From assembly GCF_000744815.1 (NCBI RefSeq), contig NZ_JQMQ01000005.1, positions 4,472,055-4,536,054 on the forward strand: a DNA stretch of 64,000 bases, written 5' to 3'. Position 1 is the stretch's first letter; the number at the start of each line of letters is the position of its first letter. The notes below the pieces were generated by a model. That model had not been told where the DNA came from. It saw nothing but the letters and a program-made list of their open reading frames with translations, and did not search any database. This DNA comes from Phaeacidiphilus oryzae TH49. Lineage in GTDB: Bacteria; Actinomycetota; Actinomycetes; Streptomycetales; Streptomycetaceae. Shown in pieces: positions 1-64,000 of this stretch. The translations under genes were made by a program, and so were the position numbers.

Positions 1-180
1 GCTGAGGGGCCGTGGTCCGCCCGTCCCCGGCCCACGCTACGCCGGGTCCCGCACGGCGTACCGGAGCCGCCGGGGGCCGGGGCGTGGCATTCACCACGTC
101 GGCAGCGCGTACGGTGGTCCGACCCCCTTGAGGAGTTGACTACTATTCAGTAAGTTCGGGCTGTCAAGGGGGTGTGCCCG

Positions 181-633
181 GTGCGAAGACTCGTACTGTC
201 CCGCAAGGCGGTCCTGGCGACCGCGGCGGTGCTGCTGATCGTCGTGGGCCTGGTGCTCGGCCTGGTCGGCCTCGTCCTCGGCGTGGCCGTGAACCAGCAG
301 AGGATGTCCTTCGGCGGGTTCGATCCGCACCTGATGGCGATCGCGGCCTGGATCGGCCAGGGCGCCCTGGCGGTCGTCTTCGTGGTGACCGGGGTGCTGG
401 TCGCGCTGGCCGCCGCGCGCGACGCGACGGCGGGGACGCCGACCCGGGTGCTGCTGCTGATCGCCTGCGTGGTGGACGGGGTGCTGGCGGCGGCGCTGCT
501 GGCGCTGATGGGCGTCGGCGTCTTCCTCGTCCTCCTGCTGCTGCTCGCGCTCTTCGTCGCGGCCTTCCTGCTCCTCCGCGACTATCCGGCCCCGCCGGCG
601 GACGCGCCGCACAGCCCCACCCCGGCGGCCTGA
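181..633 (+). CDS. Small four-helix membrane protein, function unknown
   Basis: The 150-aa product is almost entirely hydrophobic. A short basic N-terminus (VRRLVLSRK) is followed by about four membrane segments at roughly residues 8-35, 50-75, 85-105 and 110-135, then a short Pro/Ala tail. No catalytic motif is visible. I chose the GTG at 181 because an AAGGGGG tract ends about 9 nt upstream; an in-frame GTG at 172 lies too close to it. The gene converges on the next one, with about 50 bp between the 3' ends. It is probably a lineage-specific integral membrane protein. Confidence 0.6.
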   Translation: MRRLVLSRKAVLATAAVLLIVVGLVLGLVGLVLGVAVNQQRMSFGGFDPHLMAIAAWIGQGALAVVFVVTGVLVALAAARDATAGTPTRVLLLIACVVDGVLAAALLALMGVGVFLVLLLLLALFVAAFLLLRDYPAPPADAPHSPTPAA

Positions 634-682
634 CCCCGGCCCACCGCCGACCGGTGCCGGAGACACCAGGGGCGCCGGGGGA

Positions 683-1438
683 TCACGGCGCGGCGCTGGC
701 GGACCGCTGCTCCGGCCCCGGCTCCGGGGCCTGCCTTCCCGGCTTCGCGGCCGGCGGCCGAGCGGTCGCCTCCCGCGTGACGTCGCCCAGCAGCTCCACG
801 ACGTCGGCGCCGTAGGCGCTCGGCTGGACGACCTTCAGCAGCAGACAGAACGTCCCCTCGGTGCCGTAGCGGTGGGCGAGCCGCCGGTACTGGGCCGAGA
901 GCCAGCGGGCGGCCGCCAGGTTGGCGATCGCGCTCTGCCCGCAGACCAGGAAGGTCGGCCGGCCGCCCTCGCCGGCGGTGATCCGGGCCAGCAGGGCGTA
1001 CTCGGCCTCGTCGCTCCGCAGATACTCGCGTCCGCCGACCTCGAGGCCGCGTTCCATCCGGACCCCGGGCAGCTTCCAGCGCAGATGGGCCGCCGTGCGG
1101 TTGTTGGCGGCCGGACCGCCGACGCAGAACTCGGTGCGCCCGCCCAGCCCCTGGGTGACCTGGTCGTGGCCGACCACGTCGGCCCGGGCGCCGCACTCGC
1201 GGATCAGCGCGGCCAGTTCCATCACCGCCAGCACGTCCCGGCGGTTGACGCTGACCTCGGTCCCGCTCATGTGCCGGGGCAGCACCGTCGTGCAGCCACT
1301 GTCCGCGCGCAGGCCGAAGAAGGCGCGCTTGCGCTCCAGCCGCCGCCGCAGCAGCCCCCTCTGCACCGTCCAGGCGAGCGCCGCGCTGACCGCGCTGGAC
1401 ACCACGCCGAGCACGACGTTGAGCACGCTGTCCCCCAT
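683..1438 (-). CDS. Conserved membrane-anchored protein, function unknown
   Basis: The 251-aa product has one N-terminal hydrophobic segment (about residues 3-24) followed by a basic stretch (RRRLERKR), so the rest is probably cytoplasmic. The soluble part has alternating beta-like segments, including 'TFLVCGQSAIANLAAARWL' and a Gly/Asn-rich 'VGGPAANNRT', suggestive of a nucleotide-binding-like or Rossmann-like fold, but I recognise no family. It has no Shine-Dalgarno; a TAGGCT hexamer lies 7 nt before the ATG, which suggests a leaderless mRNA. The C-terminal 40 residues are low-complexity Pro/Ala. Confidence 0.6.
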   Translation of the reverse strand: MGDSVLNVVLGVVSSAVSAALAWTVQRGLLRRRLERKRAFFGLRADSGCTTVLPRHMSGTEVSVNRRDVLAVMELAALIRECGARADVVGHDQVTQGLGGRTEFCVGGPAANNRTAAHLRWKLPGVRMERGLEVGGREYLRSDEAEYALLARITAGEGGRPTFLVCGQSAIANLAAARWLSAQYRRLAHRYGTEGTFCLLLKVVQPSAYGADVVELLGDVTREATARPPAAKPGRQAPEPGPEQRSASAAP

Positions 1439-1445
1439 ACGGAGC

Positions 1446-1451
1446 AGCCTA
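1446..1451 (-). promoter_or_regulatory. Putative -10 hexamer of a leaderless promoter
   Basis: TAGGCT ends 7 nt before the ATG at 1438, and that gene has no Shine-Dalgarno sequence. The spacing would put transcription initiation at or next to the start codon. Confidence 0.45.
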
Positions 1452-1489
1452 CCGGCGGGGGCCGTCCGCCCGGGACGGGTGACGCGGCG

Positions 1490-2104
1490 TCAGGAGGCGG
1501 GCGCCCAAAGGTCGGTGATCCGCACGCCCAGCTTCGCCAGCAGGCCGCGGAGCAGCGGCAGGGAGAGGCCGATGACGTTCCCCGGGTCGCCGTCGATGCC
1601 GTCGATGAACGGGGCGGACCTGCCGTCCAGGGTGAACGCCCCGGCCACGTTCAGCGGCTCGCCGGAGGCGACGTAGGCGGCGATCTCCTCGTCGGTGGGG
1701 CTGCCGAAGCGGACGGTGGTGGAGGCGGTCGCCCCCGCGCGCCCGCCGGTGGCGGTGTCGATCACGCAGTGCCCGGTGCGCAGCACGCCCTCCCGCCCGC
1801 GCATGGACTGCCACCGGCGCAGCGCCTCGGCCGGCTGGCCGGGCTTGCCCAGCGCCTCGCCGTCCAGGTCGAGCACCGAGTCGCAGCCGATCACCAGGGT
1901 GGGTTCGGCCTGCAGCGAGGCCACCGCCTCGGCCTTGGCCTCGGCCAGGATCTGGGCGAGTTCACCGGGGGTGGGGGCGGAGAGGGCGTCCTCGTCCACG
2001 CCGCTCACCTCCACCCGGGGGTCCAGTCCTGCCTGGCGCAGCAGCCCGAGCCGGGCGGGCGAGGCGGAGGCGAGGACCAGGGTGCGGCGGATGGTGTCGG
2101 TCAT
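1490..2104 (-). CDS. maf: Maf-family nucleoside triphosphate pyrophosphatase
   Basis: This 204-aa protein is a Maf/Ham1-fold house-cleaning pyrophosphatase that hydrolyses non-canonical or modified NTPs (typically dTTP/UTP or m7GTP analogues) to NMP plus PPi in the cytoplasm. The N-terminal signature '[16 protein letters not shown]' (about residues 9-25), the acidic 'GVDED', and '[13 protein letters not shown]' with the catalytic Asp at about residues 72-76 are all present. The length is normal. It lies downstream of a micro-ORF and accE, the usual streptomycete order. A TACGCT hexamer 7 nt before the ATG suggests its own leaderless promoter. Confidence 0.93.
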
Positions 2105-2111
2105 GGCGATC

Positions 2112-2117
2112 AGCGTA
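2112..2117 (-). promoter_or_regulatory. Putative -10 hexamer of a leaderless maf promoter
   Basis: TACGCT lies 7 nt upstream of the maf ATG on the minus strand; no ribosome-binding site intervenes. Confidence 0.45.
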
Positions 2118-2152
2118 CTGGCGGGTCCGGCGTCAACCCGCCGGTCCCGGGA

Positions 2153-2284
2153 TCACCCACCGCTCGCGATGACGAGCAGCACGAGGACCGCGCACACGGT
2201 GATGCACACCGCGGCACGACGGAGCATCGCCGCGGCGCGGCGCTCCTCGGCCGACGGCTCATCGGCGGGATCCGACCACAGCAC
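2153..2284 (-). CDS. mmpB: MmpB-like micro membrane protein (43 aa)
   Basis: A 43-codon gene between accE and maf encodes a product starting LWSDPADEPSAEERRAAA and ending in a single hydrophobic helix (about residues 22-40, rich in Val, Leu and Cys). This composition and position match the small protein I remember as morphogenic membrane protein MmpB in streptomycetes: an acidic cytoplasmic N-terminus plus one C-terminal helix. GGAGG lies immediately upstream. The start may be GTG at 2284 (spacing only 1 nt) or CTG at 2281 (spacing 4 nt). Its role in growth or septation is family-level recall, not visible here. Confidence 0.65.
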   Translation of the reverse strand: MLWSDPADEPSAEERRAAAMLRRAAVCITVCAVLVLLVIASGG

Positions 2285-2357
2285 ACCTCCGAGGGTGCCG
2301 GGCCGTCCTCCGCCGCGCCTGAGTACCCGTACTCAATCGGGTACTCAGCCTTCTCGG

Positions 2358-2570
2358 CTAGGCCCAGGCGGAGGTGCGCCAGGCGGCCCGGCCCGGCTGC
2401 GGCATCGCCCGGCGGGCGAGCGCCCGGGCGTGGTCGGACCAGACGGACGCGGCACCCGACTCGTCGCTCGGCGTGCTCGCGGCGGCGTTGGCGCGGGCGG
2501 AGACCACGGCGATCACCGCGGCGATCTCCTCCGGGGTGGGCCGGCCGTGCAGGACCTTGATGGGCGTCAT
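2358..2570 (-). CDS. accE: Acyl-CoA carboxylase epsilon subunit
   Basis: The 70-aa product begins MTPIKVLHGRPTPEEIAAVIAV, the typical start of the small epsilon subunit that stimulates actinobacterial acyl-CoA (propionyl-CoA) carboxylases by bridging the alpha and beta subunits. The C-terminus (PGRAAWRTSAWA) keeps the Trp-containing tail. GGAGG lies 7 nt before the ATG. In related genomes accE directly follows pccB; here the upstream neighbour is the divergent birA with only 115 bp between them, so epsilon stands without its usual beta-subunit gene. Confidence 0.85.
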   Translation of the reverse strand: MTPIKVLHGRPTPEEIAAVIAVVSARANAAASTPSDESGAASVWSDHARALARRAMPQPGRAAWRTSAWA

Positions 2571-2672
2571 GATCTGCCTCCTGAAGGGGGGTCAGGCGTA
2601 GCGTATGCCACCTCCTGAGCAGGGGGTACATGTGTGGGTCGCCACATCCCGCCGGGGGTTTCGGCCCGGCGA

Positions 2673-2678
2673 TAGGGT
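2673..2678 (+). promoter_or_regulatory. Putative -10 hexamer of a leaderless birA promoter
   Basis: TAGGGT lies 7 nt before the birA ATG and no Shine-Dalgarno is present, which supports the start at 2686. Confidence 0.5.
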
Positions 2679-2685
2679 GGCCGGC

Positions 2686-3540
2686 ATGAGCTCCTCGTGG
2701 ACTGATCTGGAACGGCCCCCGCTCCGCGAGGCGGCCCTGCGCCGGGCGCTGGTGCGGGAGGGCGGACTCTGGTCCGCGCTGACGGTTCTGCCCCGCACCG
2801 GCTCCACCAACACCGACCTGGCCGCCCAGGCCCGCTCCGGCGCCCCCGCCGGCGCGGTCCTGCTGGCGGACGAGCAGACGGCGGGGCGCGGACGGCTGGA
2901 CCGCGCCTGGGCGGCGCCGCCGCGCTCCGGCATCCACTGCTCGTTCCTGCTGCGCCCCACCGCGCCGCTGACCCGCTGGGGCTGGCTCCCGCTGCTCACC
3001 GGGGTGGCCGCGGCCGGGGCGCTGAGCCGGGCCGCCGAGCTGGACGTCCGGCTGAAGTGGCCGAACGACCTGCTGGTGCCCGTCGGCGGGGAGGAGCGGA
3101 AGCTCGGCGGGATCCTCGCCGAGGCGGTCTCCGGCGGGCCTGCCTCCGAGGAAGGGGACGGGGTGGTGATCGGGGTCGGCGTCAACGTCTCGCTCACCGC
3201 CGAGGAGCTGCCGGTGCCGACGGCCGGTTCGCTGAAGCTGGCCGGCTCGGCCCACCTCGACCGGGACACCCTGGTGCGGATGGTGCTGCGGGAGTTCGCG
3301 GACCGCTATCGCGCCTGGGAGGAGGCCGGCGGCGATCCGGACGGCTCCGGGCTGCGCGAGGCCTACCTCGAACGGTGCGCGACCATCGGCCGGACGGTCC
3401 GGGTGGAGCTGCCCGGCGATCGCGAACTCCGGGGCGAGGCGGTGTCGGTGGACGACGACGGACGCCTGGTGGTGCGCGCCGGGGACGGTGCCGAGGAGGC
3501 GGTCGGCGCAGGAGACGTGGTGCATGTGCGCCCAGTGTGA
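2686..3540 (+). CDS. birA: Biotin--[acetyl-CoA-carboxylase] ligase
   Basis: The 284-aa enzyme activates biotin to biotinyl-AMP and attaches it to the carboxyl-carrier lysine of acyl-CoA carboxylases. Visible motifs are 'TGSTNTDLAAQA' (about 38-49), the adenylate-binding 'GRGR' (67-70), 'LKWPNDLLV' and 'GGILAEA', followed by the C-terminal SH3-like domain. There is no N-terminal winged helix, so it is a mono-functional ligase rather than a repressor. Position fits an accE-birA functional pairing. The ATG at 2686 follows a leaderless-type -10; earlier in-frame starts would add a non-conserved extension. Confidence 0.93.
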   Translation: MSSSWTDLERPPLREAALRRALVREGGLWSALTVLPRTGSTNTDLAAQARSGAPAGAVLLADEQTAGRGRLDRAWAAPPRSGIHCSFLLRPTAPLTRWGWLPLLTGVAAAGALSRAAELDVRLKWPNDLLVPVGGEERKLGGILAEAVSGGPASEEGDGVVIGVGVNVSLTAEELPVPTAGSLKLAGSAHLDRDTLVRMVLREFADRYRAWEEAGGDPDGSGLREAYLERCATIGRTVRVELPGDRELRGEAVSVDDDGRLVVRAGDGAEEAVGAGDVVHVRPV

Positions 3541-3690
3541 TGATCAGCTGAGCACGGTCTCTCAGGGGGGCGGCCACCCGGAACGGGTGATTCCGTGCGA
3601 CTATTCCTCAGGACACCGGTGTGAGCGAGGCCACTTCGGGGACATGCCGGTGGTGCCCGCACACGCAGGGAGCGCGCGAGGACGGATCTG

Positions 3691-4986
3691 GTGGCAGGGA
3701 ACGATGAAAGCGGTGCGAACGACGACATCGAGCTCGCCGAGATCGCTGAGCACCGGGTGCGGACCGGGCCTCCCGGAGAGAGCGGGGAGCGCGCGGCGGG
3801 CCCCGCGGGCCGCGATGAGCCCGGCGAGCCGGAGGACGGTGAGTCCGAGGACGACGAGCCGCCCCAGGACCAGGTCGCCGCACGGCTCGAACAGCTGATC
3901 CTCGACTCCGAGCGGAAGTACACCCCGTTCCAGACCGCCCGCGCGGCCGGCGTCCCGATGGAGCTGGCCACCAGGTTCTGGCGGGCGATGGGCTTCGCCG
4001 ACATCGGCCAGTCCAAGGCCTTCACCGACGCCGACGTGATCGCCCTCCGGCGGCTGGCCGGTCTGGTCGAGGCGGGCCTGCTGAGCGAGTCGATGGCGGT
4101 CCAGGTCGCCCGCTCCACCGGGCAGACCACCGCGCGGCTCGCCGAATGGCAGATCGACTCGGTGCTGGAGAACCTCACCGACGCCGCCGAGCCCGGCCTC
4201 TCCCGCGCGGACATCGCGTACCCCCTGGTCGAGCTGCTGCTGCCGGAGCTGGAGCAGTTCCTGGTCTACGTCTGGCGGCGGCAGCTGGCGGCGGTGACCG
4301 GCCGGGTGGTCAACGCCTCGGACGACGACGAGATGCAGAGCGGCCGGCTGGCGGTCGGCTTCGCCGACCTCGTCGGCTTCACCCGGCTCTCCCGGCGGCT
4401 GGAGGAGGAGGAGCTCGGCGAGCTGGTCGAGTCCTTCGAGACCACCTGCGCGGACGTGGTCGCCGGGCTCGGCGGCCGGCTGGTCAAGACCCTCGGCGAC
4501 GAGGTGCTGTTCGTCTCCGAGGACGCGGCCACGGCGGCCGACGTCGCGCTCTCCCTGGTGGAGACGCTCAGCAAGGATGACGCGATGCCGGCGCTGCGGG
4601 TCGGGATGGCCTTCGGCACCGTCACCACCCGGATGGGCGACGTCTTCGGCACCACCGTCAACCTGGCCAGCCGGCTGACCTCGATCGCCCCCAAGGACGC
4701 CGTGCTGGTCGCCGAGGAGTTCGCGACGGCCCTGCGGCGCGAGGGCGCGGCGCCGCCGCTGGACTCGCCGGAGCAGGCGGAGGCGCACGGCGGGCCGCCG
4801 CCCGGGGCGGTGGACGCACTGTCGGCGGTGGCCTCGGTCGGCGTCTCCGCGGAGGAGCGGGCCTCGGCGGCGGAGTCGGACGCGCCGGCCCCCGGCCCGT
4901 ACCCCTACCAGCTGCAGCCGATGTGGCGGCGCCCGGTGCGGGGGCTGGGCCTGGTCGAGCCCTGGCTGCTGACCCGCCGGGGCTGA
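3691..4986 (+). CDS. cya: Class III adenylate/guanylate cyclase, cytosolic
   Basis: The 431-aa product would make cyclic nucleotide (most likely cAMP) from NTP. The first 60 residues are acidic and disordered. A helical regulatory region (about 60-210, including 'PFQTARAAGVPMELATRFWRAMGF') precedes the cyclase domain at about 218-350. Metal-binding aspartates are D226 (ADLVGF) and D270 (TLGDEV), and the transition-state pair N324/R328 lies in 'NLASR'. No membrane segment is present, unlike many actinobacterial cyclases. AGGACGG lies about 6 nt before the GTG start. Its birA neighbour is the usual streptomycete context. Confidence 0.9.
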   Translation: MAGNDESGANDDIELAEIAEHRVRTGPPGESGERAAGPAGRDEPGEPEDGESEDDEPPQDQVAARLEQLILDSERKYTPFQTARAAGVPMELATRFWRAMGFADIGQSKAFTDADVIALRRLAGLVEAGLLSESMAVQVARSTGQTTARLAEWQIDSVLENLTDAAEPGLSRADIAYPLVELLLPELEQFLVYVWRRQLAAVTGRVVNASDDDEMQSGRLAVGFADLVGFTRLSRRLEEEELGELVESFETTCADVVAGLGGRLVKTLGDEVLFVSEDAATAADVALSLVETLSKDDAMPALRVGMAFGTVTTRMGDVFGTTVNLASRLTSIAPKDAVLVAEEFATALRREGAAPPLDSPEQAEAHGGPPPGAVDALSAVASVGVSAEERASAAESDAPAPGPYPYQLQPMWRRPVRGLGLVEPWLLTRRG

Positions 4987-5067
4987 ACCGGGCCCGCGAG
5001 GGCGGGGTCGGGGACGATGATGACCCGCCGTAGTCGTTCAAAAGGGGCATATCGGCCGGTTGCTCCC

Positions 5068-5073
5068 TAAGAT
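5068..5073 (+). promoter_or_regulatory. Putative -10 hexamer of a leaderless GGDEF-gene promoter
   Basis: TAAGAT lies 7 nt before the GTG at 5081. This favours the GTG over the upstream in-frame TTG at 5060 as the start. Confidence 0.5.
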
Positions 5074-5080
5074 TTCCGGC

Positions 5081-7015
5081 GTGCGGGCAGATAGCGATTC
5101 CGGTGGCGGCGACACCCGGCTGCGTCATGTCGTCTCGTTGACGCAGGCCATGTCCGCAGCCCAGACCCGTCGTGACGCCGTTCGCGGGGCGGCCGTGCAG
5201 GCGATGGACGCGCTGGACGCGACCTTCGCGGCGATCTCCGTCTGGGAGCGCGAGACCGGTCGGCTGCGCGTCCTGGTCAATCACGGAGAGTTGTCGCCGG
5301 ACGAGGAGGAGCTCCCCGAGGACGAGTCCTATCCTGTGGCCGAGTATCCGGAGATCGCCCGCTTCCTCGAACAGCGCGGCCTCGGCGAGCCCTGGACCTC
5401 GGACGGCCTGCCGCGGGCCTGGGTGCAGACCGCGGACGACCCGTCCGAAGGGCCGGACGCCGACGGCGACCTGCCGGGTGCCCCCGGGCTCAGCCGGAAC
5501 GGGCCGTTCTGCCGCGAGCGGGTCGCCGGGCTGCGCCGGCGCGGGCGCGGCTGCTGCCTGGTCGCGCCGATCGTGCTGCGCGGGCGCGCCTGGGGCGAGC
5601 TCTATCTGGCCCGGTCGGTCGGGGCCCCGGTCTTCGATGACCGGGACGCCGAGTACGCCACGGTGCTCGCGGCGCAGATCTCCGCCGGCCTCGCGCAGAG
5701 CGAGCGCCTGGAGGAGGTCAGCAGGCTGGCCTTCACCGATCCGCTGACCGGCCTGGCCAACCGGCGCGCCGTGGACGCCCGGCTGGACGAGGCGCTGGAG
5801 CGGCACCGGGTCGACGGCACCGTGGTGTCCCTGGTGATGTGCGACGTCAACGGCCTGAAGCAGGTCAACGACGAGCAGGGGCACGAGGTCGGAGACCGGC
5901 TGCTGGAACGATTCGCCAATCAGCTCTCGCTCTGCGGGGCGAAGCTCCCCGGCAGCGTGGCCGGCCGGCTCGGCGGCGACGAGTTCTGCCTGGTCTCGGC
6001 GGGGGCGAGCGCCGACGAGGTGATCGCGGTGGCGGAGGAGCTGTGCGCCCTCGCCATGCGGCTGGAGGAGGGCCACGGGGTGGCCTGCGGGATCGCCTCC
6101 ACCGGTGACTCGATCGGCCCGGTGACCACCGCGGACCGGCTCTTCCGGCTGGCCGACGCGGCCCAGTACCGGGCGAAGGCCGGCCGGGCCACCCATCCGG
6201 TGGTGGCCGGCCGCGGCGCCAGCCCGGACGCCGTCGTACGGCTCGCCGACCATCCGCCGAACGGCGGCGCGATCCCGGCGCGGGAGCGCCGGCGGTTCCG
6301 CGGGGCCACCCGGTCCGCGAACCCGGGCGCCCTGGTCGGCGCGGTGCTGGCGGCGCTGGACGCCTCCGCATACCCGCTCGACGCGCAGGCCGGGGAGAGC
6401 GAGAAGCAGGTGCCGGCCCAGGCGCCCGCGGGGGAGGCCTGGCTCCCCGGGCCGTGGCCGCCGGGCGGCGAGGCCGGCGGCGGCAGCACCGCCACCGAGC
6501 TCAGGGTCAGGTACCGGGTGCACCCGGGGGACACCCTGGGGCGGCTGCGGGTCGTCGCGGAGACGACGGCGCGGATGGTGGACGCGGTCGCCTGGTGGAT
6601 CTCCTACGTCCCCCCGGGCTCCCAGCTGATGCGGACCGCCGCGTACGGGGTGGAGCGGATGACCGCCGCGCGGGCGCGGAGCTCCGCTGCGGGCGGCGGC
6701 GATATGCAGCGGGCCGTCATCGAGGCCCCGGACGCGGTCTTCGACCTGCGCTCCTACCCGCTGACGGCGCGGGCGGTGCGGGGGGACGCGTTCTGGCTGC
6801 GGGCGGGGGCGCCGGGGAACGACCCGGCGGAGGAGGCCGTGCTGGTGGTCGGCGGGTACCGGGCGATGGTGGCGGCGGGCGGCCGGAACGTCGCCGGCGG
6901 CTGGCTGCTGGAGGTCTTCGCCGACGAGGCGACCCTGCCGCTGACCGGTGTGGCGCCGGCGCTGCGCGCGCTGCTGGCGGTCGCGCTGTCGGGACCGGCG
7001 TCGGCGCCGGACTGA
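5081..7015 (+). CDS. GAF-GGDEF diguanylate cyclase
   Basis: The 644-aa soluble protein should synthesise cyclic di-GMP from two GTP. A GAF-like sensor region covers about residues 15-220, then a complete GGDEF domain of about 160 residues. The active-site loop 'RLGGDEF' is intact near residue 298, as is the DPLTGLANRR start of the domain. The usual RxxD inhibitory site five residues upstream is absent (SVAGRL instead), so feedback inhibition by product is unlikely. About 200 further C-terminal residues form a second conserved domain that I cannot name. An in-frame TTG at 5060 is an alternative start. Confidence 0.9.
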   Translation: MRADSDSGGGDTRLRHVVSLTQAMSAAQTRRDAVRGAAVQAMDALDATFAAISVWERETGRLRVLVNHGELSPDEEELPEDESYPVAEYPEIARFLEQRGLGEPWTSDGLPRAWVQTADDPSEGPDADGDLPGAPGLSRNGPFCRERVAGLRRRGRGCCLVAPIVLRGRAWGELYLARSVGAPVFDDRDAEYATVLAAQISAGLAQSERLEEVSRLAFTDPLTGLANRRAVDARLDEALERHRVDGTVVSLVMCDVNGLKQVNDEQGHEVGDRLLERFANQLSLCGAKLPGSVAGRLGGDEFCLVSAGASADEVIAVAEELCALAMRLEEGHGVACGIASTGDSIGPVTTADRLFRLADAAQYRAKAGRATHPVVAGRGASPDAVVRLADHPPNGGAIPARERRRFRGATRSANPGALVGAVLAALDASAYPLDAQAGESEKQVPAQAPAGEAWLPGPWPPGGEAGGGSTATELRVRYRVHPGDTLGRLRVVAETTARMVDAVAWWISYVPPGSQLMRTAAYGVERMTAARARSSAAGGGDMQRAVIEAPDAVFDLRSYPLTARAVRGDAFWLRAGAPGNDPAEEAVLVVGGYRAMVAAGGRNVAGGWLLEVFADEATLPLTGVAPALRALLAVALSGPASAPD

Positions 7016-7103
7016 CCGCGGTCCCCCCGCCCCTCGACGCGCCCTGCGGGCTCGTCCGGGGCGGGGTGGTCCGGGGCCCGCTCAGCCGGATCTCGGCCGG
7101 GTC

Positions 7104-7958
7104 TCAGCCGGTCGCCGCCGAGGCCGGGGCCTCCGCCGGGACGCGGTCCGCGTGGGTGTAGAGGTTCGCTGAGCGGCCGCGCAGGAAGCCGATCAGGGTG
7201 AGGCCCAGTTCGTCGGCGAGGTCGACGGCGAGGGAGGACGGCGCGGAGACCGCCGCGAGGAACGGGATGCCGGCCAGCGCCGCCTTCTGCGTCAGCTCGA
7301 AGGACGCCCGCCCGCTGACCATCAGCACATGCCCGCGCAGCGGCAGCAGCCCCTCCCGCAGCGCCCAGCCGACCACCTTGTCGACGGCGTTGTGCCGCCC
7401 GACGTCCTCGCGGAGGCAGCGCAGCTCGCCGTCGGCGGTGAAGAGCCCCGCCGCGTGCAGCCCGCCCGTCGAGTCGAAGACCTTCTGCGCCGCGCGCAGC
7501 CGGTCGGGGAGTTCGAAGAGGGTGTCGGCGGAGAGCTCGGTGCGGTCCTCCGTGAGGTCCCAGCGGGAGTGGGTGCGCACCGAGTCGATGGTGTCCCGCC
7601 CGCAGATCCCGCAGGCGCTGGACATCAGCAGGTTGCGGTGGGCGGAGAGCGGCCGCGCGGCGCGGGCCGCCCCGCCCAGCACCGCGTCGATCACGTTGTA
7701 GGTGTTGGCGCCGTCCTCGTCCGTCCCCGCGCAGTAGCGCAGCGCGGAGAGCTCGTCGGCCTCGGCGACCAGGCCCTCCGCCACCAGGAAGCCGGCGACC
7801 AGGTCGAAGTCCTGGCCGGGCGTGCGCATGGTGATGGTGAGCGCCTCGCCGCCCAGCCGGATCTCCAGCGGTTCCTCGGCGGCGAGGGTGTCCGGACGGA
7901 TGACGCGGCGTTCGTCGGCAAGCCTGACGACCCGTCGGCGCGCGGTGACTCGACCCAT
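7104..7958 (-). CDS. fdhD: Formate dehydrogenase accessory sulfurtransferase FdhD
   Basis: The 284-aa FdhD/NarQ-family protein transfers sulfur from a cysteine desulfurase to the molybdenum (Mo-bisMGD) cofactor of formate dehydrogenase. The CxxC persulfide motif is at C116/C119 (SSACGICGRD); the conserved 'EDVGRHNAVDKVVGW' and 'VSGRASFELTQKAALAGIP' segments follow. The length is normal. No formate dehydrogenase gene lies in this window, so its client must be elsewhere. It converges on the GGDEF gene. Confidence 0.95.
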   Translation of the reverse strand: MGRVTARRRVVRLADERRVIRPDTLAAEEPLEIRLGGEALTITMRTPGQDFDLVAGFLVAEGLVAEADELSALRYCAGTDEDGANTYNVIDAVLGGAARAARPLSAHRNLLMSSACGICGRDTIDSVRTHSRWDLTEDRTELSADTLFELPDRLRAAQKVFDSTGGLHAAGLFTADGELRCLREDVGRHNAVDKVVGWALREGLLPLRGHVLMVSGRASFELTQKAALAGIPFLAAVSAPSSLAVDLADELGLTLIGFLRGRSANLYTHADRVPAEAPASAATG

Positions 7959-8012
7959 GCCCCAACTCTCGCACAGACCAGCGACGCTGACACCGGCCCG
8001 GCGATCACCCGC

Positions 8013-8411
8013 TCAGCCGCGGTGGGTGCTCCGCGCGCGGGCGACGTTGACCGCCACGATCCCCAGCCAGACGACCACCAACCCGATCGGCCCGCCGCCG
8101 CGGAAGCCGGTGGTGGCGATGGCGGTCAGCGGAATCGCGATGATCAGGGAGAAGGCGGCGAACCAGGCGTCGCTGCGCGGCTGCCGCGGCTGCCGTCCCG
8201 AGCGCCGCTCGCGGATGCCGGCGGCGTCCTCCTCGGCGAGCCGTCTGCGGACGCGCTCCTCGACCCGGGCGTCCAGTCGGTCCTCGACGCGGTCGAGGAA
8301 GGAGTCCACGATTTCGGACTCATAGCCGGCGCCGAGCTCCTTGCGGGTCTCCACGGCGGCGAGCAGGTCCTTCTTGACGGAATCGTCGTACCTCACGGAG
8401 TCGCGGTCCAT
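8013..8411 (-). CDS. Two-helix membrane protein with long charged N-terminal domain
   Basis: The 132-aa product has a charged, probably coiled helical N-terminal half (about 1-75; 'SEIVDSFLDRVEDRLDARVEERVRRRLAEE') and two C-terminal membrane helices (about 83-102 and 108-124). Such 'integral membrane protein' genes are common in actinomycetes but have no assigned function. It has no Shine-Dalgarno; TAGTCT is 6 nt before the ATG, a leaderless arrangement. Confidence 0.65.
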   Translation of the reverse strand: MDRDSVRYDDSVKKDLLAAVETRKELGAGYESEIVDSFLDRVEDRLDARVEERVRRRLAEEDAAGIRERRSGRQPRQPRSDAWFAAFSLIIAIPLTAIATTGFRGGGPIGLVVVWLGIVAVNVARARSTHRG

Positions 8412-8417
8412 GAGCCG

Positions 8418-8423
8418 AGACTA
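8418..8423 (-). promoter_or_regulatory. Putative -10 hexamer of a leaderless promoter
   Basis: TAGTCT lies 6 nt upstream of the ATG at 8411, with no ribosome-binding site between. Confidence 0.45.
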
Positions 8424-8542
8424 GGTCGCGGGAGGGCGGGGCGGCCGTCCGATCGGGGCCGAATCAGGGGAAGCTCAGGGAGGCGTCAGGGGGGTCTCAG
8501 GGGCGGCCCGGGGGTTTCTCAGGGTGGGCTGTCCGGCGCATT

Positions 8543-8558
8543 AGGACGGGATCGTCCT
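8543..8558 (+). promoter_or_regulatory. Inverted repeat, candidate RpiR operator
   Basis: AGGACGGGATCGTCCT is a 6-bp perfect inverted repeat around GGAT, about 93 bp upstream of the RpiR regulator's start. Autoregulation of this family commonly uses such sites; binding is inferred. Confidence 0.4.
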
Positions 8559-8650
8559 GGTAAGTCGTCCCGGTCTTCGAGGGAAAAGATCTGGTGGGAG
8601 AGGTCGTCCCGGTTAGAGTCTTGACCCACCCGCAGCCTCGGAGGATCGCG

Positions 8651-9574
8651 ATGAGTGTGCCCAGTGCGCCACAGGAGGGTGCCGCGTCGGGTGCCGCGCC
8701 GGGTGTGGTCGAGGCGGGGCCGTCCACCCGGCTGCTGCGCCTCTTCGAGGGGCACCGGCTGACGCCCACCCAGCGCCGGATCGCCCACGCCCTGGTGACC
8801 AACGCCGCGGAGACCCCCTTCCTGTCCAGCGTCGAGGTGGCCGAGCTGGCCGGGGTCAGCCAGCCGTCGGTGACCAGGTTCGCCGTGGCGCTCGGCTTCG
8901 ACGGCTACCCGGCGCTCCGCAGGCGGCTGCGCGAGCTGGGGCTGGCGGAGGGCGCGGAGGCCGCCGCGGCCGGTTCCCGGGAGACGCCGGGCGAGGCCGC
9001 GCGGAACGAGCACCAGCAGGCGGTCCTCTCCGAGCTGGCCAATCTGGAGCGGCTGGCGGAGGTGCTCGCCGACCCGGAGCCGGTGCAGCGGGCGGCCCGG
9101 GCGATGGCCGCGTCCCGGCCGCTGCCGGTGGTCGGGCTGCGCGCGGCCTCCGCGCAGGCGGCCGGCTTCAGCTACTTCGCCAGGAAGGTGCACCCGGACG
9201 TCCGGCTCCTCGACGAGGGCGGCAGCATGCTGGCCGAACGGCTCGACCGGGCCGTGGACGCCGGGGCGAGCACCCTCCTCTGCTTCGCGCTGCCGCGCTA
9301 TCCGCGGGAGCTGGTGGAGGTGCTGGAGCAGGCGCGGGACCGGAAGCTCTTCGTGGTGACGGTGGCGGACAGCGCGTTCGCGCCGGTCGCCCGGCTCTCC
9401 GATCTGCTGCTGCCGGCGGCGGTGGGCAGCCAGCTGGTCTTCGACACGGCGTGCGCGCCGATGATGCTGGGCCGGGTGCTGCTGCAGGCGATGTGCGACG
9501 AACTGCCGGACGCCGAGGCCAGGTTGGAGCAGTTCGAGCGGACGGCGGCGTCGCGCGGGCTGTTCCTGGACTGA
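8651..9574 (+). CDS. MurR/RpiR-family transcriptional regulator
   Basis: The 307-aa regulator has an N-terminal HTH_6 domain (about 30-105; 'LTPTQRRIAHALVTNA', 'SVEVAELAGVSQPSVTRFAVALGFDGYPALRRRL') and a C-terminal SIS domain (about 130-275) that in this family binds phosphosugars or other small metabolites. The ATG at 8651 has GGAGG 6 nt upstream; earlier in-frame starts are not supported. Members of this family often lie near histidine- or sugar-utilisation genes, and the hut operon is about 7 kb downstream; direct control is only a possibility. An inverted repeat upstream suggests autoregulation. Confidence 0.9.
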   Translation: MSVPSAPQEGAASGAAPGVVEAGPSTRLLRLFEGHRLTPTQRRIAHALVTNAAETPFLSSVEVAELAGVSQPSVTRFAVALGFDGYPALRRRLRELGLAEGAEAAAAGSRETPGEAARNEHQQAVLSELANLERLAEVLADPEPVQRAARAMAASRPLPVVGLRAASAQAAGFSYFARKVHPDVRLLDEGGSMLAERLDRAVDAGASTLLCFALPRYPRELVEVLEQARDRKLFVVTVADSAFAPVARLSDLLLPAAVGSQLVFDTACAPMMLGRVLLQAMCDELPDAEARLEQFERTAASRGLFLD

Positions 9575-9640
9575 GTCCGGGGTGGGGCCGGGCGCGGCGC
9601 CGCCGTGGTTCCGGGGCCGGGTGGTGCGGTGCGGTGGGGG

Positions 9641-10354
9641 TCAGTGCTCGCCGGTGGAGTGGGTGTGCGGCAGGCGGACCCAGCCGGAGGCGCCGGTGCG
9701 CAGGTCCCGGACCAGCGACCACACGCCGTTGTCGCGGATCACCTCGAACCTGTCGCCGGCCTTCAGCAGGCCGGTGACCGGGTCGTCGGCGTCCGGGCCG
9801 TGCCGCAGCGAGAGCGCGGGGCCCTCGTGGCGGACCGCCTCGCCCGGGCGGCCTTCGGCGTTGCGGCCGGTCTCGTGGTGGCGGCCGGTCTCGTGATGGC
9901 CGGTCTCGTGACGCCCCGTCTCGTGGCGGCCGGTCTCGTGACGCCCCGACTCGTGCCCCAACGCGGACTCGTGGCCGGTCTCGTGGCCCGTCTCGTGGCC
10001 CGGCCTGTGGTGGGTCGGGAGGGTGCGGTGGACGGTCCTGCCGGTGGTGTGGGTGGTGGCGCCGGTGAGGGTGTGGCCGTGCCGGACGACGTGGTCGTGC
10101 CGGACGGCGTGGCCGGCGTGGCCGGGCTTGTGGTGCCTGGTCAGCCGCTCGTGGTGGGCGGCCGCGAGGTGCCCGGCGGACGGGTGCCCGGCGGTGGCGC
10201 GGCCCTTGTCGTCGGCGTCGTGGCGGTGGTGGGCCGTCGCGGCCTGCGCCGCGCCCGCCGGGAGGGCCAGGACGGCGGCCGCGCTGATCGCGGTGACGAG
10301 GACGGAGCGGACGCGCGCCTTGGCGGTGGGGCTCGGCGCGGGGGACTGCGACAT
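9641..10354 (-). CDS. Secreted His-rich repeat protein with C-terminal SH3-like domain
   Basis: The 237-aa preprotein has a Sec signal peptide (about 1-37, ending AGAAQA-AT). A long His/Gly/Thr-rich low-complexity region follows (about 40-175) with many near-exact 'HETGR/HETGH' units, and a bacterial SH3 domain ends the protein (about 185-237; 'VTGLLKAGDRFEVIRDNGVWSLVRDL...GWVRL'). SH3b domains usually bind cell-wall peptidoglycan; the His tract could chelate zinc or nickel. GGGAG lies 8 nt upstream of the ATG, whereas the longer open frame to 10465 adds a non-signal extension. Function unproven. Confidence 0.75.
   Translation of the reverse strand: MSQSPAPSPTAKARVRSVLVTAISAAAVLALPAGAAQAATAHHRHDADDKGRATAGHPSAGHLAAAHHERLTRHHKPGHAGHAVRHDHVVRHGHTLTGATTHTTGRTVHRTLPTHHRPGHETGHETGHESALGHESGRHETGRHETGRHETGHHETGRHHETGRNAEGRPGEAVRHEGPALSLRHGPDADDPVTGLLKAGDRFEVIRDNGVWSLVRDLRTGASGWVRLPHTHSTGEH
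9867..10012 (-). repeat. Intragenic HETG-encoding minisatellite
   Basis: Imperfect 12-15 bp units containing CGGTCTCGTG (plus-strand sense) recur about ten times and encode the HETG(R/H) repeats of the secreted His-rich protein. Copy number is likely to vary between strains. Confidence 0.75.
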
Positions 10355-10564
10355 CGGGTGGCTCCCTTTCGGTGGGACGGGGACTGATCGGGAAGCGGAA
10401 CGACCGGCGCGACCCGCGACCGGCCTTCCGACCTGCCTGAACCGTTCCGACCGGTAATCGGACATCCCCGCGGCCCACCCTTCACCCGCACAGGGCAGCG
10501 CGCGGCCCTCCGCTGCGCTGCCCTGGCGCCCCGTGCGTTCGGAATCCGGTGAGACCGGGTGAGA

Positions 10565-12763
10565 CTACGGTTGGACGGCCATCGCGAAGACGTGGATCGC
10601 GCTGGACGAGGGCAGCGTCACGCTCGCCACCTGCTTCCCCGCGGTCAGCGGGATCGCGTTGGTGTAGAGGCGGTACGAGACCCCGTAGTTGGCCGGACCG
10701 GTGGGGGTGTTCCGGTGGTCGGTGGTGAAGGCCGTCTTCGCCCCGTAGCTGTCGGTCGCCCCGCAGCACCAGTTGGGGAAGCCCAGGGTGCCGGTGGAGC
10801 TGCTGCCGTCGGTGTAGTGGACGGTGACGGTGTCGGAGGTGAAGCCGGCCTCCGCGCCGAGGAAGGCCAACCGGCTTCCGCTGCCGCTGAGTTCGATGGT
10901 CGGCGAGCCGCCCGCGACGTTGTCCGGGGCGCCGGCCGCCGCGCTCGGCCAGGTGAAGGTGTAGCCGTTGGCGCTGAGGGTCGCGCCCGGGGTGACGCCG
11001 GCCGCGGCCAGCGCCTGGGCGGAGTAGCTGTCGCCGTCGCCGTCGAAGTTCCCCGGGGCGGTGTCGCTCTCGTCGCTGACGCCGACGTCGTCGAAGGCGT
11101 GGGCCAGGCTGGTGTACGGGAGGTCGTAGCTCACCGTCTCCTCGCCGGCGGAGCCGAGCCGCTCGCCGGCCGCGGTGTACGCCGCGGTGGCGGTGAGGGT
11201 GCTGGTGGACCTCCCCTCGGGCGGGGTGGGCGCGGTGACGGTGAACTCGGCGGTGGCCGAGTGGCCGGGCAGGACGTCGCCGATCCGGGCCCGGGACGGG
11301 GTGACCGTCCAGCCCGTGGGGGCGGAGAGGGAGAGCGCGGCCCCCTTCAGCGGTGACGGCCCGTCATCGGTGAGGGACACCGGCACCGTCACGGCCTTGC
11401 CGCCGGGGAAGTCCCGCTGGCCCAGGCCGACCACGGTCGCGGGCGCGGCGGTGCCGCCGCCCCGGGAGACCCGGTAGATCACCGTGCCGTGCGGGGGGAC
11501 GGTGGCCGCGATGGTGCCGGTGGTCCGGGTGCGGGCCTTGGTCACGAGGTTCTTCAGGGTGTAGTCGCCGCCCCCGGGGAGGCCGGCCGTGGCGGCGGTG
11601 GTGGAGACGGTCTGCGCGATGTCGGCCTTGTTGAAGAGGACGACGGACCGGTCGCCGTTCGCCAGCGGCTTGCTGAGGACGTCGTACGGGGTGGCGGAGC
11701 CGGCCGGGGAGGACTGCACGACGGTGCCCTGCCTGCCCAGCGGGTCCTGGTCGACGGCGATGACGTCCTTGTTGGAGACGATCGCCAGCGGGGCGCCGGA
11801 GAGGGCGCCGACGTCCGTGGAGAGGAGGAGCGGGGAGGCTAGCTCGGACCAGAGGGTGAACTGGGACTGCTGCTCGGTCAGGGTGAGCCCGGGGTTCCCG
11901 GTCTCCAGCATGTCGGCGTCGTTCCAGTGGCCGGGGCCGGCGTACCGGGCGAGGCCGGGGGTGGAGGTCTGCGTGTAGTTGGTCAGCACGCTCGACCAGT
12001 TGTCGGCGATGTCGTCGCCGACCCGCCAGAGGTTCCCCTCCTGGCCGATCCACTTCATGATGTCCCAGAAGTCCTGGCCGTCGTAGTAGTAGGCCGGGGC
12101 GGACTCGGAGAAGACCATCGGGCGGCCGGTCTTCAGCAGGGCCTGGCTGGCCTGGGTGTAGACGATCTGGGCGACCTGGGCCGGGGTCTTGCCGGGGTAG
12201 TCGGAGAGCGGCTGGTAGCAGTAGTCCAGCTTGAGGTAGTCCACCCCCCACTTCGCGTAGTCGGCGGCGTCGGTGTCGAAGTGGCCGTAGGAGCCGGCGG
12301 CGCCCTGGCAGGTGTTGGTGCCGGCGTCCTCGTAGATGCCGAACTTCAGGCCCTCGGCGTGGAGGTGGTCGCCGACGGCCTTCATGCCGTCCGGGAAGCG
12401 GGTGGTGTCCACCTGGAGGTGGCCGGCGGCGTCCCGGGTCTTCTGCATCCAGCAGTCGTCGACGTTGACGTAGTCGTAGCCGAGCTTGGCCAGGCCCTTG
12501 GCGACGAGGGCGTCGCCGGTCTTCGTGAAGAGGTCGGCATTGATGTTGCAGCCGTACTTCGCCCAGTCGTTGAAGCCCATGGGCGGGGTGAGGGCCAGGC
12601 CGTTGTAGGAGCCGGCGGTCGTCCTGCTCGCGGCGGTGGTGGTGGCGGCGGTGGCGGTGCTCGCCGCGGCGGTGGGGGCGCCGGCCAGCGCGGCGGCGGC
12701 GAGAGCGGCGACCGCGGTGGCGGCGAGCGCGCCGAGGCGGAGCTTCCGGGGGTGTCTGGGCAT
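10565..12763 (-). CDS. Secreted GH27 alpha-galactosidase with C-terminal accessory domains
   Basis: The 732-aa preprotein hydrolyses terminal alpha-galactosides outside the cell. A signal peptide (about 1-35) precedes the GH27 barrel (about 55-340, then an antiparallel beta domain to about 430). 'LALTPPMGFNDWAKYGCNI' is the family start signature. The likely nucleophile is D180 in 'YLKLDYC' and the likely acid/base is D251 in 'LWRVGDDIADNW'. An NEW3-type beta domain (about 445-540) and a galactose-binding-like module (about 560-732) follow. AGGAAG lies 6 nt before the ATG at 12763. An inverted repeat about 100 bp upstream could be the operator. Confidence 0.93.
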   Translation of the reverse strand: MPRHPRKLRLGALAATAVAALAAAALAGAPTAAASTATAATTTAASRTTAGSYNGLALTPPMGFNDWAKYGCNINADLFTKTGDALVAKGLAKLGYDYVNVDDCWMQKTRDAAGHLQVDTTRFPDGMKAVGDHLHAEGLKFGIYEDAGTNTCQGAAGSYGHFDTDAADYAKWGVDYLKLDYCYQPLSDYPGKTPAQVAQIVYTQASQALLKTGRPMVFSESAPAYYYDGQDFWDIMKWIGQEGNLWRVGDDIADNWSSVLTNYTQTSTPGLARYAGPGHWNDADMLETGNPGLTLTEQQSQFTLWSELASPLLLSTDVGALSGAPLAIVSNKDVIAVDQDPLGRQGTVVQSSPAGSATPYDVLSKPLANGDRSVVLFNKADIAQTVSTTAATAGLPGGGDYTLKNLVTKARTRTTGTIAATVPPHGTVIYRVSRGGGTAAPATVVGLGQRDFPGGKAVTVPVSLTDDGPSPLKGAALSLSAPTGWTVTPSRARIGDVLPGHSATAEFTVTAPTPPEGRSTSTLTATAAYTAAGERLGSAGEETVSYDLPYTSLAHAFDDVGVSDESDTAPGNFDGDGDSYSAQALAAAGVTPGATLSANGYTFTWPSAAAGAPDNVAGGSPTIELSGSGSRLAFLGAEAGFTSDTVTVHYTDGSSSTGTLGFPNWCCGATDSYGAKTAFTTDHRNTPTGPANYGVSYRLYTNAIPLTAGKQVASVTLPSSSAIHVFAMAVQP

Positions 12764-12803
12764 CACACGCTTCCTCGCATCGGATGTCGGAACGTCGGGG
12801 CGT

Positions 12804-12850
12804 TGCCGTGCTGCCGTGCTGCCGTGCTGTGCGGTGCTGTGTCGTGCTGC
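12804..12850. repeat. Short tandem repeat in the alpha-galactosidase leader
   Basis: Three perfect tandem copies of TGCCGTGC (12804-12827) are followed by degenerate copies to about 12850, between the alpha-galactosidase start and its candidate operator. Confidence 0.7.
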
Positions 12851-12858
12851 GTCCGGCC

Positions 12859-12880
12859 GTGATGCGTGAAGCTGCATCAC
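12859..12880 (-). promoter_or_regulatory. Inverted repeat, candidate operator of alpha-galactosidase
   Basis: GTGATGC and GCATCAC form a perfect 7-bp inverted repeat with an 8-bp spacer, about 96 bp upstream of the GH27 start. The symmetry suits a dimeric carbohydrate-responsive repressor, but no regulator gene is adjacent. Confidence 0.4.
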
Positions 12881-12972
12881 TCGGGCTGCGTCCGAGCAGA
12901 TTCGCGCATTCCGGTTTCCCCGTCAACAGTCCCTCCTCATCCCGTTCTCAGGCCTCTTTCAGGAAGGCCGCC

Positions 12973-12978
12973 TAGCCT
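12973..12978 (+). promoter_or_regulatory. Putative -10 hexamer of a leaderless promoter
   Basis: TAGCCT lies 8 nt before the GTG at 12987, and no Shine-Dalgarno is present. Confidence 0.4.
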
Positions 12979-12986
12979 CTGCCGCC

Positions 12987-13541
12987 GTGAGAGCGGTACG
13001 CGGAAGGTATGGGCTGGCGCGGGTCTCGATCCTGCGCGGAACGGTGGCGGCGGCGCTGCTCTGGGCGGGGCTGCTCGGCGGCGCGGCCGGATCGCTGGTG
13101 CCGGTCCTGGTGCTGAACGCCTTCGTCTGGCTGAAGGTGGGCTCGGGGCTGCTCGTCCTCGGCTTCGCGGCGGGTCTGCTGCACCGGCGCCGGCTGATGT
13201 CCCGGCTGGCGGCGGACGCCGAGCGGGCCGGGTACGCGGTCACCCTGGAGCCGGTCGCGCTGACCCGCGCCCGGATGCGCCGGGCGCACGGCCTCTGGAT
13301 CCTGGCCGGCGGGGTCGCGGGCTGCGTGACCGGCATCGCGACCGGCCCGGCGCTGGGGATGCTGCTGTTCGGTGCCGGTCTGGGCCTGGGCCTCTCCGCG
13401 CTGCTGATGCGGCGTCAGGAGCGGCGGACGGAAAGACTGGTGTGGGCGCCGGTCGCCGACGGGCGGGGGCTCGCCCGCCGCCGCGGGGCGCTGGGCCCGT
13501 TCCTCACCACCGGCCCCGCGGCGGGCCGGGACGCCCGCTGA
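12987..13541 (+). CDS. Four-helix membrane protein, function unknown
   Basis: The 184-aa product has two N-terminal membrane helices (about 14-60), a basic cytoplasmic loop ('HRRRLMSRLAADAERAGYAV'), two more helices (about 103-140) and a basic C-terminal tail. No family motif is recognised. A leaderless-type -10 precedes the GTG start. It is followed after about 95 bp by the dimethylformamidase-like gene on the same strand. Confidence 0.6.
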   Translation: MRAVRGRYGLARVSILRGTVAAALLWAGLLGGAAGSLVPVLVLNAFVWLKVGSGLLVLGFAAGLLHRRRLMSRLAADAERAGYAVTLEPVALTRARMRRAHGLWILAGGVAGCVTGIATGPALGMLLFGAGLGLGLSALLMRRQERRTERLVWAPVADGRGLARRRGALGPFLTTGPAAGRDAR

Positions 13542-13622
13542 GCGCCCGGCGGTTCACCCGGACGACGGCCCGCCGACGGCGTGCCGGAAGGCGGCCGACA
13601 CCTCCGGCGCGGCCCGGTGGCA

Positions 13623-13628
13623 TAGCTT
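13623..13628 (+). promoter_or_regulatory. Putative -10 hexamer of a leaderless promoter
   Basis: TAGCTT lies 6 nt before the GTG at 13635, and no ribosome-binding site is present. Confidence 0.45.
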
Positions 13629-13634
13629 CGCGGT

Positions 13635-15170
13635 GTGCCCGATCTGCCGCGCCGCTCGGCGCTGTCCGCGCTCTCGGCCGTCGCCGTCCTCGCCGCCGGG
13701 GCCGGGGCGGCGGCCTTCGCGGCCGGCGAGTCCTCCGCCGGTGGCGACGCGGCGGGGAACGGCTGGCGGATCGGTTCTGGCGGCACTCTGCCGGTGGACG
13801 ACCGGTCGGCGCAGATCAAGGGGTACGCCTCGGCCGCGAGCGTCCCGGTCGGCGGCGTCCTCGACTTCCACGTCAGCACCCGGCCGGCCCGCCGCTACCG
13901 GATCACCGTCCACCGCGTCGACGGCGGCGGCGCCGACGGCGGGGCCCGGTTGCTGGCCGCCAGTCCGGAACTGCGCGGTACCGAGCATCCGGTGCCCGAG
14001 CCCCACCCGCGGACCGGGCTGATCCGCTGCGACTGGCCGGTCGGCTGGCGGCTGGAGGTCCCGCGGGGATGGCCGTCCGGCTCGTATCTGGCGGCCTTCA
14101 CCGCCGAGAGCGGGCACCGGAGCTACGCCCCCTTCGTGGTGCGGGACGACGGCCGCCGGGCGGGCCTGCTGGTGGTCCTGCCGTTCGCCACCTACCAGGC
14201 GTACAACCAGTGGCCGCTGGACGGGCGGACCGGCAGGAGCCTCTACTACGGCTACGGCCACGACCCCTCCGGCGGGGCGGCCGAGGCCTCCGGCACCCCG
14301 GTGGACGCGGCGGGAGCGGCCATGGCCTACGGGCTGAGGGCGCGTCAGGTCTCCTTCGACCGGCCGTACTCCGGGATCGGTCTTCCACAGCGCGCCGACA
14401 TGGACTTCCACGCTGTGCGGTGGCTGGAACGGGAGGGCTTCGGGGCGGACGCGGTGTACGCGGCGGGAACCGACCTCCACGACGGGACGGCGGACCTCTC
14501 GCGCTACCGGGCGGTGGTCTTCACCGGACACGACGAGTACTGGTCGGCCCCGATGCGGGAGGCGGTCGCCGCGGCGGTGGACGGGGGGACCAGCGTCGCC
14601 TTCCTCGGCGCCAACAACGTGTACTGGCACGTCCGCTTCCCCGGGGCCGGGGCGCGGACCGTGGAGTGCTGGAAGACCGATCCCGACCCCGCGCCCGGCC
14701 CCGGCGGTCCCACCCGCCGCTGGCGGGACCTCGGCCGGCACTCCGAGGAGGCCGAGCAGCGGCTGCTCGGCGTGCAGTACAACGGCATCCCGCGGACCGA
14801 GGTGCCGCTGGTGGTGGCCCGGTCGCGGCACTGGTTCTGGGCGGGCACCGGGGTGGCGGACGGCCATGCCGTCCCGCGGATCGTCGGCGGTGAGGCGGAC
14901 GGGCTGGACGAGGCGGCGCCGCGCCCGGCGGCCGCCGTCGAGCAGGTGCTCCTCTCGGCCTCCCCGTACCGGCCGCACGGCCGTGCGGAGGCGACTCTGA
15001 CCCAGCACACCAGCCTCTACCGGACCGGGCGCGGGGCGCTGTTCTTCGTCGCGGGCACGTTCAACTGGCCCGCCGGGCTGGACCGCCCGGGCTACGCCGA
15101 TCCCCGCATCCAGCGCGCCACCCGCAATCTGCTGCGGCGGATGACGGCGAGCGGCCGAGGCAGCGACTGA
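13635..15170 (+). CDS. Exported N,N-dimethylformamidase large-subunit-like protein
   Basis: The 511-aa protein resembles the beta (large) subunit family of N,N-dimethylformamidase. It has an N-terminal twin-Arg-containing hydrophobic export signal (about 1-30; '[24 protein letters not shown]'), a beta domain, then the family core with '[22 protein letters not shown]', '[18 protein letters not shown]' and '[13 protein letters not shown]'. Characterised members act on dimethylformamide using a mononuclear iron site; exported actinomycete paralogues probably have other amide substrates, and no small-subunit gene is adjacent. Its 3' end overlaps the convergent next gene by 79 bp. Confidence 0.8.
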
Positions 15171-15802
15171 GACGGCGATCGCGGCAGCACGCCGGTGGCG
15201 GCCACCGCCGCGAGCAGCAGCAACCACCCGGCGCCGACCGCCGCGCCCGTCACCAGCAGGGCGGCCAGCAGCACCGCATAGCCGAGCCCGGCCGCCGCGG
15301 GCCGGCGCCCCGGCCGGGAGTCCGGCTGGGACGCGGTCTCCCACCAGGCCGCGGCCAGCAGCACCGCCGGGCAGGAGAACCAGGGCGAGCCCAGGTCCGC
15401 CACCCGCAGCAGCCCGGGGCCGGCCGCCTCGGCGAGCCCGGCCGGCCCCCACTCGACGAGCGCCACCGCCGCCGAGGCGACCACCCCGGCGAGGAGCTGG
15501 GCTCCCAGACCGGCCAGCGCGGGCCGCCGGAGGCCGGGCCGGAGGGCCGCGGCCGCCCAGAGCGCGGCCAGCCCCAGCCAGACGCCGAGCCAGGCGTAGA
15601 CCTCGCCCATGGAGGCCGCGTACGACCAGTCGTTGTGCCCGACCAGCCGCAGTCCCTGCCCGAGGACCCGGGCCAGCACTCGGTGGGCGGGGACGAACGC
15701 GGCCCCGGCCCAGGGCACGGCGGCCAGCGTCACCGCCGCGACCAGCGCCGCGGCCTGCACCGCCGCCCGCTCGCCCGTCCGCTCGCCCGTCCGCTCGGCC
15801 AT
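15092..15802 (-). CDS. Six-helix membrane protein, function unknown
   Basis: The 236-aa product has a short N-terminal repeat ([10 protein letters not shown]) and about six hydrophobic helices, with a basic C-terminal tail. No catalytic motif is recognised. The last 79 bp overlap the 3' end of the convergent dimethylformamidase-like gene. TACCGT lies 6 nt before the ATG; GGAGG abuts the ATG, too close for normal initiation, so a leaderless message is likely. Confidence 0.6.
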
Positions 15803-15808
15803 CCTCCG

Positions 15809-15814
15809 ACGGTA
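15809..15814 (-). promoter_or_regulatory. Putative -10 hexamer of a leaderless promoter
   Basis: TACCGT lies 6 nt upstream of the ATG at 15802. Confidence 0.4.
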
Positions 15815-15934
15815 TGCGCTCCGGGCCGGGGGAGGCGGCAGGGCACCGCCGAGTTCACCCGGTCTTCGGCGCGCCGACGCGTGAACCCCGGCTCCCGGGG
15901 CGGGGGGTCTGGACTCGGCTGCTGTGTACGGCTA

Positions 15935-15959
15935 CATTCAGAGCCTGACGTTGTGAATG
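15935..15959 (+). promoter_or_regulatory. Inverted repeat upstream of hutU, candidate hut operator
   Basis: CATTCA and TGAATG form a perfect 6-bp inverted repeat with a 13-bp spacer, ending 51 bp before the hutU ATG. It is the only clear dyad in the promoter region of the hut operon. Confidence 0.35.
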
Positions 15960-16009
15960 AAGTTATCCAGCAGGTGGCGGGCGAAGCGGCCCGCCGGAGA
16001 GGTCGGAGC

Positions 16010-17662
16010 ATGGGCCGGACCGTTCGCGCGCCGCGCGGGAGCAAGCTCAACACCCTTGGCTGGCAGCAGGAAGCGGCCTACCGCATGCTGCAGAACAACC
16101 TCGACCCCGAGGTCGCCGAGCACCCCGAGAAGCTCGTCGTCTACGGCGGGACCGGCAAGGCCGCCCGCGACTGGCGCTCCTTCGACGCCATGCTGCGGAC
16201 CCTCCAGACGCTGAAGCAGGACGAGACGATGCTCGTCCAGTCCGGCCGCCCGGTCGGCGTCATGCAGACCCACGAGTGGGCCCCGCGGGTCCTCCTCGCC
16301 AACTCCAACCTGGTCGGCGACTGGGCCAACTGGGAGGAGTTCCGCCGCCTGGAGCAGCTCGGCCTCACCATGTACGGCCAGATGACCGCCGGGTCCTGGA
16401 TCTACATCGGCACCCAGGGCATCCTCCAGGGCACCTACGAGACCTTCGCGGCCGTCGCGGCCAAGAAGTTCGACGACACCCTGGCCGGGACCATCACCCT
16501 GACCGCCGGCCTCGGCGGGATGGGCGGCGCCCAGCCGCTCGCCGTCACCATGAACGGCGGCGTGGCGATCTGCGTCGACTGCGACCCGCGGGCCATCGAC
16601 CGCCGGATCGAGCACCGCTACCTGGACGTCAAGGCCAACGACGTCAAGCACGCGCTGCAGCTGGCCACCGAGGCCAGGGACGCCCGCAAGCCGCTCTCCA
16701 TCGGCCTGCTGGGCAACGCCGCCGAGCTGCTGCCGCAGCTCCTCGCGGACGGCGCCCCGATCGACATCGTCACCGACCAGACCTCGGCCCACGACCCGCT
16801 GTCCTACCTCCCGGTGGGCGTCGACTTCGACGACATGGCCGCCTACGCGGCCGAGAAGCCCGAGGAGTTCACCCAGCGCGCCCGCGAGTCGATGGCCAGG
16901 CACGTCGAGGCGATGGTCGGCTTCCAGGACGCCGGCGCCGAGGTCTTCGACTACGGCAACTCGATCCGCGGCGAGGCCAAGCTGGCCGGCTACGAGCGGG
17001 CCTTCGACTTCCCCGGCTTCGTCCCGGCGTACATCCGGCCGCTGTTCTGCGAGGGCAAGGGCCCGTTCCGGTGGGCCGCCCTCTCCGGCGACGCCAAGGA
17101 CATCGCCGCCACCGACAAGGCGATCCTGGACCTCTTCCCGGAGAACGAGTCGCTGGCCCGCTGGATCAAGATGGCCGGCGAGCGGGTGCACTTCCAGGGC
17201 CTGCCCTCGCGGATCTGCTGGCTGGGCTACGGCGAGCGGGACAAGGCCGGCGAGCGGTTCAACGAGATGGTCGCCGACGGCACCATCAGCGCCCCGCTGG
17301 CCATCGGCCGCGACCACCTGGACTGCGGCTCGGTCGCCTCCCCGTACCGGGAGACCGAGGCGATGCTGGACGGCTCGGACGCGATCGCCGACTGGCCGCT
17401 GCTCAACGCCATGGTGAACGTCGCCTCCGGCGCCTCCTGGGTCTCCATCCACCACGGCGGCGGGGTCGGCATGGGCCGCTCCATCCACGCCGGGCAGGTC
17501 TCGGTGGCCGACGGCACCGCGCTCGCCGGGGAGAAGCTGCGCCGGGTGCTGACCAACGACCCGGGGATGGGCGTCATCCGGCACGTGGACGCCGGCTACG
17601 AGATCGCCGACCGGGTCGCCGACGAGCGCGGGGTCCGCGTCCCCATGCGCGAGGGGGAGTAG
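16010..17662 (+). CDS. hutU: Urocanate hydratase
   Basis: The 550-aa cytoplasmic NAD-dependent enzyme converts urocanate to imidazolone propionate, the second step of histidine degradation. Length and sequence are near-textbook: '[14 protein letters not shown]', '[22 protein letters not shown]', '[20 protein letters not shown]', and the active-site Cys in '[13 protein letters not shown]'. The ATG at 16010 has GGAGAGG 7 nt upstream; the frame is open much further upstream but without homology. It is the first gene of a four-gene coupled hut operon and is followed after 5 nt by the amidohydrolase. Confidence 0.98.
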
Positions 17663-17667
17663 CACCG

Positions 17668-18918
17668 ATGACGGTTCGTCAGACGGACGGCGCCTTCGCC
17701 GACGCCCACCGGCGGATGTGGCGGGAGCTGCTGCCCGTCGGCCGGTACCAGGGCAGCGGCGGCTACCGCCGGTACGCCTGGACCGCCGCCGACGCCGAGT
17801 GCCGCGCCTGGTTCCAGGAGCAGGCCGCCGCCCGCGGACTGGCCTACGAGGTGGACCGGAACGGCAACCAGTGGGCCTGGTGGGGCGACCGCCAGGGGAC
17901 GGACGCCGTGGTCACCGGCTCCCACCTGGACTCCGTCCCGGACGGCGGGGCCTTCGACGGACCGCTCGGCGTGGTGTCCTCCTTCGCCGCCGTGGACGCC
18001 CTGCGGGAGCGCGGGGCGGCCCCGCGCCGCCCGCTGGCGATCGTCAACTTCGGGGACGAGGAGGGCGCCCGCTTCGGCGTGGCCTGCGTCGGCTCCCGGC
18101 TCGCGGCGGGCGTCCTGACGCCCGATCAGGCCGCCGAGCTGCGGGACGCGCAGGGGGTGCGGCTGCCGGACGCGATGGAGCGGGCCGGGCAGGACCCGTC
18201 CGCGATCGGGGCCGACCACGAGCGGCTGGCCCGGATCGGCGCCTTCGTCGAGCTCCACGTCGAGCAGGGCCGGTGTCTCGCCGACACCCCGCACCCCGTC
18301 GGCGTCGCCTCGGCGATCTGGCCGCACGGGCGCTGGCGGTTCGACTTCGCCGGAGAGGCCAACCACGCGGGCACCACCCGCCTGGAGGACCGCCGGGACC
18401 CGATGCTGACCTACGCCAACACCGTGCTGGCCGCCCGCAAGAAGGCCCGGCTGGCCGGCGCCCTGGCCACCTTCGGCAAGGTGGCCGTGGAGCCCAACGG
18501 GGTCAACGCGATCCCGTCCATGGTGCGCGGCTGGCTGGACTCCCGGGCCGCCGACGAGGCCACCCTGGACGCCCTGGTCGCCGAGATCGAGAAGGCGGCC
18601 GGCGAGCGGGCCGAGCGGGACGGGGTCGGGCTGGCCGTCACCCGGGAGTCGTACACCCCGGTGGTCGACTTCGATCTGGGGCTGCGCGACCGGGTGGGCT
18701 CGATCCTCAAGGAGAGCACGGGAATCGGCGTCCCGGTGCTGCCGACGGGTGCGGGACACGACGCGGGAATCCTCTCCTCGGCCGTGCCGACCGCCATGCT
18801 GTTCGTACGCAACCCCACGGGGGTCTCGCACTCACCGAGCGAGTTCGCCGAGGAGGAGGACTGCGTGGCAGGAACCGCCGCACTCGCCGAGGTACTGGAG
18901 TCGCTCGCATGCCGGTGA
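17668..18918 (+). CDS. M20-family Zn-dependent amidohydrolase (allantoate/N-carbamoyl amidohydrolase-like), probable hut N-formylglutamate hydrolase
   Basis: The 416-aa enzyme is a di-zinc M20 amidohydrolase: 'TGSHLDSVPDGGAFDGPLGV' carries the metal His/Asp, 'NFGDEEGARFG' the catalytic Glu pair, and 'VELHVEQG', 'AGEANHAGTT' and 'LPTGAGHDAGIL' complete the family set. Such proteins are usually called allantoate amidohydrolase. Here the gene lies inside the hut operon, between hutU and hutF (overlapping hutF by 10 nt), and no HutG is present. I infer that it removes formate from N-formylglutamate. The RBS overlaps the end of hutU. Confidence 0.85.
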   Translation: MTVRQTDGAFADAHRRMWRELLPVGRYQGSGGYRRYAWTAADAECRAWFQEQAAARGLAYEVDRNGNQWAWWGDRQGTDAVVTGSHLDSVPDGGAFDGPLGVVSSFAAVDALRERGAAPRRPLAIVNFGDEEGARFGVACVGSRLAAGVLTPDQAAELRDAQGVRLPDAMERAGQDPSAIGADHERLARIGAFVELHVEQGRCLADTPHPVGVASAIWPHGRWRFDFAGEANHAGTTRLEDRRDPMLTYANTVLAARKKARLAGALATFGKVAVEPNGVNAIPSMVRGWLDSRAADEATLDALVAEIEKAAGERAERDGVGLAVTRESYTPVVDFDLGLRDRVGSILKESTGIGVPVLPTGAGHDAGILSSAVPTAMLFVRNPTGVSHSPSEFAEEEDCVAGTAALAEVLESLACR

Positions 18919-20261
18919 ATGACGTGACCCGCTACTGGGCCCCGTACGCCTGGATCGACCCGACGGTCGAGGAGGACGTGCTGATCGAGGTGGGGGCGGA
19001 CGGCCGGATCGCCGCCGTCACCCCGGACAGCGGGCCGGCCCCGGCCGGCGCCACCGTCCTCACCGGCTTCGCCCTCCCCGGGCTGGCCAACGCCCACTCG
19101 CACGCCTTCCACCGCGCGCTGCGCAGCAGCGTGCAGGTGGGTAGCGGGACGTTCTGGACCTGGCGGGAGGTGATGTACCGGACCTCGGCCGCGCTGGACC
19201 CCGAGCTCTACCTGGAGCTGGCCACCGCCGCGTACGCCGAGATGGCGCTGGCCGGGATCACCGCGGTGGGCGAGTTCCACTACCTCCACCACGCCCCCGG
19301 CGGCGTCCGCTACGAGGACCCGAACGCCATGGGCGAGGCGCTGATCGAGGCCGCCCGGCGGGCCGGGATCCGGATCACCCTGCTGGACACCTGCTATCTC
19401 TCGGCCGGCTTCGGCGCCGAGCCGGACCACCACCAGCTGCGGTTCTCCGACGGCACGGCGGATGCCTGGGCCGAGCGGGCCTCCGGGCTGAAGGAGCACC
19501 CGCACGCCCGGATCGGCGCCGCCGTCCACTCCGTACGGGCCGTCCCGTCGGACCAGTTGGCGACCGTCGCCCGGTGGGCGGAGGAGCGGCTGGCGCCGCT
19601 GCACGTCCACCTCTCCGAGCAGACCGCGGAGAACGACGCCTGCCAGGCCGCCCACGGCCGCACCCCCACCCGGCTGCTCGCCGACCACGGGGTGCTCGGC
19701 CCGCGCACCTCGGCCGTCCACGCCACCCACCTCACGGAGGAGGACGTCCGGTTGCTCTCCGGCTCCTCGACGGTGGTCTGCATGTGCCCGACCACCGAGC
19801 GGGACCTCGCCGACGGCATCGGGCCGGCGCGGGAGCTCACCAAGGCCGGCTCGCCGATGTCGCTGGGCAGCGACAGCCACGCCGTGGTCGACCTCTTCGA
19901 GGAGGCCCGGGCGGTCGAGCTGGACGAGCGGCTGAGGACCCGTCAGCGCGGCCACTGGACGGCGGCGGCTCTGCTCCGGGCGGCGACCGAGGACGGCCAC
20001 GCCTCGCTGGGCTGGCCGGAGGCCGGGCGGCTGGCGGCCGGGGCGCTCGCCGACTTCTGCACGGTGGACCTGGAGACCGTGCGCACGGCCGGCCCGCCGG
20101 CCCGGCTGGCCGCCGAGACCGCGGTCTTCTCGGCCACCGCGGCGGACGTCCGGGACGTGGTGGTCGGCGGTCGGATCGTGGTCCGCGACGGCGAGCACCA
20201 GCTCGTTCCGGGAGTGGCGGGGGCGCTGCGGCGCGCGATCGAGAAGGTGGGAGACCGTTGA
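18909..20261 (+). CDS. hutF: Formimidoylglutamate deiminase
   Basis: The 450-aa amidohydrolase-superfamily enzyme deaminates N-formimino-L-glutamate to N-formyl-L-glutamate plus ammonia. The metal-binding '[13 protein letters not shown]' (about residues 58-70), '[11 protein letters not shown]', 'VHATHL', '[13 protein letters not shown]' and '[17 protein letters not shown]' are present. The ATG overlaps the upstream gene by 10 nt, and its stop overlaps hutI by 4 nt, so translation is coupled. Its presence shows that this strain uses the deiminase (five-step) route rather than direct formiminoglutamase. Confidence 0.93.
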
Positions 20262-21433
20262 GCAGCACTCTCATCACCGGCATCGGCTCGCTGGTCACCA
20301 ACGACCCCGAGGCGGAGGGCGGCGACGGCGGCCCGCTCGGGCTGCTGACGGACGCCGCCGTGGTGCTGGACGGGGAGCGGATCGCCTGGGTCGGCGCCTC
20401 CGCCGACGCCCCGCCGGCCGACACGCGGGTCGACGCCGAGGGCCGGGCCGGGCTGCCCGGCTTCGTCGACTCCCACTCCCACCTGGTCTTCGCCGGGGAC
20501 CGGACGGCCGAGTTCAACGCCCGGATGTCCGGGCAGCCGTACCGGGCCGGGGGCATCCGGACCACGGTGGCGGCCACCCGGGCGGCCACCGACGAGGAGC
20601 TGGACGCCAACGTCCGGCGGTACGTCGCCGAGGCGCTGCGGCAGGGCACCACCGTCCTGGAGTGCAAGTCCGGCTACGGGCTGAACGTCGAGGACGAGGA
20701 GCGGTCGCTGCGGATCGCCGGCCGGCACGCGGACGAGACCACCTTCCTGGGCGCGCACATCGTCCCGCCGGACTACGCCGACGACCCGGCCGGATACGTG
20801 GACCTGGTCACCGGCCCGATGCTGGACGCCTGCGCCCCGCACGCCCGCTGGGTGGACGTCTTCTGCGAACGGGGCGCCTTCGACGGCGACCAGGCCCGGG
20901 CGATCCTGAGCGCGGGAGCGAAGCGGGGGCTGGGCGTGCGGGTGCACGCCAACCAGCTGGGCGAGGGGCCGGGCGTGCGGCTCGCGGTGGAGCTGGGCGC
21001 GGCCTCGGCCGACCACTGCACCCACCTCACGGACGCCGACGTGGACGCGCTGGCCTCCTCCTCGACGGTGGCCACCCTGCTGCCGGGGGCGGAGTTCTCG
21101 ACGCGCAGTCAGTACCCGTCCGGGCGGCGGCTGCTGGACGCGGGCGCGACGGTCGCCCTCTCGCCGGACTGCAACCCCGGGTCCAGCTTCACCAGTTCGA
21201 TGGCCTTCTGCGTGGCGCTGGCCGTCCGCGAGATGGGGATGACCCCGGACGAGGCGGTCTGGTCCGCGACGGCCGGCGGCGCGCGGGCGCTGCGCCGTAC
21301 GGACGTGGGAGTGCTGCGGCCCGGAGCGCGAGCGGACCTCCAGCTGCTGGACGCCCCCTCGCACGTCCATCTGTCGTACCGGCCGGGGGTCCCGCTCACC
21401 TCGGCGGTCTGGCGCGCGGGCGTCGCAGCGTGA
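20258..21433 (+). CDS. hutI: Imidazolonepropionase
   Basis: The 391-aa zinc enzyme hydrolyses 4-imidazolone-5-propanoate to N-formimino-glutamate. '[18 protein letters not shown]' carries the HxH metal ligands, '[12 protein letters not shown]' and 'HANQLGEG' are substrate and metal motifs, and '[10 protein letters not shown]' carries the conserved Asp. The start is TTG at 20258, inside the hutF stop (TTGA), with GGGAG about 6 nt upstream. It is the last gene of the operon. No hutH lies in the window, so histidine ammonia-lyase must be encoded elsewhere. Confidence 0.95.
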
Positions 21434-21462
21434 TCACGAACCACCCGCAGAGCCTTTTCCTC

Positions 21463-21468
21463 TAAGCT
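21463..21468 (+). promoter_or_regulatory. Putative -10 hexamer of a leaderless glycosidase promoter
   Basis: TAAGCT lies 7 nt before the ATG at 21476. Confidence 0.45.
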
Positions 21469-21475
21469 TTCGCGC

Positions 21476-22699
21476 ATGCGTACTAGGGGGAGGCGGCAGC
21501 GCCTGCTGGTGGGGCTGGTCGCGTTCGTGGTGTCGGCGGCGGTGACGGCCATCGCCGCCGCGACCTCGACGCCCGGGGGCTCGTCGAAGACGTTCGCCCG
21601 GACGCTCTCGTCGCCGAGCCCGGCGAGCGCCTCGCCGTCCGCGGCGGCGCAGCGGGCGCCGCTGCGGATCGGCCTGTCCTACGCGGATACCCTCACCTGG
21701 ATGTCCGACCAGGAGCTGGCCAAGGGGTTGAACGACGCCGTGACCCTGGGCGCGTCCTGGATCCGGGTCGACCTCTCCTGGAACGACATCCAGCCGGACG
21801 GCCCCGGCGAGTTCGAGTGGCACCGCTTCGACCGGGTGGTGAAGGCGGCCGACGCCCGGCATCTGAAGGTCCTGGCCACCATCGGCTACACGCCGCAGTG
21901 GGCCCGCGAGGCCTCCTGCCGCACCGACCAGTCCTGCCCGCCGGCCGACCCGGCGGCCTTCGCCGCGTTCGCCCGGGACGCCGCCCAGCGGTACGGGCCG
22001 ATGGGCGTCCACACCTGGGAGATCTGGAACGAGCCGAACCTCCCGTACTGGGCGCCGGCGCCGGACCCGGCGGCGTACACGACGCTGCTGCGGGCGAGCA
22101 CCCGGGCGATCCGCTCGGCCGACCCACAGGCCTTCCTGCTGCTGGGCGGGCTGGCGGCGGTGGCCACCGACCCGGCGACCCACTATGTCTCGCAGACCTC
22201 CTTCCTGGAGGCGGTGTGCAGGCTGGGCGCCAACAAGCTGGTGGACGCGATCAGCTACCACCCGTACACCTATCCGTACCTGCCGAGCGCGACGACCTCG
22301 TTCGGCACGGCCTTCCAGCGGATCAGCTCCACCAAGGACAACCTGATGGAGATCCTGGACCGGTACGGCACGCCCGATCTGCCGATCTGGATCACCGAGA
22401 CCGGGGCGCCGACGGACGGGCCGAGGTCGGCGGCGGACGGGACGCACATCCCGGCCGGCGCCAGCCATGTCACCGAGTCCTGGCAGGCCTCGATCGCCCG
22501 CGACACGATTCCCGCGGCGGCGGCCAACCCGCATGTGGCGGCGGTCTTCTGGTTCTCCGACCGCGACTCGGGCACGCCGGCGCAGCGGCAGCAGCGCTCC
22601 CTCTTCTACGGCCTCCGCGAGTACGACGGCACAGCGAAACCGGCGTTCGCCGCGCTGAAGCAGTCCATCGCGGCGTACGAGCGCCGCGCGCCGCGCTGA
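21476..22699 (+). CDS. Exported clan-A (beta/alpha)8 glycoside hydrolase, GH39/GH5-like
   Basis: The 407-aa protein has an N-terminal signal or anchor (about 8-32) and a Ser/Pro/Ala linker (about 33-62), then a TIM-barrel glycosidase domain. 'GASWIRVDLSWNDIQP' and 'HTWEIWNEPN' carry the acid/base Glu, and 'IWITETGAP' the nucleophile Glu, the two catalytic positions of clan GH-A. It most resembles the putative xylosidase/cellulase group; the substrate is unknown. It precedes a glycan-biosynthesis operon on the opposite strand, separated by two hairpin elements. Confidence 0.85.
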   Translation: MRTRGRRQRLLVGLVAFVVSAAVTAIAAATSTPGGSSKTFARTLSSPSPASASPSAAAQRAPLRIGLSYADTLTWMSDQELAKGLNDAVTLGASWIRVDLSWNDIQPDGPGEFEWHRFDRVVKAADARHLKVLATIGYTPQWAREASCRTDQSCPPADPAAFAAFARDAAQRYGPMGVHTWEIWNEPNLPYWAPAPDPAAYTTLLRASTRAIRSADPQAFLLLGGLAAVATDPATHYVSQTSFLEAVCRLGANKLVDAISYHPYTYPYLPSATTSFGTAFQRISSTKDNLMEILDRYGTPDLPIWITETGAPTDGPRSAADGTHIPAGASHVTESWQASIARDTIPAAAANPHVAAVFWFSDRDSGTPAQRQQRSLFYGLREYDGTAKPAFAALKQSIAAYERRAPR

Positions 22700-22728
22700 G
22701 CGCCCCGGTGAGCCCGAAGGGCGAATCA

Positions 22729-22855
22729 GGGGCGCGGGGAACTGCGCGGCCCGCCGCTTACGGTCCGCACCCGGCAACGGCGCTTGGGCTGCAACCCGGA
22801 CTCCGTACCCGGCTGCGGCGCCGTAGTGGGCCGGGCGCGCAGTTCCCCGCGCCCC
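22729..22855. repeat. Hairpin repeat element A
   Basis: A 20-bp terminal arm GGGGCGCGGGGAACTGCGCG at 22729-22748 is mirrored at 22836-22855. The core contains 'cacccggcaacggc' and 'ttgggctgcaacccgg', which recur in element C. It lies between convergent genes and may act as a bidirectional terminator or a MITE-like element. Confidence 0.75.
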
Positions 22856-22985
22856 TTACTTGCGCCTGCGGCGCTGCGCCAGCGGCTCGCGCCAGAGGCG
22901 AGCGGAGTTCGGGTTGCAACCCGGTGGCCGTACCCGACTGGGGCGGGATGTCGCGCCCCCGGCGCAGCGCCGCAGGCGCAAGTAG

Positions 22986-23113
22986 GGGGCGCGGGGAACT
23001 GCGCGGCCAGCCATGCACTCTGCCGCACTCGGCAGCGGAGTTCGGGTTGCAACCCGGTGGCCGTTGCCGGGTGCGGCGCCGTTGCGCGCGGGCCGCGCAG
23101 TTCCCCGCGCCCC
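22986..23113. repeat. Hairpin repeat element B
   Basis: It has the same 20-bp arm as A at 22986-23005, mirrored at 23094-23113. The element abuts the stop codon of the following minus-strand glycosyltransferase, whose last codons (RRRRK) fall in the repeat flank. Confidence 0.75.
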
Positions 23114-24268
23114 TTACTTGCGCCTTCGGCGCTGCGCTCGGGGCTGCGCAAGCAGCTCGCGCCAGAGGTGGAGGTGGTGGGTGGTGAGGTCGGGCCACGC
23201 GTAGTCGCGCTCGGCCGCTTCGCGGCCCGCCGCGCCGAGGCGGTCGGACAACTCCGCGTCGCGTAGCAGCAGGCGGCACGCCTCGGCGAGGGCCGCCGGC
23301 TCGCCCGGAGGGACCAGCAGGCCCGTCTCGCCCTCCGTGACGACGGAGGGAATGCCGCCCACCCTGGAGCCGACCACCGGCGTTCCGCAGGCCATCGCCT
23401 CGATCAGGGCCATGCCGAAGGACTCCGCCTCGGTGCGGGAGGGGAGCACCAACGCGGCTGCCCCGCGTACCGCCTCCACCAGCGCGCGGCCGGACAGCTC
23501 GCCGTCCGCGTCCACCCGCCCTGCCACGCCCAGTGCGCCCGCCAGCCGCAGGTGGTCGGCGAGCGCGTCGCCGCCGCCGACCAGCCGGAGCCGGGCCTCC
23601 GGGACCTCCTCCGCCAGCTCGGCGAAGGCCCGGACCAGCACGTCGACGCCCTTCCAGGCCGAGGAGCGGTCGATCCGCCCGACGTAGAGGAGGGTGGGCG
23701 GCCGGCGCGAGGGCGGCGGGCCGGGCGTGAAGACCGCCGTGTCCACCCCGGGGGTGATCCGCACGCTCCCCGGGACGGCGTCCGCGAGCGACACCGGGGA
23801 GACCGAGACCAGCGCGTCGCAGCGGGCGAAGACCCGTGGCAGGACGTGACGTTCGTAGGCGCCGATCAGCAGGTCGGCGGCCGCGCTGCCCTTGGCCATG
23901 GAGCCCGCGTGGTAGGTGAGGAGGGTCCGGCGCCGCCGCCCGGAGAGCGCCACGGCGAGGTCGCCGAGACCCGGCACGGGGGCGTGCGCGGTGACCAGCC
24001 GCACGTCCAGCCGCCGCAGCCAGTACCGGAGTTGGAGCGGCCACAGCGGGCTGAGCGGGGTGTTGGAGACCCGCAGCCAGGCGCCCAGGCGCAGCACCCG
24101 CACCCCGTCCTCCACGGTGTCCGTGGTCCGCAGGCCCCGCCGGGTGGTGATCACCACCGGCCGCAGGTCCGGCTGCCCGGCCGCCGCTCGCGCGAGTCTG
24201 GCGGCATACCGCTCCACCCCGCCGACCTGCGGCGGGTAGTAGGGGGCGACCACGGCCACCGTCCTCAT
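23114..24268 (-). CDS. Glycosyltransferase family 4
   Basis: The 384-aa GT-B enzyme is of the GT4 retaining type, acting at the cytoplasmic membrane face. The N-terminal 'VVAPYYPPQVGGVERYAARLARA' is the acceptor-domain start; the C-terminal 'LLYVGRIDRSSAWKGVDVLVRAF' and 'PSRTEAESFGMALIEAMACGTPVVGS' (EX7E motif) form the nucleotide-sugar site. It is the last gene of the seven-gene operon; its ATG overlaps the flippase stop by 4 nt. The C-terminal QPRAQRRRRK is encoded at the edge of hairpin element B and may be acquired. Confidence 0.92.
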   Translation of the reverse strand: MRTVAVVAPYYPPQVGGVERYAARLARAAAGQPDLRPVVITTRRGLRTTDTVEDGVRVLRLGAWLRVSNTPLSPLWPLQLRYWLRRLDVRLVTAHAPVPGLGDLAVALSGRRRRTLLTYHAGSMAKGSAAADLLIGAYERHVLPRVFARCDALVSVSPVSLADAVPGSVRITPGVDTAVFTPGPPPSRRPPTLLYVGRIDRSSAWKGVDVLVRAFAELAEEVPEARLRLVGGGDALADHLRLAGALGVAGRVDADGELSGRALVEAVRGAAALVLPSRTEAESFGMALIEAMACGTPVVGSRVGGIPSVVTEGETGLLVPPGEPAALAEACRLLLRDAELSDRLGAAGREAAERDYAWPDLTTHHLHLWRELLAQPRAQRRRRK

Positions 24269-25551
24269 CCGCGCACCTCCCGCCGCCGGTACCGCCAGAC
24301 CGCCAGCGCGGCCAGCGCGGTCAGCCCGCAGGCCAGGTTGCCCGCGCCCCACGCCCAGCCCAGCCAGACCAGCCCGCGCGGCGCCCAGGCGTAGGCCAGC
24401 CCCACCGCGACCACCGCGTACAGCGCCTGGCTCAGCATCAGCGCGGTCATCAGCCCGGCCAGCCGCAGCACCACCGACGCCCAGTAGTTCAGCGCCACCG
24501 CCAGCGAGCCCGCCGCCAGTACCACCAGCAGCGTCCGGGCGTGCTCCTGGTAGCCGCCGCCGAACAGCCGGAGCAGCAGTCCGCTCGCCGCCGCGACCAC
24601 CGCGGCGGCCGCGAACTGCGCCCCGGCGGTGATCGCCGCCGAGCGGCGCAGCAGCGCGCCGAACCGGGCCCCGTCGTAGGAGACCTCGGCGAAGAGGGCG
24701 TCGCCCACGGCGTGCGACACCGAGTTGACCAGGGCCGCGATCTGGAAGGCGACGAAGTAGTAGCCGGCCTCCGCCGAGCCCAGCCGCTGCAGCACGATCA
24801 GCGGCAGCGCCAGCAGCGGGATCAGGTCGAGGAGGCTGGAGACGTAGTTGGCGGCGGAGAAGCCGAGTTGCTCGCGCAGCCGGGTGCCCCGGCCGCGCAC
24901 CCGGGGCCGGTAGCCGAGCCGCCGGTGCATCAGCAGCAGCGAGGCGGCCGCCGCCACCGCGTAGCCGCCGCCGGAGGCGCCGACGATGCCGAGCGCGCCC
25001 ATCCCGGTCAGCGCGATCGGCAGGGCCAGCTTGGCCAGGCCCTGGACCAGCCCGTCGACCAGCACGTTGTACTGGGGGACGCGGGCGCCGGTGAACACCG
25101 AGTCGGTGAGGAGGTTGCCGCCCGCGCACACGCAGGCCAGCACGAACAGCGCCAGCCCCCAGGGGTGGTGGCGGACGAAGAGCAGCCGTGGCGCGTACAG
25201 CGGCAGGCCCGCCAGGTAGACCGTGCCGGCCACGGCCGCGAGGCCGCCGACCACCAGCAGGGACCGGGTGATCTGGCCGTTCCTGGCCTCGCCCGGCGCG
25301 GGGAACCGGATCAGGGTGGTGTTCAGTCCGAGGAGGCTCAGATACGAGATCCAGGAGACCGCCGAGATCAGCGAGGTGGCCAGGCCCACCTGGGAGGGGC
25401 TGTAGTAGCGGGCGACCACCACCCAGAAGAGGAAGCCGAGCGCGGCGGTGGTCCCCGAGGAGGCCAGCAGCAGGAAGGAGTTGCGGTAGACCTGCTCCGG
25501 GGGGCGGGCGTGCCGGCCGTGGGCGCGGCCGGTGCGGAGGCCCCTAACCAT
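24265..25551 (-). CDS. Wzx-type polysaccharide/oligosaccharide flippase
   Basis: The 428-aa membrane protein has 12 or more predicted helices and belongs to the MOP/PST superfamily ('YRNSFLLLASSGTTAALGFLFWVVVARYYSPSQVGLATSLISA' is the typical first part). It would move a lipid-linked glycan across the membrane. It overlaps the flanking glycosyltransferases by 4 and 8 nt, so the cluster makes an exported glycan. Confidence 0.9.
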   Translation of the reverse strand: MVRGLRTGRAHGRHARPPEQVYRNSFLLLASSGTTAALGFLFWVVVARYYSPSQVGLATSLISAVSWISYLSLLGLNTTLIRFPAPGEARNGQITRSLLVVGGLAAVAGTVYLAGLPLYAPRLLFVRHHPWGLALFVLACVCAGGNLLTDSVFTGARVPQYNVLVDGLVQGLAKLALPIALTGMGALGIVGASGGGYAVAAAASLLLMHRRLGYRPRVRGRGTRLREQLGFSAANYVSSLLDLIPLLALPLIVLQRLGSAEAGYYFVAFQIAALVNSVSHAVGDALFAEVSYDGARFGALLRRSAAITAGAQFAAAAVVAAASGLLLRLFGGGYQEHARTLLVVLAAGSLAVALNYWASVVLRLAGLMTALMLSQALYAVVAVGLAYAWAPRGLVWLGWAWGAGNLACGLTALAALAVWRYRRREVRG

Positions 25552-26779
25552 CGCCCGGCACCGCGACCGCCACCGCTCCCGCGCCCGCGGCCTCCCGGTA
25601 GCGCTCCAGCAGCGCCTCCGCGTGCTCCTCCCAGCTGAAGGCGGTCTCGGCGTAGCGGCGGGAGTACCCGCCCATCCGGGCCCGCAGGCCGGCGTCCCCC
25701 GCCAGCCGGTCCAGCTCGTCCCGGAAGGCCTCCGGGGTCCGCGGCAGCAGGCTGATCGAGGAGCGGTCCAGCCGGTACGGCGCGTAGCCGGGGTCGTCGG
25801 TGGTCGCCACCGGCAGTCCGGAGGCCATCGCCTCCTGCACGCTCAGCGGGAAGCCCTCGGAGACGGAAGGCAGGGCGAAGACGTCGCAGGCCCGGTAGGC
25901 CTCGGCGAGCCGCTCCTGCGGCAGCGCGCCCAGGCAGTGGACGCCGGGCAGCCGGGCGGCGGCCGCGAGGGCCTCCCGGTCGCCGCCCCCGGCGAGGACC
26001 AGGTCCCAGCCCGCACCCGGCTTCTGACGGGCCGTCAGCAGAAGGTCGAAGCCCTTCTTGGGCACCAGCCGCCCGGCGAAGAGCACCAGCGGCCGCCCGT
26101 CGGCGGGCAGCCCGAGCGCCGTCCGGGCGGCGTCCCGTTCGGCGGGGCCGGCGGCCGGGCGGAAGCGCTCGGTGTCGACGCCGTTGGGCAGGTGCCGCAG
26201 CCGGTCCGCCCGGGCCCGGTAGCCCTCGGCGAACCGGGCCACCTCGGCGTTCAGGGTGAAGACGGTGCGGGCCCGGCGCAGCAGCGCGCGCCCCGCCGTC
26301 CCGTACACGGCCCGCTGCACCGCGACCACGGCGGCGGAGGGGTGGTCGACCAGCCCGACGTGCTGGGTGGTCAGCTGCGGGGTGCGGGTGAGCGCGGCGG
26401 CGAGACCGGCCGCCCAGGAGGTGACGTAGAGGCAGTCGTGGATGTGCACCACGTCCGCCCAGCGGGCCCAGCGGACGGCGGCGGTCAGCACCGAAGGCGC
26501 CAGCACCGGGAACGGCACCCCGGTACGGCGCTCGACGCCGTTCCAGGCGGGCACCCGGACCACTCTCGGTGCGGCTCCCGCCGCCTCCGCGTCCGCGCCC
26601 GTCCCCGGCCACGCCGTTCCCGGCTCGCCCGAGGCGCCGCCGGGAGCGCTGGTCAGCACCGTCACCTCGGCTCCGCGCCGGGTCAGCAGCGCCGCCTCGC
26701 GGCTCACCACCGCCTCTATCCCGCCCAGATGCGGCGGGTAGTAGTGGCTCACGAGGAGGATCCGGGGCCGGCCGTTCAC
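25544..26779 (-). CDS. Glycosyltransferase family 4
   Basis: The 411-aa GT-B enzyme starts 'ILLVSHYYPPHLGGIEAVVSREAALL' and has the C-terminal 'VLFAGRLVPKKGFDLLL' and 'FALPSVSEGFPLSVQEAMASGLPVATTDD' (EX7E). It is most like teichuronic/exopolysaccharide GT4 enzymes. The GTG start at 26779 overlaps the upstream stop (GTGA); the frame stays open far upstream antisense to other genes, but that part is not coding. A gap-like insertion rich in Gly/Ala (about residues 45-65) is unusual. Confidence 0.92.
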   Translation of the reverse strand: MNGRPRILLVSHYYPPHLGGIEAVVSREAALLTRRGAEVTVLTSAPGGASGEPGTAWPGTGADAEAAGAAPRVVRVPAWNGVERRTGVPFPVLAPSVLTAAVRWARWADVVHIHDCLYVTSWAAGLAAALTRTPQLTTQHVGLVDHPSAAVVAVQRAVYGTAGRALLRRARTVFTLNAEVARFAEGYRARADRLRHLPNGVDTERFRPAAGPAERDAARTALGLPADGRPLVLFAGRLVPKKGFDLLLTARQKPGAGWDLVLAGGGDREALAAAARLPGVHCLGALPQERLAEAYRACDVFALPSVSEGFPLSVQEAMASGLPVATTDDPGYAPYRLDRSSISLLPRTPEAFRDELDRLAGDAGLRARMGGYSRRYAETAFSWEEHAEALLERYREAAGAGAVAVAVPGDG

Positions 26780-29220
26780 TGGTAGATCTCTGCTCCCTCG
26801 CTGCTGTAGACCTTGTTCTTGGTCGCGTCCAGCAGCCCGGCCGGCAGGGTGAAGGTGATCAGGTCGCCCTGGTAGAAGACGCTGATCCGGCCCTGCTGGA
26901 CGGCGGTCCTGCCGAGGAGCACGGTGGTGTCCTCGCGCAGCAGCGTCGGGTAGAGCCCGCCCACCGCGGGCCCGGTGATCAGCGTCTGCAGCCGGGCGAA
27001 GGTGAACTCGTCGGTCTGCAGCAGCCTCGGCGAGGTGGCCGAGGTCCGCTGGGAGAGCCAGTACGCAGCCTCCCGCTCGGCCAGGTCGGGGTAGTAGACG
27101 TCGTAGTACTGCCCGGAGTCGCTCAGCTGCAGCTGCGCCGGGTAGCCGCCGAGGGCCTTGGGCAGCACCCCGGTGAGGTCCAGGAAGAGCGCCGCCACCA
27201 GCACGCAGACCAGCGGAGCGGTCCGCCGCCGCGCCCAGCGGAGCGCCCAGAGGGTGGCCGCGGCCATGAACGGCGCGAAGAAGAACAGGCCCTGCTGGAA
27301 GGCCCGCAGCAGGCTGTAGTCCACCGAGAGCTGGGGCAGCAGCACCAGCAGGCCGATCAGTCCGGCGGCGCCGACCGCCAGCGCGATCTGGTCGCGGGTC
27401 GGCCGGAAGGCGCTGCGTCTGCCGCGCACCGCGACCACGAAGCCGACCAGCAGCAGCAGTTGGAGGAGTGCGGCGGCGCCCGTGCGCAGCACGCCGTTCA
27501 GCCCGGTGACGCTCAGCCCGGTCGAGCCGAGCAGCCGGCCGAGGGCGGTCAGCGGCTGGTTCGGCGTGCGCACGGCCGTCACCCGCACGGCGTCGGCCGT
27601 CTTCAGCGGCACCAGGTCCGCGGACGGCGGCAGCGCCGCCCGCTCGCGCAGGGTCTCCGCGCGGTACTCGGCGAGACGCTGGGCGGGGCTGGTGGAACCG
27701 CCGCCGAAGAGGCTGTACGAGGTGTCCGAGGAGCCGGAATGCGCCTGCCCGGGGTGGAGCAGCTCGTGCACCGCCCCGGTGACCGTCTGCCGCAGCTCGC
27801 CGCTGGTGTGGGTGACCGGCCCGGCCCACACCAGGGCCAGCACCGCCGGCAGCAGCACCAGCCACCAGGTGACCAGCGGGGGCCCGCCGGCCCTGGCCGG
27901 GCGCTCCCGGCGCCGGACGCGGTCCTTGAGGCGCAGCAGGAGGTGGACGGCGAAGGCGATCCCGAAGGTCGCCACCACCACGTAGGTCGTCGAGTAGTGG
28001 GACAGCACCATGCCGACCATCAGCACGGCGGTCACCGCGCGGCGGGCCCGCAGCGGCCGCCCGGAGTCGGTCAGCATCACCGCGACCCCGCCCAGCAGCA
28101 GGAACGCCACCTCCTGGCGGCCGAGGAAGGTCATGTCGGTGAAGAAGGTCGGGAAGACGACGAAGTAGACCGCCGACAGCAGCGCCACCATCCGCGGGGC
28201 CACGTTGTGCACCGAGCGGAAGACCTGGACCGGGACCAGCGCGAAGAGCAGCGGCAGTACGGCCTTGAAGACGTAGACGTCCGGGATGCCGGTCATCCGC
28301 ACCACGCTCACCGGCAGGATGGTGATGCTCAGGCAGGCGTTGTACGCGTTGGGGTAGCTGTGGACGTCCCAGAGCGAGCCGCCCAGGGTGAGGCGGAAGA
28401 ACTCGTACTCCCACTGGATGTCGTGGCCGGTGACGTACCACCCGCGCAGCGAGTTGAGCAGCAGCAGCGCCGCCGAGGCCAGGAACAGCCCGGTCTCCAG
28501 CACCGGTATGGACCACCGCCGCCGGCGGGCGAGCAGCAGCACCAGCAGCGCGCCCACGGCGACCAGGGCGACCGTGCTGACCGTCCCGCCCAGGCCGTTG
28601 TTGAGCCGCACCGGACCGGCCACGGAGAGCACCAGCGCCGCCGCCCCGAGGCCGAGGACAGCCGCGAGCCCGGGCCGGCGGCGGTGGCGACGGCGACGGC
28701 CCGGGCCGCCGGTCCGCTGCTCGCGGGGCTCCTCGGGGACGAAGGTGCCGACGGCGATCAGGACGAGGGCGGTGGCGCCGGCGAGCGGGATCCGGGTGAG
28801 CGGATGGTGCTGGCCGAGAAGCGGCAGCACGGTGTTGACGGCGAGGGCGACCAGGATATCGGTGACGACCGCGAGACCGGCGGCCACCAGCAGGTTGCCG
28901 TCCCTGGAGGACACCACCCGGGAGGCCGTCCCGCGCCACACCGCCACCGGCGCGCCGAACATCAGCCAGAGTCCGGCCAGGGTCAGCGGCACCCCCGGAA
29001 CGCCGGGGAGCATCTCCACCGCGCAGGCCAGGGCGATGCTCAGCAGCACCGCGTTGCGCCCCTGGAGGAACGACGGCAGCCGGCGGCCGGGCGGTCGCCC
29101 GGACGGCTGTGCTGTCGGCTGTTCGGTCGCCTGTGCGGTCCGCTGCTCGGCTGCGTCCTCGATCGGCTGCTCCGCCGCCTGCTCGGCCGCCTGCTCGGCG
29201 GCCCGGTGGTCGGCGCTCAC
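26776..29220 (-). CDS. Large multi-span membrane protein, probable GT-C-type glycosyltransferase or polymerase
   Basis: The 814-aa protein has a low-complexity Ala/Glu/Gln N-terminus (about 1-45), 14-16 predicted helices, and a C-terminal extracellular soluble part (about 690-814). An acidic-aromatic loop after helix 6 ('RGWYVTGHDIQWEYEFFRLTL') resembles the first-loop catalytic region of GT-C enzymes; the overall layout recalls archaeal/bacterial DUF2206-type proteins found in glycan clusters. Embedded between two GT4 genes with 4-nt overlaps, it could polymerise or transfer the glycan from a polyprenyl carrier. Family assignment is tentative. Confidence 0.75.
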   Translation of the reverse strand: MSADHRAAEQAAEQAAEQPIEDAAEQRTAQATEQPTAQPSGRPPGRRLPSFLQGRNAVLLSIALACAVEMLPGVPGVPLTLAGLWLMFGAPVAVWRGTASRVVSSRDGNLLVAAGLAVVTDILVALAVNTVLPLLGQHHPLTRIPLAGATALVLIAVGTFVPEEPREQRTGGPGRRRRHRRRPGLAAVLGLGAAALVLSVAGPVRLNNGLGGTVSTVALVAVGALLVLLLARRRRWSIPVLETGLFLASAALLLLNSLRGWYVTGHDIQWEYEFFRLTLGGSLWDVHSYPNAYNACLSITILPVSVVRMTGIPDVYVFKAVLPLLFALVPVQVFRSVHNVAPRMVALLSAVYFVVFPTFFTDMTFLGRQEVAFLLLGGVAVMLTDSGRPLRARRAVTAVLMVGMVLSHYSTTYVVVATFGIAFAVHLLLRLKDRVRRRERPARAGGPPLVTWWLVLLPAVLALVWAGPVTHTSGELRQTVTGAVHELLHPGQAHSGSSDTSYSLFGGGSTSPAQRLAEYRAETLRERAALPPSADLVPLKTADAVRVTAVRTPNQPLTALGRLLGSTGLSVTGLNGVLRTGAAALLQLLLLVGFVVAVRGRRSAFRPTRDQIALAVGAAGLIGLLVLLPQLSVDYSLLRAFQQGLFFFAPFMAAATLWALRWARRRTAPLVCVLVAALFLDLTGVLPKALGGYPAQLQLSDSGQYYDVYYPDLAEREAAYWLSQRTSATSPRLLQTDEFTFARLQTLITGPAVGGLYPTLLREDTTVLLGRTAVQQGRISVFYQGDLITFTLPAGLLDATKNKVYSSEGAEIYQ

Positions 29221-30386
29221 AGTCCGGCCTCCGCGTACACCCGTTCCACCTGCTCGGCGACCGACGCCCAGCTGCGGGCGCGTGCCGCCCGGGCGCCCGC
29301 GGCGGCCAGCCGCCACCGCAGCCCGGGGTCACCGGCCAGCCGGTCGATCCCCGCCGCCAGTGCGGCCGGGTCCGGGGGAACCAGCAGGCCTACGCCGTCC
29401 AGGAGTTCGCGGTTCCCCGGCACGTCCGTGGCCAGCACGGGCAGCGCGGAGGCCATCGCCTCCAGGGCGGCCAGCGGCATCCCCTCCCGGTCGGAGGGCA
29501 GCACGAAGGCGTCCGAGGAGGCGTAGGCGGCGACCAGCTCCTCGCCGTGGAGCTCGCCGGCGAAGCGGACGGCCTCGCCGCCGAGCCCCAACCGGGCGGC
29601 CCGCGCCTCCAGCGCGCCGCGCAGCTCGCCGTCGCCGACGATCCGCAGCCGGGCCGGCCGGCTCAGCCGGCTCATCGCGTCCAGCAGCCGCCCCACGTTC
29701 TTCTGGACGCCGAGGCGCCCGACGAAGAGCAGCCGCAGCGGCCGCCCGTCCGCCTCCGGCGGCGTCTCGGGCACGGGACGGAACCAGGCCTCCCCGACCC
29801 CGTTCGGCACCACGAAGACCCGCTCCCGGGGCAGCCGGTACTCGGTGCGGAGGAAGCCGGCCTGGTCGGGGGTCAGCGCGATCACGGCCGCCGCCGAGCG
29901 CAGCACCCGGCCCAGGACCTGCCGCTTGTAGAGCGGCAGCAGCCGGCCCAGCGGGCCGGAGGCGTCCACGTCGAGGTGGAAGTGGACCACGTAGCGCCGG
30001 CCGCGGAGCCGGGCGCTGAGCGCGACCAGCTCCGGCAGCAGGGCGTGGGCGCAGTGGAGGTGGAGCACGGCGTTCCGGGGGACGCGCAGCAGGGCGAGGG
30101 CGAGGCCGGGCGAGACGGGGGTGTGCGCCAACTCCGCCGCGCGGTAGCGGCGTACGGAGAGCGAGGGCCCGCCGTCGGCGGCAGCGTCCGGGCCGGAGGC
30201 CGGGCTTCCGGCCGGGCCTGCGGCCGCGCTTCCGTCCGGGCCTGAGGCCCGTTCCGGGCCGAGGGCCGTGGTCAGCACCCGCACCTCGTGCCGCTCGGCG
30301 AGCCGCTCGGAGAGGTTCGCCGCCACGCGCTCCAGCCCGCCCAGCCGGGGCGGGTAGTACGGGGAGACCTGAACGATGGTGCGCAT
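29217..30386 (-). CDS. Glycosyltransferase family 4
   Basis: The 389-aa GT-B enzyme has 'TIVQVSPYYPPRLGGLERVAANLSERL', 'LLFVGRLGVQKNVGRLLDAM' and 'FVLPSDREGMPLAALEAMASALPVLATDVPGN' (EX7E). A Pro/Gly/Ala-rich insertion lies at about 45-75. Its stop (GTGA) overlaps the following 814-aa gene, and its ATG overlaps the upstream stop by one base (TGATG). It is the first of three GT4 paralogues in the operon; the three are divergent in sequence, so they probably use different sugars. Confidence 0.92.
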   Translation of the reverse strand: MRTIVQVSPYYPPRLGGLERVAANLSERLAERHEVRVLTTALGPERASGPDGSAAAGPAGSPASGPDAAADGGPSLSVRRYRAAELAHTPVSPGLALALLRVPRNAVLHLHCAHALLPELVALSARLRGRRYVVHFHLDVDASGPLGRLLPLYKRQVLGRVLRSAAAVIALTPDQAGFLRTEYRLPRERVFVVPNGVGEAWFRPVPETPPEADGRPLRLLFVGRLGVQKNVGRLLDAMSRLSRPARLRIVGDGELRGALEARAARLGLGGEAVRFAGELHGEELVAAYASSDAFVLPSDREGMPLAALEAMASALPVLATDVPGNRELLDGVGLLVPPDPAALAAGIDRLAGDPGLRWRLAAAGARAARARSWASVAEQVERVYAEAGL

Positions 30387-30943
30387 CAACTGCCCGCGGC
30401 CGTCCGGGTGGTGCCGAAGCTGTAGCGCAGGCGCTGCGGGTGGCCGAGGAGGGCGACCCGCACGTCGGCGACCGAGCCGGCGGAGCGCAGGCGGGTGACC
30501 GACCGGGTGGCGACCCCGTCCCGGGGGTGGAGGACGAGGGTGGTGGCGGCGAGGGCCTTCCCGCCGTCCGAGTCGAGGGTGACGCGGAGCCGGTAGGTGC
30601 GGACGCCGGTGCCGTGGGCGTTCAGCGAGACCGGGACGATCACGGTGTCCCCGTCGAAGACCGGGCTGGTGGTGAAGTAGAGCTCGGTGAAGGACTGCGG
30701 GATCCGGGTGAAGGACTGCAGCATCACGGTGCGCACCGGCTGCAGCGTCCAGAGCAGTACCCCGGCCGCGAGCAGCACGGCCAGGCCGGCCACGCCGGCG
30801 GAGACCCTGGCGCCGACCCGCGCCCCGGCCCCGAAGGCCCGCTCCCGCCGCGCCTTGTGCCGAGCGCCCGTGGGCCGGGCTTCGCCGCCCGGGTCGTCCT
30901 GCTCGGGGTCCTCGCTCGCCGCCTCGGTCCGCCTCTCGGTCAT
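30386..30943 (-). CDS. Single-span membrane protein of the glycan operon
   Basis: The 185-aa product has a charged N-terminal cytoplasmic region (about 1-52), one membrane helix (about 53-73) and a beta-rich extracellular domain ('DGDTVIVPVSLNAHGTGVRTYRLRVTLDSDGG'). No enzymatic motif is visible. It overlaps the GT2 gene by 4 nt (ATGA) and the next GT4 gene by 1 nt. It could be an accessory or chain-length factor for the assembly complex, but it is unlike Wzz. Function unknown. Confidence 0.75.
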   Translation of the reverse strand: MTERRTEAASEDPEQDDPGGEARPTGARHKARRERAFGAGARVGARVSAGVAGLAVLLAAGVLLWTLQPVRTVMLQSFTRIPQSFTELYFTTSPVFDGDTVIVPVSLNAHGTGVRTYRLRVTLDSDGGKALAATTLVLHPRDGVATRSVTRLRSAGSVADVRVALLGHPQRLRYSFGTTRTAAGS

Positions 30944-31698
30944 ACCGCCTCGTACTGCTGCTCGACCGGCAGTTCCGGCTCCGCAGCATAGACGCCCAGG
31001 CCGAAGCGGTGGGACAGCAGTTGGCGCAGGTTGGCGAGACCGTCCGGCAGCGCGTCCAGCTTCACCTCGCCGCCCCGGATGCGGTATTCGATCGGGACCT
31101 CCAGGAAGCGGTAGCCGGCCGTGGTGGCGGCGTTCTTTATCTCCTGGGAGAAGGCCATCCCGGTGGAGCGGACCCGGATCCCCTGCCAGACGTGGCTGCG
31201 CAGAAGCCACATCCCGGACTGCGAGTCCCGCAGGCCGTTGCGGAAGAGGAGGCGGCTCAGGGCGCTGAGCGCGTGGTTGGCGACCCGGTGGGTGGTCCGC
31301 ATCGCCGAGCGGTTGGCGTGCTGCAACCGGTTGGTGGTCAGGAACTCGACGTCCTGCTCGACGAGGGTGCTCAGCAGGCCGGGGAGGGCGTCGAAGGGGT
31401 AGGTGCAGTCGGCGTCGCCGGTGGCGAACACCTCGCCGCAGGCGGCGCGGAACCCGGCCAGATAGGCGTTGCCGTAGCCGCGTTCGGGCTGGGCGACGAT
31501 CCGGGCGCCCAGGTCCCGGGCGACCTCCGCGGTCCCGTCGGTGGAGCCGTTGTCCACCACGATCACCTCGGTGTCCCAGCCGGCGTCGGCGAGTTCGAGG
31601 TACGGCACGGAACCGAGGACGGTGGGGATGTTGGGCGCCTCGTTGAGCGCAGGGATGACTATGGAAAGTGTGCCCACCGAAGAATCCCCCGCTGTCAA
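30940..31698 (-). CDS. Glycosyltransferase family 2, dolichol-phosphate-mannose-synthase-like
   Basis: The 252-aa GT-A enzyme has 'LSIVIPALNEAPNIPTVL', 'VIVVDNGSTDGTAEVA' and the metal-binding 'GDADCTYPFDALP' (DxD). It lacks C-terminal membrane helices, like Dpm1-type polyprenyl-phosphate sugar synthases, and may charge the lipid carrier for the GT-C-like enzyme of the operon. It is the first gene of the operon. The start is a TTG at 31698 or a GTG at 31677; the GTG has GGGGGA about 8 nt upstream and is equally plausible. Confidence 0.9.
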   Translation of the reverse strand: MTAGDSSVGTLSIVIPALNEAPNIPTVLGSVPYLELADAGWDTEVIVVDNGSTDGTAEVARDLGARIVAQPERGYGNAYLAGFRAACGEVFATGDADCTYPFDALPGLLSTLVEQDVEFLTTNRLQHANRSAMRTTHRVANHALSALSRLLFRNGLRDSQSGMWLLRSHVWQGIRVRSTGMAFSQEIKNAATTAGYRFLEVPIEYRIRGGEVKLDALPDGLANLRQLLSHRFGLGVYAAEPELPVEQQYEAV

Positions 31699-31874
31699 CC
31701 GCCGGCTCCGCCCAGCCCCTGTGTCCCGCGGGCGTTGCGAACTCGCGTGCTGGTGAAGGGCACGCGTTCTGACACCGACGGGGTATGTGCAACTTTAGGG
31801 CACGGACTGCACGGAATGTGACTCCCGTGACCATGTCGTAACGCACGCATGACCGAGACCGACAGCCGCGGTGA

Positions 31875-31909
31875 GGGGTCCGGCCCGCCCGGCGGACCGG
31901 CCGGACCCC
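31875..31909 (-). terminator. Intrinsic-type hairpin after the LamG gene
   Basis: GGGGTCCGG (31875-31883) pairs perfectly with CCGGACCCC (31901-31909), 5 bp downstream of the LamG gene stop on the minus strand. It lacks a T tract, as is common in streptomycetes. Confidence 0.6.
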
Positions 31910-31913
31910 GTGC

Positions 31914-33077
31914 TCAGCCCACCAGCCAGGAGGCCACCGGGTTGGCCTTCAGCCCCGCGCCGCCCTGCATCAGGGTCGCCACCTGAGAGGGGGTCAGCGA
32001 CTGGTTCCAGACCTGGATATGGCCGATGACCCCGGCCCAGGCGTCGTTCCAGATGCCGTGCTTGCGGTCCCGGCCGAGCTGCAGCGGGCCCGGACCGGCC
32101 CAGATGCCGGGCACCTTGGCGGCGCCGGCCGGCTTGCCGTTCACATACAGCCCGATGGTGTGCTTGGCCGCGTCGTACGTTCCGGTGAGCAGCGCCCAGG
32201 TGTTGGTGGTCGGCGCTCCGGCGGGGGCGTGGACGGCGTGGCTGGTGCTGTCCGCGCCGCCCTTCCCGGACTGCACGCGGAAGGACCAGTACTGGTGGCC
32301 GCCGGAGTCCTCGCGGCCGAGGTCGAACAGGTAGGAGGCGCCGTCGCCCTCGCTGATCGCCGAACGCGAGCCGCCGGGCTGCTGGTTGTAGACCCAGGCC
32401 GAGACGGTGAAGCTCTTGGTGACGTCGACGATCTGGTCGGCCGACTGGGCATAGGAGATGCCGTCGTTCTTCAGGCTGATCACATAGCCGTTGGGGACCT
32501 TGCTGACCTGCGCGTCCGGGCCCATCGCCAGCGGGGCGTCCCCGGAGCTGTCGCGCAGCAGGTTCGGCTGGCCGGGGACGGTCGGGGAGTCGTTCGGCGC
32601 CCCCGTGGGCGAGGCCGAGGTGCGGGCCGAGGCGGACGGGGTCGGCCCGGCGTGCGGATGCTTCGCCCCGCCGCCGCCGAGGCCGTTCACCCCCAGCCAG
32701 CCGGCGCCGGCGCCCAACAGGCAGGCCACGCCGATGATCGAGGCCCAGCGGAGCCGCCGCCGACGGCGTACCCGGGACTCGTTCTCCTCGGCGAGCGCGG
32801 CCCAGTCCGGCTCGGAGGACGCCGGCTGCGCCGGGGCGAACGTCTGCTGCGGGAGGGGCGCCCACTGCGCGGGCACGGGCTGCGGCGCCTGCGGTGACTG
32901 CGGCGCCTGCGGGGGGAGTGCGGACGGCGGAGGGAGCTCGAACTCCTCGTCCTCGGCGGGTATCTGCTGCGCCTGCGGCTGCCCGGCGGCGCGGGGATCG
33001 AGTGGTGCTGGCCGGAGGCGCGTCGGCTCCTGGCCCGGGGACTCGGCCCTGTCCGGGCCCTCCGTACCGTCATTCAT
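31914..33077 (-). CDS. Membrane-anchored LamG (concanavalin-like) domain protein
   Basis: The 387-aa protein has a Pro/Gln-rich cytoplasmic N-terminus (about 1-105), a basic RRRRRLR stop-transfer, one membrane helix (about 110-130), a Ser/Thr/Pro linker (about 140-170), and a LamG-like jelly-roll domain (about 195-380; 'FTVSAWVYNQQPGG', 'NTWALLTGTYDAAKHTIGLYVNGK', 'GVIGHIQVWNQSLTPSQV'). LamG domains bind glycans or proteins at the cell surface. The topology (long cytosolic tail, extracellular lectin) could couple surface glycan to signalling. It lies just upstream of the glycan operon, separated by a hairpin. Confidence 0.8.
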   Translation of the reverse strand: MNDGTEGPDRAESPGQEPTRLRPAPLDPRAAGQPQAQQIPAEDEEFELPPPSALPPQAPQSPQAPQPVPAQWAPLPQQTFAPAQPASSEPDWAALAEENESRVRRRRRLRWASIIGVACLLGAGAGWLGVNGLGGGGAKHPHAGPTPSASARTSASPTGAPNDSPTVPGQPNLLRDSSGDAPLAMGPDAQVSKVPNGYVISLKNDGISYAQSADQIVDVTKSFTVSAWVYNQQPGGSRSAISEGDGASYLFDLGREDSGGHQYWSFRVQSGKGGADSTSHAVHAPAGAPTTNTWALLTGTYDAAKHTIGLYVNGKPAGAAKVPGIWAGPGPLQLGRDRKHGIWNDAWAGVIGHIQVWNQSLTPSQVATLMQGGAGLKANPVASWLVG

Positions 33078-33083
33078 GCTCGG

Positions 33084-33089
33084 ATGCTA
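33084..33089 (-). promoter_or_regulatory. Putative -10 hexamer of a leaderless LamG promoter
   Basis: TAGCAT lies 6 nt before the ATG at 33077, with no ribosome-binding site. Confidence 0.45.
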
Positions 33090-33294
33090 GAACATCCATG
33101 CTCTTCTTCTGCACCTGGTGGACACCTGAATCCCCCCTTTCCCGTGCCCCGCCGCCCGTCCGCGGCGCCGCAGGCGCAGGCGAGGGGGCCTGTGGGCTTC
33201 CGCACGCGTTTCCTCGCGGGCTACATCCGCTGTGGTAGGCGGAACGCAACCGACGGCCGACGCGCCGACGGCGTCTCCGGGCCAGGCTCGAAGC

Positions 33295-34227
33295 ATGCAG
33301 ACGCAGAAGCAGGCGCAGACGCAGGCCGCGACCACGGCCCCCCGCCCGGACACCGCGATCGCGCTCGACGGCGTGCGCAAGAGCTACGGCGCGCACACCG
33401 CCGTGGACGCCCTCGACCTCCGCGTCCGCCGCGGCGAGACCCTCGCCCTCCTCGGCCCGAACGGCGCCGGCAAGTCCACCACCGTCGCGCTCCTCACCGG
33501 CCTCCTCGCCCCGGACGCCGGCCGGGTCACCGTCGCCGGGGACACCCCGCACCGCGCCGTCGCCCGCGGCGCCATCGCCGCCATGCTCCAGGACAGCGGT
33601 CTGATGCCCGGCGTCACCGTCGCCGAACTCGTCGAGCTGGCAAGGCGGTTCTACCCCCACCCGCTCAGCACCCCCGCCGCCCTGGAACTGGCCGGCCTCA
33701 CCGCCGTGGCCCGTCGCCGGGTGGACCGCCTCTCCGGCGGGCAGGCGCAGCGGGTCCGCTTCGCGCTGGTCGCCGTCGCCGACCCGGAGATCCTGCTGCT
33801 CGACGAGCCGACCCGGGCGATGGACGTGCAGGGCCGCCGCGAGTTCTGGACCGCGATGCGCCGCTACGCCGCCTCCGGCCGGACCATCGTCTTCGCCACC
33901 CACTACCTGGACGAGGTCGAGGAGAACGCCGACCGGGTGGTCGTGATGGCCCGCGGCCGGATCGTCGCCGACGGCACCCCGGCCCGGATCCGGGCCGTCG
34001 CCGGCGCCGCGACCCTCCGCTTCCGGCTCCCGGCCGGCGCCGAGCTCCCGCCGCTGCCGGCCGGCGCCGGCGTGACCCGCGAGGGCGAGCGCGTCACCGT
34101 CACCACCGCCGCCCCCGACGACGCGGTACGCGCCCTGGCCGGCAGCGCGGCGCCCTGGCGGGAGCTCACCGTCGCCCCGCCGAGCCTGGACGACTCCTTC
34201 CTCCGCCTGACCGCCTCCTCCGCCTGA
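33295..34227 (+). CDS. ABC exporter ATP-binding protein (DrrA-like)
   Basis: The 310-aa ATPase has Walker A 'GPNGAGKST' (about 58-66), signature 'LSGGQAQRVRFALV', Walker B 'ILLLDEPTRAMD' and H-loop 'FATHYLDEVEE'. The C-terminal extension (about 235-310) is of the drug-exporter type. It pairs with the permease 59 bp downstream and with the two-component system behind that, a layout typical of antibiotic-response ABC exporters. The start at 33295 has only a weak AGG; an earlier GTG at 33232 is less likely. The stop region carries tandem repeats of GCCTGACCG. Confidence 0.92.
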   Translation: MQTQKQAQTQAATTAPRPDTAIALDGVRKSYGAHTAVDALDLRVRRGETLALLGPNGAGKSTTVALLTGLLAPDAGRVTVAGDTPHRAVARGAIAAMLQDSGLMPGVTVAELVELARRFYPHPLSTPAALELAGLTAVARRRVDRLSGGQAQRVRFALVAVADPEILLLDEPTRAMDVQGRREFWTAMRRYAASGRTIVFATHYLDEVEENADRVVVMARGRIVADGTPARIRAVAGAATLRFRLPAGAELPPLPAGAGVTREGERVTVTTAAPDDAVRALAGSAAPWRELTVAPPSLDDSFLRLTASSA

Positions 34228-34260
34228 CCGCTTGCTCGCCTGACCGTCCCGGCCTGACCG
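34205..34260 (+). repeat. Fourfold GCCTGACCG repeat around the ABC ATPase stop
   Basis: GCCTGACCG occurs at 34205, 34222, 34238 and 34252. The second copy supplies the real TGA stop; the later copies repeat the stop-containing sequence in the intergenic gap. Confidence 0.8.
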
Positions 34261-34286
34261 CCGAGACCCGGAACCGAGGACCCGCC

Positions 34287-35042
34287 ATGACCGCCTACCA
34301 GCTCCGCCTGGAAAGCCTCCGGATGCTGCGCGACCCCCGCTACCTCGCGCTCGCGCTGCTCGCCCCGATCGGCTTCTACCTCCTCTTCGCCACCCTCTTC
34401 GGCGGCGAGGACCCGGCCCGCCCCGGCGCCCTCAAGGGCACCGTGGAGATCATGGTCGCGATGGCCGCGTACGGCGCGGTCTGGGGCGCCCTCTCCGCGA
34501 CCGGCCCGCGGATCGCCCAGGAGCGCACCGGCGGCTGGCTGGAGCAGCTGCGCGCGATGCCGGTGACGGCCCGTCAGGTGATGACCGCCAAGCTGGCCGC
34601 CGGCATGGCCGTGGCGCTCCCCGCGATCGGGCTGGTCTGCGCGACCGCCGCGGTGGTGAAGGGCGTCCGGCTGAGCGCCGCCGAGTGGGTCGCCGTCCTC
34701 GGCGCGATGTGGCTGGGCAGCCTGCCGTTCGCGGTCCTCGGCGTGGCGATCGGCTACCTGGTGGGAGCCGACGCGGCCTTCCCGCTGAGCTACGGGCTGT
34801 ACATGGCGATGTCCGCGATGGGCGGCCTGTGGGTGCCGCCGGCCCGGCTGCCGTCCTCCTTCGTCCATGTGGCGAGCGCGCTGCCGACCTACCGGCTGGC
34901 CGACCTGGGCTGGCGGATCGCCGCCGGCCACCCGCCGACCGCGCTGGACGCCGGGGTGCTGGCGGCCTGGACGGCCGGGCTCGGCCTTCTCGCCGCCCTC
35001 GCCTACCGCCACCGGCCGCGCCGGGTCTCGGCGGCGTCGTGA
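34287..35042 (+). CDS. ABC-2-type exporter permease
   Basis: The 251-aa permease has six predicted helices. It starts MTAYQLRLESLRMLRDPRYLALALLAP and has 'RTGGWLEQLRAMPVTARQVM', the cytoplasmic coupling region of ABC-2 permeases of the DrrB/NodJ type. GAGGA lies 6 nt before the ATG. With the ATPase it would form a homodimeric exporter for a lipophilic drug, lantibiotic or lipid. It is followed after 20 bp by the sensor kinase. Confidence 0.9.
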   Translation: MTAYQLRLESLRMLRDPRYLALALLAPIGFYLLFATLFGGEDPARPGALKGTVEIMVAMAAYGAVWGALSATGPRIAQERTGGWLEQLRAMPVTARQVMTAKLAAGMAVALPAIGLVCATAAVVKGVRLSAAEWVAVLGAMWLGSLPFAVLGVAIGYLVGADAAFPLSYGLYMAMSAMGGLWVPPARLPSSFVHVASALPTYRLADLGWRIAAGHPPTALDAGVLAAWTAGLGLLAALAYRHRPRRVSAAS

Positions 35043-35050
35043 CCCGCCCG

Positions 35051-35056
35051 TACGCT
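35051..35056 (+). promoter_or_regulatory. Putative internal -10 hexamer before the sensor kinase
   Basis: TACGCT lies 6 nt before the ATG at 35063, in the short gap after the permease stop. It could give the two-component genes a separate leaderless transcript. Confidence 0.35.
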
Positions 35057-35062
35057 GACGCC

Positions 35063-36229
35063 ATGACGGACCGTCAACGGGCCGTCGCCGAATGGACCCT
35101 GGTCGGTTCGGTGACGGCCTTCGGCTGCCTGGGCGTGTGGCTGGAGCTGCACTACACCGCCCGAAGCGTGCCGTGGCCGCCGGGCGCCTACCTGCTGACC
35201 CTGGCCGGGGGAGCGGCGCTGCCGCTTCGCCGCAGCCGGCCCGGCCCGGCGGCGCTGGCCTGCCTCCTCTGCGTCCTCGGCTACCACCTGGCCGGCTATC
35301 CCGGGCTCGCGCCCGCGGTGCTGCTCTTCGTCGCGATCTACGCGCTGCCGGTGTACGGCGGCCCGCGCGGGCTCTGGTACGGACTGGCGGTGGCGGCGGC
35401 GGTCTGGACGGCCCTGTCGCTGCCGCCGCACCCGCTGCCGTGGTACGCGCTGGACGTGTCGATGCCCGCGCTCTGCTACGCGGCCACGGCGGTGGTCGGC
35501 GAGTCCGCCCGTCGGCGCCGGGCCGAGCACGAGGCGCGGGTGCGCGAGGAGGCCGCGGCCGCCGAGGAGCGGCTCGGCCGGCGGCTGGCCGAGGAGCGGC
35601 TGCGGATCGCCCGCGAGCTCCACGACGTGCTGGCGCACACCATCTCGGTGGTGGCCGTGCAGAGCGGGGTGGCCCTGGACGCGCTGGACGGCGGGGACGC
35701 CCCGGCCGCCCGGGAGGCGATGCGGGTGGTGCGCGGCTCGGCGAAGCAGGCGATGCCGGAGCTGCGGGCGGCGCTCGACCTCCTCCGCGGGCGGGCGGGG
35801 GACGCACCGGGGACGCAGCCGCGGCCGCAGCCCGGCCTCGGGCAGCTCCCGGAGCTGGCCGCGCAGGTCCGGGACAGCGGGCTGGCGGTCGAGCTGGCCG
35901 TGGACCGGGGCGCGGCGGAGGCGCCCGCGCTCCTTCAGCTCACCGCGTACCGGCTGGTCCAGGAGGCGCTGACCAACGCGCTCCGGCACGCGCGCTCCGC
36001 CGAGCGGGCGCGGGTCCGGGTGCGCGCGCTGCCGGCCGCGCTGGTCGTGGAGGTGGTGGACGACGGCGCGGGGCCGGACGGCCGCCCCCCGGCGGACGCG
36101 CCGGGGTTCGGTCTCCTCGGGATGCGCGAGCGCGCGGAGGCACTGGGCGGTAGCGTCCAGGCGGGCCCGCGCCCCCACCCGGAGACCGGTTTCCGGGTGA
36201 CCGCCGAACTGCCGTGGGAGCGCCGATGA
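35063..36229 (+). CDS. NarL-type sensor histidine kinase
   Basis: The 388-aa protein has about five N-terminal membrane helices with very short loops (about 12-145), a coiled segment (about 148-180), the HisKA_3 box 'RIARELHDVLAHTISVVAVQSG' with phosphoacceptor H187, and a C-terminal HATPase ('EALTNALRHA', 'VVDDGAGPDG', 'GFGLLGMRERAEALGG'). Membrane-embedded sensing without an extracellular domain is typical of kinases that detect membrane-active drugs through their ABC partner. It overlaps the response regulator by 4 nt (ATGA). Confidence 0.93.
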   Translation: MTDRQRAVAEWTLVGSVTAFGCLGVWLELHYTARSVPWPPGAYLLTLAGGAALPLRRSRPGPAALACLLCVLGYHLAGYPGLAPAVLLFVAIYALPVYGGPRGLWYGLAVAAAVWTALSLPPHPLPWYALDVSMPALCYAATAVVGESARRRRAEHEARVREEAAAAEERLGRRLAEERLRIARELHDVLAHTISVVAVQSGVALDALDGGDAPAAREAMRVVRGSAKQAMPELRAALDLLRGRAGDAPGTQPRPQPGLGQLPELAAQVRDSGLAVELAVDRGAAEAPALLQLTAYRLVQEALTNALRHARSAERARVRVRALPAALVVEVVDDGAGPDGRPPADAPGFGLLGMRERAEALGGSVQAGPRPHPETGFRVTAELPWERR

Positions 36230-36885
36230 TCCGGGTACTGCTCGCCGACGACCAGGCGCTGGTCCGGGCGGGATTCCGGGCGCTGCTCGAGCGCGCCGAG
36301 GACGTCGAGGTGGTGGGCGAGGCCTCGGACGGCCGGGAGGCGGTCGAGGCGGTCCGCCGGCTGCGGCCGGACGTGGTGCTGATGGACGTCCGGATGCCGG
36401 TCCTGGACGGCATCGAGGCGACGGCCCGGATCGTGGCCGACCCCGCGCTGGCCGGGACCCGGGTGCTGGTGATCACCACCTACGAGCTGGACGAGTACGT
36501 CCACCGGGCGCTGCACGCCGGAGCCTCCGGTTTCCTCCTCAAGGACCTGGAGCCGGACGAGCTGCGGCGGGCGGTGCGGGTGGTCGCGGCGGGGGAGGCG
36601 CTGCTGGCGCCGAGGGTGACCCGCCGGCTGATCGCGGAGTACACCCGGCGGGGCGGCGGCGCCGCGGCCGGCGCGGGGGCGCGGCCGGGCCTGGACTCCC
36701 TCACCGAGCGCGAACGCGAGGTCCTCGTCCTGGTGGCCCGCGGCCTCAGCAACGACGAGATCGCGACGCGCCTCTTCATCAGCCCTGCCACCGCGAAGAC
36801 CCACGTCTCCCACACGATGACCAAGCTCTCCGCCCGGGACCGGGCCCAACTGGTCGTCTTCGCCTACGAGTCCGACCTGGTCTGA
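36226..36885 (+). CDS. NarL/LuxR-type response regulator
   Basis: The 219-aa regulator has a receiver domain (acidic pair at residues 8-9, phospho-acceptor D54 in 'VVLMDVRMP', Lys in 'LKDLEPD') and a C-terminal LuxR HTH ('LTEREREVLVLVARGLSNDEIATRLFISPATAKTHV'). It is coupled to the upstream kinase and probably controls the ABC exporter genes. The stop is followed by three tandem copies of GAGCCCG and then a strong hairpin. Confidence 0.95.
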   Translation: MIRVLLADDQALVRAGFRALLERAEDVEVVGEASDGREAVEAVRRLRPDVVLMDVRMPVLDGIEATARIVADPALAGTRVLVITTYELDEYVHRALHAGASGFLLKDLEPDELRRAVRVVAAGEALLAPRVTRRLIAEYTRRGGGAAAGAGARPGLDSLTEREREVLVLVARGLSNDEIATRLFISPATAKTHVSHTMTKLSARDRAQLVVFAYESDLV

Positions 36886-36904
36886 GCCCGGAGCCCGGAG
36901 CCCG
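36884..36904 (+). repeat. Triple GAGCCCG at the response-regulator stop
   Basis: Three exact 7-bp copies begin within the TGA stop codon (36883-36885). Confidence 0.8.
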
Positions 36905-36907
36905 GCC

Positions 36908-36947
36908 GCGGTACCCGCGCGGGGCCTCGGCCCTCTGCGGGTACCGC
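36908..36947. terminator. Bidirectional hairpin between response regulator and sigma factor
   Basis: GCGGTACCCGC (36908-36918) pairs perfectly with GCGGGTACCGC (36937-36947) in the 69-bp gap between convergent genes. Confidence 0.7.
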
Positions 36948-36954
36948 GCGGGCC

Positions 36955-37881
36955 TCAGCCCTCGTCGGACAGCAGCCCCGCGCGCAGCCGGGCCAGGGTG
37001 CGGGCGAGGATGCGGGAGACGTGCATCTGGGAGATCCCCAGCTCCTCGCCGATCTGACTCTGGGTCAGGCCGCCGACGAAGCGGAGCGAGAGGATCCGCC
37101 GCGAGCGCTCGGGCAGCTGCGCGATCAGCGGCTTGAGGGACTCCAGGTTCTCGATCCCCTCCAGCCCCTCGTCCTCCACGCCGATCCGGTCGGCCAGCGA
37201 GGACTCGACGTCGTCCTCCTCGGTGCCGGCGGCGTCCAGCGAGCTGGCGGTGTACGCGTTGCTCGCCGCCATCCCCTCGACCACCTCCTGCTCCTCAAGG
37301 CCCAGGTGGGCGGCCAGCTCGGCGACCGTCGGCGAGCGGTCCAGCTGCTGCTGCAGCCGGTCGGTCGCCTTGGCCAGGTCGAGCCGGAGCTCCTGCAGCC
37401 GGCGCGGTACCCGCACCGCCCAGCTGGTGTCCCGGAAGAAGCGCTTGATCTCGCCGACGATGGTCGGCATGGCGAAGGTCGGGAACTCGACCTCGCGATC
37501 GGGTTCGAAACGGTCGATGGCCTTGATCAGGCCGATCGTGCCGACCTGGATGATGTCTTCCATCGGCTCGCTGCGCGACCGGAACCTGGCCGCGGCGAAC
37601 TTCACCAGCGCCAGGTTCAGCTCGATGAGCGTGTTGCGGACGTAGGCGTATTCGTGGGTGCCCTCGTCCAGCGTGGTGAGTCGGGCGAACAGCGTCTTGG
37701 ACAGCGCTCGCGAGTCGAGGGGGTCGACGCTCTCCGCCGGAGGGATCTCGGGCAGGTCGTCGAGGGTCGCAGGCCGGAGCGGGTCACCGAGGTCGACGGC
37801 GGTGGGGCCGCTGAAACCGGTCGCTGGGTCGCCCTTCGACGGCGCCGGCTGGCCGGTCGTGACGTCGAGCTGGGCAGCCAT
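36955..37881 (-). CDS. SigB/SigF-family RNA polymerase sigma factor
   Basis: The 308-aa sigma factor has region 2 ('EDIIQVGTIGLIKAIDRFEPDREVEFPTFAMPTIVGEIKRFFRD'), region 3 ('RVPRRLQELRLDLAKATDRL') and region 4 ('SQIGEELGISQMHVSRILARTLARLR'), as in the general-stress/sporulation SigB-SigF-SigG group of actinomycetes. A disordered N-terminal extension of about 70 residues is present. I chose the ATG at 37881 because GGGAGG lies 6 nt upstream; a TTG at 37923 lacks a site. A sigma-B-like promoter lies about 85 bp upstream, suggesting autoregulation. Divergent STAS and HATPase genes are probably its regulators. Confidence 0.93.
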   Translation of the reverse strand: MAAQLDVTTGQPAPSKGDPATGFSGPTAVDLGDPLRPATLDDLPEIPPAESVDPLDSRALSKTLFARLTTLDEGTHEYAYVRNTLIELNLALVKFAAARFRSRSEPMEDIIQVGTIGLIKAIDRFEPDREVEFPTFAMPTIVGEIKRFFRDTSWAVRVPRRLQELRLDLAKATDRLQQQLDRSPTVAELAAHLGLEEQEVVEGMAASNAYTASSLDAAGTEEDDVESSLADRIGVEDEGLEGIENLESLKPLIAQLPERSRRILSLRFVGGLTQSQIGEELGISQMHVSRILARTLARLRAGLLSDEG

Positions 37882-37965
37882 GTTCTTCCTCCCTCGGTTT
37901 GCGGTGACTTGAACGGCTTCCAAGGCACCGGCCGTGATGATGTACGGACGTGGCTCCTTTCCTGC

Positions 37966-37990
37966 CTACCCTTTTTGGGGAGCGGGATGC
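37966..37990 (-). promoter_or_regulatory. SigB-type promoter of the sigma factor gene
   Basis: Reading the minus strand, GCAT is followed after 15 nt by GGGTAG, which fits the streptomycete SigB consensus as I recall it (GNNT, 14-16 nt, GGGTA with C or T). Its position, 85-109 bp before the sigma ATG, suggests autoregulation. Confidence 0.5.
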
Positions 37991-38127
37991 AAACCCGCCA
38001 TCGAACGGAACGTGACGGACAGTTGGGGCGCTATGTCCGATATTTCGGAATTTCATCGCTTTCGATTTTGACGCTGAGCGCATAGGCTCCAGGGAGAAAA
38101 CGTCCGGTCATCGTCGGGAGGTCAAGA

Positions 38128-38523
38128 GTGGACCAGGGGCTCGCCGGGATGCCGGGCCGCAAGGGCACCGAGCCGCGTCTCACGGTCGCCTCCGAGCGGG
38201 CCGAGGGCGCTGTCGTGGTGGCTCCGATCGGCGAACTGGACCAGGACACGGCGGATCTGCTGCGTGCCGAACTCGATCGCGCGCTGTCCGTCGAAGGGGT
38301 CAGAGTGGTCGTCGACTGCGGCGGACTCCTCTTCTGCGATTCGACCGGACTCAACGTCCTCCTCTCCGCCCGGCTGCGCGCCGAGGAGCAGGGCCGGCGG
38401 GTGCATCTCGCCGCGCTCCGCCCGATGGTGGCCCGGGTGATGGAGATCACGGGAGCCCGGGCGGTCTTCGTGGTCCACGACACCCTCGCGGAAGCCGTCG
38501 CGCCCGACGCCGAGACCGGCTGA
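38128..38523 (+). CDS. STAS-domain anti-anti-sigma factor
   Basis: The 131-aa protein has the STAS fold: 'AVVVAPIGELDQDTADLLRAEL' and 'VVVDCGGLLFCDSTGLNVLLSA', with the phosphorylatable Ser at about S72 in CDSTGL. Unphosphorylated, it would bind the anti-sigma kinase and free the sigma factor. GGGAGG lies 6 nt before the GTG start. It is transcribed divergently from the SigB-like gene and precedes an HATPase gene, completing a partner-switch module. Confidence 0.93.
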   Translation: MDQGLAGMPGRKGTEPRLTVASERAEGAVVVAPIGELDQDTADLLRAELDRALSVEGVRVVVDCGGLLFCDSTGLNVLLSARLRAEEQGRRVHLAALRPMVARVMEITGARAVFVVHDTLAEAVAPDAETG

Positions 38524-38632
38524 CCGGTCGCCGGACCGGATGTCGGCAGGCGATTCCGCGATGGGAGTATTGGGCGGGCGATCGGTGGGCAGGGATCGTC
38601 CTGATCGACCTGCGGCTGGGGGTGAATGCGCG

Positions 38633-39091
38633 TTGAACACCATCCGACCGCGGGGTACGCGTCCGGGCGTCCCCGCAGGCGGACAGGTCCGCCGTCTCGC
38701 GCTCAGCGGGACGCGCGGTGTGGTGGCGCGGTGCCGGGACTTCACCCGGGGCGCGCTGTTGGACTGGGGCTGGATCCCGGCCGCCGACCAGGAGCGCCTG
38801 GCCGTGGCCGAGGACGTGCTGCTGCTGGTGTCCGAGCTGGTCACCAACGCCTGCCTGCACGCCGGCGGCCCGCGTGAGCTGCGGCTGCGCTGGGCCGGGG
38901 AGCGGCTCCGGATCGAGGTGGCGGACGCCGCGAGCGCATTGCCGGAGGCTCGCAGTCCGCATGTCGGCAGCCGGCCCGGTGGGCACGGCCTGCACATCGT
39001 CGCCCGGCTCGGCCGGGGATGGGGAGTGGACCAGCAGGCGGACGGAAAGACCGTCTGGGTCGAGGTCGCGCTGCCGGGCGCCTCCGCCTGA
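38633..39091 (+). CDS. Anti-sigma-type HATPase (RsbW/SpoIIAB-like serine kinase)
   Basis: The 152-aa protein has a GHKL ATP-binding fold: the N box 'DVLLLVSELVTNACLHAGG', the degenerate G1 'IEVADAASALP' and the G2 'RPGGHGLHIVARL'. Proteins of this type phosphorylate a STAS partner and bind a sigma factor. The canonical DxGxG is degenerate, which is common in streptomycete members. The start is taken as the TTG at 38633, after a GGGGGTGA tract; longer starts have no homology. It lies 110 bp after the STAS gene. Confidence 0.85.
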   Translation: MNTIRPRGTRPGVPAGGQVRRLALSGTRGVVARCRDFTRGALLDWGWIPAADQERLAVAEDVLLLVSELVTNACLHAGGPRELRLRWAGERLRIEVADAASALPEARSPHVGSRPGGHGLHIVARLGRGWGVDQQADGKTVWVEVALPGASA

Positions 39092-39330
39092 GCGAGCCGC
39101 CTCGGGGCGGGGCGGCCCGGCGGGCCGACCCGCGGCGCGGGCCCTGCGCGGCGTTGTCCGTCCGCGGTCCCGTCCGTCCGCGACGCCTTCCCTCTGTGGT
39201 GCCGTCCGTCCGTGGGGCGAGGACCGTCCGGATGGCGGACCGTATGTGCGCAGGCTGCGGCAGCCGCGGGGAGAGATGGCAAACCTTTCGGCGGCCGCTG
39301 ATCCCGCGCGCTGCCCCCGGGCTGAATCTG

Positions 39331-39340
39331 ACTGATCAGT
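39331..39340. promoter_or_regulatory. Perfect palindrome ACTGATCAGT
   Basis: A 10-bp perfect palindrome with A/T-richer flanks, 112 bp before the LPQTG gene. Candidate regulatory site. Confidence 0.35.
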
Positions 39341-39415
39341 AAGCTGCGCCCGACCAGTCCTTCCACAACTGTTCCCCCTTGGCGCGGCTTGGCGTATCTT
39401 CCTCGGTCTGAACAC

Positions 39416-39434
39416 ATCTGACGAACCATCAGAT
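39416..39434 (+). promoter_or_regulatory. Inverted repeat just upstream of the LPQTG ribosome-binding site
   Basis: ATCTGA and TCAGAT form a perfect 6-bp dyad around a 7-nt spacer. The dyad overlaps the transcription or translation start region and could be an operator or an mRNA hairpin. Confidence 0.4.
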
Positions 39435-39451
39435 TGAGGAGGGCGATCCCT

Positions 39452-40219
39452 ATGGCCGCGCGAACCCGACTTGCCGCGGTGCTCGCCGCGACCGCTGCTG
39501 CCCTGGTCGGCGTGCCCATGGCGTCCGCACACGCGGCGTCCACCGTGCCGGTGAACTACCAGTGCAAGACGCCCATCGGAAACAAGTCGGCGGTCTCCGA
39601 CATCTCCATCACCGACACCAAGTCCGGCTCCTCGTACAAGCTGACGATGTCCTTCGCCAAGGGCGTCTCGTCCAGTCCGATCGAGCTGGGCCCGGGGGCC
39701 ATGCACCCCAGTGCCGTGATCGAGGTCGGCGGGGCGGACAGCGGCACGGTCAAGGTCTCCGGTCCGCCCAACTCGGCGGCGATACCCGCGAACACCCCGA
39801 TCAAGATCAACGATCTGTCGGGGACCTACGCCCCCCACCACAACGGCCAGGTGACGTTCACCCCCGGCGTGCTCACCATCAGCGCCCTGGGGACCACCAC
39901 CACCTGCACGCCCGCCACCAAGCCACAGCCGGCACTGACCCTGGACGTCACCGGGGCGACCGCGGGCGGCGGTGGCGGCGGCAGCACCGGCGGCAGCGGC
40001 GGCGGGACCGGCGGGGCCGGCAGCGGCGGCGGCAGCGGCTCGGGCGCGGGTGCCGGCTCGGGAACCTCCACGGGCTCCGGCGGCACCGCCTCCGGCACCC
40101 TGCCGCAGACCGGCCCCTCCGACAACGCGGTGGCCTTCGGGCTCCTCGGCGGCACCGTGCTGCTGGTCGGTGTGGGCGGCGGGCTGGTGCTCAACCGCCG
40201 CCGCTCCACCCGGAGCTGA
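39452..40219 (+). CDS. Sortase-anchored (LPQTG) surface protein
   Basis: The 255-aa protein has a signal peptide (about 1-30), a beta-rich domain with two Cys (about 32-155; 'VNYQCKTPIGNKSAVSDISITDTKSG' to 'TTTCTPATK'), a Gly/Ser linker (about 170-215), and a C-terminal sorting signal: LPQTG at about 220, a hydrophobic helix, then RRRSTRS. Sortase would cleave between T and G and link it to peptidoglycan. GAGGAGGG lies 8 nt before the ATG. No sortase gene is in the window. It is followed after 3 nt by a membrane protein that is probably co-translated. Confidence 0.88.
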   Translation: MAARTRLAAVLAATAAALVGVPMASAHAASTVPVNYQCKTPIGNKSAVSDISITDTKSGSSYKLTMSFAKGVSSSPIELGPGAMHPSAVIEVGGADSGTVKVSGPPNSAAIPANTPIKINDLSGTYAPHHNGQVTFTPGVLTISALGTTTTCTPATKPQPALTLDVTGATAGGGGGGSTGGSGGGTGGAGSGGGSGSGAGAGSGTSTGSGGTASGTLPQTGPSDNAVAFGLLGGTVLLVGVGGGLVLNRRRSTRS

Positions 40220-40222
40220 CGG

Positions 40223-41844
40223 ATGCCGATGCGTTCCGCCCCCGGCCCCCGGCGGGCGACGGCAGCGGCGGCGCCCGCGGTCTCCGGGCCCCCGCCACCA
40301 TCGCGGCCGCCCGCCCGCCCGGGGCTGCCCGCCCGCCTGGCGCGGTTTGGCCGTCCGGGGCCGTTCGCCCGCCTGGCGCCGCTGCTGCTCGGCTGCCTCC
40401 TGGCGGTCGCGCTGGGGGCGGTCGCCACCCTGGGCGGACAGCTGGCCGGCGCCACTCCCGCCCGCGCCGACACCGCCCCGGCCGTCACCGCCGCCCCGGA
40501 CAGCGCGGACCCGGGCGGCACCACCACCGTCTCCGGCACCGGCTGGCCCGCGCACGCCCTGCTGACCGTGCTCCTCTGCGGACAGGAGGCCCTCGGCGGC
40601 TCCACCGCCTGCGACAACGACCACGGGCGCGCGCCCACCACCGACGCGGGCGGCTCCTTCCACCTCAGGCTGCCGGTCACCAAGCCGCCCAAGCCCTGCC
40701 CCTGCGTGATCCAGGTGACCGAGGTGGCCGGTGCGCAGACCAGTGTCGCCACCCCGATCACCGTGCGGGGGGCGCCCACCGCCGCGCTGCCCGCCGGGCT
40801 GGGCGCGCTGACCCCGCTGAGCGCGGACCTCCAGGGCCGCAGCGGCCTGCTCAACTGGTTCGGCGCGCCGGCCGACCGCAGCCTCACCGTCATCCTCGCC
40901 AACCAGGGCACCCGCCCGGTGAGCAACCCGGTCTTCCGGCTGGGGATCACCCACTCGGTCTTCGCGCCCGACTGGCAGTCCTTCCAGTGGACCGGCACGC
41001 TCGCGCCGGGCGCCAAGCAGGAGATCGACGTACCGGTCAACTTCCCCACCGGGGCGCACGGGCCCTACCAGGTCCAACTCCAGTACCAGCAGCGGACCCT
41101 GACCGAGCAGGACCTCGACCTGCCGCGCTCCTGGGGGATCCCGCTGTTCTGGATCCTGCTGGCGGTGGTCGCCGCGCTGGCCCTCTACCGGATCGGCATC
41201 GCCGTCGTCGACCGGGTACGCCCCCGCCAGGCGCCCCCCACCGCCGAGCCCGCCAAGTCCACCCGACCCACCCACCGCCGCCGCCCCCGCCCCGACCTCC
41301 GCCACCGCCTCGCGTACCGCCTGGCCCCCGACACAGCGCCTCCGGCCGCCGCCGGCCGCACCGCCTCCGGCGAGACCCCCACCCGTCCGTCCCCACCGGC
41401 CGGCGCCTCGCCGCCGGTCCCGCCCCCTCCGTCCCAGCCTCCTACCGGCGCCGCCGCCGCGCCGGCCGCCGCCTCCGATGAGGCGCTCACCCGTCCCTTC
41501 CCGCCGGCCGGCGGCCCGCCGCCGGTCCCGCCCCGTCCACCTCAGCCTCCTGCCGCCGCCGGGCCCCCGCCTCCACCGAGGCCCCCACGCGTCCGTTCCC
41601 GCCGGCCGGCGTCCTGCCGCCGGTGTCATCCCCTCCGCCTCAGCCGCCCGCCGGCACCACCGATGCGCCGCCTGCCGCCGCGCCTCCGGCCGCCGCCGGG
41701 CCTCAGCCTGCCGCCGCTCCCCCCGCCTCCACCGAGGCCCCCACCCGTCCGTTCCCGCCGGAAGGCGGCCCGCCGCAACCCCCCGCCGCCGACGAGGCGC
41801 AGGCGTGGTCGCAGCGGGCCGCTCGGGGGGAGCCCCGCCGCTGA
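40223..41844 (+). CDS. Secreted beta-domain membrane protein with Pro-rich tail (apparent frameshift)
   Basis: The protein has a Pro/Arg N-terminus with a signal or anchor (about 45-80), an Ig-like extracellular domain ('ADPGGTTTVSGTGWPAHALLTVLLCGQ' and a second beta region), one membrane helix (about 310-330) and a long cytoplasmic Pro-rich tail with repeats of the type TRPFPPAG. The initial frame never stops before 43651 and runs antisense into the next gene. The tail repeats continue in another frame to the TGA at 41842. The switch coincides with a C5 run at 41564-41568, where C6 would restore the frame. It is probably a sequencing error, or a real frameshift. Confidence 0.75.
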
Positions 41845-41879
41845 CGGCGGGCGGGCGGCCGGGTGGCCGGAACGGCGAA

Positions 41880-41909
41880 GGCGCCGCCCCCCGCGCGGGG
41901 AGCGGCGCC
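41880..41909. terminator. Strong bidirectional hairpin terminator
   Basis: GGCGCCGC (41880-41887) pairs with GCGGCGCC (41902-41909), and an inner CCCC/GGGG extends the stem. It separates convergent genes. Confidence 0.75.
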
Positions 41910-41941
41910 GTGCTCGTCGTCGAGCGGTCGGGGGACGGCTG

Positions 41942-43459
41942 CTAGTGGACGTCGCCCATGTTCTTGGACACCGAGCGGCGGAACATCCAGACCGCGACGC
42001 CGGCCAGCGCGCAGACCGCGCCCTGGATCGCGAACGAGGTCTGGCTGAGGAACGAGTCGCCCAGCGACTGCTGCAGCACCGCCGCCACGCAGTCGCCCGC
42101 CGTCACCGCGAGGAACCACAGGCCCATCATCTGCGAGGCGTACTTCTGCGGCGCCATCTTGGTGGTCACCGACAGGCCGACGGGGGAGAGGCAGAGCTCC
42201 GCCACCGTCTGGACCAGGTAGACGATGGTCAGCCACAGCGGGGTGACCTTCTCGCCGCCCGAGGCCGCGGCCTGCGCCATCATCATGATGCCGAACGAGA
42301 TGCCGATGCCGAGCAGGCCCATCGAGAACTTCACCAGCGTGCTGGGGTTCTTCTGGCGCTTCGCCAGCCACACCCACAGCCAGGCGATGACCGGCCCGAG
42401 CGCCATGATGAACAGCGGGTTCTCGGACTGGAACCAGGACGACGGGAAGTCGAAGCCGAGCAGCGAGTTCGCGGTGTTGTTCGTCGCGAACAGGTTCAGC
42501 GTCGAGCCCGACTGGTCGTAGATCATCCAGAACAGCGCGGCCGCGACGAACAGCCAGATGTATCCGCTGACCTTCTTCTTCTCGTCGGTGGACAGCTCCT
42601 TGTCCCGGCGGATCCGCAGGAAGCACAGGATCGGGATGGCCAGGCCGGCCACGGTCAGCGACCAGATGATCCAGTTCGAGCTCAGGTGCCCGGTGACGGC
42701 GACGATGCCGTAGAAGACGACGGCGAGGGCGGCCCAGAACGCGGACTTCTTCGCCATCGAGGCCTTCTCCGCGGCCCCCATCGGCGCGGTGACCCGGCTG
42801 CTCTCCTGCGACAGGTGCTTGCCGCCGAGGAGGTACTGGATCAGGCCGAGCGCCATGCCGACACCGGCCAGCGCGAAGCCGAAGTGCCAGTTGACGTTCT
42901 GTCCGACGGTGCCGATGACCAGCGGCGCGGCGAAGGCACCCAGGTTGATGCCCATGTAGAAGATGGTGAAGCCGCCGTCCCGGCGCGGGTCGTTCCGGTC
43001 CGGGTAGAGGTGGCCGACCATCGTCGAGATGTTGGCCTTCAGCAGGCCGGAGCCGACGGCGATGAAGCCGAGGCCGATGAAGAAGGAGAACTCCACCGGC
43101 AGGGCCAGCAGGAAGTGGCCGATCATGATGACGGCCGCGGCGATCCCCACGGTCTTGCGCGGGCCCCAGAAGCGGTCCGAGAGCCAACCGCCGGGCAGCG
43201 CCAGCAGGTAGACCATCGCGTTGTAGATCGAGTAGATCGCGGCGCCGGTCGCGGCACTGAAGCCGAGACCGCCCTGGGAGGCCGGGGCCACCAGGTAGAG
43301 CACCAGCAGGGCGCGCATGCCGTAGAAGCTGAAGCGCTCCCACATCTCGGTGGCGAAGAGCGTGGCGAGGCCGCGCGGGTGACCGAAGAAGGTCCTGCCA
43401 CTGGGCGCCGGACTCTGGGCGGCGGCCGCCTGGGCGGCCTCCGTCTGGATGGGCGGCAT
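41942..43459 (-). CDS. POT/PTR-family proton-dependent oligopeptide transporter 1
   Basis: The 505-aa protein has about 14 helices and takes up di- and tripeptides with protons. 'FFGHPRGLATLFATEMWERFSFYGMRALLVLYL' contains the ExxERFxYY-type proton-coupling motif (here EMWERFSFYG). 'GGWLSDRFWGPRKTVGI' and 'GSGLLKANISTMVG' are further family marks. The ATG at 43459 follows AAAAAGGA; a longer frame lacks homology. It is a close paralogue of the gene at 44003. Confidence 0.95.
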   Translation of the reverse strand: MPPIQTEAAQAAAAQSPAPSGRTFFGHPRGLATLFATEMWERFSFYGMRALLVLYLVAPASQGGLGFSAATGAAIYSIYNAMVYLLALPGGWLSDRFWGPRKTVGIAAAVIMIGHFLLALPVEFSFFIGLGFIAVGSGLLKANISTMVGHLYPDRNDPRRDGGFTIFYMGINLGAFAAPLVIGTVGQNVNWHFGFALAGVGMALGLIQYLLGGKHLSQESSRVTAPMGAAEKASMAKKSAFWAALAVVFYGIVAVTGHLSSNWIIWSLTVAGLAIPILCFLRIRRDKELSTDEKKKVSGYIWLFVAAALFWMIYDQSGSTLNLFATNNTANSLLGFDFPSSWFQSENPLFIMALGPVIAWLWVWLAKRQKNPSTLVKFSMGLLGIGISFGIMMMAQAAASGGEKVTPLWLTIVYLVQTVAELCLSPVGLSVTTKMAPQKYASQMMGLWFLAVTAGDCVAAVLQQSLGDSFLSQTSFAIQGAVCALAGVAVWMFRRSVSKNMGDVH

Positions 43460-43703
43460 AGTCGTTCCTTTTTCCTCTGCGGGTGCGGCGGCCGTTCGGT
43501 CGCGCGCATCCGTGGAGACCACCGGCGCACCATGGCCCCGGTCCTCGTCGACAGGGGGGTGCCCCGGGGTTGTTCTCACGGGGTCAGGTCACTGTACGTC
43601 GCACCATGGGCCGAAATGGAGGGTTATCCAGGTCACATCGGGCGTTCGTGACAAAAGGGTGAAAGCGTCGACCACTTTCGAATCAGCCTTCGCCCGGCAG
43701 AAT

Positions 43704-43734
43704 ATCCTGGGAAACGTAGATCAAAAACCAGGAT
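43704..43734 (-). promoter_or_regulatory. Inverted repeat upstream of POT transporter 1
   Basis: ATCCTGG and CCAGGAT form a perfect 7-bp inverted repeat with a 17-bp spacer, about 245 bp before the transporter start. Confidence 0.35.
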
Positions 43735-43864
43735 CTCCACGCGGTTCCTTGCCCTGGCCAACAATCCTCCGCTGCCCGCCCGCTCCGCTCGCCATGCCCT
43801 CTGTGGTCGGGATCACAGCGTCCCGACGGAACCTCCACCGCCCCGTGACGGCCCGGAGGCCGGT

Positions 43865-43950
43865 CAGGGGCGCGGGCAATCGCGCGGGCAATCGCGCGGG
43901 CGACCGCCCGCGGCCGGCGCCGGGCCGGAACCCGCCGGCCCGCGCCCCTG
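43865..43950. repeat. Degenerate hairpin repeat element D
   Basis: CAGGGGCGCGGG (43865-43876) pairs perfectly with CCCGCGCCCCTG (43939-43950). Inside, CAATCGCGCGGG occurs twice in tandem. It resembles elements A-C in arm sequence and in position at a gene 3' end. Confidence 0.55.
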
Positions 43951-44002
43951 TCGACGTCCCCTCAGCGCGCGACCGCGGGCCGGGAAGGGCCCCGGGGAGA
44001 CC

Positions 44003-45508
44003 TCACCGGACGTTGCCCAGCAGCGGCGCGATCCGCCTCCGCGCCCCCAGGAACGCCACGCCCGCCACCAGCGCGGCCACCGCCTCCACCAGCACCACCG
44101 GCCTGCTGTTCAGGTTCGCGCCGAAGGTCGTGGCCAGGGACGTCACGCAGTCGCCCGCGGTGACCGCCAGGAACCAGACGCCCATCATCTGCGAGGCGTA
44201 CTTCTCCGGCGCCAGCTTGGTCGTCACCGAGAGGCCCACCGGGGAGAGGCACAGCTCGCCGATCGTCTGGATCAGGAAGATCGCCGCCAGCCACAGCGGG
44301 CTGGCCTTCTCGCCCTCCGAGAGCACCGCCAGCGCGCAGTAGAAGACCACGAAGGAGACGCCGACCAGCAGCAGGCCCATCGCGAACTTCACGGTGGTGG
44401 TCGGCTCCTTGCCGCGTCGCGCCAGCGCCTGCCACATCGAGGCGAAGACCGGGGCCAGGATGATGATGTAGAGCGGGTTGACCGACTGGAACCAGCTGGA
44501 CGGGAAGTGCCAGCCCGCGATCGAGGTGTTGGTCCGGTCGTTGGCGAACAGGTTCAGCGTCGAGCCGCCCTGGTCGTAGATCATCCAGAAGACCGCGGCG
44601 GCCACGAAGAACCAGATGTAGCCGGTCATCTTCTTCCGCTCGTCGCCGCTCAGCTCCCGGTCGGCGCGGATCCGGTAGAGCGTCCAGGCCGGGAAGACCA
44701 GGCCGATGACGGTCAGCGGCACGGTGGCCCAGTTCAGCGTCCAGGCGCCGGTGAGCACCACGATCAGGTAGAAGACCACCACCACGGCGACGCCGATGCC
44801 GATCTTCCGCAGGATGGCGCGCTTCTCCTCCGCGCTCAGCGGCGACGGCACCAGGCTGCTCTCCGGACTGAGATGCCGCCCGCCCCACAGGTACCAGCCG
44901 AGGCCGAGCAGCATCCCGAACCCGGCGAGCCCGAACCCCGCGTGGAAGTTGACGTTCTGCCCGAGCGTGCCGATGGCGTACGGGGCGGCGAAGGCACCGA
45001 TGTTGATGCCCATGTAGAAGATGGTGAAGCCGCCGTCCCGGCGGGGGTCCCGCGGGTCGTGGTAGAGCTGCCCGACCATGGTCGAGATGTTGGCCTTCAG
45101 CAGGCCCGAGCCGACCGCGATGAAGACCAGCCCGACGAAGAAGGTCGCGGTGACCGGAACGGCCAGCAGGAAGTGCCCGATCATGATGATCGCGGCGGCG
45201 ACCCCCACCGTCCGGCGGGCGCCCCACAGCCGGTCCGCGATCCAGCCGCCGGGCAGCGCCAGCAGGTACACCAGCGAGTTGTAGACGGCGTAGATCCCGG
45301 TCGCGGTGATCGCCGAATAGCCGAGCCCGCCGTCCGCGGTCGGGGTGGCGAGATAGAGGACCAGCAGGGCGCGCATCCCGTAGAAGCTGAAGCGCTCCCA
45401 CATCTCCGTGCCGAACAGGGTGGCGAGGCCGCGCGGGTGTCCGAAGAACCCCCTGTTCTCCTCGGGGGGCACTCCGGCCTCCAGGTTCGCCGGCTGATCC
45501 TGCGTCAT
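44003..45508 (-). CDS. POT/PTR-family proton-dependent oligopeptide transporter 2
   Basis: This 501-aa paralogue of the previous transporter has the same 'RGLATLFGTEMWERFSFYGMRALLVLYL' start and 'GGWIADRLWGARRTVGV', about 14 helices. GGAGG lies 7 nt before the ATG. The two are tandem on the minus strand with separate promoters, suggesting an old duplication and different peptide ranges or regulation. The divergent two-component system (45629) may sense peptides or the cell wall. Confidence 0.95.
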   Translation of the reverse strand: MTQDQPANLEAGVPPEENRGFFGHPRGLATLFGTEMWERFSFYGMRALLVLYLATPTADGGLGYSAITATGIYAVYNSLVYLLALPGGWIADRLWGARRTVGVAAAIIMIGHFLLAVPVTATFFVGLVFIAVGSGLLKANISTMVGQLYHDPRDPRRDGGFTIFYMGINIGAFAAPYAIGTLGQNVNFHAGFGLAGFGMLLGLGWYLWGGRHLSPESSLVPSPLSAEEKRAILRKIGIGVAVVVVFYLIVVLTGAWTLNWATVPLTVIGLVFPAWTLYRIRADRELSGDERKKMTGYIWFFVAAAVFWMIYDQGGSTLNLFANDRTNTSIAGWHFPSSWFQSVNPLYIIILAPVFASMWQALARRGKEPTTTVKFAMGLLLVGVSFVVFYCALAVLSEGEKASPLWLAAIFLIQTIGELCLSPVGLSVTTKLAPEKYASQMMGVWFLAVTAGDCVTSLATTFGANLNSRPVVLVEAVAALVAGVAFLGARRRIAPLLGNVR

Positions 45509-45616
45509 CCCCGCGCCTCCGCACAGTCGTCCGTAGCTGCTGACGCTAAGTGATCACACCGTCACGAGCTCGCCGACGTACGCCGTTCGGCGCCCCGCGC
45601 GTCGGGGTTCGCGCAC

Positions 45617-45622
45617 TACGAT
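45617..45622 (+). promoter_or_regulatory. Putative -10 hexamer of a leaderless response-regulator promoter
   Basis: TACGAT lies 6 nt before the ATG at 45629. Confidence 0.45.
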
Positions 45623-45628
45623 CGGCAC

Positions 45629-46303
45629 ATGACCCGAGTTCTGCTCGCCGAGGACGACATCGCCATCTCGGAGCCCCTGGCCCGCGCGCTGCGCAGGGAG
45701 GGCTACGACGTGGTGGTGCGCGAGGACGGCAACGCCGCGCTGGACACCGCCCTCGAGGGCGGGAACGTCGACCTGATCGTCCTCGACCTCGGGCTTCCCG
45801 GCATGGACGGACTCGAGGTCTGCCGCCGGCTGCGGGCGGACGGCCACGGCTTCCCGGTGCTGGTGCTGACCGCCCGGGCGGACGAGGTGGACACCGTCGT
45901 CGGGCTGGACGCGGGCGCCGACGACTACGTCACCAAGCCCTTTCGGCTGGCCGAACTCCTGGCCCGGGTCCGGGCGCTGCTCCGCCGCGGCACGGTGGAC
46001 CTGACCACCGGCGCCCACGGGGTGAAGATCGACGTGGAGTCCCACCGGGCCTGGCTCGGCGAGGAGGAACTCCAGCTCTCCGCGAAGGAGTTCGAGCTGC
46101 TGCGGGTGCTGGTGCGGGACGCCGGGCGGGTGGTCACCCGGGAGCAGATCATGCGCCAGGTCTGGGACACCACCTGGTGGACCTCGACCAAGACGCTGGA
46201 CATGCACATCTCCTGGCTCCGCAAGAAGCTCGGCGACGACGCCGCCAGCCCGCGGTACATCACCACCGTGCGCGGTGTCGGCTTCCGCTTCGAGAAGGGC
46301 TGA
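45629..46303 (+). CDS. OmpR/PhoB-type response regulator
   Basis: The 224-aa regulator has a receiver domain (D9/D10, phospho-acceptor D53 in 'LIVLDLGLPGMDGLE', K in 'YVTKPF') and a C-terminal winged helix ('LSAKEFELLRVLVRDAGRVVTREQIMRQVWD', 'SWLRKKLGDDAASPRYITTVRGVGFRF'). It is divergent from the POT transporter. Its partner kinase follows after about 115 bp of repetitive DNA. Confidence 0.95.
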   Translation: MTRVLLAEDDIAISEPLARALRREGYDVVVREDGNAALDTALEGGNVDLIVLDLGLPGMDGLEVCRRLRADGHGFPVLVLTARADEVDTVVGLDAGADDYVTKPFRLAELLARVRALLRRGTVDLTTGAHGVKIDVESHRAWLGEEELQLSAKEFELLRVLVRDAGRVVTREQIMRQVWDTTWWTSTKTLDMHISWLRKKLGDDAASPRYITTVRGVGFRFEKG

Positions 46304-46314
46304 GGCCCCCGGGG

Positions 46315-46422
46315 ATGGCGATCGGGGCGGCGATCGGAGCAGCGACCGAAAAGGCGACCGCGGCGATGACCGGGACGGCGACCGCGGCGGCGACCGCGGC
46401 GGCGATCGGGGCACGGCCGTGA
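46315..46422 (+). CDS. Possible 35-aa Ala/Thr-rich leader peptide
   Basis: An ATG at 46315, with GGGG immediately upstream, opens a 35-codon frame encoding an Ala/Thr/Gly-rich peptide (MAIGAAIGAATEKATAAMTG...). It ends in a GTGA overlap with the kinase start at 46419. Coupled translation is possible, but low-complexity DNA gives such frames by chance. Speculative. Confidence 0.22.
   Translation: MAIGAAIGAATEKATAAMTGTATAAATAAAIGARP
46318..46418 (+). repeat. GGCGAC-type tandem repeat between regulator and kinase
   Basis: Imperfect 9-12 bp units around GGCGACCGC/GGCGATCGG repeat about ten times. In one frame they would read (G/D)DR repeats and in another Ala-rich repeats. Copy number sets the spacing and frame between two coupled genes. 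Confidence 0.7.
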
Positions 46423-47663
46423 AGCGGCGGATGATCAACTCCACCCTGGCGGTCGTCCTGGTGGTGGTCGCGGTCTTCTGCGTCCCGCTCGGCGTGGTGG
46501 AGACCCGGAGCATCGAGAACGCGGCCCGCGAGCAGGTCTCCGCCGAGGCCCTCCACCTGGTCGGCGTGGTGGAGAACCGGGTGGCGGCCGGCGAGCCGAT
46601 CGAACCGGAGGCCCTGAAGGGGCTCCAGGACGAGACCGCCGCCCGCTACGCCGTGGTCAGCGTGCCCGGCCAGGCCCCGATCGCGATGGGCGACAAGCCC
46701 GGCGGCGACGTCCTCAGCGTCACCGAGACCGGCGCCCACGGCGAGACGGTCACCGTCGAGCAGCCGCGCACCAACCTCAACCGGGACATCAGGGACACCC
46801 TGCTGCTCCTCGCCGGGGTCGCCCTCCTCGCCATCGCGGCCGCGGTGGCCCTCGGGGTGTGGCAGGCCCGGCGGCTCGCCCGCCCGCTCACCGACCTCGC
46901 CGAGACCGCCGAGCGGCTCGGCTCGGGCGACCCCCGCCCGCGCGACCGGCGTTACGGCGTACCGGAGTTGGACCGGATCGCCGAGGTGCTGGACGGCAGC
47001 GCGGAGCGGATCGCCCGGATGCTGACCGCCGAGCGCCGGCTCGCCGCCGACGCCTCCCACCAGCTGCGCACGCCGCTGACCGCGCTCTCCATGCGGCTTG
47101 AGGAGATCATCGAGACCGACGACCACGACACCGTCAAGGAGGAGGCGACGATCGCCCTCGGGCAGGTGGAGCGCCTCACCGACGTCGTCCAGCGGCTGCT
47201 GACCAGCAGCCGGGAGCCGCGCAACGCCTCGGCGGTGACCTTCGAGGTGGACGAGGTGATCAAGCAGCAGACCGAGGAGTGGCGTCCGGCGCTGCAGCGC
47301 TCCGGCCGCCCGCTGCACATCGAGGGCCCGCCCGGGCAGACCGCCGTCGGCACGCCCGGCGCGGTGGCCCAGGTGCTGGCCGCGCTGATCGAGAACACCC
47401 TGATGCACGGGGACGGGGCGGTCACCATCCGCACCCGGGTGCGGGACACCTCGGTGGTCCTGGAGGTCCAGGACGAGGGCGAGGGCGTCGATCCCGAGCT
47501 CGGCGCTCGGGTCTTCGAGCGGACGGTCTCCGGTCACAACTCCACCGGCATCGGCCTGGCGGTGGCCCGGGACCTCGCCGAGGCCGACGGCGGCCGCCTG
47601 GAGCTGGTCTCCCAGCGCCCGGCCGTCTTCTCCCTCTTCCTCCGCCGAGGCGACGACTGCTAG
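46419..47663 (+). CDS. EnvZ-type sensor histidine kinase
   Basis: The 414-aa kinase has two membrane helices (about 8-28 and 130-150) bracketing an extracellular sensor (about 30-128), a HAMP domain (about 150-200), HisKA with 'DASHQLRTPLTALS' (phospho-acceptor H214), and HATPase ('LIENTLMHGDGAV', 'VQDEGEGVDPELG', 'STGIGLAVARDLAEADGG'). The start is uncertain: GTG at 46419 or ATG at 46431. An earlier GTG at 46275 would add a Gly/Asp/Arg-rich extension inside the repeat. It pairs with the OmpR-type regulator. Confidence 0.9.
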   Translation: MKRRMINSTLAVVLVVVAVFCVPLGVVETRSIENAAREQVSAEALHLVGVVENRVAAGEPIEPEALKGLQDETAARYAVVSVPGQAPIAMGDKPGGDVLSVTETGAHGETVTVEQPRTNLNRDIRDTLLLLAGVALLAIAAAVALGVWQARRLARPLTDLAETAERLGSGDPRPRDRRYGVPELDRIAEVLDGSAERIARMLTAERRLAADASHQLRTPLTALSMRLEEIIETDDHDTVKEEATIALGQVERLTDVVQRLLTSSREPRNASAVTFEVDEVIKQQTEEWRPALQRSGRPLHIEGPPGQTAVGTPGAVAQVLAALIENTLMHGDGAVTIRTRVRDTSVVLEVQDEGEGVDPELGARVFERTVSGHNSTGIGLAVARDLAEADGGRLELVSQRPAVFSLFLRRGDDC

Positions 47664-47704
47664 GGGCCGGCGGCCAGGGCCTGCCGGGGGGGTGAAGACC
47701 GGTC

Positions 47705-48277
47705 CTAGCGGCGCTTGGCCGGGGCGCGGCGGGGCTGCTGCTTCGGCCGCGGCGGCTGCTGGGCCTCGGCGGACGCGAGGATCGCCTCCGCCTCGTCGGT
47801 CACCTGCGTGGTCGGGAGCGCACGAAACACCCAGGTGCGGTAGGACCAGAACCGGAAGATCGTGCCCAGGCCCAGGCCGACCACGTTCTTGGCGATGATC
47901 TGCTCAAGGCTGGTGTTCAGCCCCAGCCCGTAGACCGAGACGTACAGCACACCGTTCTCGATGACCAGGCCGATCAGGCTGAACACCAGGAAGAGGGTGA
48001 TCTCCCGGGAGCGGGACTTCTTGTCCGAGTGCCGGTAGACCCAGTACCGGTAGCCGACGTAGTTGAAGACGATGGCGATCGCCGTGGCCAGCACGCCCGC
48101 CCGGACCGGCTGCATCGCCCGCTGGAGGATCGTGAAGGCGATCAGGTTCACCAGCACGCCCAGCAGGCCCACCACGCCGAACTTGGCGACCTCCCGGTAG
48201 ACCCGCGCCAGCGGCCCGAGCAGCCGGGAGACGGCGCCGTCGGAGGCGCGCGGGCCGGTGTGCTTCCCACGGGACAT
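47705..48277 (-). CDS. GtrA-family membrane protein
   Basis: The 190-aa protein has four membrane helices of the GtrA/DPMS type ('KFGVVGLLGVLVNLIAFTILQ', 'IAIVFNYVGYRYWVYR', 'FLVFSLIGLVIENGVLYV', 'NVVGLGLGTIFRFWSYRTWVF') and a Pro/Gln/Arg-rich C-terminal tail. GtrA proteins flip polyprenyl-phosphate-linked sugars. It could serve the GT2/GT-C system at 23-32 kb. The ATG at 48277 has GGGAGA 8 nt upstream; an ATG at 48295 is an alternative. It is divergent from purK. Confidence 0.9.
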   Translation of the reverse strand: MSRGKHTGPRASDGAVSRLLGPLARVYREVAKFGVVGLLGVLVNLIAFTILQRAMQPVRAGVLATAIAIVFNYVGYRYWVYRHSDKKSRSREITLFLVFSLIGLVIENGVLYVSVYGLGLNTSLEQIIAKNVVGLGLGTIFRFWSYRTWVFRALPTTQVTDEAEAILASAEAQQPPRPKQQPRRAPAKRR

Positions 48278-48495
48278 GGGTCGGGTCTCCCTCATAGGTC
48301 GAAACTCCGCGAAGGCCTGAGCTGTGGAAGGCCGCGGGCCGCGGGCGAGGTCCACGATACTTGCGCTCTTCCCCCACCACATCCGTTCCCCCGCGCCGGA
48401 TCCGGCCGGAGCGGCGGGGTCTGCCCGGCCTCCTACCGAACCTCTGCCGACGTCTTACCTCCGGCCTGCGTCGATGAGCGGTCGCTGGGGCTGGA

Positions 48496-48501
48496 TATCC
48501 T
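48496..48501 (+). promoter_or_regulatory. Putative -10 hexamer of a leaderless purK promoter
   Basis: TATCCT lies 7 nt before the GTG at 48509, favouring this GTG among the overlapping GTGs at 48503-48509. Confidence 0.5.
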
Positions 48502-48508
48502 GGTGTGT

Positions 48509-49657
48509 GTGAGTTTTCCTCTGGTCGGCATGGTCGGTGGCGGGCAGTTGGCCCGCATGGCACACGAGGCGGGTATTCCGCTGGGCATCCGGTTCCGGTT
48601 GCTCGCGGACACCCCGCAGGATTCTGCAGCGCAGGTGGTGAACGACGTAGTACTGGGCGACTACCGCGAGATGGACGCCTTGCGGGGATTCGCCGCCGAA
48701 TGCGAAGTGGTCACCTTCGACCACGAACATGTGCCGACCGAGCATCTACACGCGTTGCAGGCCGAGGGGATCGCCGTCCGGCCGGGCCCCGACGCCCTGG
48801 TGCACGCCCAGGACAAGGGCGTGATGCGGGAGAAGCTGGCCGCGATCGGCGTGCCCTGCCCGCGCAACCGGATCGTCCAGGACCCCACCGACGTGGCCCG
48901 CTTCGCCGAGAGCGAGCCGGGGGCCACCGGCTGGCCGGTGGTGCTCAAGACCACCCGCGGCGGCTACGACGGCAAGGGCGTCTGGGTCGTCGGCTCGGTC
49001 GACGAGGCCGCCGAGCCGTTCCGGGCCGGCGTTCCGGTGCTCGCCGAGGAGAAGGTGGACTTCGTCCGCGAACTGGCCGCCAATGTGGTCCGCTCCCCGC
49101 ACGGCCAGGCCGTGGCGTACCCGGTGGTCGAGTCGGTGCAGAAGAACGGCGTCTGCCACGAGGTCACCGCCCCCGCCCCCGGGTTGAGCGAGGAGCTCTC
49201 CTCGGAGGCCCAGGGCATCGCGCTGAAGGTCGCCGGCGAGCTGGACGTCACCGGCCACCTCGCGGTGGAGCTGTTCGAGACCCGGGACGGCCGGATCCTC
49301 GTCAACGAGCTGGCCATGCGCCCGCACAACTCCGGGCACTGGACCATCGACGGCGCCGTCACCTCGCAGTTCGAGAACCACCTGCGGGCCGTCCTCGACC
49401 TGCCGCTCGGCGACCCGCGCCCGCGCGCCGAGTGGACCGTGATGGTCAACGTCCTCGGCGGCGACTACCCCGACATGTACGGCGCCTACCTCCACTGCAT
49501 GGCGCGCGACCCCGGGCTCCGCATCCACATGTACGGGAAGGGCGTGAAGCCGGGCCGTAAGGTGGGCCACGTCACCGTCTGCGGGGACGACCTGGAGGAC
49601 GTACGGGAGCGCGCCCGGCACGCGGCGGCGTACCTGCGCGGCGACATCACCGAGTGA
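48509..49657 (+). CDS. purK: 5-(carboxyamino)imidazole ribonucleotide synthase
   Basis: The 382-aa ATP-grasp enzyme carboxylates AIR to N5-CAIR in purine synthesis. '[24 protein letters not shown]' is the N-terminal PurK signature; '[14 protein letters not shown]' and '[18 protein letters not shown]' are ATP-grasp and substrate motifs. The in-frame GTG at 48503 is an alternative start. The next gene, purE, follows after 34 bp and completes the two-enzyme pathway. Confidence 0.97.
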
Positions 49658-49691
49658 CCCGCCTACATCGAGCTATAGGGGCAGAACAGAG

Positions 49692-50219
49692 ATGAGCGAG
49701 CAGCCGTTGGTCGGGATCGTCATGGGTTCCGACTCCGACTGGCCGGTGATGGAGGCCGCCGCCGAGGCGCTCGACGAGTTCGAGGTGCCGTACGAGGTGG
49801 ACGTGGTCTCCGCGCACCGGATGCCCCGCGAGATGATCGCCTACGGCGAGGCGGCTGCCGGGCGCGGGCTGAAGGCGATCATCGCCGGCGCGGGCGGGGC
49901 GGCCCATCTGCCCGGCATGCTCGCCTCGGTGACCACCCTGCCGGTCATCGGCGTCCCGGTGCCGCTGCGCTACCTGGACGGGATGGACTCGCTGCTCAGC
50001 ATCGTGCAGATGCCGGCCGGCGTGCCGGTCGCCACCGTCTCGGTCGGCGGGGCGCGCAACGCCGGGCTGCTGGCGGTGCGTCAACTCGCCGCCTACGACG
50101 AGTCGTTGGCCGAGCGGATGCGGGAGTTCCAGGCGGAGCTGAACGAGCAGGCCACCGAGAAGGGCAAGAAGCTGCGGGCGAAGGCCGCCGGCTCCGGCGG
50201 CTTCGGCTTCTCCTCCTGA
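49692..50219 (+). CDS. purE: 5-(carboxyamino)imidazole ribonucleotide mutase
   Basis: The 175-aa class I PurE converts N5-CAIR to CAIR. '[19 protein letters not shown]', '[11 protein letters not shown]' (catalytic His) and '[12 protein letters not shown]' are diagnostic. It is co-transcribed with purK. The last 20 bp including the stop (50201-50220) are tandemly duplicated in the intergenic gap (50221-50240). Confidence 0.97.
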
Positions 50220-50240
50220 GCTTCGGCCTCTCCTCCTGAA
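50201..50240 (+). repeat. 20-bp tandem duplication at the purE stop
   Basis: The 20 bp ending in the purE TGA are repeated immediately downstream with two mismatches; the second copy begins in the sense frame and also ends in TGA. Confidence 0.8.
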
Positions 50241-50259
50241 AGGAACGGGATCCCCTCCG

Positions 50260-51453
50260 ATGAGCTCCCCCGAACTGCTGGACCGCGCCCGCGCGCTGCT
50301 CGCCGAGCACCCCGTCGTCGACGGCCACAACGACCTGCCGTGGGCGCTGCGCGAGCAGGTCCGCTACGACCTGGACGCCCGGGACATCGCCCAGGACCAG
50401 GCCGAGCACCTTCACACCGACCTGGCCCGGCTGCGGGCCGGCGGGGTCGGCGCCCAGTTCTGGTCGGTGTACGTGCCGAGCCGGCTGCAGGGCGACTCGG
50501 CGGTCGCCGCGACCCTGGAGCAGATCGACTGCGTACGGGCGCTCGCCGCGCGCTACCCGGACACCCTGCGACTCGCGTTCACCGCGGACGACATGGAGGC
50601 CGCCCGGTCGGCCGGCCGGATCGCCTCGCTGATGGGCGCCGAGGGCGGGCACTCCATCGACTGCTCGCTGGCCACCCTGCGGGCGCTGCACCGGCTGGGC
50701 GTGCGGTACATGACCCTCACCCACAACGACAACGTGCCGTGGGCGGACTCGGCGACGGACGAGCCGGCCGCGGACGGCCTCACCCGCTTCGGCGAGGAGG
50801 TCGTACGGGAGATGAACCGGGTCGGCATGCTGGTCGACCTCTCCCATGTCGCGCCGGCGACCATGCGGGACGCGATCCGGGTCTCCCGGGCGCCGGTCAT
50901 CTTCTCCCACTCCTCCGCGCGGGCGGTCTGCGACCACGTCCGCAACGTCCCGGACGACGTCCTGGCCTCCCTGGCCGGGAACGGCGGGGTGGCGATGGCC
51001 ACCTTCGTGCCGAAGTTCGTCCTCCCGGAGGCGGTGGAGTGGACGGTGGCCGCGGACACCAACATGCGGGCGCACGGCCTCGACCCGCTGGACCTCACCG
51101 CCGAGGGCAAGGCCGTGCAGGCGGCCTTCGAGGCGGCCAACCCGCGCCCGGTGGCGACCGAGAAGACCGTCGCCGACCACCTCGACCACATGCGCGAGGT
51201 CGCGGGCATCGACCACGTCGGCATCGGCGGCGACTACGACGGCACGCCGTTCACGCCCAAGGGCCTGGACGACGTCGCCGGCTACCCCAACCTCATCGCC
51301 GAGCTCCTCGACCGCGGCTGGTCGGAGCCCGACCTCGCCAAGCTGACCTGGTCCAACGCGGTCCGCGTCCTCCGCGAGGCGGAGTCCGTAGCCACCAAGC
51401 TGTCGGCGACGGAGCCGCCGTCGATCGCCACGATCGACCAGCTGGACGGCTGA
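50260..51453 (+). CDS. M19-family (membrane-dipeptidase-type) peptidase
   Basis: The 397-aa zinc peptidase has the M19 start '[17 protein letters not shown]' (HxD metal ligands), '[40 protein letters not shown]' (Glu bridge and His) and '[10 protein letters not shown]'. Bacterial members hydrolyse dipeptides, including D-containing and L-D types. There is no signal peptide, so it is cytosolic, fitting uptake by the POT transporters nearby. It follows purE on the same strand after 40 bp. Confidence 0.92.
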
Positions 51454-51483
51454 GCGCCCGCGCCCCTCGACGGCCTGTCGGCC

Positions 51484-52191
51484 TCATCGGGGCGCCGGCC
51501 CGCGGAGGCGGGACGCCAGGCTCTCCAGCAGGAGTTCCAGCGCCAGCGCGTACCCGCTCTCCCGCATCTCCGCGACCAGATGACCGGCCGTGGCCGCGAT
51601 ATGCGGCCGCTCCGCCGCCGGCAGCGCCGCATACGTCTCGCTCCAGGCCCGCGCGTCCCGCACGCCCTCCGGCAGCCCCAGCATCGCCGTGTCCAGCGCC
51701 GCGAACGCCAGGGCCTGGTCCACGAACGCGTGGTAGTACCGCACCGCGTCCGCGTCCCCGAAGCCGGCCCCCCGCAGCACCCCCAGCAGCGTCTCCACCG
51801 CCGCGATCTCATGCGTCCGCGCGGTCACCCGGAACGCCAGCAGCTGCGCGACCCGCGGATGGTCGCGATAGGTGGTGTGGATCCGCCGCCCGATGTCCCG
51901 CAGGTCCGCCAGCCAGTCCCCGCTCGGCCGGTGCCCGGCCATGCAGCGCCCGATCAGCTCGTCGCCGATCGCCAGCAGCAGCTCGTCCGTGCTGCGGAAG
52001 TACCGGTACAGGGCGCTCGGATCCGCCCCCAGCGCGGCCCCGAGCCGACGCACCGTCAGCCCGCCCTCCCCGTGCTCCCGTACGAGCCGCAGCGCGGTGT
52101 CGATGATCAGCGCCTCGCTCAGCACCGTCCCCTGCTTGGTCGGCCTCCGCCGCATCCGCTGGTCGGTCGTCCGCCGCGTCGTCGTCGCCAT
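51484..52191 (-). CDS. TetR-family transcriptional regulator
   Basis: The 235-aa repressor has an N-terminal TetR helix-turn-helix (about 25-75; 'IIDTALRLVREHGEGGLTVRRLGAALGADPSALYRYFRSTDELLLAI') and an all-helical ligand-binding C-terminus (about 90-225). The ATG at 52191 has no clear ribosome-binding site. It is divergent from an amidohydrolase gene, with a good palindrome between them, so it probably represses that gene and itself. A long basic N-terminal arm (MATTTRRTTDQRMRRRPTKQ) may add DNA contact. Confidence 0.93.
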   Translation of the reverse strand: MATTTRRTTDQRMRRRPTKQGTVLSEALIIDTALRLVREHGEGGLTVRRLGAALGADPSALYRYFRSTDELLLAIGDELIGRCMAGHRPSGDWLADLRDIGRRIHTTYRDHPRVAQLLAFRVTARTHEIAAVETLLGVLRGAGFGDADAVRYYHAFVDQALAFAALDTAMLGLPEGVRDARAWSETYAALPAAERPHIAATAGHLVAEMRESGYALALELLLESLASRLRGPAPR

Positions 52192-52219
52192 CCCGCCATG
52201 CTCGGGGCGGCCCGGCCTT

Positions 52220-52238
52220 ACGTCAACGCTATTGACGT
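52220..52238. promoter_or_regulatory. TetR-type operator between divergent genes
   Basis: ACGTCAA and TTGACGT form a perfect 7-bp inverted repeat with a 5-bp spacer (19 bp). The right arm overlaps a TTGACG that could be the -35 box for the amidohydrolase gene. Confidence 0.65.
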
Positions 52239-52312
52239 TAAGGACCGCGCGCGCTTCGATCGCGTACGCCGGTTCGACCCCCCGTCCCCCAGAGGAGCAG
52301 GAGAGCCCCGTC

Positions 52313-53983
52313 ATGACGGATCCCCAGACCCACTCCCACTCCGCCGCGCCCGCCGATCTGGTCTTCGCCGGAGGCCCGGTGCTGACCATGGACGCGGCCC
52401 GCAGCCGGGCCACCGCGGTGGCGGTGCGCGGGGAGCGGATCGTCGCCGTCGGCCACGACGAGGTGCGGGAACTCGTCGGCCCGCGCACCGAGGTGGTGGA
52501 CCTGCGCGGACGCGCGCTCCTCCCGGGCTTCCAGGACGCGCACATCCACGCGGTCTACGGCGGCGTGGAGATGGGCGAGTGCGACCTCACCGGGGTGGTC
52601 TCGCTCGACGACTACCGGGCCCGCATCCGCGCCTACGCCGACGCCCACCCCGAGCGGGAGTGGATCACCGGCGGCGGCTGGTCCCTGGAGAGCTTCGAGG
52701 GCGGGGTGCCCTCCCGCCGGGTCCTGGACGAACTGGTCCCGGACCGCCCGGTCTTCCTCCTCAACCGCGACCACCACGGCGCCTGGGCCAACACCCGCGC
52801 GCTGGACCTCGCCGGGATCACCGCGGACACCCCCGACCCGGCCGACGGCCGGATCGAACGGGAGCCGGACGGCACCCCCGGCGGGATGCTGCAGGAGGGG
52901 GCGACCGGCCTGGTCTCCAGGTTCGTCCCGGAGGTCTCCGTCGAGGACCGGATCGCCGGCCTGCTCCGCGCCCAGCGGCGGCTGCACGCCCTCGGCATCA
53001 CCGGCTGGCAGGACGCCATCCTCGGTGTCTTCAACGGCCAGCCGGACGTCTCCGACGCGTACCTCGCCGCCGCCCGGGACGGCCGGCTGACCGCCCGGGT
53101 CAACGGCTCCCTCTGGTGGGACCGCTCGCGGGGCGCGGACCAGATCCCGGAGCTGACGGAGCGTCGGAAGTCGCTCGCCGTGGGCCGGCTGACGGCCCGT
53201 ACGGTCAAGATCATGCAGGACGGGATCGCGGAGAACCAGACCGCGGCGATGACCGTCCCGTACAAGGACGCCTGCGGCTGCTCGACCGGCGCGGCCGGGC
53301 TGAGCTTCGTCGACCCGGAGGCGCTGAAGGCGTACGTCACCGAGCTGGACGCGCTCGACTTCCAGGTGCACTTCCACGCGCTGGGCGACCGGGCCGTGCG
53401 CGAGGCGCTGAACGCGGTCGAGGCGGCGCGGGCGGCGAACGGCTGGCGCGACACCCGGCCGCACCTGGCGCACCTCCAGGTCGTCCACCCCGATGACCTG
53501 CCCCGCTTCCGCGCGCTCGGCGCGACGGCCAACATGCAGCCGCTCTGGGCCTGCCACGAGCCGCAGCTGGACGATCTCTGCACACCGTTCCTCGGCGGCG
53601 AGCTGGGCGGCTGGCAGTACCCGTTCGGCGATCTGCTGCGGGCGGGCGCGACGCTGTGCGCCGGCAGCGACTGGCCGGTCAGCTCGCCGAACCCGATCGA
53701 GGGGATCCACGTCGCGGTCAACCGCGTCGCGCCGGGAGCCGCGGGCGCGTACGAGCCGTTCCTCCCGGGGCAGTCCCTCGACCTCACCGCGGCGCTGGCC
53801 GCGTACACGGCGGGCTCCGCGTACGTGAACTTCCGCGACGCCGACACCGGCGCCATCCGCGCCGGCGCGCTGGCCGACCTCGCCCTCCTCGACCGCGACC
53901 CCTACGCGCTCCCCACCGAGGAGATCGCCACCACGACCGTCCTCGGCACCTGGGTATCCGGCGAACGCATCCACGAGGTGTAG
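52313..53983 (+). CDS. Amidohydrolase-superfamily enzyme (YtcJ/exoenzyme-regulatory type)
   Basis: The 556-aa enzyme has the family start 'DLVFAGGPVLTMDAARSRATAVAVRGERIVAVG', metal site 'GFQDAHIHAVYGG', the 'GMLQEGATGLVSRF' region, the catalytic core 'VHFHALGDRAVREALNAVE' with His ligand, 'HLQVVHPDDLPRF' and 'CAGSDWPVSSPNPIEGIHVA'. YtcJ-type proteins hydrolyse N-acyl or aryl amides; the substrate is unknown. It is probably controlled by the divergent TetR regulator. Confidence 0.9.
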   Translation: MTDPQTHSHSAAPADLVFAGGPVLTMDAARSRATAVAVRGERIVAVGHDEVRELVGPRTEVVDLRGRALLPGFQDAHIHAVYGGVEMGECDLTGVVSLDDYRARIRAYADAHPEREWITGGGWSLESFEGGVPSRRVLDELVPDRPVFLLNRDHHGAWANTRALDLAGITADTPDPADGRIEREPDGTPGGMLQEGATGLVSRFVPEVSVEDRIAGLLRAQRRLHALGITGWQDAILGVFNGQPDVSDAYLAAARDGRLTARVNGSLWWDRSRGADQIPELTERRKSLAVGRLTARTVKIMQDGIAENQTAAMTVPYKDACGCSTGAAGLSFVDPEALKAYVTELDALDFQVHFHALGDRAVREALNAVEAARAANGWRDTRPHLAHLQVVHPDDLPRFRALGATANMQPLWACHEPQLDDLCTPFLGGELGGWQYPFGDLLRAGATLCAGSDWPVSSPNPIEGIHVAVNRVAPGAAGAYEPFLPGQSLDLTAALAAYTAGSAYVNFRDADTGAIRAGALADLALLDRDPYALPTEEIATTTVLGTWVSGERIHEV

Positions 53984-54303
53984 CCCCGCGCCCCGAGCGC
54001 AGCGCCGCAGGCGCAAGTACTGAGCTTCGCGGCGTGATGTCGCCGCCCCGGATGCAGCGCCGCAGGCGCGAATCAGGGGCGCGGGGAACTGCGCGCCCAG
54101 CCCGCTACGGCGCCGCACCCGGCAACGGCTACTGGGCTGCAGCCCGGACTCCGTTGCCGGGTGCGGCAGAGTGCCTGGCTGGGCGCGCAGTTCCCCGCGC
54201 CCCTGATGAGCCCTTCGGGCTCACTGGGGTCCGGGGCGGGGGCCCCGGATGGGGGTCCCCCGCGCCGTTCAGGCGTGGGGGAGGGCAGAGGCGGGGCTGG
54301 GGC
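53984..54303. other. Intergenic region with a third hairpin element
   Basis: This 320-bp convergent gap has no credible gene. It holds element C (54076-54203), two copies of GCGCCGCAGGCGC (about 54003 and 54058) and a GAGCCCttcGGGCTC hairpin at about 54209-54223. Confidence 0.6.
54076..54203. repeat. Hairpin repeat element C
   Basis: It has the same 20-bp arms as elements A and B (54076-54095 and 54184-54203), with a core sharing 'cacccggcaacggc' and the 'tgggctgca.cccggactccgt' pattern with element A, about 31 kb away. Confidence 0.75.
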
Positions 54304-54936
54304 TCAGTCCGGGACGTGGCGACGGGGCGTCGCGTACGCGGAGGCGCTCCACGCCGCTGCGGCCAGCAGCGCCGCCGTCGGGAGCGGCCACCACTCCACC
54401 CCGCCGGAGGCGAACGTCGCGCGCACCGCCGCGTTCGCCGGGGAGAACGGCGCCACCAGCAGCAGCACCGACCCCGCCAGCAGTCCCAGCGTCCCCGCCC
54501 CCGCGCGCACCACCGGCGGCACAGCGCACAGCGCCCCCAGCGCACTCCCGCTCGCCGCGCAGACGACCGCCGCCAGCGGTCCCGCCGCACCCCCCGCCGC
54601 CCCGGCGCAGACCGCCGCCGAAAGCCCGTCGGCCACCGCCACCAGCCCCAGTCCGCAGCCCAGCAGCACACCCAGCGCCGCGAGTTGGGGCCGCCGGCCC
54701 GACCCCGCCGCGGCCGCCAGCACCGCCCGTGCCGCGGACGGCTGGGCGCCGAGCGCCAGCCGGCTCAGCCAGCCCAGCGCGGGCACCAGCATCGCGGCGT
54801 TCCAGCCCAGCTGATCGGAGAGCCGCGGCTGCCCGCTCAGGCTGATCGCGACCAGTCCGGCGTAGAGCAGCACCGGCGCCACCCACCGCTGGGAGCGCAG
54901 CAGCAGCCCGAAGGCGTACCCGGCGAGCGCCGTCAC
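54304..54936 (-). CDS. ABC-type transporter membrane protein lacking its ATPase
   Basis: The 210-aa product (from GTG 54936) has six or more helices and looks like the permease of a streptomycete two-gene ABC transporter ('VTALAGYAFGLLLRSQRWVAPVLLYAGLV'). Its frame continues open to 55050, where a GTG with a leaderless-type -10 begins 'ELDGVGVRYGPRG', the normal start of the companion ATPase. The ATPase body is gone, so the permease is either orphaned or translated as a fusion with the remnant. Confidence 0.7.
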   Translation of the reverse strand: MTALAGYAFGLLLRSQRWVAPVLLYAGLVAISLSGQPRLSDQLGWNAAMLVPALGWLSRLALGAQPSAARAVLAAAAGSGRRPQLAALGVLLGCGLGLVAVADGLSAAVCAGAAGGAAGPLAAVVCAASGSALGALCAVPPVVRAGAGTLGLLAGSVLLLVAPFSPANAAVRATFASGGVEWWPLPTAALLAAAAWSASAYATPRRHVPD

Positions 54937-55050
54937 CGGACGCCCCGGTCCTGTCCCCGCCCCCGTCCCTGACCCGGGGGACCGTGCGGGGACGGCCCGG
55001 GCGCAGCTCCCGCGCGGCCCGTACCGCACCCCGACCCCGTCCAGTTCCAC
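54937..55050 (-). pseudogene. Remnant N-terminus of an ABC transporter ATPase
   Basis: The 38 codons upstream of the permease start with ELDGVGVRYGPRG, which matches the ATPase start and contains the A-loop Tyr. Walker A, signature and Walker B are all missing, and the rest is Pro/Gly/Arg low complexity. It is consistent with an internal deletion of about 0.6 kb that fused the start to the permease gene. Confidence 0.6.
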
Positions 55051-55056
55051 CCGGCA

Positions 55057-55062
55057 AGGATA
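55057..55062 (-). promoter_or_regulatory. Putative -10 hexamer of the former ATPase-permease operon
   Basis: TATCCT lies 6 nt before the GTG at 55050, in the leaderless position, which supports this GTG as the original operon start. Confidence 0.45.
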
Positions 55063-55069
55063 GGAGTGC

Positions 55070-56170
55070 TCAGCGGCCGCCGTGCCCGATCCGGTCCAGC
55101 AGCCGCTGGTGGCGGACCGCGTGCGCGAAGTCCGGGGCCAGCGAGGTGCCCTCCGCGAGGTCGCGCCCGATCTGGGCGTAGGCCGCGCCGACGTTGTAAC
55201 CGGGCTGCCCGCGCAGTCCGGCGATCGCCGGGACCTCCTCGAAGTACCGCTCGGGGACCGGAAGTTCGGTCAGCTCCGCGGCCTCCCCGCGGCCCCCGCG
55301 CAGGCTCGCCTCGGTGAGCTGGAGGCTGCCGTCCGGGGCGGTGACCAGCAGATCGCCCTCGGTCCCGTTGATCTCCCAGAGGAAGTTGGTGCCCCGGGAG
55401 AGGCCGCCGCGGTAGTGGACGGAGGCGACCGCGCCGGAGGCGAGGGTGCCGGCCACCGCGATCTGGTCGTCGACCAGCTGCGGCACCGCCTCCCCGGTCT
55501 CCGGGTCGCGGACGCTGGACCGCCGGTTCGCGGTGACCGCGCCGAGCGGCGCCTTCTCGTCGAACTCGCCGAGTACGGAGGCGATCCCGTCCAGGGTGTG
55601 GCCCATCGGGATGGTCAGCATGGTCGCGCCGTTGGCCGGGTCCAGCAGGTACCCGCCGCTGGTCGGCCACTCCGCGCCCCAGTTCCGGCCGGAGCCGATG
55701 ACGGAGGTGGAGAGGACCTCGCCGACGTACCCGTCCGCGACCAGGTCGCGGAGGTAGCGCACGGCCGGCGCGTACCGGGCCTGAAGTCCGACGAATCCGC
55801 GCACCCCGCGGGCCTCGGCCTCCGCCGCCAGCTCCTCGGCCTCGGCGAGGCCGTTGCCCAGCGGCCACTCGGAGAGCACCGTCTTCCCGGCGGCCAGCGC
55901 GCTCTCGATGATCTCCCGGTGGTCCGGCACCTTGACGGTGACGACGACCAGCTCCACCTCGTCCGCGGCCGCCAGCTCGGCGGCGCTGCCGAAGGCGCGG
56001 GAGCGCGGCACGCCGTACTTGTCCGCCGCGGCCCGGGCGGACTCGGCGCTGCTCGCGGAGAGCGCCCGCAGCTCGAACCCGTCCAGCCGGCTCAGGGCCG
56101 GGACGTGGGCGGTGGCCGCCCACCCCCGCTTGGCGGAGAGTCCGACGATCCCGACGCCGATGGGGGCCAT
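55070..56170 (-). CDS. Gfo/Idh/MocA-family oxidoreductase
   Basis: The 366-aa NAD(P)-dependent enzyme has an N-terminal Rossmann motif ('GVGIVGLSAKRGWAATAHVPAL'), 'TVKVPDHREIIESALAAGKTVLSEWPLGN' with the EWP/EKP-type conserved site, and the C-terminal beta domain 'GSGRNWGAEWPTSGGYLLDPANGATMLTIPMGHTLDG'. It is most like dehydrogenases of sugar or galactose metabolism; the substrate is unknown. GAAGGAG lies 7 nt before the ATG. It is divergent from an ArsR-type regulator with two shared operator repeats. Confidence 0.92.
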   Translation of the reverse strand: MAPIGVGIVGLSAKRGWAATAHVPALSRLDGFELRALSASSAESARAAADKYGVPRSRAFGSAAELAAADEVELVVVTVKVPDHREIIESALAAGKTVLSEWPLGNGLAEAEELAAEAEARGVRGFVGLQARYAPAVRYLRDLVADGYVGEVLSTSVIGSGRNWGAEWPTSGGYLLDPANGATMLTIPMGHTLDGIASVLGEFDEKAPLGAVTANRRSSVRDPETGEAVPQLVDDQIAVAGTLASGAVASVHYRGGLSRGTNFLWEINGTEGDLLVTAPDGSLQLTEASLRGGRGEAAELTELPVPERYFEEVPAIAGLRGQPGYNVGAAYAQIGRDLAEGTSLAPDFAHAVRHQRLLDRIGHGGR

Positions 56171-56195
56171 GGCAGCGCTCCTTCACCAGAGGTAG

Positions 56196-56219
56196 AGTGT
56201 TCGATGATCACCGAACACT
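56196..56219. promoter_or_regulatory. ArsR-type operator O1
   Basis: AGTGTTCG and CGAACACT form a perfect 8-bp inverted repeat with an 8-bp spacer, 26 bp upstream of the oxidoreductase start. Confidence 0.65.
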
Positions 56220-56233
56220 GCTCGCTGCGCCGA

Positions 56234-56255
56234 GTGTACGAAGAGCATCGAACAC
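56234..56255. promoter_or_regulatory. ArsR-type operator O2
   Basis: GTGTACG and CGAACAC reproduce the O1 arms with one mismatch and the same 8-bp spacer. O2 lies 27 bp before the ArsR-type gene, and its centre is 37 bp from that of O1. Confidence 0.6.
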
Positions 56256-56282
56256 CTTGCAAGCCCCCGCCGGGAGCGCACC

Positions 56283-56612
56283 ATGACGACCACCACTCAC
56301 CGCGCCGCGCCGGAGCACGTCCACCCGCGCGACGTCCCCCTCGCCACCGCCCTAGCCGCGCTCGCCGACCCGGTGCGGCTCACCCTGGTCCGCGAGCTGG
56401 CGGCCAGCGAGGACTGGTCGCGGGCCTGCGGCAGCTTCGACGTGCCGGTGCGCAAGGCGGCGCTCAGCCACCACTTCGCCGTCCTCCGCGAGTCCGGCCT
56501 CCTCGAACAGCGCGACGGCGGCGCCAAGCGCTACAACCGCCTGCGCCGCGAGGAGTTCGAGGCCCGCTTCCCCGGTCTGCTGGCCCTGGCCCTGCGGGCC
56601 GAGCTGGACTGA
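56283..56612 (+). CDS. ArsR-family winged-helix regulator
   Basis: The 109-aa regulator has an ArsR/HTH_20 winged helix: 'LAALADPVRLTLVRELAASEDW', 'VRKAALSHHFAVLRESGLLEQRDGGAKRYNRL'. It has only one Cys (in RACGSF), so the classical metal-sensing sites are absent; it may respond to a metabolite or redox. It is divergent from the Gfo/Idh/MocA gene and is the likely binder of the two flanking dyads. Confidence 0.9.
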   Translation: MTTTTHRAAPEHVHPRDVPLATALAALADPVRLTLVRELAASEDWSRACGSFDVPVRKAALSHHFAVLRESGLLEQRDGGAKRYNRLRREEFEARFPGLLALALRAELD

Positions 56613-56615
56613 GGC

Positions 56616-57041
56616 TCAGTCCAGTCCGAGCCGGGGGATCTCGATGGCCGGGCAGCGGTCCATCACCATGTCCAGCCCGGCCTCCCGGGTGCGGGCGCAG
56701 GCGGCCTCGTCGACCACCCCCAGCTGGAACCAGACGGCCTTCGCCCCCGCGGCCACCGCCTGGTCGGCGACCGGCCCGGCCAGCCGCGAGTTGACGAACA
56801 CGTCCACCACGTCGACCGGGAAGGGGATCTCCGCCAGCGTGGCGTAACCCGGTTCGCCGTGCACGGTCTCGGCCTTCGGGTGCACCGGGACCACCCGCTT
56901 GCCGAAGCGCTGCAGGACGCGGGCGACCCCGTAGGCCGCCCGGCCCTGGTTCGCGGAGAGGCCGACCACCGCCCAGGTGTCCCCGTCCCGGGTGAGGATC
57001 CGGCGGACGGTCTCGTCGTCGGCGTAGCTGAGCTCACTCAT
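56616..57041 (-). CDS. CoA-binding domain protein
   Basis: The 141-aa protein is a single CoA-binding Rossmann domain of the YccU type ('TWAVVGLSANQGRAAYGVARVLQRFGKRVVPVHPKAETVHGEPGYATLAEIPFPVDVVDVFVNSRL', 'GAKAVWFQLGVVDEAA'). Function in the cell is unknown; it may bind CoA or nucleotide. The ATG at 57041 has AAAGG about 10 nt upstream. It converges with the ArsR-type gene with 3 bp between stops. Confidence 0.9.
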   Translation of the reverse strand: MSELSYADDETVRRILTRDGDTWAVVGLSANQGRAAYGVARVLQRFGKRVVPVHPKAETVHGEPGYATLAEIPFPVDVVDVFVNSRLAGPVADQAVAAGAKAVWFQLGVVDEAACARTREAGLDMVMDRCPAIEIPRLGLD

Positions 57042-57189
57042 CAGGCGCTGCCTTTCGCTTCCCGCTCTCTGGCCCCGGGTCAACTCTCTTCCGCGCACGG
57101 GAATTCCGCGAGGGGAGCACCGGGACCGGCGGCCGGACGCCGCCCCGGGCCGCCGACGCCGCCCCGGGCCGCCGGCGCCGCGCCGGCCG

Positions 57190-58527
57190 CTAGCTCGGCC
57201 GGCCCAGCGCCCGGTACGTCCAGCCGGCCCCGCGCCACAGCTCGGGGTCGAGGGCGTTGCGGCCGTCGAGGATCCGGCGCTCGGCGACCACCTCGGAGAG
57301 GACCGCCGGGTCCATCTCCTTGAACTCCCGCCACTCGGTCAGGTGGAGCACCACATGGGCGCCGCGGGCCGCCTCCACCGCCGAGTCGGCGAAGCCCAGG
57401 GCCGGGAAGAGCTTCCGGGCGTTGTCCATCGCCTTCGGGTCGTAGACCGTGACCTGGCCGCCCTGCAGCTGGATCTGCCCGGCCACGTTCAGCGCCGGCG
57501 AGTCCCGTACGTCGTCCGAGTCCGGCTTGAAGGCCGCGCCCAGCACGGCGATCCGCCGGCCCAGGAACCCGTCGCCGCACTGCTGCCGGGCCAGCTCCAC
57601 CATCCGGGAGCGGCGCCGCATGTTGATCGAGTCCACCTCGCGCAGGAAGGTCAGCGCCTGGTCGGCGCCCAGCTCCCCGGCGCGGGCCATGAAGGCGCGG
57701 ATGTCCTTGGGCAGGCAGCCGCCGCCGAAGCCGAGCCCGGCGTTGAGGAAGCGGCCGCCGATCCGGTCGTCGTAGGAGAGGGCCTTGCTCAGCCGCACCA
57801 CGTCCGCGCCGGCCGCCTCGCAGACCTCGGCCATCGCGTTGATGAAGGAGATCTTGGTGGCCAGGAAGGAGTTGGCCGCGGTCTTCACCAGCTCGGCGGT
57901 CGGGTAGTCGGCGACCAGGAACGGCACGCCGGCGTCCAGCAGCGGCGCGTACACCTCGCGCAGTCGCTGCTCGGCCGGCCCGCCCTCCTCGCGGACGCCG
58001 ACCACCAGCCGGTCCGGCCGCAGGGTGTCCTTCACCGCGAAGCCCTCGCGGAGGAACTCCGGGTTCCAGGCCAGCTCGACGGCCTCCCCGGCGGGCGACC
58101 GCACCGCGAGCCGCTCGGCCAGCCGGGCCGCGCTGCCCACCGGCACGGTGGACTTGCCGACCACCAGCGCGGGCCGGTCCAGCAGCGGCGCCAGCGAGTC
58201 GATCGCGCTCTCCACGTACGACATGTCGCAGGCGTACTCGCCGTGCCGCTGCGGGGTGTTGACGCAGACGAAGTGGAGGTCGCCGAAGTCCGCGACCTCC
58301 TCCCAGGAGGTGGTGAAGCGCAGCCGCCCGGTCGAGCCCTCGTGTCCTACCACGTGCTTGACCAGCAGCTCGTCCAGGCCGGGCTCGTAGAAGGGGGTGC
58401 TGCCGGCGGAGAGCCGGGCGATCTTGTCCGGGTCGACGTCCAGACCCAGCACCTCGTGGCCGAGCTCCGCCATGCAGGCGGCGTGGGTGGCGCCCAGGTA
58501 GCCGGTGCCGATCACGGTGATCTTCAC
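57190..58527 (-). CDS. ugd: UDP-glucose 6-dehydrogenase
   Basis: The 445-aa NAD-dependent enzyme oxidises UDP-glucose to UDP-glucuronate. It has the N-terminal Rossmann 'ITVIGTGYLGATHAACMAELGHEV', 'GKSTVPVGSA', 'NPEFLREGFAVKDTL', and the active-site Cys in 'GFGGGCLPKD'. The GTG at 58527 has AAGGA 8 nt upstream. UDP-glucuronate is a precursor for exopolysaccharide and teichuronic-acid-type glycans, so it may feed the glycan operon at 23-32 kb, though it is not adjacent. Confidence 0.95.
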   Translation of the reverse strand: MKITVIGTGYLGATHAACMAELGHEVLGLDVDPDKIARLSAGSTPFYEPGLDELLVKHVVGHEGSTGRLRFTTSWEEVADFGDLHFVCVNTPQRHGEYACDMSYVESAIDSLAPLLDRPALVVGKSTVPVGSAARLAERLAVRSPAGEAVELAWNPEFLREGFAVKDTLRPDRLVVGVREEGGPAEQRLREVYAPLLDAGVPFLVADYPTAELVKTAANSFLATKISFINAMAEVCEAAGADVVRLSKALSYDDRIGGRFLNAGLGFGGGCLPKDIRAFMARAGELGADQALTFLREVDSINMRRRSRMVELARQQCGDGFLGRRIAVLGAAFKPDSDDVRDSPALNVAGQIQLQGGQVTVYDPKAMDNARKLFPALGFADSAVEAARGAHVVLHLTEWREFKEMDPAVLSEVVAERRILDGRNALDPELWRGAGWTYRALGRPS

Positions 58528-58711
58528 GTGGGGGGTCCTTAGCTCGTCGACGTCGGATTGCCCCCCGGATGGTAACCGGGACGCCCTCCGCGCCGCCCCG
58601 GCGGCCGACACGGCCTGTTGCGCTTATCACGTACGGCCCGGGCGCGTGGAGCCCGTACCATCAGGTGTTACTGAAGAGTAGTTAATCGTCTTGGCGTGAG
58701 GGGCCCAGAGG

Positions 58712-59869
58712 ATGGCGAGCAGCACCGACTTCGACCTGTTCCGGATCTCGGAGGAGCACGAGATGCTCCGGGATACGGTCCGTTCACTCGCCGAGGCGAA
58801 GATCGCCCCGTTCGCCGCGGAGGTGGACGAGCAGGCGCGCTTCCCGCGCGAGGCGCTGGACGCGCTGGTCGCCAACGACCTCCACGCCGTGCACGTACCC
58901 GAGGAGTACGGCGGGGCGGGCGCGGACGCGCTGGCGACCGTGCTGGTGATCGAGGAGGTCTCCCGGGTCTGCGTCTCCTCCTCGCTGATCCCCGCGGTCA
59001 ACAAGCTGGGCTCGCTCCCGGTGATCCTCTCCGGCGGTGAGGAGCTGAAGGCCAAGTACCTGGCGCCGCTGGCCCGCGGCGAGGCGATGTTCTCCTACTG
59101 CCTCTCCGAGCCGGACGCCGGTTCGGACGCGGCCGGGATGAAGACCCGCGCGGTCCGCGACGGCGACGCCTGGGTGCTCAACGGCGTGAAGCGGTGGATC
59201 ACCAACGCGGGCGAGTCCGAGTACTACACGGTGATGGCGGTGACCGACCCGGAGAAGCGCTCCAAGGGCATCTCCGCCTTCGTGGTCGAGAAGTCCGACG
59301 AGGGCGTCTCCTTCGGCGCCCCGGAGAAGAAGCTCGGCATCAAGGGCTCGCCGACCCGCGAGGTCTACTTCGACAACGTCCGGATCCCGGCCGACCGCAT
59401 GATCGGCGAGGAGGGCACCGGCTTCGCCACCGCGATGAAGACCCTGGACCACACCCGGATCACCATCGCCGCCCAGGCGCTCGGCGTCGCCCAGGGCGCG
59501 CTGGACTACGCCAAGGGCTACGTCCAGGAGCGCAAGCAGTTCGGCAAGCCGATCGGCGACTTCCAGGGCGTCCAGTTCATGCTGGCCGACATGGCGATGA
59601 AGATCGAAGCCGCCCGCCAGCTCACCTACGCCGCCGCCGCCAAGTCCGAGCGGGTCGACTCCGACCTCACCTTCTTCGGCGCCGCCGCCAAGTGCTATGC
59701 CTCCGACGTCGCGATGGCCGTCACCACCGACGCCGTCCAGCTCCTCGGCGGCTACGGCTACACCCGCGACTACCCGCTGGAGCGGATGATGCGGGACGCC
59801 AAGATCACCCAGATCTATGAGGGCACCAACCAGGTCCAGCGGATCGTGATGGCCCGCAACCTGCCGTAG
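58712..59869 (+). CDS. Acyl-CoA dehydrogenase
   Basis: The 385-aa flavoenzyme oxidises acyl-CoA to enoyl-CoA. 'FSYCLSEPDAGSDAAGMKTRAVRDGD' and 'WITNAGESEYYTVMAVTDP' are family signatures; 'DHTRITIAAQALGVAQGALDYA' and the C-terminal 'QIYEGTNQVQRIVMARNL' carry the FAD and catalytic Glu region of short/branched-chain types. 'AGAGG' precedes the ATG. A strong terminator follows. Confidence 0.95.
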   Translation: MASSTDFDLFRISEEHEMLRDTVRSLAEAKIAPFAAEVDEQARFPREALDALVANDLHAVHVPEEYGGAGADALATVLVIEEVSRVCVSSSLIPAVNKLGSLPVILSGGEELKAKYLAPLARGEAMFSYCLSEPDAGSDAAGMKTRAVRDGDAWVLNGVKRWITNAGESEYYTVMAVTDPEKRSKGISAFVVEKSDEGVSFGAPEKKLGIKGSPTREVYFDNVRIPADRMIGEEGTGFATAMKTLDHTRITIAAQALGVAQGALDYAKGYVQERKQFGKPIGDFQGVQFMLADMAMKIEAARQLTYAAAAKSERVDSDLTFFGAAAKCYASDVAMAVTTDAVQLLGGYGYTRDYPLERMMRDAKITQIYEGTNQVQRIVMARNLP

Positions 59870-59891
59870 CGGCCGCCGCTCGCGGCGAAGG

Positions 59892-59920
59892 AGGCCCCCG
59901 GTGCCGTGCACCGGGGGCCT
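59892..59920 (+). terminator. Strong intrinsic terminator
   Basis: AGGCCCCCGGTGC pairs perfectly with GCACCGGGGGCCT over 13 bp around a 3-nt loop, followed by TTTC. It lies 22 bp after the acyl-CoA dehydrogenase stop. Confidence 0.9.
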
Positions 59921-59949
59921 TTCGCATGGGCGAAGGACCCGGCTAATCT

Positions 59950-59982
59950 AACTAGGGCAACGATCTAATTGAACTAGTGCAA
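59950..59982 (+). promoter_or_regulatory. Direct-repeat operator upstream of the PaiB-like gene
   Basis: AACTAGGGCAA (59950-59960) and AACTAGTGCAA (59972-59982) are near-identical 11-mers with a 22-bp period, immediately before the ribosome-binding site. The region is A/T-rich for this genome. Confidence 0.5.
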
Positions 59983-59998
59983 TAAAGGCGGTCGTGCG

Positions 59999-60649
59999 AT
60001 GTACATCCCCAGGCACTTCCTTCCCGAGGAGGCGGACGTCCAGGAGCTGCTGGCGGCCGTCGGCTCCGCGGATCTGGTGACGATGACCGGCCGGGGCCTG
60101 ATGGCCACCCAGCTGCCGTGGGTGTACGACCCGGACGCGGGGGAGCGGGGGGCGCTGCTCGGCCACCTGGCGCGGGCCAACGAGCAGTGGAGCGAGCCGG
60201 TCACCGGGGAGGCGATGGTGATCGTGCGCGGGTCCGAGGCGTACATCTCGCCGAACTGGTACGCCTCCAAGGCCGAGCACCACCGGGTCGTGCCGACCTG
60301 GAACTATCTGACCGCCCATGTCTACGGCCGGCTGGTGGTGCACGACGACCCGGAGTGGCTGGCCGGCCAGGTGAGCAGGCTGACGGACCGTCATGAGGCG
60401 GAGAGCGCCCGGCCGGGGGAGCGGCCCTGGGCGGTCGCGGACGCTCCGGAGAAGTACCTCGCCGGGCAGCTGCGCGCGATCGTAGGCGTGGAGCTGGCGA
60501 TCAGCCGGGTGGAGGCCAAGTTCAAGCTGAGCCAGAACCGCCCGGCGGCCGACGTGGCCGGGGTGGCCGCCGGTCTGGACGCGCGGGGGCGGGCGGGGGA
60601 TGCCGCCGTGGCGGCGGCGGTCCGGAGGCACGATCCGCACCAGCGGTGA
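59999..60649 (+). CDS. PaiB-type FMN-binding negative transcriptional regulator
   Basis: The 216-aa protein has the PaiB start 'MYIPRHFLPEEADVQELLAAVGSADLVTMTG', 'AMVIVRGSEAYISPNWYASKAEHHRVVPTWNYLTAHVYG', and the C-terminal 'IVGVELAISRVEAKFKLSQNRP', a split-barrel FMN-binding fold. PaiB in Bacillus represses protease and sporulation genes; here its targets are unknown. A duplicated 11-mer upstream suggests control by a dimeric factor. Confidence 0.92.
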   Translation: MYIPRHFLPEEADVQELLAAVGSADLVTMTGRGLMATQLPWVYDPDAGERGALLGHLARANEQWSEPVTGEAMVIVRGSEAYISPNWYASKAEHHRVVPTWNYLTAHVYGRLVVHDDPEWLAGQVSRLTDRHEAESARPGERPWAVADAPEKYLAGQLRAIVGVELAISRVEAKFKLSQNRPAADVAGVAAGLDARGRAGDAAVAAAVRRHDPHQR

Positions 60650-60733
60650 TCTGCTGTTGGCCGTGGTGTGGTTTTTCGTTCAGCTGTGTGGGACAGAGTC
60701 CCGCCTGGATCGGAAGCCGCATCGGAGGTCAAC

Positions 60734-62332
60734 GTGTGTGAGTACGAGTCGGACTGCGCCGAGGAGCACGGGGAGAACGGCGGGATGAGCCGCAGGGGCC
60801 TGCTGCGCGCCGGGCTGGTGACCGGGGCGGCCGGGGCGCTGACCCTCGGCACGGTCTCGTTCGCCCAGGCGGCGACCGGCGGCGCCGGCGGGAACTCCGG
60901 CGGCGGCAGCGTCACCAGGACCGTCACCGGCCACCTCGACCCCGGCGCCGCCGACTTCGTCTACCTCCCGGTGGAGGTCCCGGCGGGCGTCCGGCAGATC
61001 GACGTCTCGTACAGCTACGACAAGCCCGCCGTCCCGGCCGGTACCCCCGGCAACTCCTGCGACATCGGGGTCTTCGACCAGCGCGGCACCGCCCTCGGCG
61101 GCCCGGGCTTCCGGGGCTGGTCCGGAGGGTTCCGGACGTCCTTCTCGATCAGCGCCTCCGAGGCCACCCCCGGCTACCTCCCCGGCCCCGTGGAGGCCGG
61201 CACCTGGCACGTCGCCCTCGGCCCGTACCAGGTGGCCCCGCAGGGGATGGACTACTCGGTGACGATCACCCTCACCATGGGCGAGCCGGGCGCGCCCTTC
61301 GTCCCCGACTACCCGCCGCTGCGGGCCAAGGGCCGCGGCCCCGCCTGGTACCGCGGCGACTGCCACCTCCACACCGTCTACTCGGACGGGAAGCGGCTGC
61401 CCTCCGAGGTGGCCGACGGCGCCCGCGCGGCCAAGCTGGACTTCATCACCTCGACCGACCACAACACCCCGGCCTCGCACGCCGTCTGGGGCCAGTACGC
61501 CGGCGACGACCTGCTGATCATCACCGGCGAGGAGGTCACCACCCGCAACGGCCACTGGCTGGCGCTCGGCCTGAAGCCCGGGGAGTGGATCGACTGGCGG
61601 TACCGCGCCCGGGACGACGCCTGGAAGCGCTTCGCCCGCCAGGTGCGCGACTCCGGGGGGCTGGTCGTCCCCGCCCACCCGTACTGCCCCTACATCGCCT
61701 GCATGTGGAAGTTCGGCTACGGCTACGCGGACGCCGTCGAGGTCTGGAACGGCCCGTGGACCTACGACGACGAGTCGGCCGTGGACACCTGGGACGGCAT
61801 GCTGGTGGAGGCCGTGCGCACCGGCCGGGACTGGATCCCGGCGATGGGCGACAGCGACGCCCACAGCGCCCCGCAGGTGATCGGCCTCCCGCAGAACGTG
61901 GTCAAGGCCGAGGACCTCACCCGGGACGCGGTGCTGGCCGGGCTCAGGGCCGGCACCAGCTGGATAGCCGAGTCGGCCGACGTGGACCTGGAGTTCACCC
62001 TCACCGGCGGCGGCCGCACGGCCGGCATCGGCGAGCGGCTGAGCGTGGCCGCGGACGCCCCGGTGGACGCGGTGGTGAAGGTCGCGGGGGTGCCGAACGG
62101 CACGGTCCGGTTCATCACCGACGAGGGCCAGCAGTGCCAGGCCTCGATCCCCGCCTCCGGCGAGGGGACGGTCACCTGGCGGACCACCGCCGCCCATGCG
62201 GCCTACGTCCGCGCGGAGGTACGCCATCCGATGGCGGACGGCAGCCCGGGGGCGGGCAACACCATGGGCCCGCAGCTCCAGTGGGGCCCGATGGCCGCGC
62301 TGACCAACCCGGTCTTCCTGACGGCCGGCTGA
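60734..62332 (+). CDS. Tat-exported CehA/McbA-type PHP metallohydrolase
   Basis: The 532-aa protein has a twin-Arg signal (MSRRGLLRAGLVTGAAGAL, about 18-46) after a short acidic extension, a beta domain (about 65-205), and a PHP hydrolase domain: 'YRGDCHLHTVYSDGK' (HxH), 'FITSTDHNTP', 'EEVTTRNGH', 'LVVPAHPYCPY', 'MGDSDAHSAPQ'. CehA/McbA relatives hydrolyse carbamates or phosphoesters. Tat export fits a folded metal enzyme. GGAGG lies 5 nt before the GTG at 60734. It converges on the chaplin gene. Confidence 0.9.
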   Translation: MCEYESDCAEEHGENGGMSRRGLLRAGLVTGAAGALTLGTVSFAQAATGGAGGNSGGGSVTRTVTGHLDPGAADFVYLPVEVPAGVRQIDVSYSYDKPAVPAGTPGNSCDIGVFDQRGTALGGPGFRGWSGGFRTSFSISASEATPGYLPGPVEAGTWHVALGPYQVAPQGMDYSVTITLTMGEPGAPFVPDYPPLRAKGRGPAWYRGDCHLHTVYSDGKRLPSEVADGARAAKLDFITSTDHNTPASHAVWGQYAGDDLLIITGEEVTTRNGHWLALGLKPGEWIDWRYRARDDAWKRFARQVRDSGGLVVPAHPYCPYIACMWKFGYGYADAVEVWNGPWTYDDESAVDTWDGMLVEAVRTGRDWIPAMGDSDAHSAPQVIGLPQNVVKAEDLTRDAVLAGLRAGTSWIAESADVDLEFTLTGGGRTAGIGERLSVAADAPVDAVVKVAGVPNGTVRFITDEGQQCQASIPASGEGTVTWRTTAAHAAYVRAEVRHPMADGSPGAGNTMGPQLQWGPMAALTNPVFLTAG

Positions 62333-62357
62333 GGCCGCGGAGCGGCCGGCCGCGCAC

Positions 62358-62410
62358 GGGAACGCCGAAGGCCCAGGGGAGGCCGGAGGCCCCGGGAACG
62401 CCGAAGGCCC
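62358..62410. repeat. 17-bp direct repeat between convergent genes
   Basis: GGGAACGCCGAAGGCCC occurs at 62358-62374 and 62394-62410, with a 36-bp period; the second copy merges into the terminator stem. Confidence 0.8.
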
Positions 62411-62435
62411 CCGGAACGACGCTGGTCCGGGGGCC
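62406..62435. terminator. Hairpin terminator between PHP hydrolase and chaplin
   Basis: GGCCCCCGGA (62406-62415) pairs perfectly with TCCGGGGGCC (62426-62435) across a 10-nt loop. Confidence 0.7.
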
Positions 62436-62470
62436 GGTATCGGGGTGGAGCGGGTGAAGCGGGTGGAGCG

Positions 62471-62713
62471 TCAGCTGTTGCTGTTCACGCAGCGGTTGCC
62501 GAAGCTCGGGTTCAGCAGGCTGACCAGGCCGATCGAGTTGCCGCAGAGGTTGATCGGCACGTCGATCGGTACCTGGATCAGGTTCCCGGACAGCACGCCG
62601 GGAGAGTTGGTGGCCGAACCGACGGCGGTCGAGTTGGCCGAGGCGGCCCCAGCGCCGCCGAGCACGGCGACGGCGGCGAGGGCGGTGGCGGCCACCGCAG
62701 AACGGATGCGCAT
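62471..62713 (-). CDS. Short chaplin
   Basis: The 80-aa preprotein has a signal peptide (about 1-28, ending ASA-NS) and one chaplin domain ('SPGVLSGNLIQVPIDVPINLCGNSIGLVSLLNPSFGNRCVN') with the two conserved Cys. Short chaplins assemble as amphipathic amyloid at the air interface to coat aerial hyphae and spores. GGGAG lies 6 nt before the ATG. It is solitary here and not adjacent to other chaplins or rodlins. It indicates a sporulating actinomycete. Confidence 0.95.
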   Translation of the reverse strand: MRIRSAVAATALAAVAVLGGAGAASANSTAVGSATNSPGVLSGNLIQVPIDVPINLCGNSIGLVSLLNPSFGNRCVNSNS

Positions 62714-62838
62714 GTTCGCTCCCTTGCGAAGATGAAAAGGGATGTAGAGAAAGCGGATGCCGAGGGGCGAGATGACGCCCTCCGGCAACCACATCCATCT
62801 CCGCGCGGGGAATTCCGGTAACGGTCCGTCAGGGCCTT

Positions 62839-63741
62839 TCACTGGGACGAGTGATGCGCTTGCGCCTGCTCGTCGGCCTGGCCGCCCGCGCCGACCAGCC
62901 CCCGGCGGACCGAGGCGGTGGCGGCCAGCCCCGGTTCGGCCCGCCGCATCTCGCGCCGCCCCATCGCGCCGCCCACCACCGAGGGCAGGTAGCCGCGGAC
63001 GCCCTGCATCCCGCGCAGCCAGGACTGGGCGTACACGTGTGCGGACCGGCGCGCGACGCCGTCCGCGATCCGCTCGACGGCCGGAGCCAGCGGGTAGGTG
63101 CGGTTGAGCGGCCAGGGCAGGCGGGCACGCAGCTCGCGCAGCACGGTGTCCTCGTCGGCCCCGCGCACCATGTCGGTGTCGGTCCAGCTGAGGTAGCCGA
63201 CGCCGACCGCGACGCCCCGGTGGCCCACCTCCGCGCGCAGCGCGTGGGCGAAGGACTCCACGCCGGCCTTGCTGGCGCAGTACGCGGCCATCATCGGCGC
63301 CGGGGTGAGCGCGGCCAGCGAGGCGATCTGCAGGTAGTAGCCCCGGGACTCCAGCAGCTTGGGGAGGAAGGCGCGGGCGGTGGCCACGCTGCCCAGCAGG
63401 TTGACCTCGATCACCCGGTCGAAGGTCCGGGCGTCCGCGTCCAGGAACGGGCCGCCGGTGGCTATCCCGGCGTTGGCCACCAGGGCGTCTATCCGGCCGA
63501 ACCGCCCCACGATCTCGTCCGCGACCTGGGCCATCCGCTCGCCGTCGGTGACGTCCGCCTCCCAGTGCACCGTGTCCGGGCCCAACTCGGCCGCCACCGC
63601 GGCGAGTTCCTTGGGCTCCAGGCCGACCAGGGCGAGCCGCGCCCCCCGCCCGTACAGCACCCGGGCGAGCTGGGCGCCGACGCCGCGCGCCGCCCCGGTG
63701 ATGACGACGACCTTGCCGTGGACCGTGCGGGCGCTGCTCAT
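62839..63741 (-). CDS. Short-chain dehydrogenase/reductase
   Basis: The 300-aa classical SDR has 'VVVITGAARGVGAQLARVLYGRGARLAL' (TGxxxGxG), 'ALVANAGIATGG' (NAG), the catalytic Ser in 'LQIASLAALTP', and 'AAYCASKAGVESF' (YxxxK). The C-terminal 50 residues are extended and charged. The ATG overlaps the stop of the upstream hydrolase by 4 nt, so the two are coupled. It probably acts on a hydroxy or keto lipid; the substrate is unknown. Confidence 0.92.
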   Translation of the reverse strand: MSSARTVHGKVVVITGAARGVGAQLARVLYGRGARLALVGLEPKELAAVAAELGPDTVHWEADVTDGERMAQVADEIVGRFGRIDALVANAGIATGGPFLDADARTFDRVIEVNLLGSVATARAFLPKLLESRGYYLQIASLAALTPAPMMAAYCASKAGVESFAHALRAEVGHRGVAVGVGYLSWTDTDMVRGADEDTVLRELRARLPWPLNRTYPLAPAVERIADGVARRSAHVYAQSWLRGMQGVRGYLPSVVGGAMGRREMRRAEPGLAATASVRRGLVGAGGQADEQAQAHHSSQ

Positions 63742-64000
63742 GCTGACTCCTCGGTGGCGGTCTTGCGGGGGGCGGTCCCGTCGGCGGCGGCTCCGTCGGC
63801 GGCGGTCCTGCCGGCGGCGGTCCTCCCGGTGGGGGCGCCGGGGGCGGCCAGATGCTTGCGGGCGAGCTCCCGCGCCTGGTCGGCGACGGTGCGGGGGGCC
63901 TCGGTGGGGGTCATGTGGCCGAGCCCGGGGAGCTCGGTCAGGCCGGCGCAGTTCGGCAGCGCCTCGGCTATCTCCCGGGCGTGCACCGGCGGGGTGAGCT
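63738..64000 (-). CDS. Alpha/beta hydrolase, C-terminal part (truncated by window end)
   Basis: Only the 3' part is present; the gene continues beyond the right edge. The visible 87 codons include 'TPPVHAREIAEALPNCAGLTELPGLGHMTPTEAP', where the His of 'GLGH' is the likely third catalytic residue. A low-complexity Ala/Thr/Gly tail (about 35 residues) follows. It is translationally coupled to the SDR (ATGA). The fold assignment rests on this segment only. Confidence 0.75.
   Translation of the reverse strand, partial: LTPPVHAREIAEALPNCAGLTELPGLGHMTPTEAPRTVADQARELARKHLAAPGAPTGRTAAGRTAADGAAADGTAPRKTATEESA

Follow-up and report, generated by a model that had tools for sequence, protein, structure and literature searches.

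A candidate surface-glycan assembly operon of actinomycetes, with a DUF2206 protein of predicted GT-C fold, resembles the imp cluster of Actinoplanes missouriensis

A block of overlapping genes in Phaeacidiphilus oryzae TH49 raises the question of how a glycan could be started and joined by machinery that has several glycosyltransferases and a Wzx-type flippase and in which no recognisable Wzy polymerase is found. The window analysed is the whole stretch of 64,000 nucleotides at positions 4,472,055 to 4,536,054 of contig NZ_JQMQ01000005.1. In soil actinomycetes and other bacteria, the cluster probably serves to make a surface sugar polymer, to move it out of the cell and to trim it, and its genes are as follows.

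30940..31677 (start at 31698 possible), minus strand: GT2, AglJ-like or dolichyl-phosphate-hexose-transferase-like (PF00535, 82 bits)
30386..30943, minus strand: 185-aa protein with one membrane span and a beta-sandwich outside the cytoplasm (predicted model)
29217..30386, minus strand: GT4a glycosyltransferase (PF13692, 118 bits; PF00534, 107 bits)
26776..29220, minus strand: 814-aa multi-span protein, DUF2206, predicted GT-C fold, proposed polymerase or transferase
25544..26779, minus strand: GT4b glycosyltransferase (PF00534, 94 bits)
24265..25551, minus strand: Wzx/MOP-type flippase (PF01943, 34.0 bits; PF13440, 31.9 bits; both above cut-off)
23114..24268, minus strand: GT4c glycosyltransferase (PF00534, 128 bits)
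21476..22699, plus strand: PslG-like glycoside hydrolase, convergent with the operon (PslG 4zn2, 1.7e-28)
31914..33077, minus strand: LamG (Laminin_G_3) protein, upstream on the same strand (PF13385, 84 bits)

The coordinates agree with the seven overlapping minus-strand genes of the initial annotation, and the overlaps from GT2 to GT4c (4, 1, 4, 4, 8 and 4 nt) suggest that the seven may be translationally coupled. The adjoining LamG surface protein was likewise confirmed by its Pfam family and stands clear of the operon; the convergent PslG-like hydrolase had been missed in that description. Regarding the start of GT2, TTG at 31698 stays possible, and GTG at 31677 (245 aa) may be preferable because Met stands at or beside that site in several aligned homologues and because GGGGGA lies upstream. 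A sigma-70 promoter scan found 0 sites against 0.2 expected, and terminator-like sites numbered 3 against 1.4 expected. The Pfam families bear out the proposed role in glycan assembly, identifying one GT2, three GT4s and a flippase of Wzx type. Among the nine proteins scanned, no Wzy_C polymerase, no Wzz co-polymerase and no initiating sugar-1-phosphate transferase of the PF02397 type was matched, as had been claimed, and the GtrA family gave no match among the locus proteins scanned.

The gene block recurs in other genera, families and phyla, which excludes a chance overlap of unrelated genes, and Saccharibacteria and Parcubacteria carry the same gene set. The conserved order for which a search had been suggested was found: GT2, single-span protein, GT4, multi-span protein, GT4 and Wzx follow one another in 34/81 other loci, tolerating small insertions (an optional deacetylase, a small protein or a second copy of the 185-aa gene), and the convergent hydrolase comes after Wzx in 26 of these 34. 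Across the 81 loci, GT2 is found in 69, the 185-aa family in 72, Wzx in 73 and the hydrolase in 53 (not found in 28), the absences being upper bounds because contig ends cut some loci; the GT4 profiles do not separate the GT4 paralogues. In some relatives a polysaccharide deacetylase or pyruvyl transferase is inserted in the locus. The genome scan (86 stretches, 73 loci) is a sample because only two short peptide patterns were used. Six duplicates (L055, L062, L063, L066, L076 and L090) were removed before the 81-locus tally and from alignment A3 of the 814-aa family, which also omits L039, L041-L045, L051, L069 and L116. A plasmid-borne origin was set aside, one partial match covering 21% of the query having been found among 72,556 plasmid records. 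The literature searched yielded no description of this cluster from actinomycetes or from Patescibacteria, and the work on the imp cluster discussed below did surface.

As for the putative initiating enzyme, GT2 appears by sequence to be nearest to the polyprenyl-phosphate sugar synthases. Its best solved relative is the Dol-P-Man synthase 5mlz (1.4e-13), and undecaprenyl-phosphate formyl-arabinose transferase also resembles it; the best NCBIfam model, NF041391, scores 114 bits, far below its cut-off of 375, and the archaeal AglJ model 101 bits against a cut-off of 325. D49 and the DAD motif at 95-97 (numbering from 31698) are kept in 48/48 aligned sequences, a count that, like those for the hydrolase, favours conservation because only sequences above 150 bits by phmmer were included. 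No hydrophobic segment was found in GT2, and two further GT2s at 35-37% identity are encoded in the same genome.

The 814-aa protein matches DUF2206 (PF09971) at 38.3 bits, above the curated cut-off of 35.6, and five of its distant relatives do so at 69-171 bits; a six-frame search gave its gene 21.7 bits, all matches there being below cut-off. Structure prediction, which had been recommended for this protein and for the 185-aa protein, yielded a confident model (pLDDT 92.2, pTM 0.91) whose best fold matches are to chains that contain STT3, followed closely by PglB and AglB, bearing out the earlier label "GT-C-like". Z-scores of 13-18 were obtained against STT3, PglB, AglB, PMT, DPY19, AftA and ArnT (17.9 for the yeast OST chain 8agc_A and 16.5 for the Archaeoglobus fulgidus oligosaccharyltransferase), and the Foldseek TM-scores are modest, at 0.25-0.47 in the best 17 rows. 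Searching the PDB with the protein sequence returned one chance-like match (E 0.22), and the profile search, taken as far as E 1, returned nothing. R259, D267, E271, R368, H408, Y635 and R639 are invariant in 75/75 rows. In GT-C_A enzymes the first core helix is followed by acidic residues, a place taken by D267 and E271 in this predicted GT-C_A fold. The WWDYG motif, which defines the oligosaccharyltransferases (GT66), occurs in 0/75 rows. Among 14 control genomes, DUF2206 gave a match only in Methanosarcina acetivorans. The protein is proposed to be a polymerase or transferase acting from a lipid-linked donor.

The model of the 185-aa protein (pLDDT 81.7) consists of one membrane helix (41-65) and a beta-sandwich of eight strands (85-180) that is Ig-like by eye; a fold search with it led nowhere (best E 1.2e-3). 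The window protein itself has no Pfam match to DUF1616 (PF07760), and it is in distant relatives that similarity to the C-terminal part of that family appears: of 10 relatives, one is above cut-off (L115, 43.4 bits), six have E <0.001, one stands at 0.09 and two have none, and in the relative from L103 PF18994 outscores DUF1616. In the 14 control genomes DUF1616 was found in M. acetivorans and Haloferax volcanii.

The hydrolase has an N-terminal hydrophobic segment (10-28) and matches Cellulase (50 bits) and Glyco_hydro_39 (33 bits). Both catalytic Glu of PslG are aligned with E186 and E308, the presumed catalytic pair, which are kept in 65/65 and 64/65 aligned sequences, respectively. The hydrolase is present in 15/15 sampled genomes with a DUF2206 gene and in 2/46 without one (Fisher p ~2e-12, kinship ignored, 9 of the 15 positives belonging to the single genus g19). 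In one genome, G050, the two genes lie on different contigs. The LamG protein has one hydrophobic segment (112-130) and was found in 12/81 loci, directly upstream of GT2 in 9 of the 81; it is a partner in part of the Streptomycetaceae.

It had been held that the locus has no match to a characterised pathway. In that form the view is not supported: the nearest characterised system appears by sequence to be the imp cluster (ImpA-ImpG, beside gimB), described in 2025-26 for the sporangium-matrix polysaccharide of A. missouriensis (PMC12691653, PMC13390465), which has nearly the same layout; loci of that layout hold clear homologues of GT2, GT4a and Wzx. In both systems a hydrolase gene adjoins a block that comprises GT2, GT4, a GT-C-like membrane protein, Wzx and GT4s. 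Two imp-type loci, recognised by the published layout and not by the A. missouriensis sequence, occur in genomes that also carry the present locus (L159 and L162, with L061 and L087). The order GT2, GT4, GT-C-like protein, Wzx, GT4 in an overlapping block is common to the window and to both, the 185-aa gene and GT4b being additionally inserted in the window. In L159 the genes overlap or abut, the hydrolase-like gene is convergent, and ImpG, ImpF and ImpC stand in the window's order as homologues of GT2 (35%, 2e-26), GT4a (35%, 4e-23) and Wzx (32%, 9e-18).

The remaining components correspond less clearly. The GT-C protein and ImpE align weakly and at the C-terminus only (hhalign E 0.0014, probability 18%), in each of four genomes the A3 profile found a single strong locus, the only other matches being two weak short ones, and neither ImpD nor ImpE of L159 has a Pfam match. 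A five-span ImpD precedes Wzx in imp, whereas in the window no five-span homologue was found and the small partner, encoded separately after GT2, has a single hydrophobic segment, its family showing a weak C-terminal similarity to ImpD (E 0.0017). Unlike imp, the window has a GT4 between the GT-C protein and Wzx. No significant BLASTP match links the PslG-like hydrolase to the GimB-like protein of L159 (E 0.78), which is so named by its place and whose sole Pfam match is PF11790 (E 0.026). A small membrane protein, X4TM, was considered as the N-terminal half of ImpD and set aside, the sequences looking different by eye.

The gene content, order and conservation established here, with the predicted GT-C fold and the conserved catalytic residues, make it fairly likely in our judgement that the locus is an exopolysaccharide or surface-glycan assembly operon and a sister variant of the imp cluster. 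In the cytoplasm, GT2 would load the first hexose onto polyprenyl phosphate, and GT4a, GT4b and GT4c would lengthen it to about a tetrasaccharide; the lipid-linked unit would then be flipped by Wzx. Polymerisation or transfer of the units would fall to the DUF2206 GT-C protein, probably with assistance from the domain that the 185-aa protein has outside the cytoplasm. The secreted or anchored PslG-like hydrolase would cut the product, and binding to it may be the part of the LamG protein. What we infer from these data is the chemistry of each step, the sequence in which the glycosyltransferases act, the choice between polymerisation and transfer to a different acceptor, and a carrier of the monophosphate kind.

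The choice of carrier separates this proposal from an ordinary Wzx/Wzy pathway, which we regard as rather unlikely and in which a PF02397 or WecA-type enzyme encoded elsewhere would start on a diphosphate carrier and the GT-C protein would take the role of Wzy. The imp authors assume such a carrier and a Wzx/Wzy route and propose ImpE as Wzy (PMC12691653, PMC13390465), and the genome's single PF02397 and single PF04932 (Wzy_C) matches lie 12 kb apart on another contig, C4 (E up to 0.001); the two proteins could serve in trans. The PF02397 family is present in 14/15 sampled genomes with a DUF2206 gene; however, it is also present in 38/46 without one, G044 has the locus and no PF02397 initiator, and the conserved GT2 would need a different role. 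Another possibility is a decoration of the three-component kind, in which a polyprenyl-P-hexose made by GT2 is flipped as donor, the GT-C protein attaches this one sugar to a polymer or a wall glycan with a backbone from other enzymes, and the GT4s act on that product. Of five GT-C_A families tabulated in PMC10920833, four use lipid-P-monosaccharides and one (GT66) lipid-PP-oligosaccharides, and the 814-aa protein may therefore add single sugars; the resemblance of GT2 to Dol-P-Man synthase and to the formyl-arabinose transferase agrees with this, and a pentofuranose three-component system with a MATE-family flippase has been described. Three GT4s and a Wzx-type flippase conserved in the same overlapping block would nevertheless be superfluous for one sugar, and the missing GtrA match and the lack of a hydrophobic segment in GT2 also make such decoration unlikely.

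That the GT-C protein acts like an oligosaccharyltransferase and hands the flipped glycan on to proteins of the cell surface, with LamG as a possible acceptor, is suggested by the STT3, PglB and AglB fold matches, the AglJ-like GT2 and the control genomes with DUF2206 and DUF1616. We consider this quite improbable, since the WWDYG motif is lacking, LamG is confined to a minority of loci, and the PslG-like endoglycosidase and the relatives' deacetylase or pyruvyl transferase indicate a polysaccharide. The archaeal Dol-P N-glycosylation pathway (AglJ, AglB), which shares the GT2 type and a GT-C fold like that of A. fulgidus, is the source of the lipid-monophosphate model applied here; in contrast to it, the window system is bacterial and has a hydrolase. 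The GT-C three-component systems (GtrA/GtrB/GT-C; GT136; PMC11127046) likewise combine a polyprenyl-phosphate-sugar-synthase-like GT2, a flippase and a GT-C enzyme, to which the window adds three GT4s, an MOP-type flippase, the hydrolase and the small beta-sandwich partner. The Psl cluster of Pseudomonas aeruginosa, compared by its hydrolase alone, also encodes an endoglycosidase with its glycan-assembly genes, PslG being given as an endo-beta-glucanase (PMC11912335).

For the assembly operon favoured here, a broader idea, tentative and rather unlikely, is that a widespread bacterial route builds surface polysaccharide in archaeal fashion on polyprenyl monophosphate, common to actinomycetes, to Patescibacteria, to one Chloroflexota bin of Ktedonobacter type and to archaeal relatives: an AglJ-like GT2 would start, a Wzx-type flippase export, and a DUF2206 GT-C_A protein with a dedicated beta-sandwich partner of DUF1616 type join the units as Wzy does elsewhere. 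Linking such chains is a role seldom expected of a GT-C_A-type membrane enzyme; PMC10920833 assigns polysaccharide polymerases either to GT-C_B or to clans that lack a structural class. Should the DUF2206 protein prove to polymerise lipid-linked units, an enzyme of GT-C_A type would join the polysaccharide polymerases, providing a function for DUF2206, which is named nowhere in the literature searched, and a role for DUF1616-type proteins, met there only as a listed glycoprotein. The idea can be tested directly on the imp mutants already described, and a mild delta-impG would be expected if GT2 acts first. Every single imp deletion gives squashed sporangia, delta-impD lacks the matrix (the strains viewed by TEM being delta-impA, delta-impD and the deletion of the cluster), and the mildest phenotypes are those of delta-impG and the whole-cluster deletion (PMC12691653, PMC13390465). 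In our reading, the mild delta-impG fits ImpG as the first step, because loss of that step would strand no lipid intermediate; it could alternatively reflect a redundant GT2, as the genome of the window encodes two more at 35-37% identity. The GT2 domain of the ImpG-like protein in L159 lies at residues 31-152, that of the published ImpG at 65-188 (PMC12691653, PMC13390465).

Regarding the organization of the locus, the operon comprises seven minus-strand genes; it begins at 31677 (or 31698) and ends at 23114, and successive genes overlap by 4, 1, 4, 4, 8 and 4 nt. Their arrangement and neighbors in the window are as follows.

31677 (or 31698), minus strand: start of the GT2 gene (Pfam match)
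after GT2, minus strand: 185-aa single-span protein (no Pfam match)
rest of the operon, down to 23114, minus strand: GT4 (GT4a), 814-aa multi-span DUF2206 protein, GT4 (GT4b), the flippase Wzx and GT4 (GT4c), with Pfam matches in this order
31914-33077, minus strand: LamG protein, upstream of the operon on the same strand
21476-22699, plus strand: PslG-like hydrolase, converging on the operon from the other side

Gene coordinates and overlaps bear out the seven overlapping genes described in the initial annotation, and its assignment to glycan assembly and export is judged right; what that inventory overlooked is the convergent hydrolase. Between the hydrolase and GT4c (22712-23137) lie copies of a repeat that is dispersed in the genome, the 20-base core of which, GGGGCGCGGGGAACTGCGCG, occurs 278 times genome-wide (134 forward, 144 reverse; reversed control, 0). 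Past the hydrolase, at 17500-21465, lie apparent histidine-degradation genes, named by eye as an amidohydrolase, a formiminoglutamate deiminase-like and an imidazolonepropionase-like gene.

The closest sequence to the hydrolase is PslG of Pseudomonas aeruginosa (1.7e-28), followed by a beta-xylosidase (6e-12). E186 and E308 of the hydrolase align with two glutamates of PslG, which we take to be the catalytic ones. Among 61 genomes sampled around the genome of the window, 15, including its own, encode a DUF2206 protein; the hydrolase (E <=1e-30) is present in 15/15 of these versus 2/46 of the others, and close GT2 relatives (E <1e-80) in 14/15 versus 0/46, although the p-values of such co-occurrences are inflated by the relatedness of the genomes. 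The two hydrolase copies found outside the DUF2206-positive genomes are a weak match and a copy interrupted by two stop codons (genome G034, contig C39, 48704-49879), the latter being perhaps the remnant of a lost locus.

The system is conserved. The loci of the other 14 DUF2206-positive genomes were fetched and read, and the gene order of the window is kept in them with exceptions: GT4a was not found in L035 and L036, GT2 was not found in L036 and L037 (L037 starts at a contig end), one GT4 sits past the hydrolase in Catenulispora-type loci, and some loci carry additional genes between certain operon members. The convergent hydrolase is present in 13 of the 14, the exception being a short contig that ends right after Wzx (L038). 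Scanning 84,980 species genomes with a pattern-based search yielded 73 loci, partly identical to these 14, in the actinomycetes Streptomyces, Kitasatospora, Streptacidiphilus, Actinoplanes, Amycolatopsis, Pseudonocardia, Nocardioides, Frankia and Catenulispora, and elsewhere in Saccharibacteria, Parcubacteria, other Patescibacteria, a Ktedonobacteraceae bin, an Acidobacteriaceae bin and a Methanoperedenaceae archaeon. After removal of six duplicates, the tally over 81 loci was GT2 in 69, the 185-aa family in 72, GT4 in 81, Wzx in 73, the hydrolase in 53, deacetylase in 23, pyruvyl transferase in 24, the small protein X4TM in 27 and LamG in 12. The core order, allowing for a deacetylase, X4TM or a second 185-aa copy, is found in 34 of the 81 loci, 26 of which have the convergent hydrolase after Wzx. 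The same components occur in different orders in the 29 loci of the deep branches of the tree, which are mostly Patescibacterial (GT2 in 21, the 185-aa family in 22, Wzx in 21, hydrolase in 15). In a quick DUF2206 tree, the window sequence pairs with that of a Kitasatospora (support 87, not starred), nested in a starred set of 19 rows. One contig labelled Acidobacteriaceae (L072) bears a complete locus of actinobacterial type, which is either a transfer or wrong binning.

As for the accessory genes of the relatives, X4TM (e.g., L096:18526-18765, L109:19804-20052 and L041:12388-12798) is a small membrane protein that bears an HPxTLxxxLTH-like motif. Patescibacteria are among its carriers, and in many actinomycetes its gene lies directly before Wzx. 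The one X4TM protein tested had no Pfam match, and X4TM was not found in the window. The deacetylase and pyruvyl transferase, both predicted to act on polysaccharides, are encoded in or near the operon of relatives (e.g., L033:12068-12817 and L033:4302-5579, respectively), hinting at N-acetylated and pyruvylated polymer variants there; neither gene was found in the window.

The unusual feature of the system is a predicted GT-C_A-fold enzyme at the place of the expected Wzy polymerase, together with a putative small beta-sandwich partner. No solved relative of the 814-aa DUF2206 protein was found by sequence search. AlphaFold models it with confidence (mean pLDDT 92.2, pTM 0.91), and all 17 Foldseek matches at E <=0.001 are GT-C enzymes or complexes containing one, including AftA, OST, ArnT, PglB, AglB and DPY19, with modest TM-scores (0.25-0.47). 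A second aligner superimposed chain A of yeast OST over 440 residues (Z 17.9) starting at model residue 232, so that about 230 N-terminal residues would be extra to STT3. In an alignment of 75 rows with identities down to 20%, R259, D267, E271, W284, R368, H408, Y409, W465, Y635 and R639 are invariant, and the WWDYG motif of oligosaccharyltransferases was found in none of the rows. D267 and E271 come after the first core helix, presumably the site where GT-C enzymes bear an acidic loop. The model of the 185-aa protein shows a single membrane helix at residues 41-65 and, at 85-180, a sandwich of eight strands that looks Ig-like by eye; no solved fold matched it at E 0.001 or better. Many of its relatives share an FTELYF-like motif. 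The window protein has no Pfam match; among ten relatives scanned for DUF1616, one scored above the cut-off (L115, 43.4 bits), six further ones matched its C-terminal part at E <0.001 and one at 0.09, and two had no match (L034 and L069). In L103, another family outscores DUF1616.

Concerning the start of the chain, GT2 comes nearest to the models for dolichyl-phosphate hexose transferase, with 114 bits against a cut-off of 375, and for AglJ, with 101 bits against 325; as both scores are below the cut-offs, GT2 resembles these families yet is a member of neither. Its nearest solved structure is Dol-P-Man synthase, and no hydrophobic segment was found in it. The archaeal N-glycans characterized to date are reported to come from a dolichol monophosphate carrier (PMC4476749), and the glycan would, after this model, be assembled on a lipid monophosphate carrier. 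The window genome has one match each to the initiating sugar-phosphate transferase family PF02397 and to PF04932 (Wzy_C), 12 kb apart on contig C4 and therefore part of another locus. PF02397 is common with or without the DUF2206 gene (14/15 and 38/46 genomes), and the search for this family found no member in one draft genome, G044, in which a DUF2206 locus is present.

The system is related to a pathway characterized in 2025. The imp cluster of Actinoplanes missouriensis makes the sporangium-matrix polysaccharide and has the layout gimB, GT4, GT4, Wzx, five-span ImpD, Alg6/Alg8-like ImpE, GT4 and GT2 (PMC12691653, PMC13390465). A search with PF01943 (flippase family) in four Actinoplanes/Paractinoplanes genomes with a window-type locus gave 14 fetched regions, two of which (L159 and L162) have the imp layout; their genomes also hold window-type loci (L061 and L087). 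These two were recognized by layout, and in L159 the GT2 domain spans 31-152, which differs from the 65-188 printed for ImpG. The imp genes of L159 overlap or abut, as do those of the window, and ImpG, ImpF and ImpC are homologous to GT2 (35%), GT4a (35%) and Wzx (32%), respectively. In single-pair comparisons, the matches of ImpE to the DUF2206 family (E 0.0014, probability 18%) and of ImpD to the 185-aa family (E 0.0017, probability 16%) are weak, and the GimB-like protein, whose own Pfam support is weak, is not significantly similar to the PslG-like hydrolase. Because of these homologies, weak matches and the unlike hydrolase, the window locus appears from sequence comparison to be a collinear sister variant of imp, not the same cluster.

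The two reports also describe imp mutants (PMC12691653, PMC13390465): loss of any single imp gene gives squashed sporangia; no matrix could be seen in delta-impD, one of three mutants viewed by TEM; and the mildest were delta-impG and the whole-cluster deletion, with spore release similar to or slightly less than that of the wild type. The authors propose the release of precursors or the stranding of carrier lipid as a possible reason why partial loss is worse. We infer that the mild delta-impG phenotype would be expected if GT2 catalyzes the first step, because no intermediate would build up; a redundant GT2 would also account for it. The hydrolysis products are reported to have four to eight sugars (PMC12691653, PMC13390465), a size that would agree with four glycosyltransferases.
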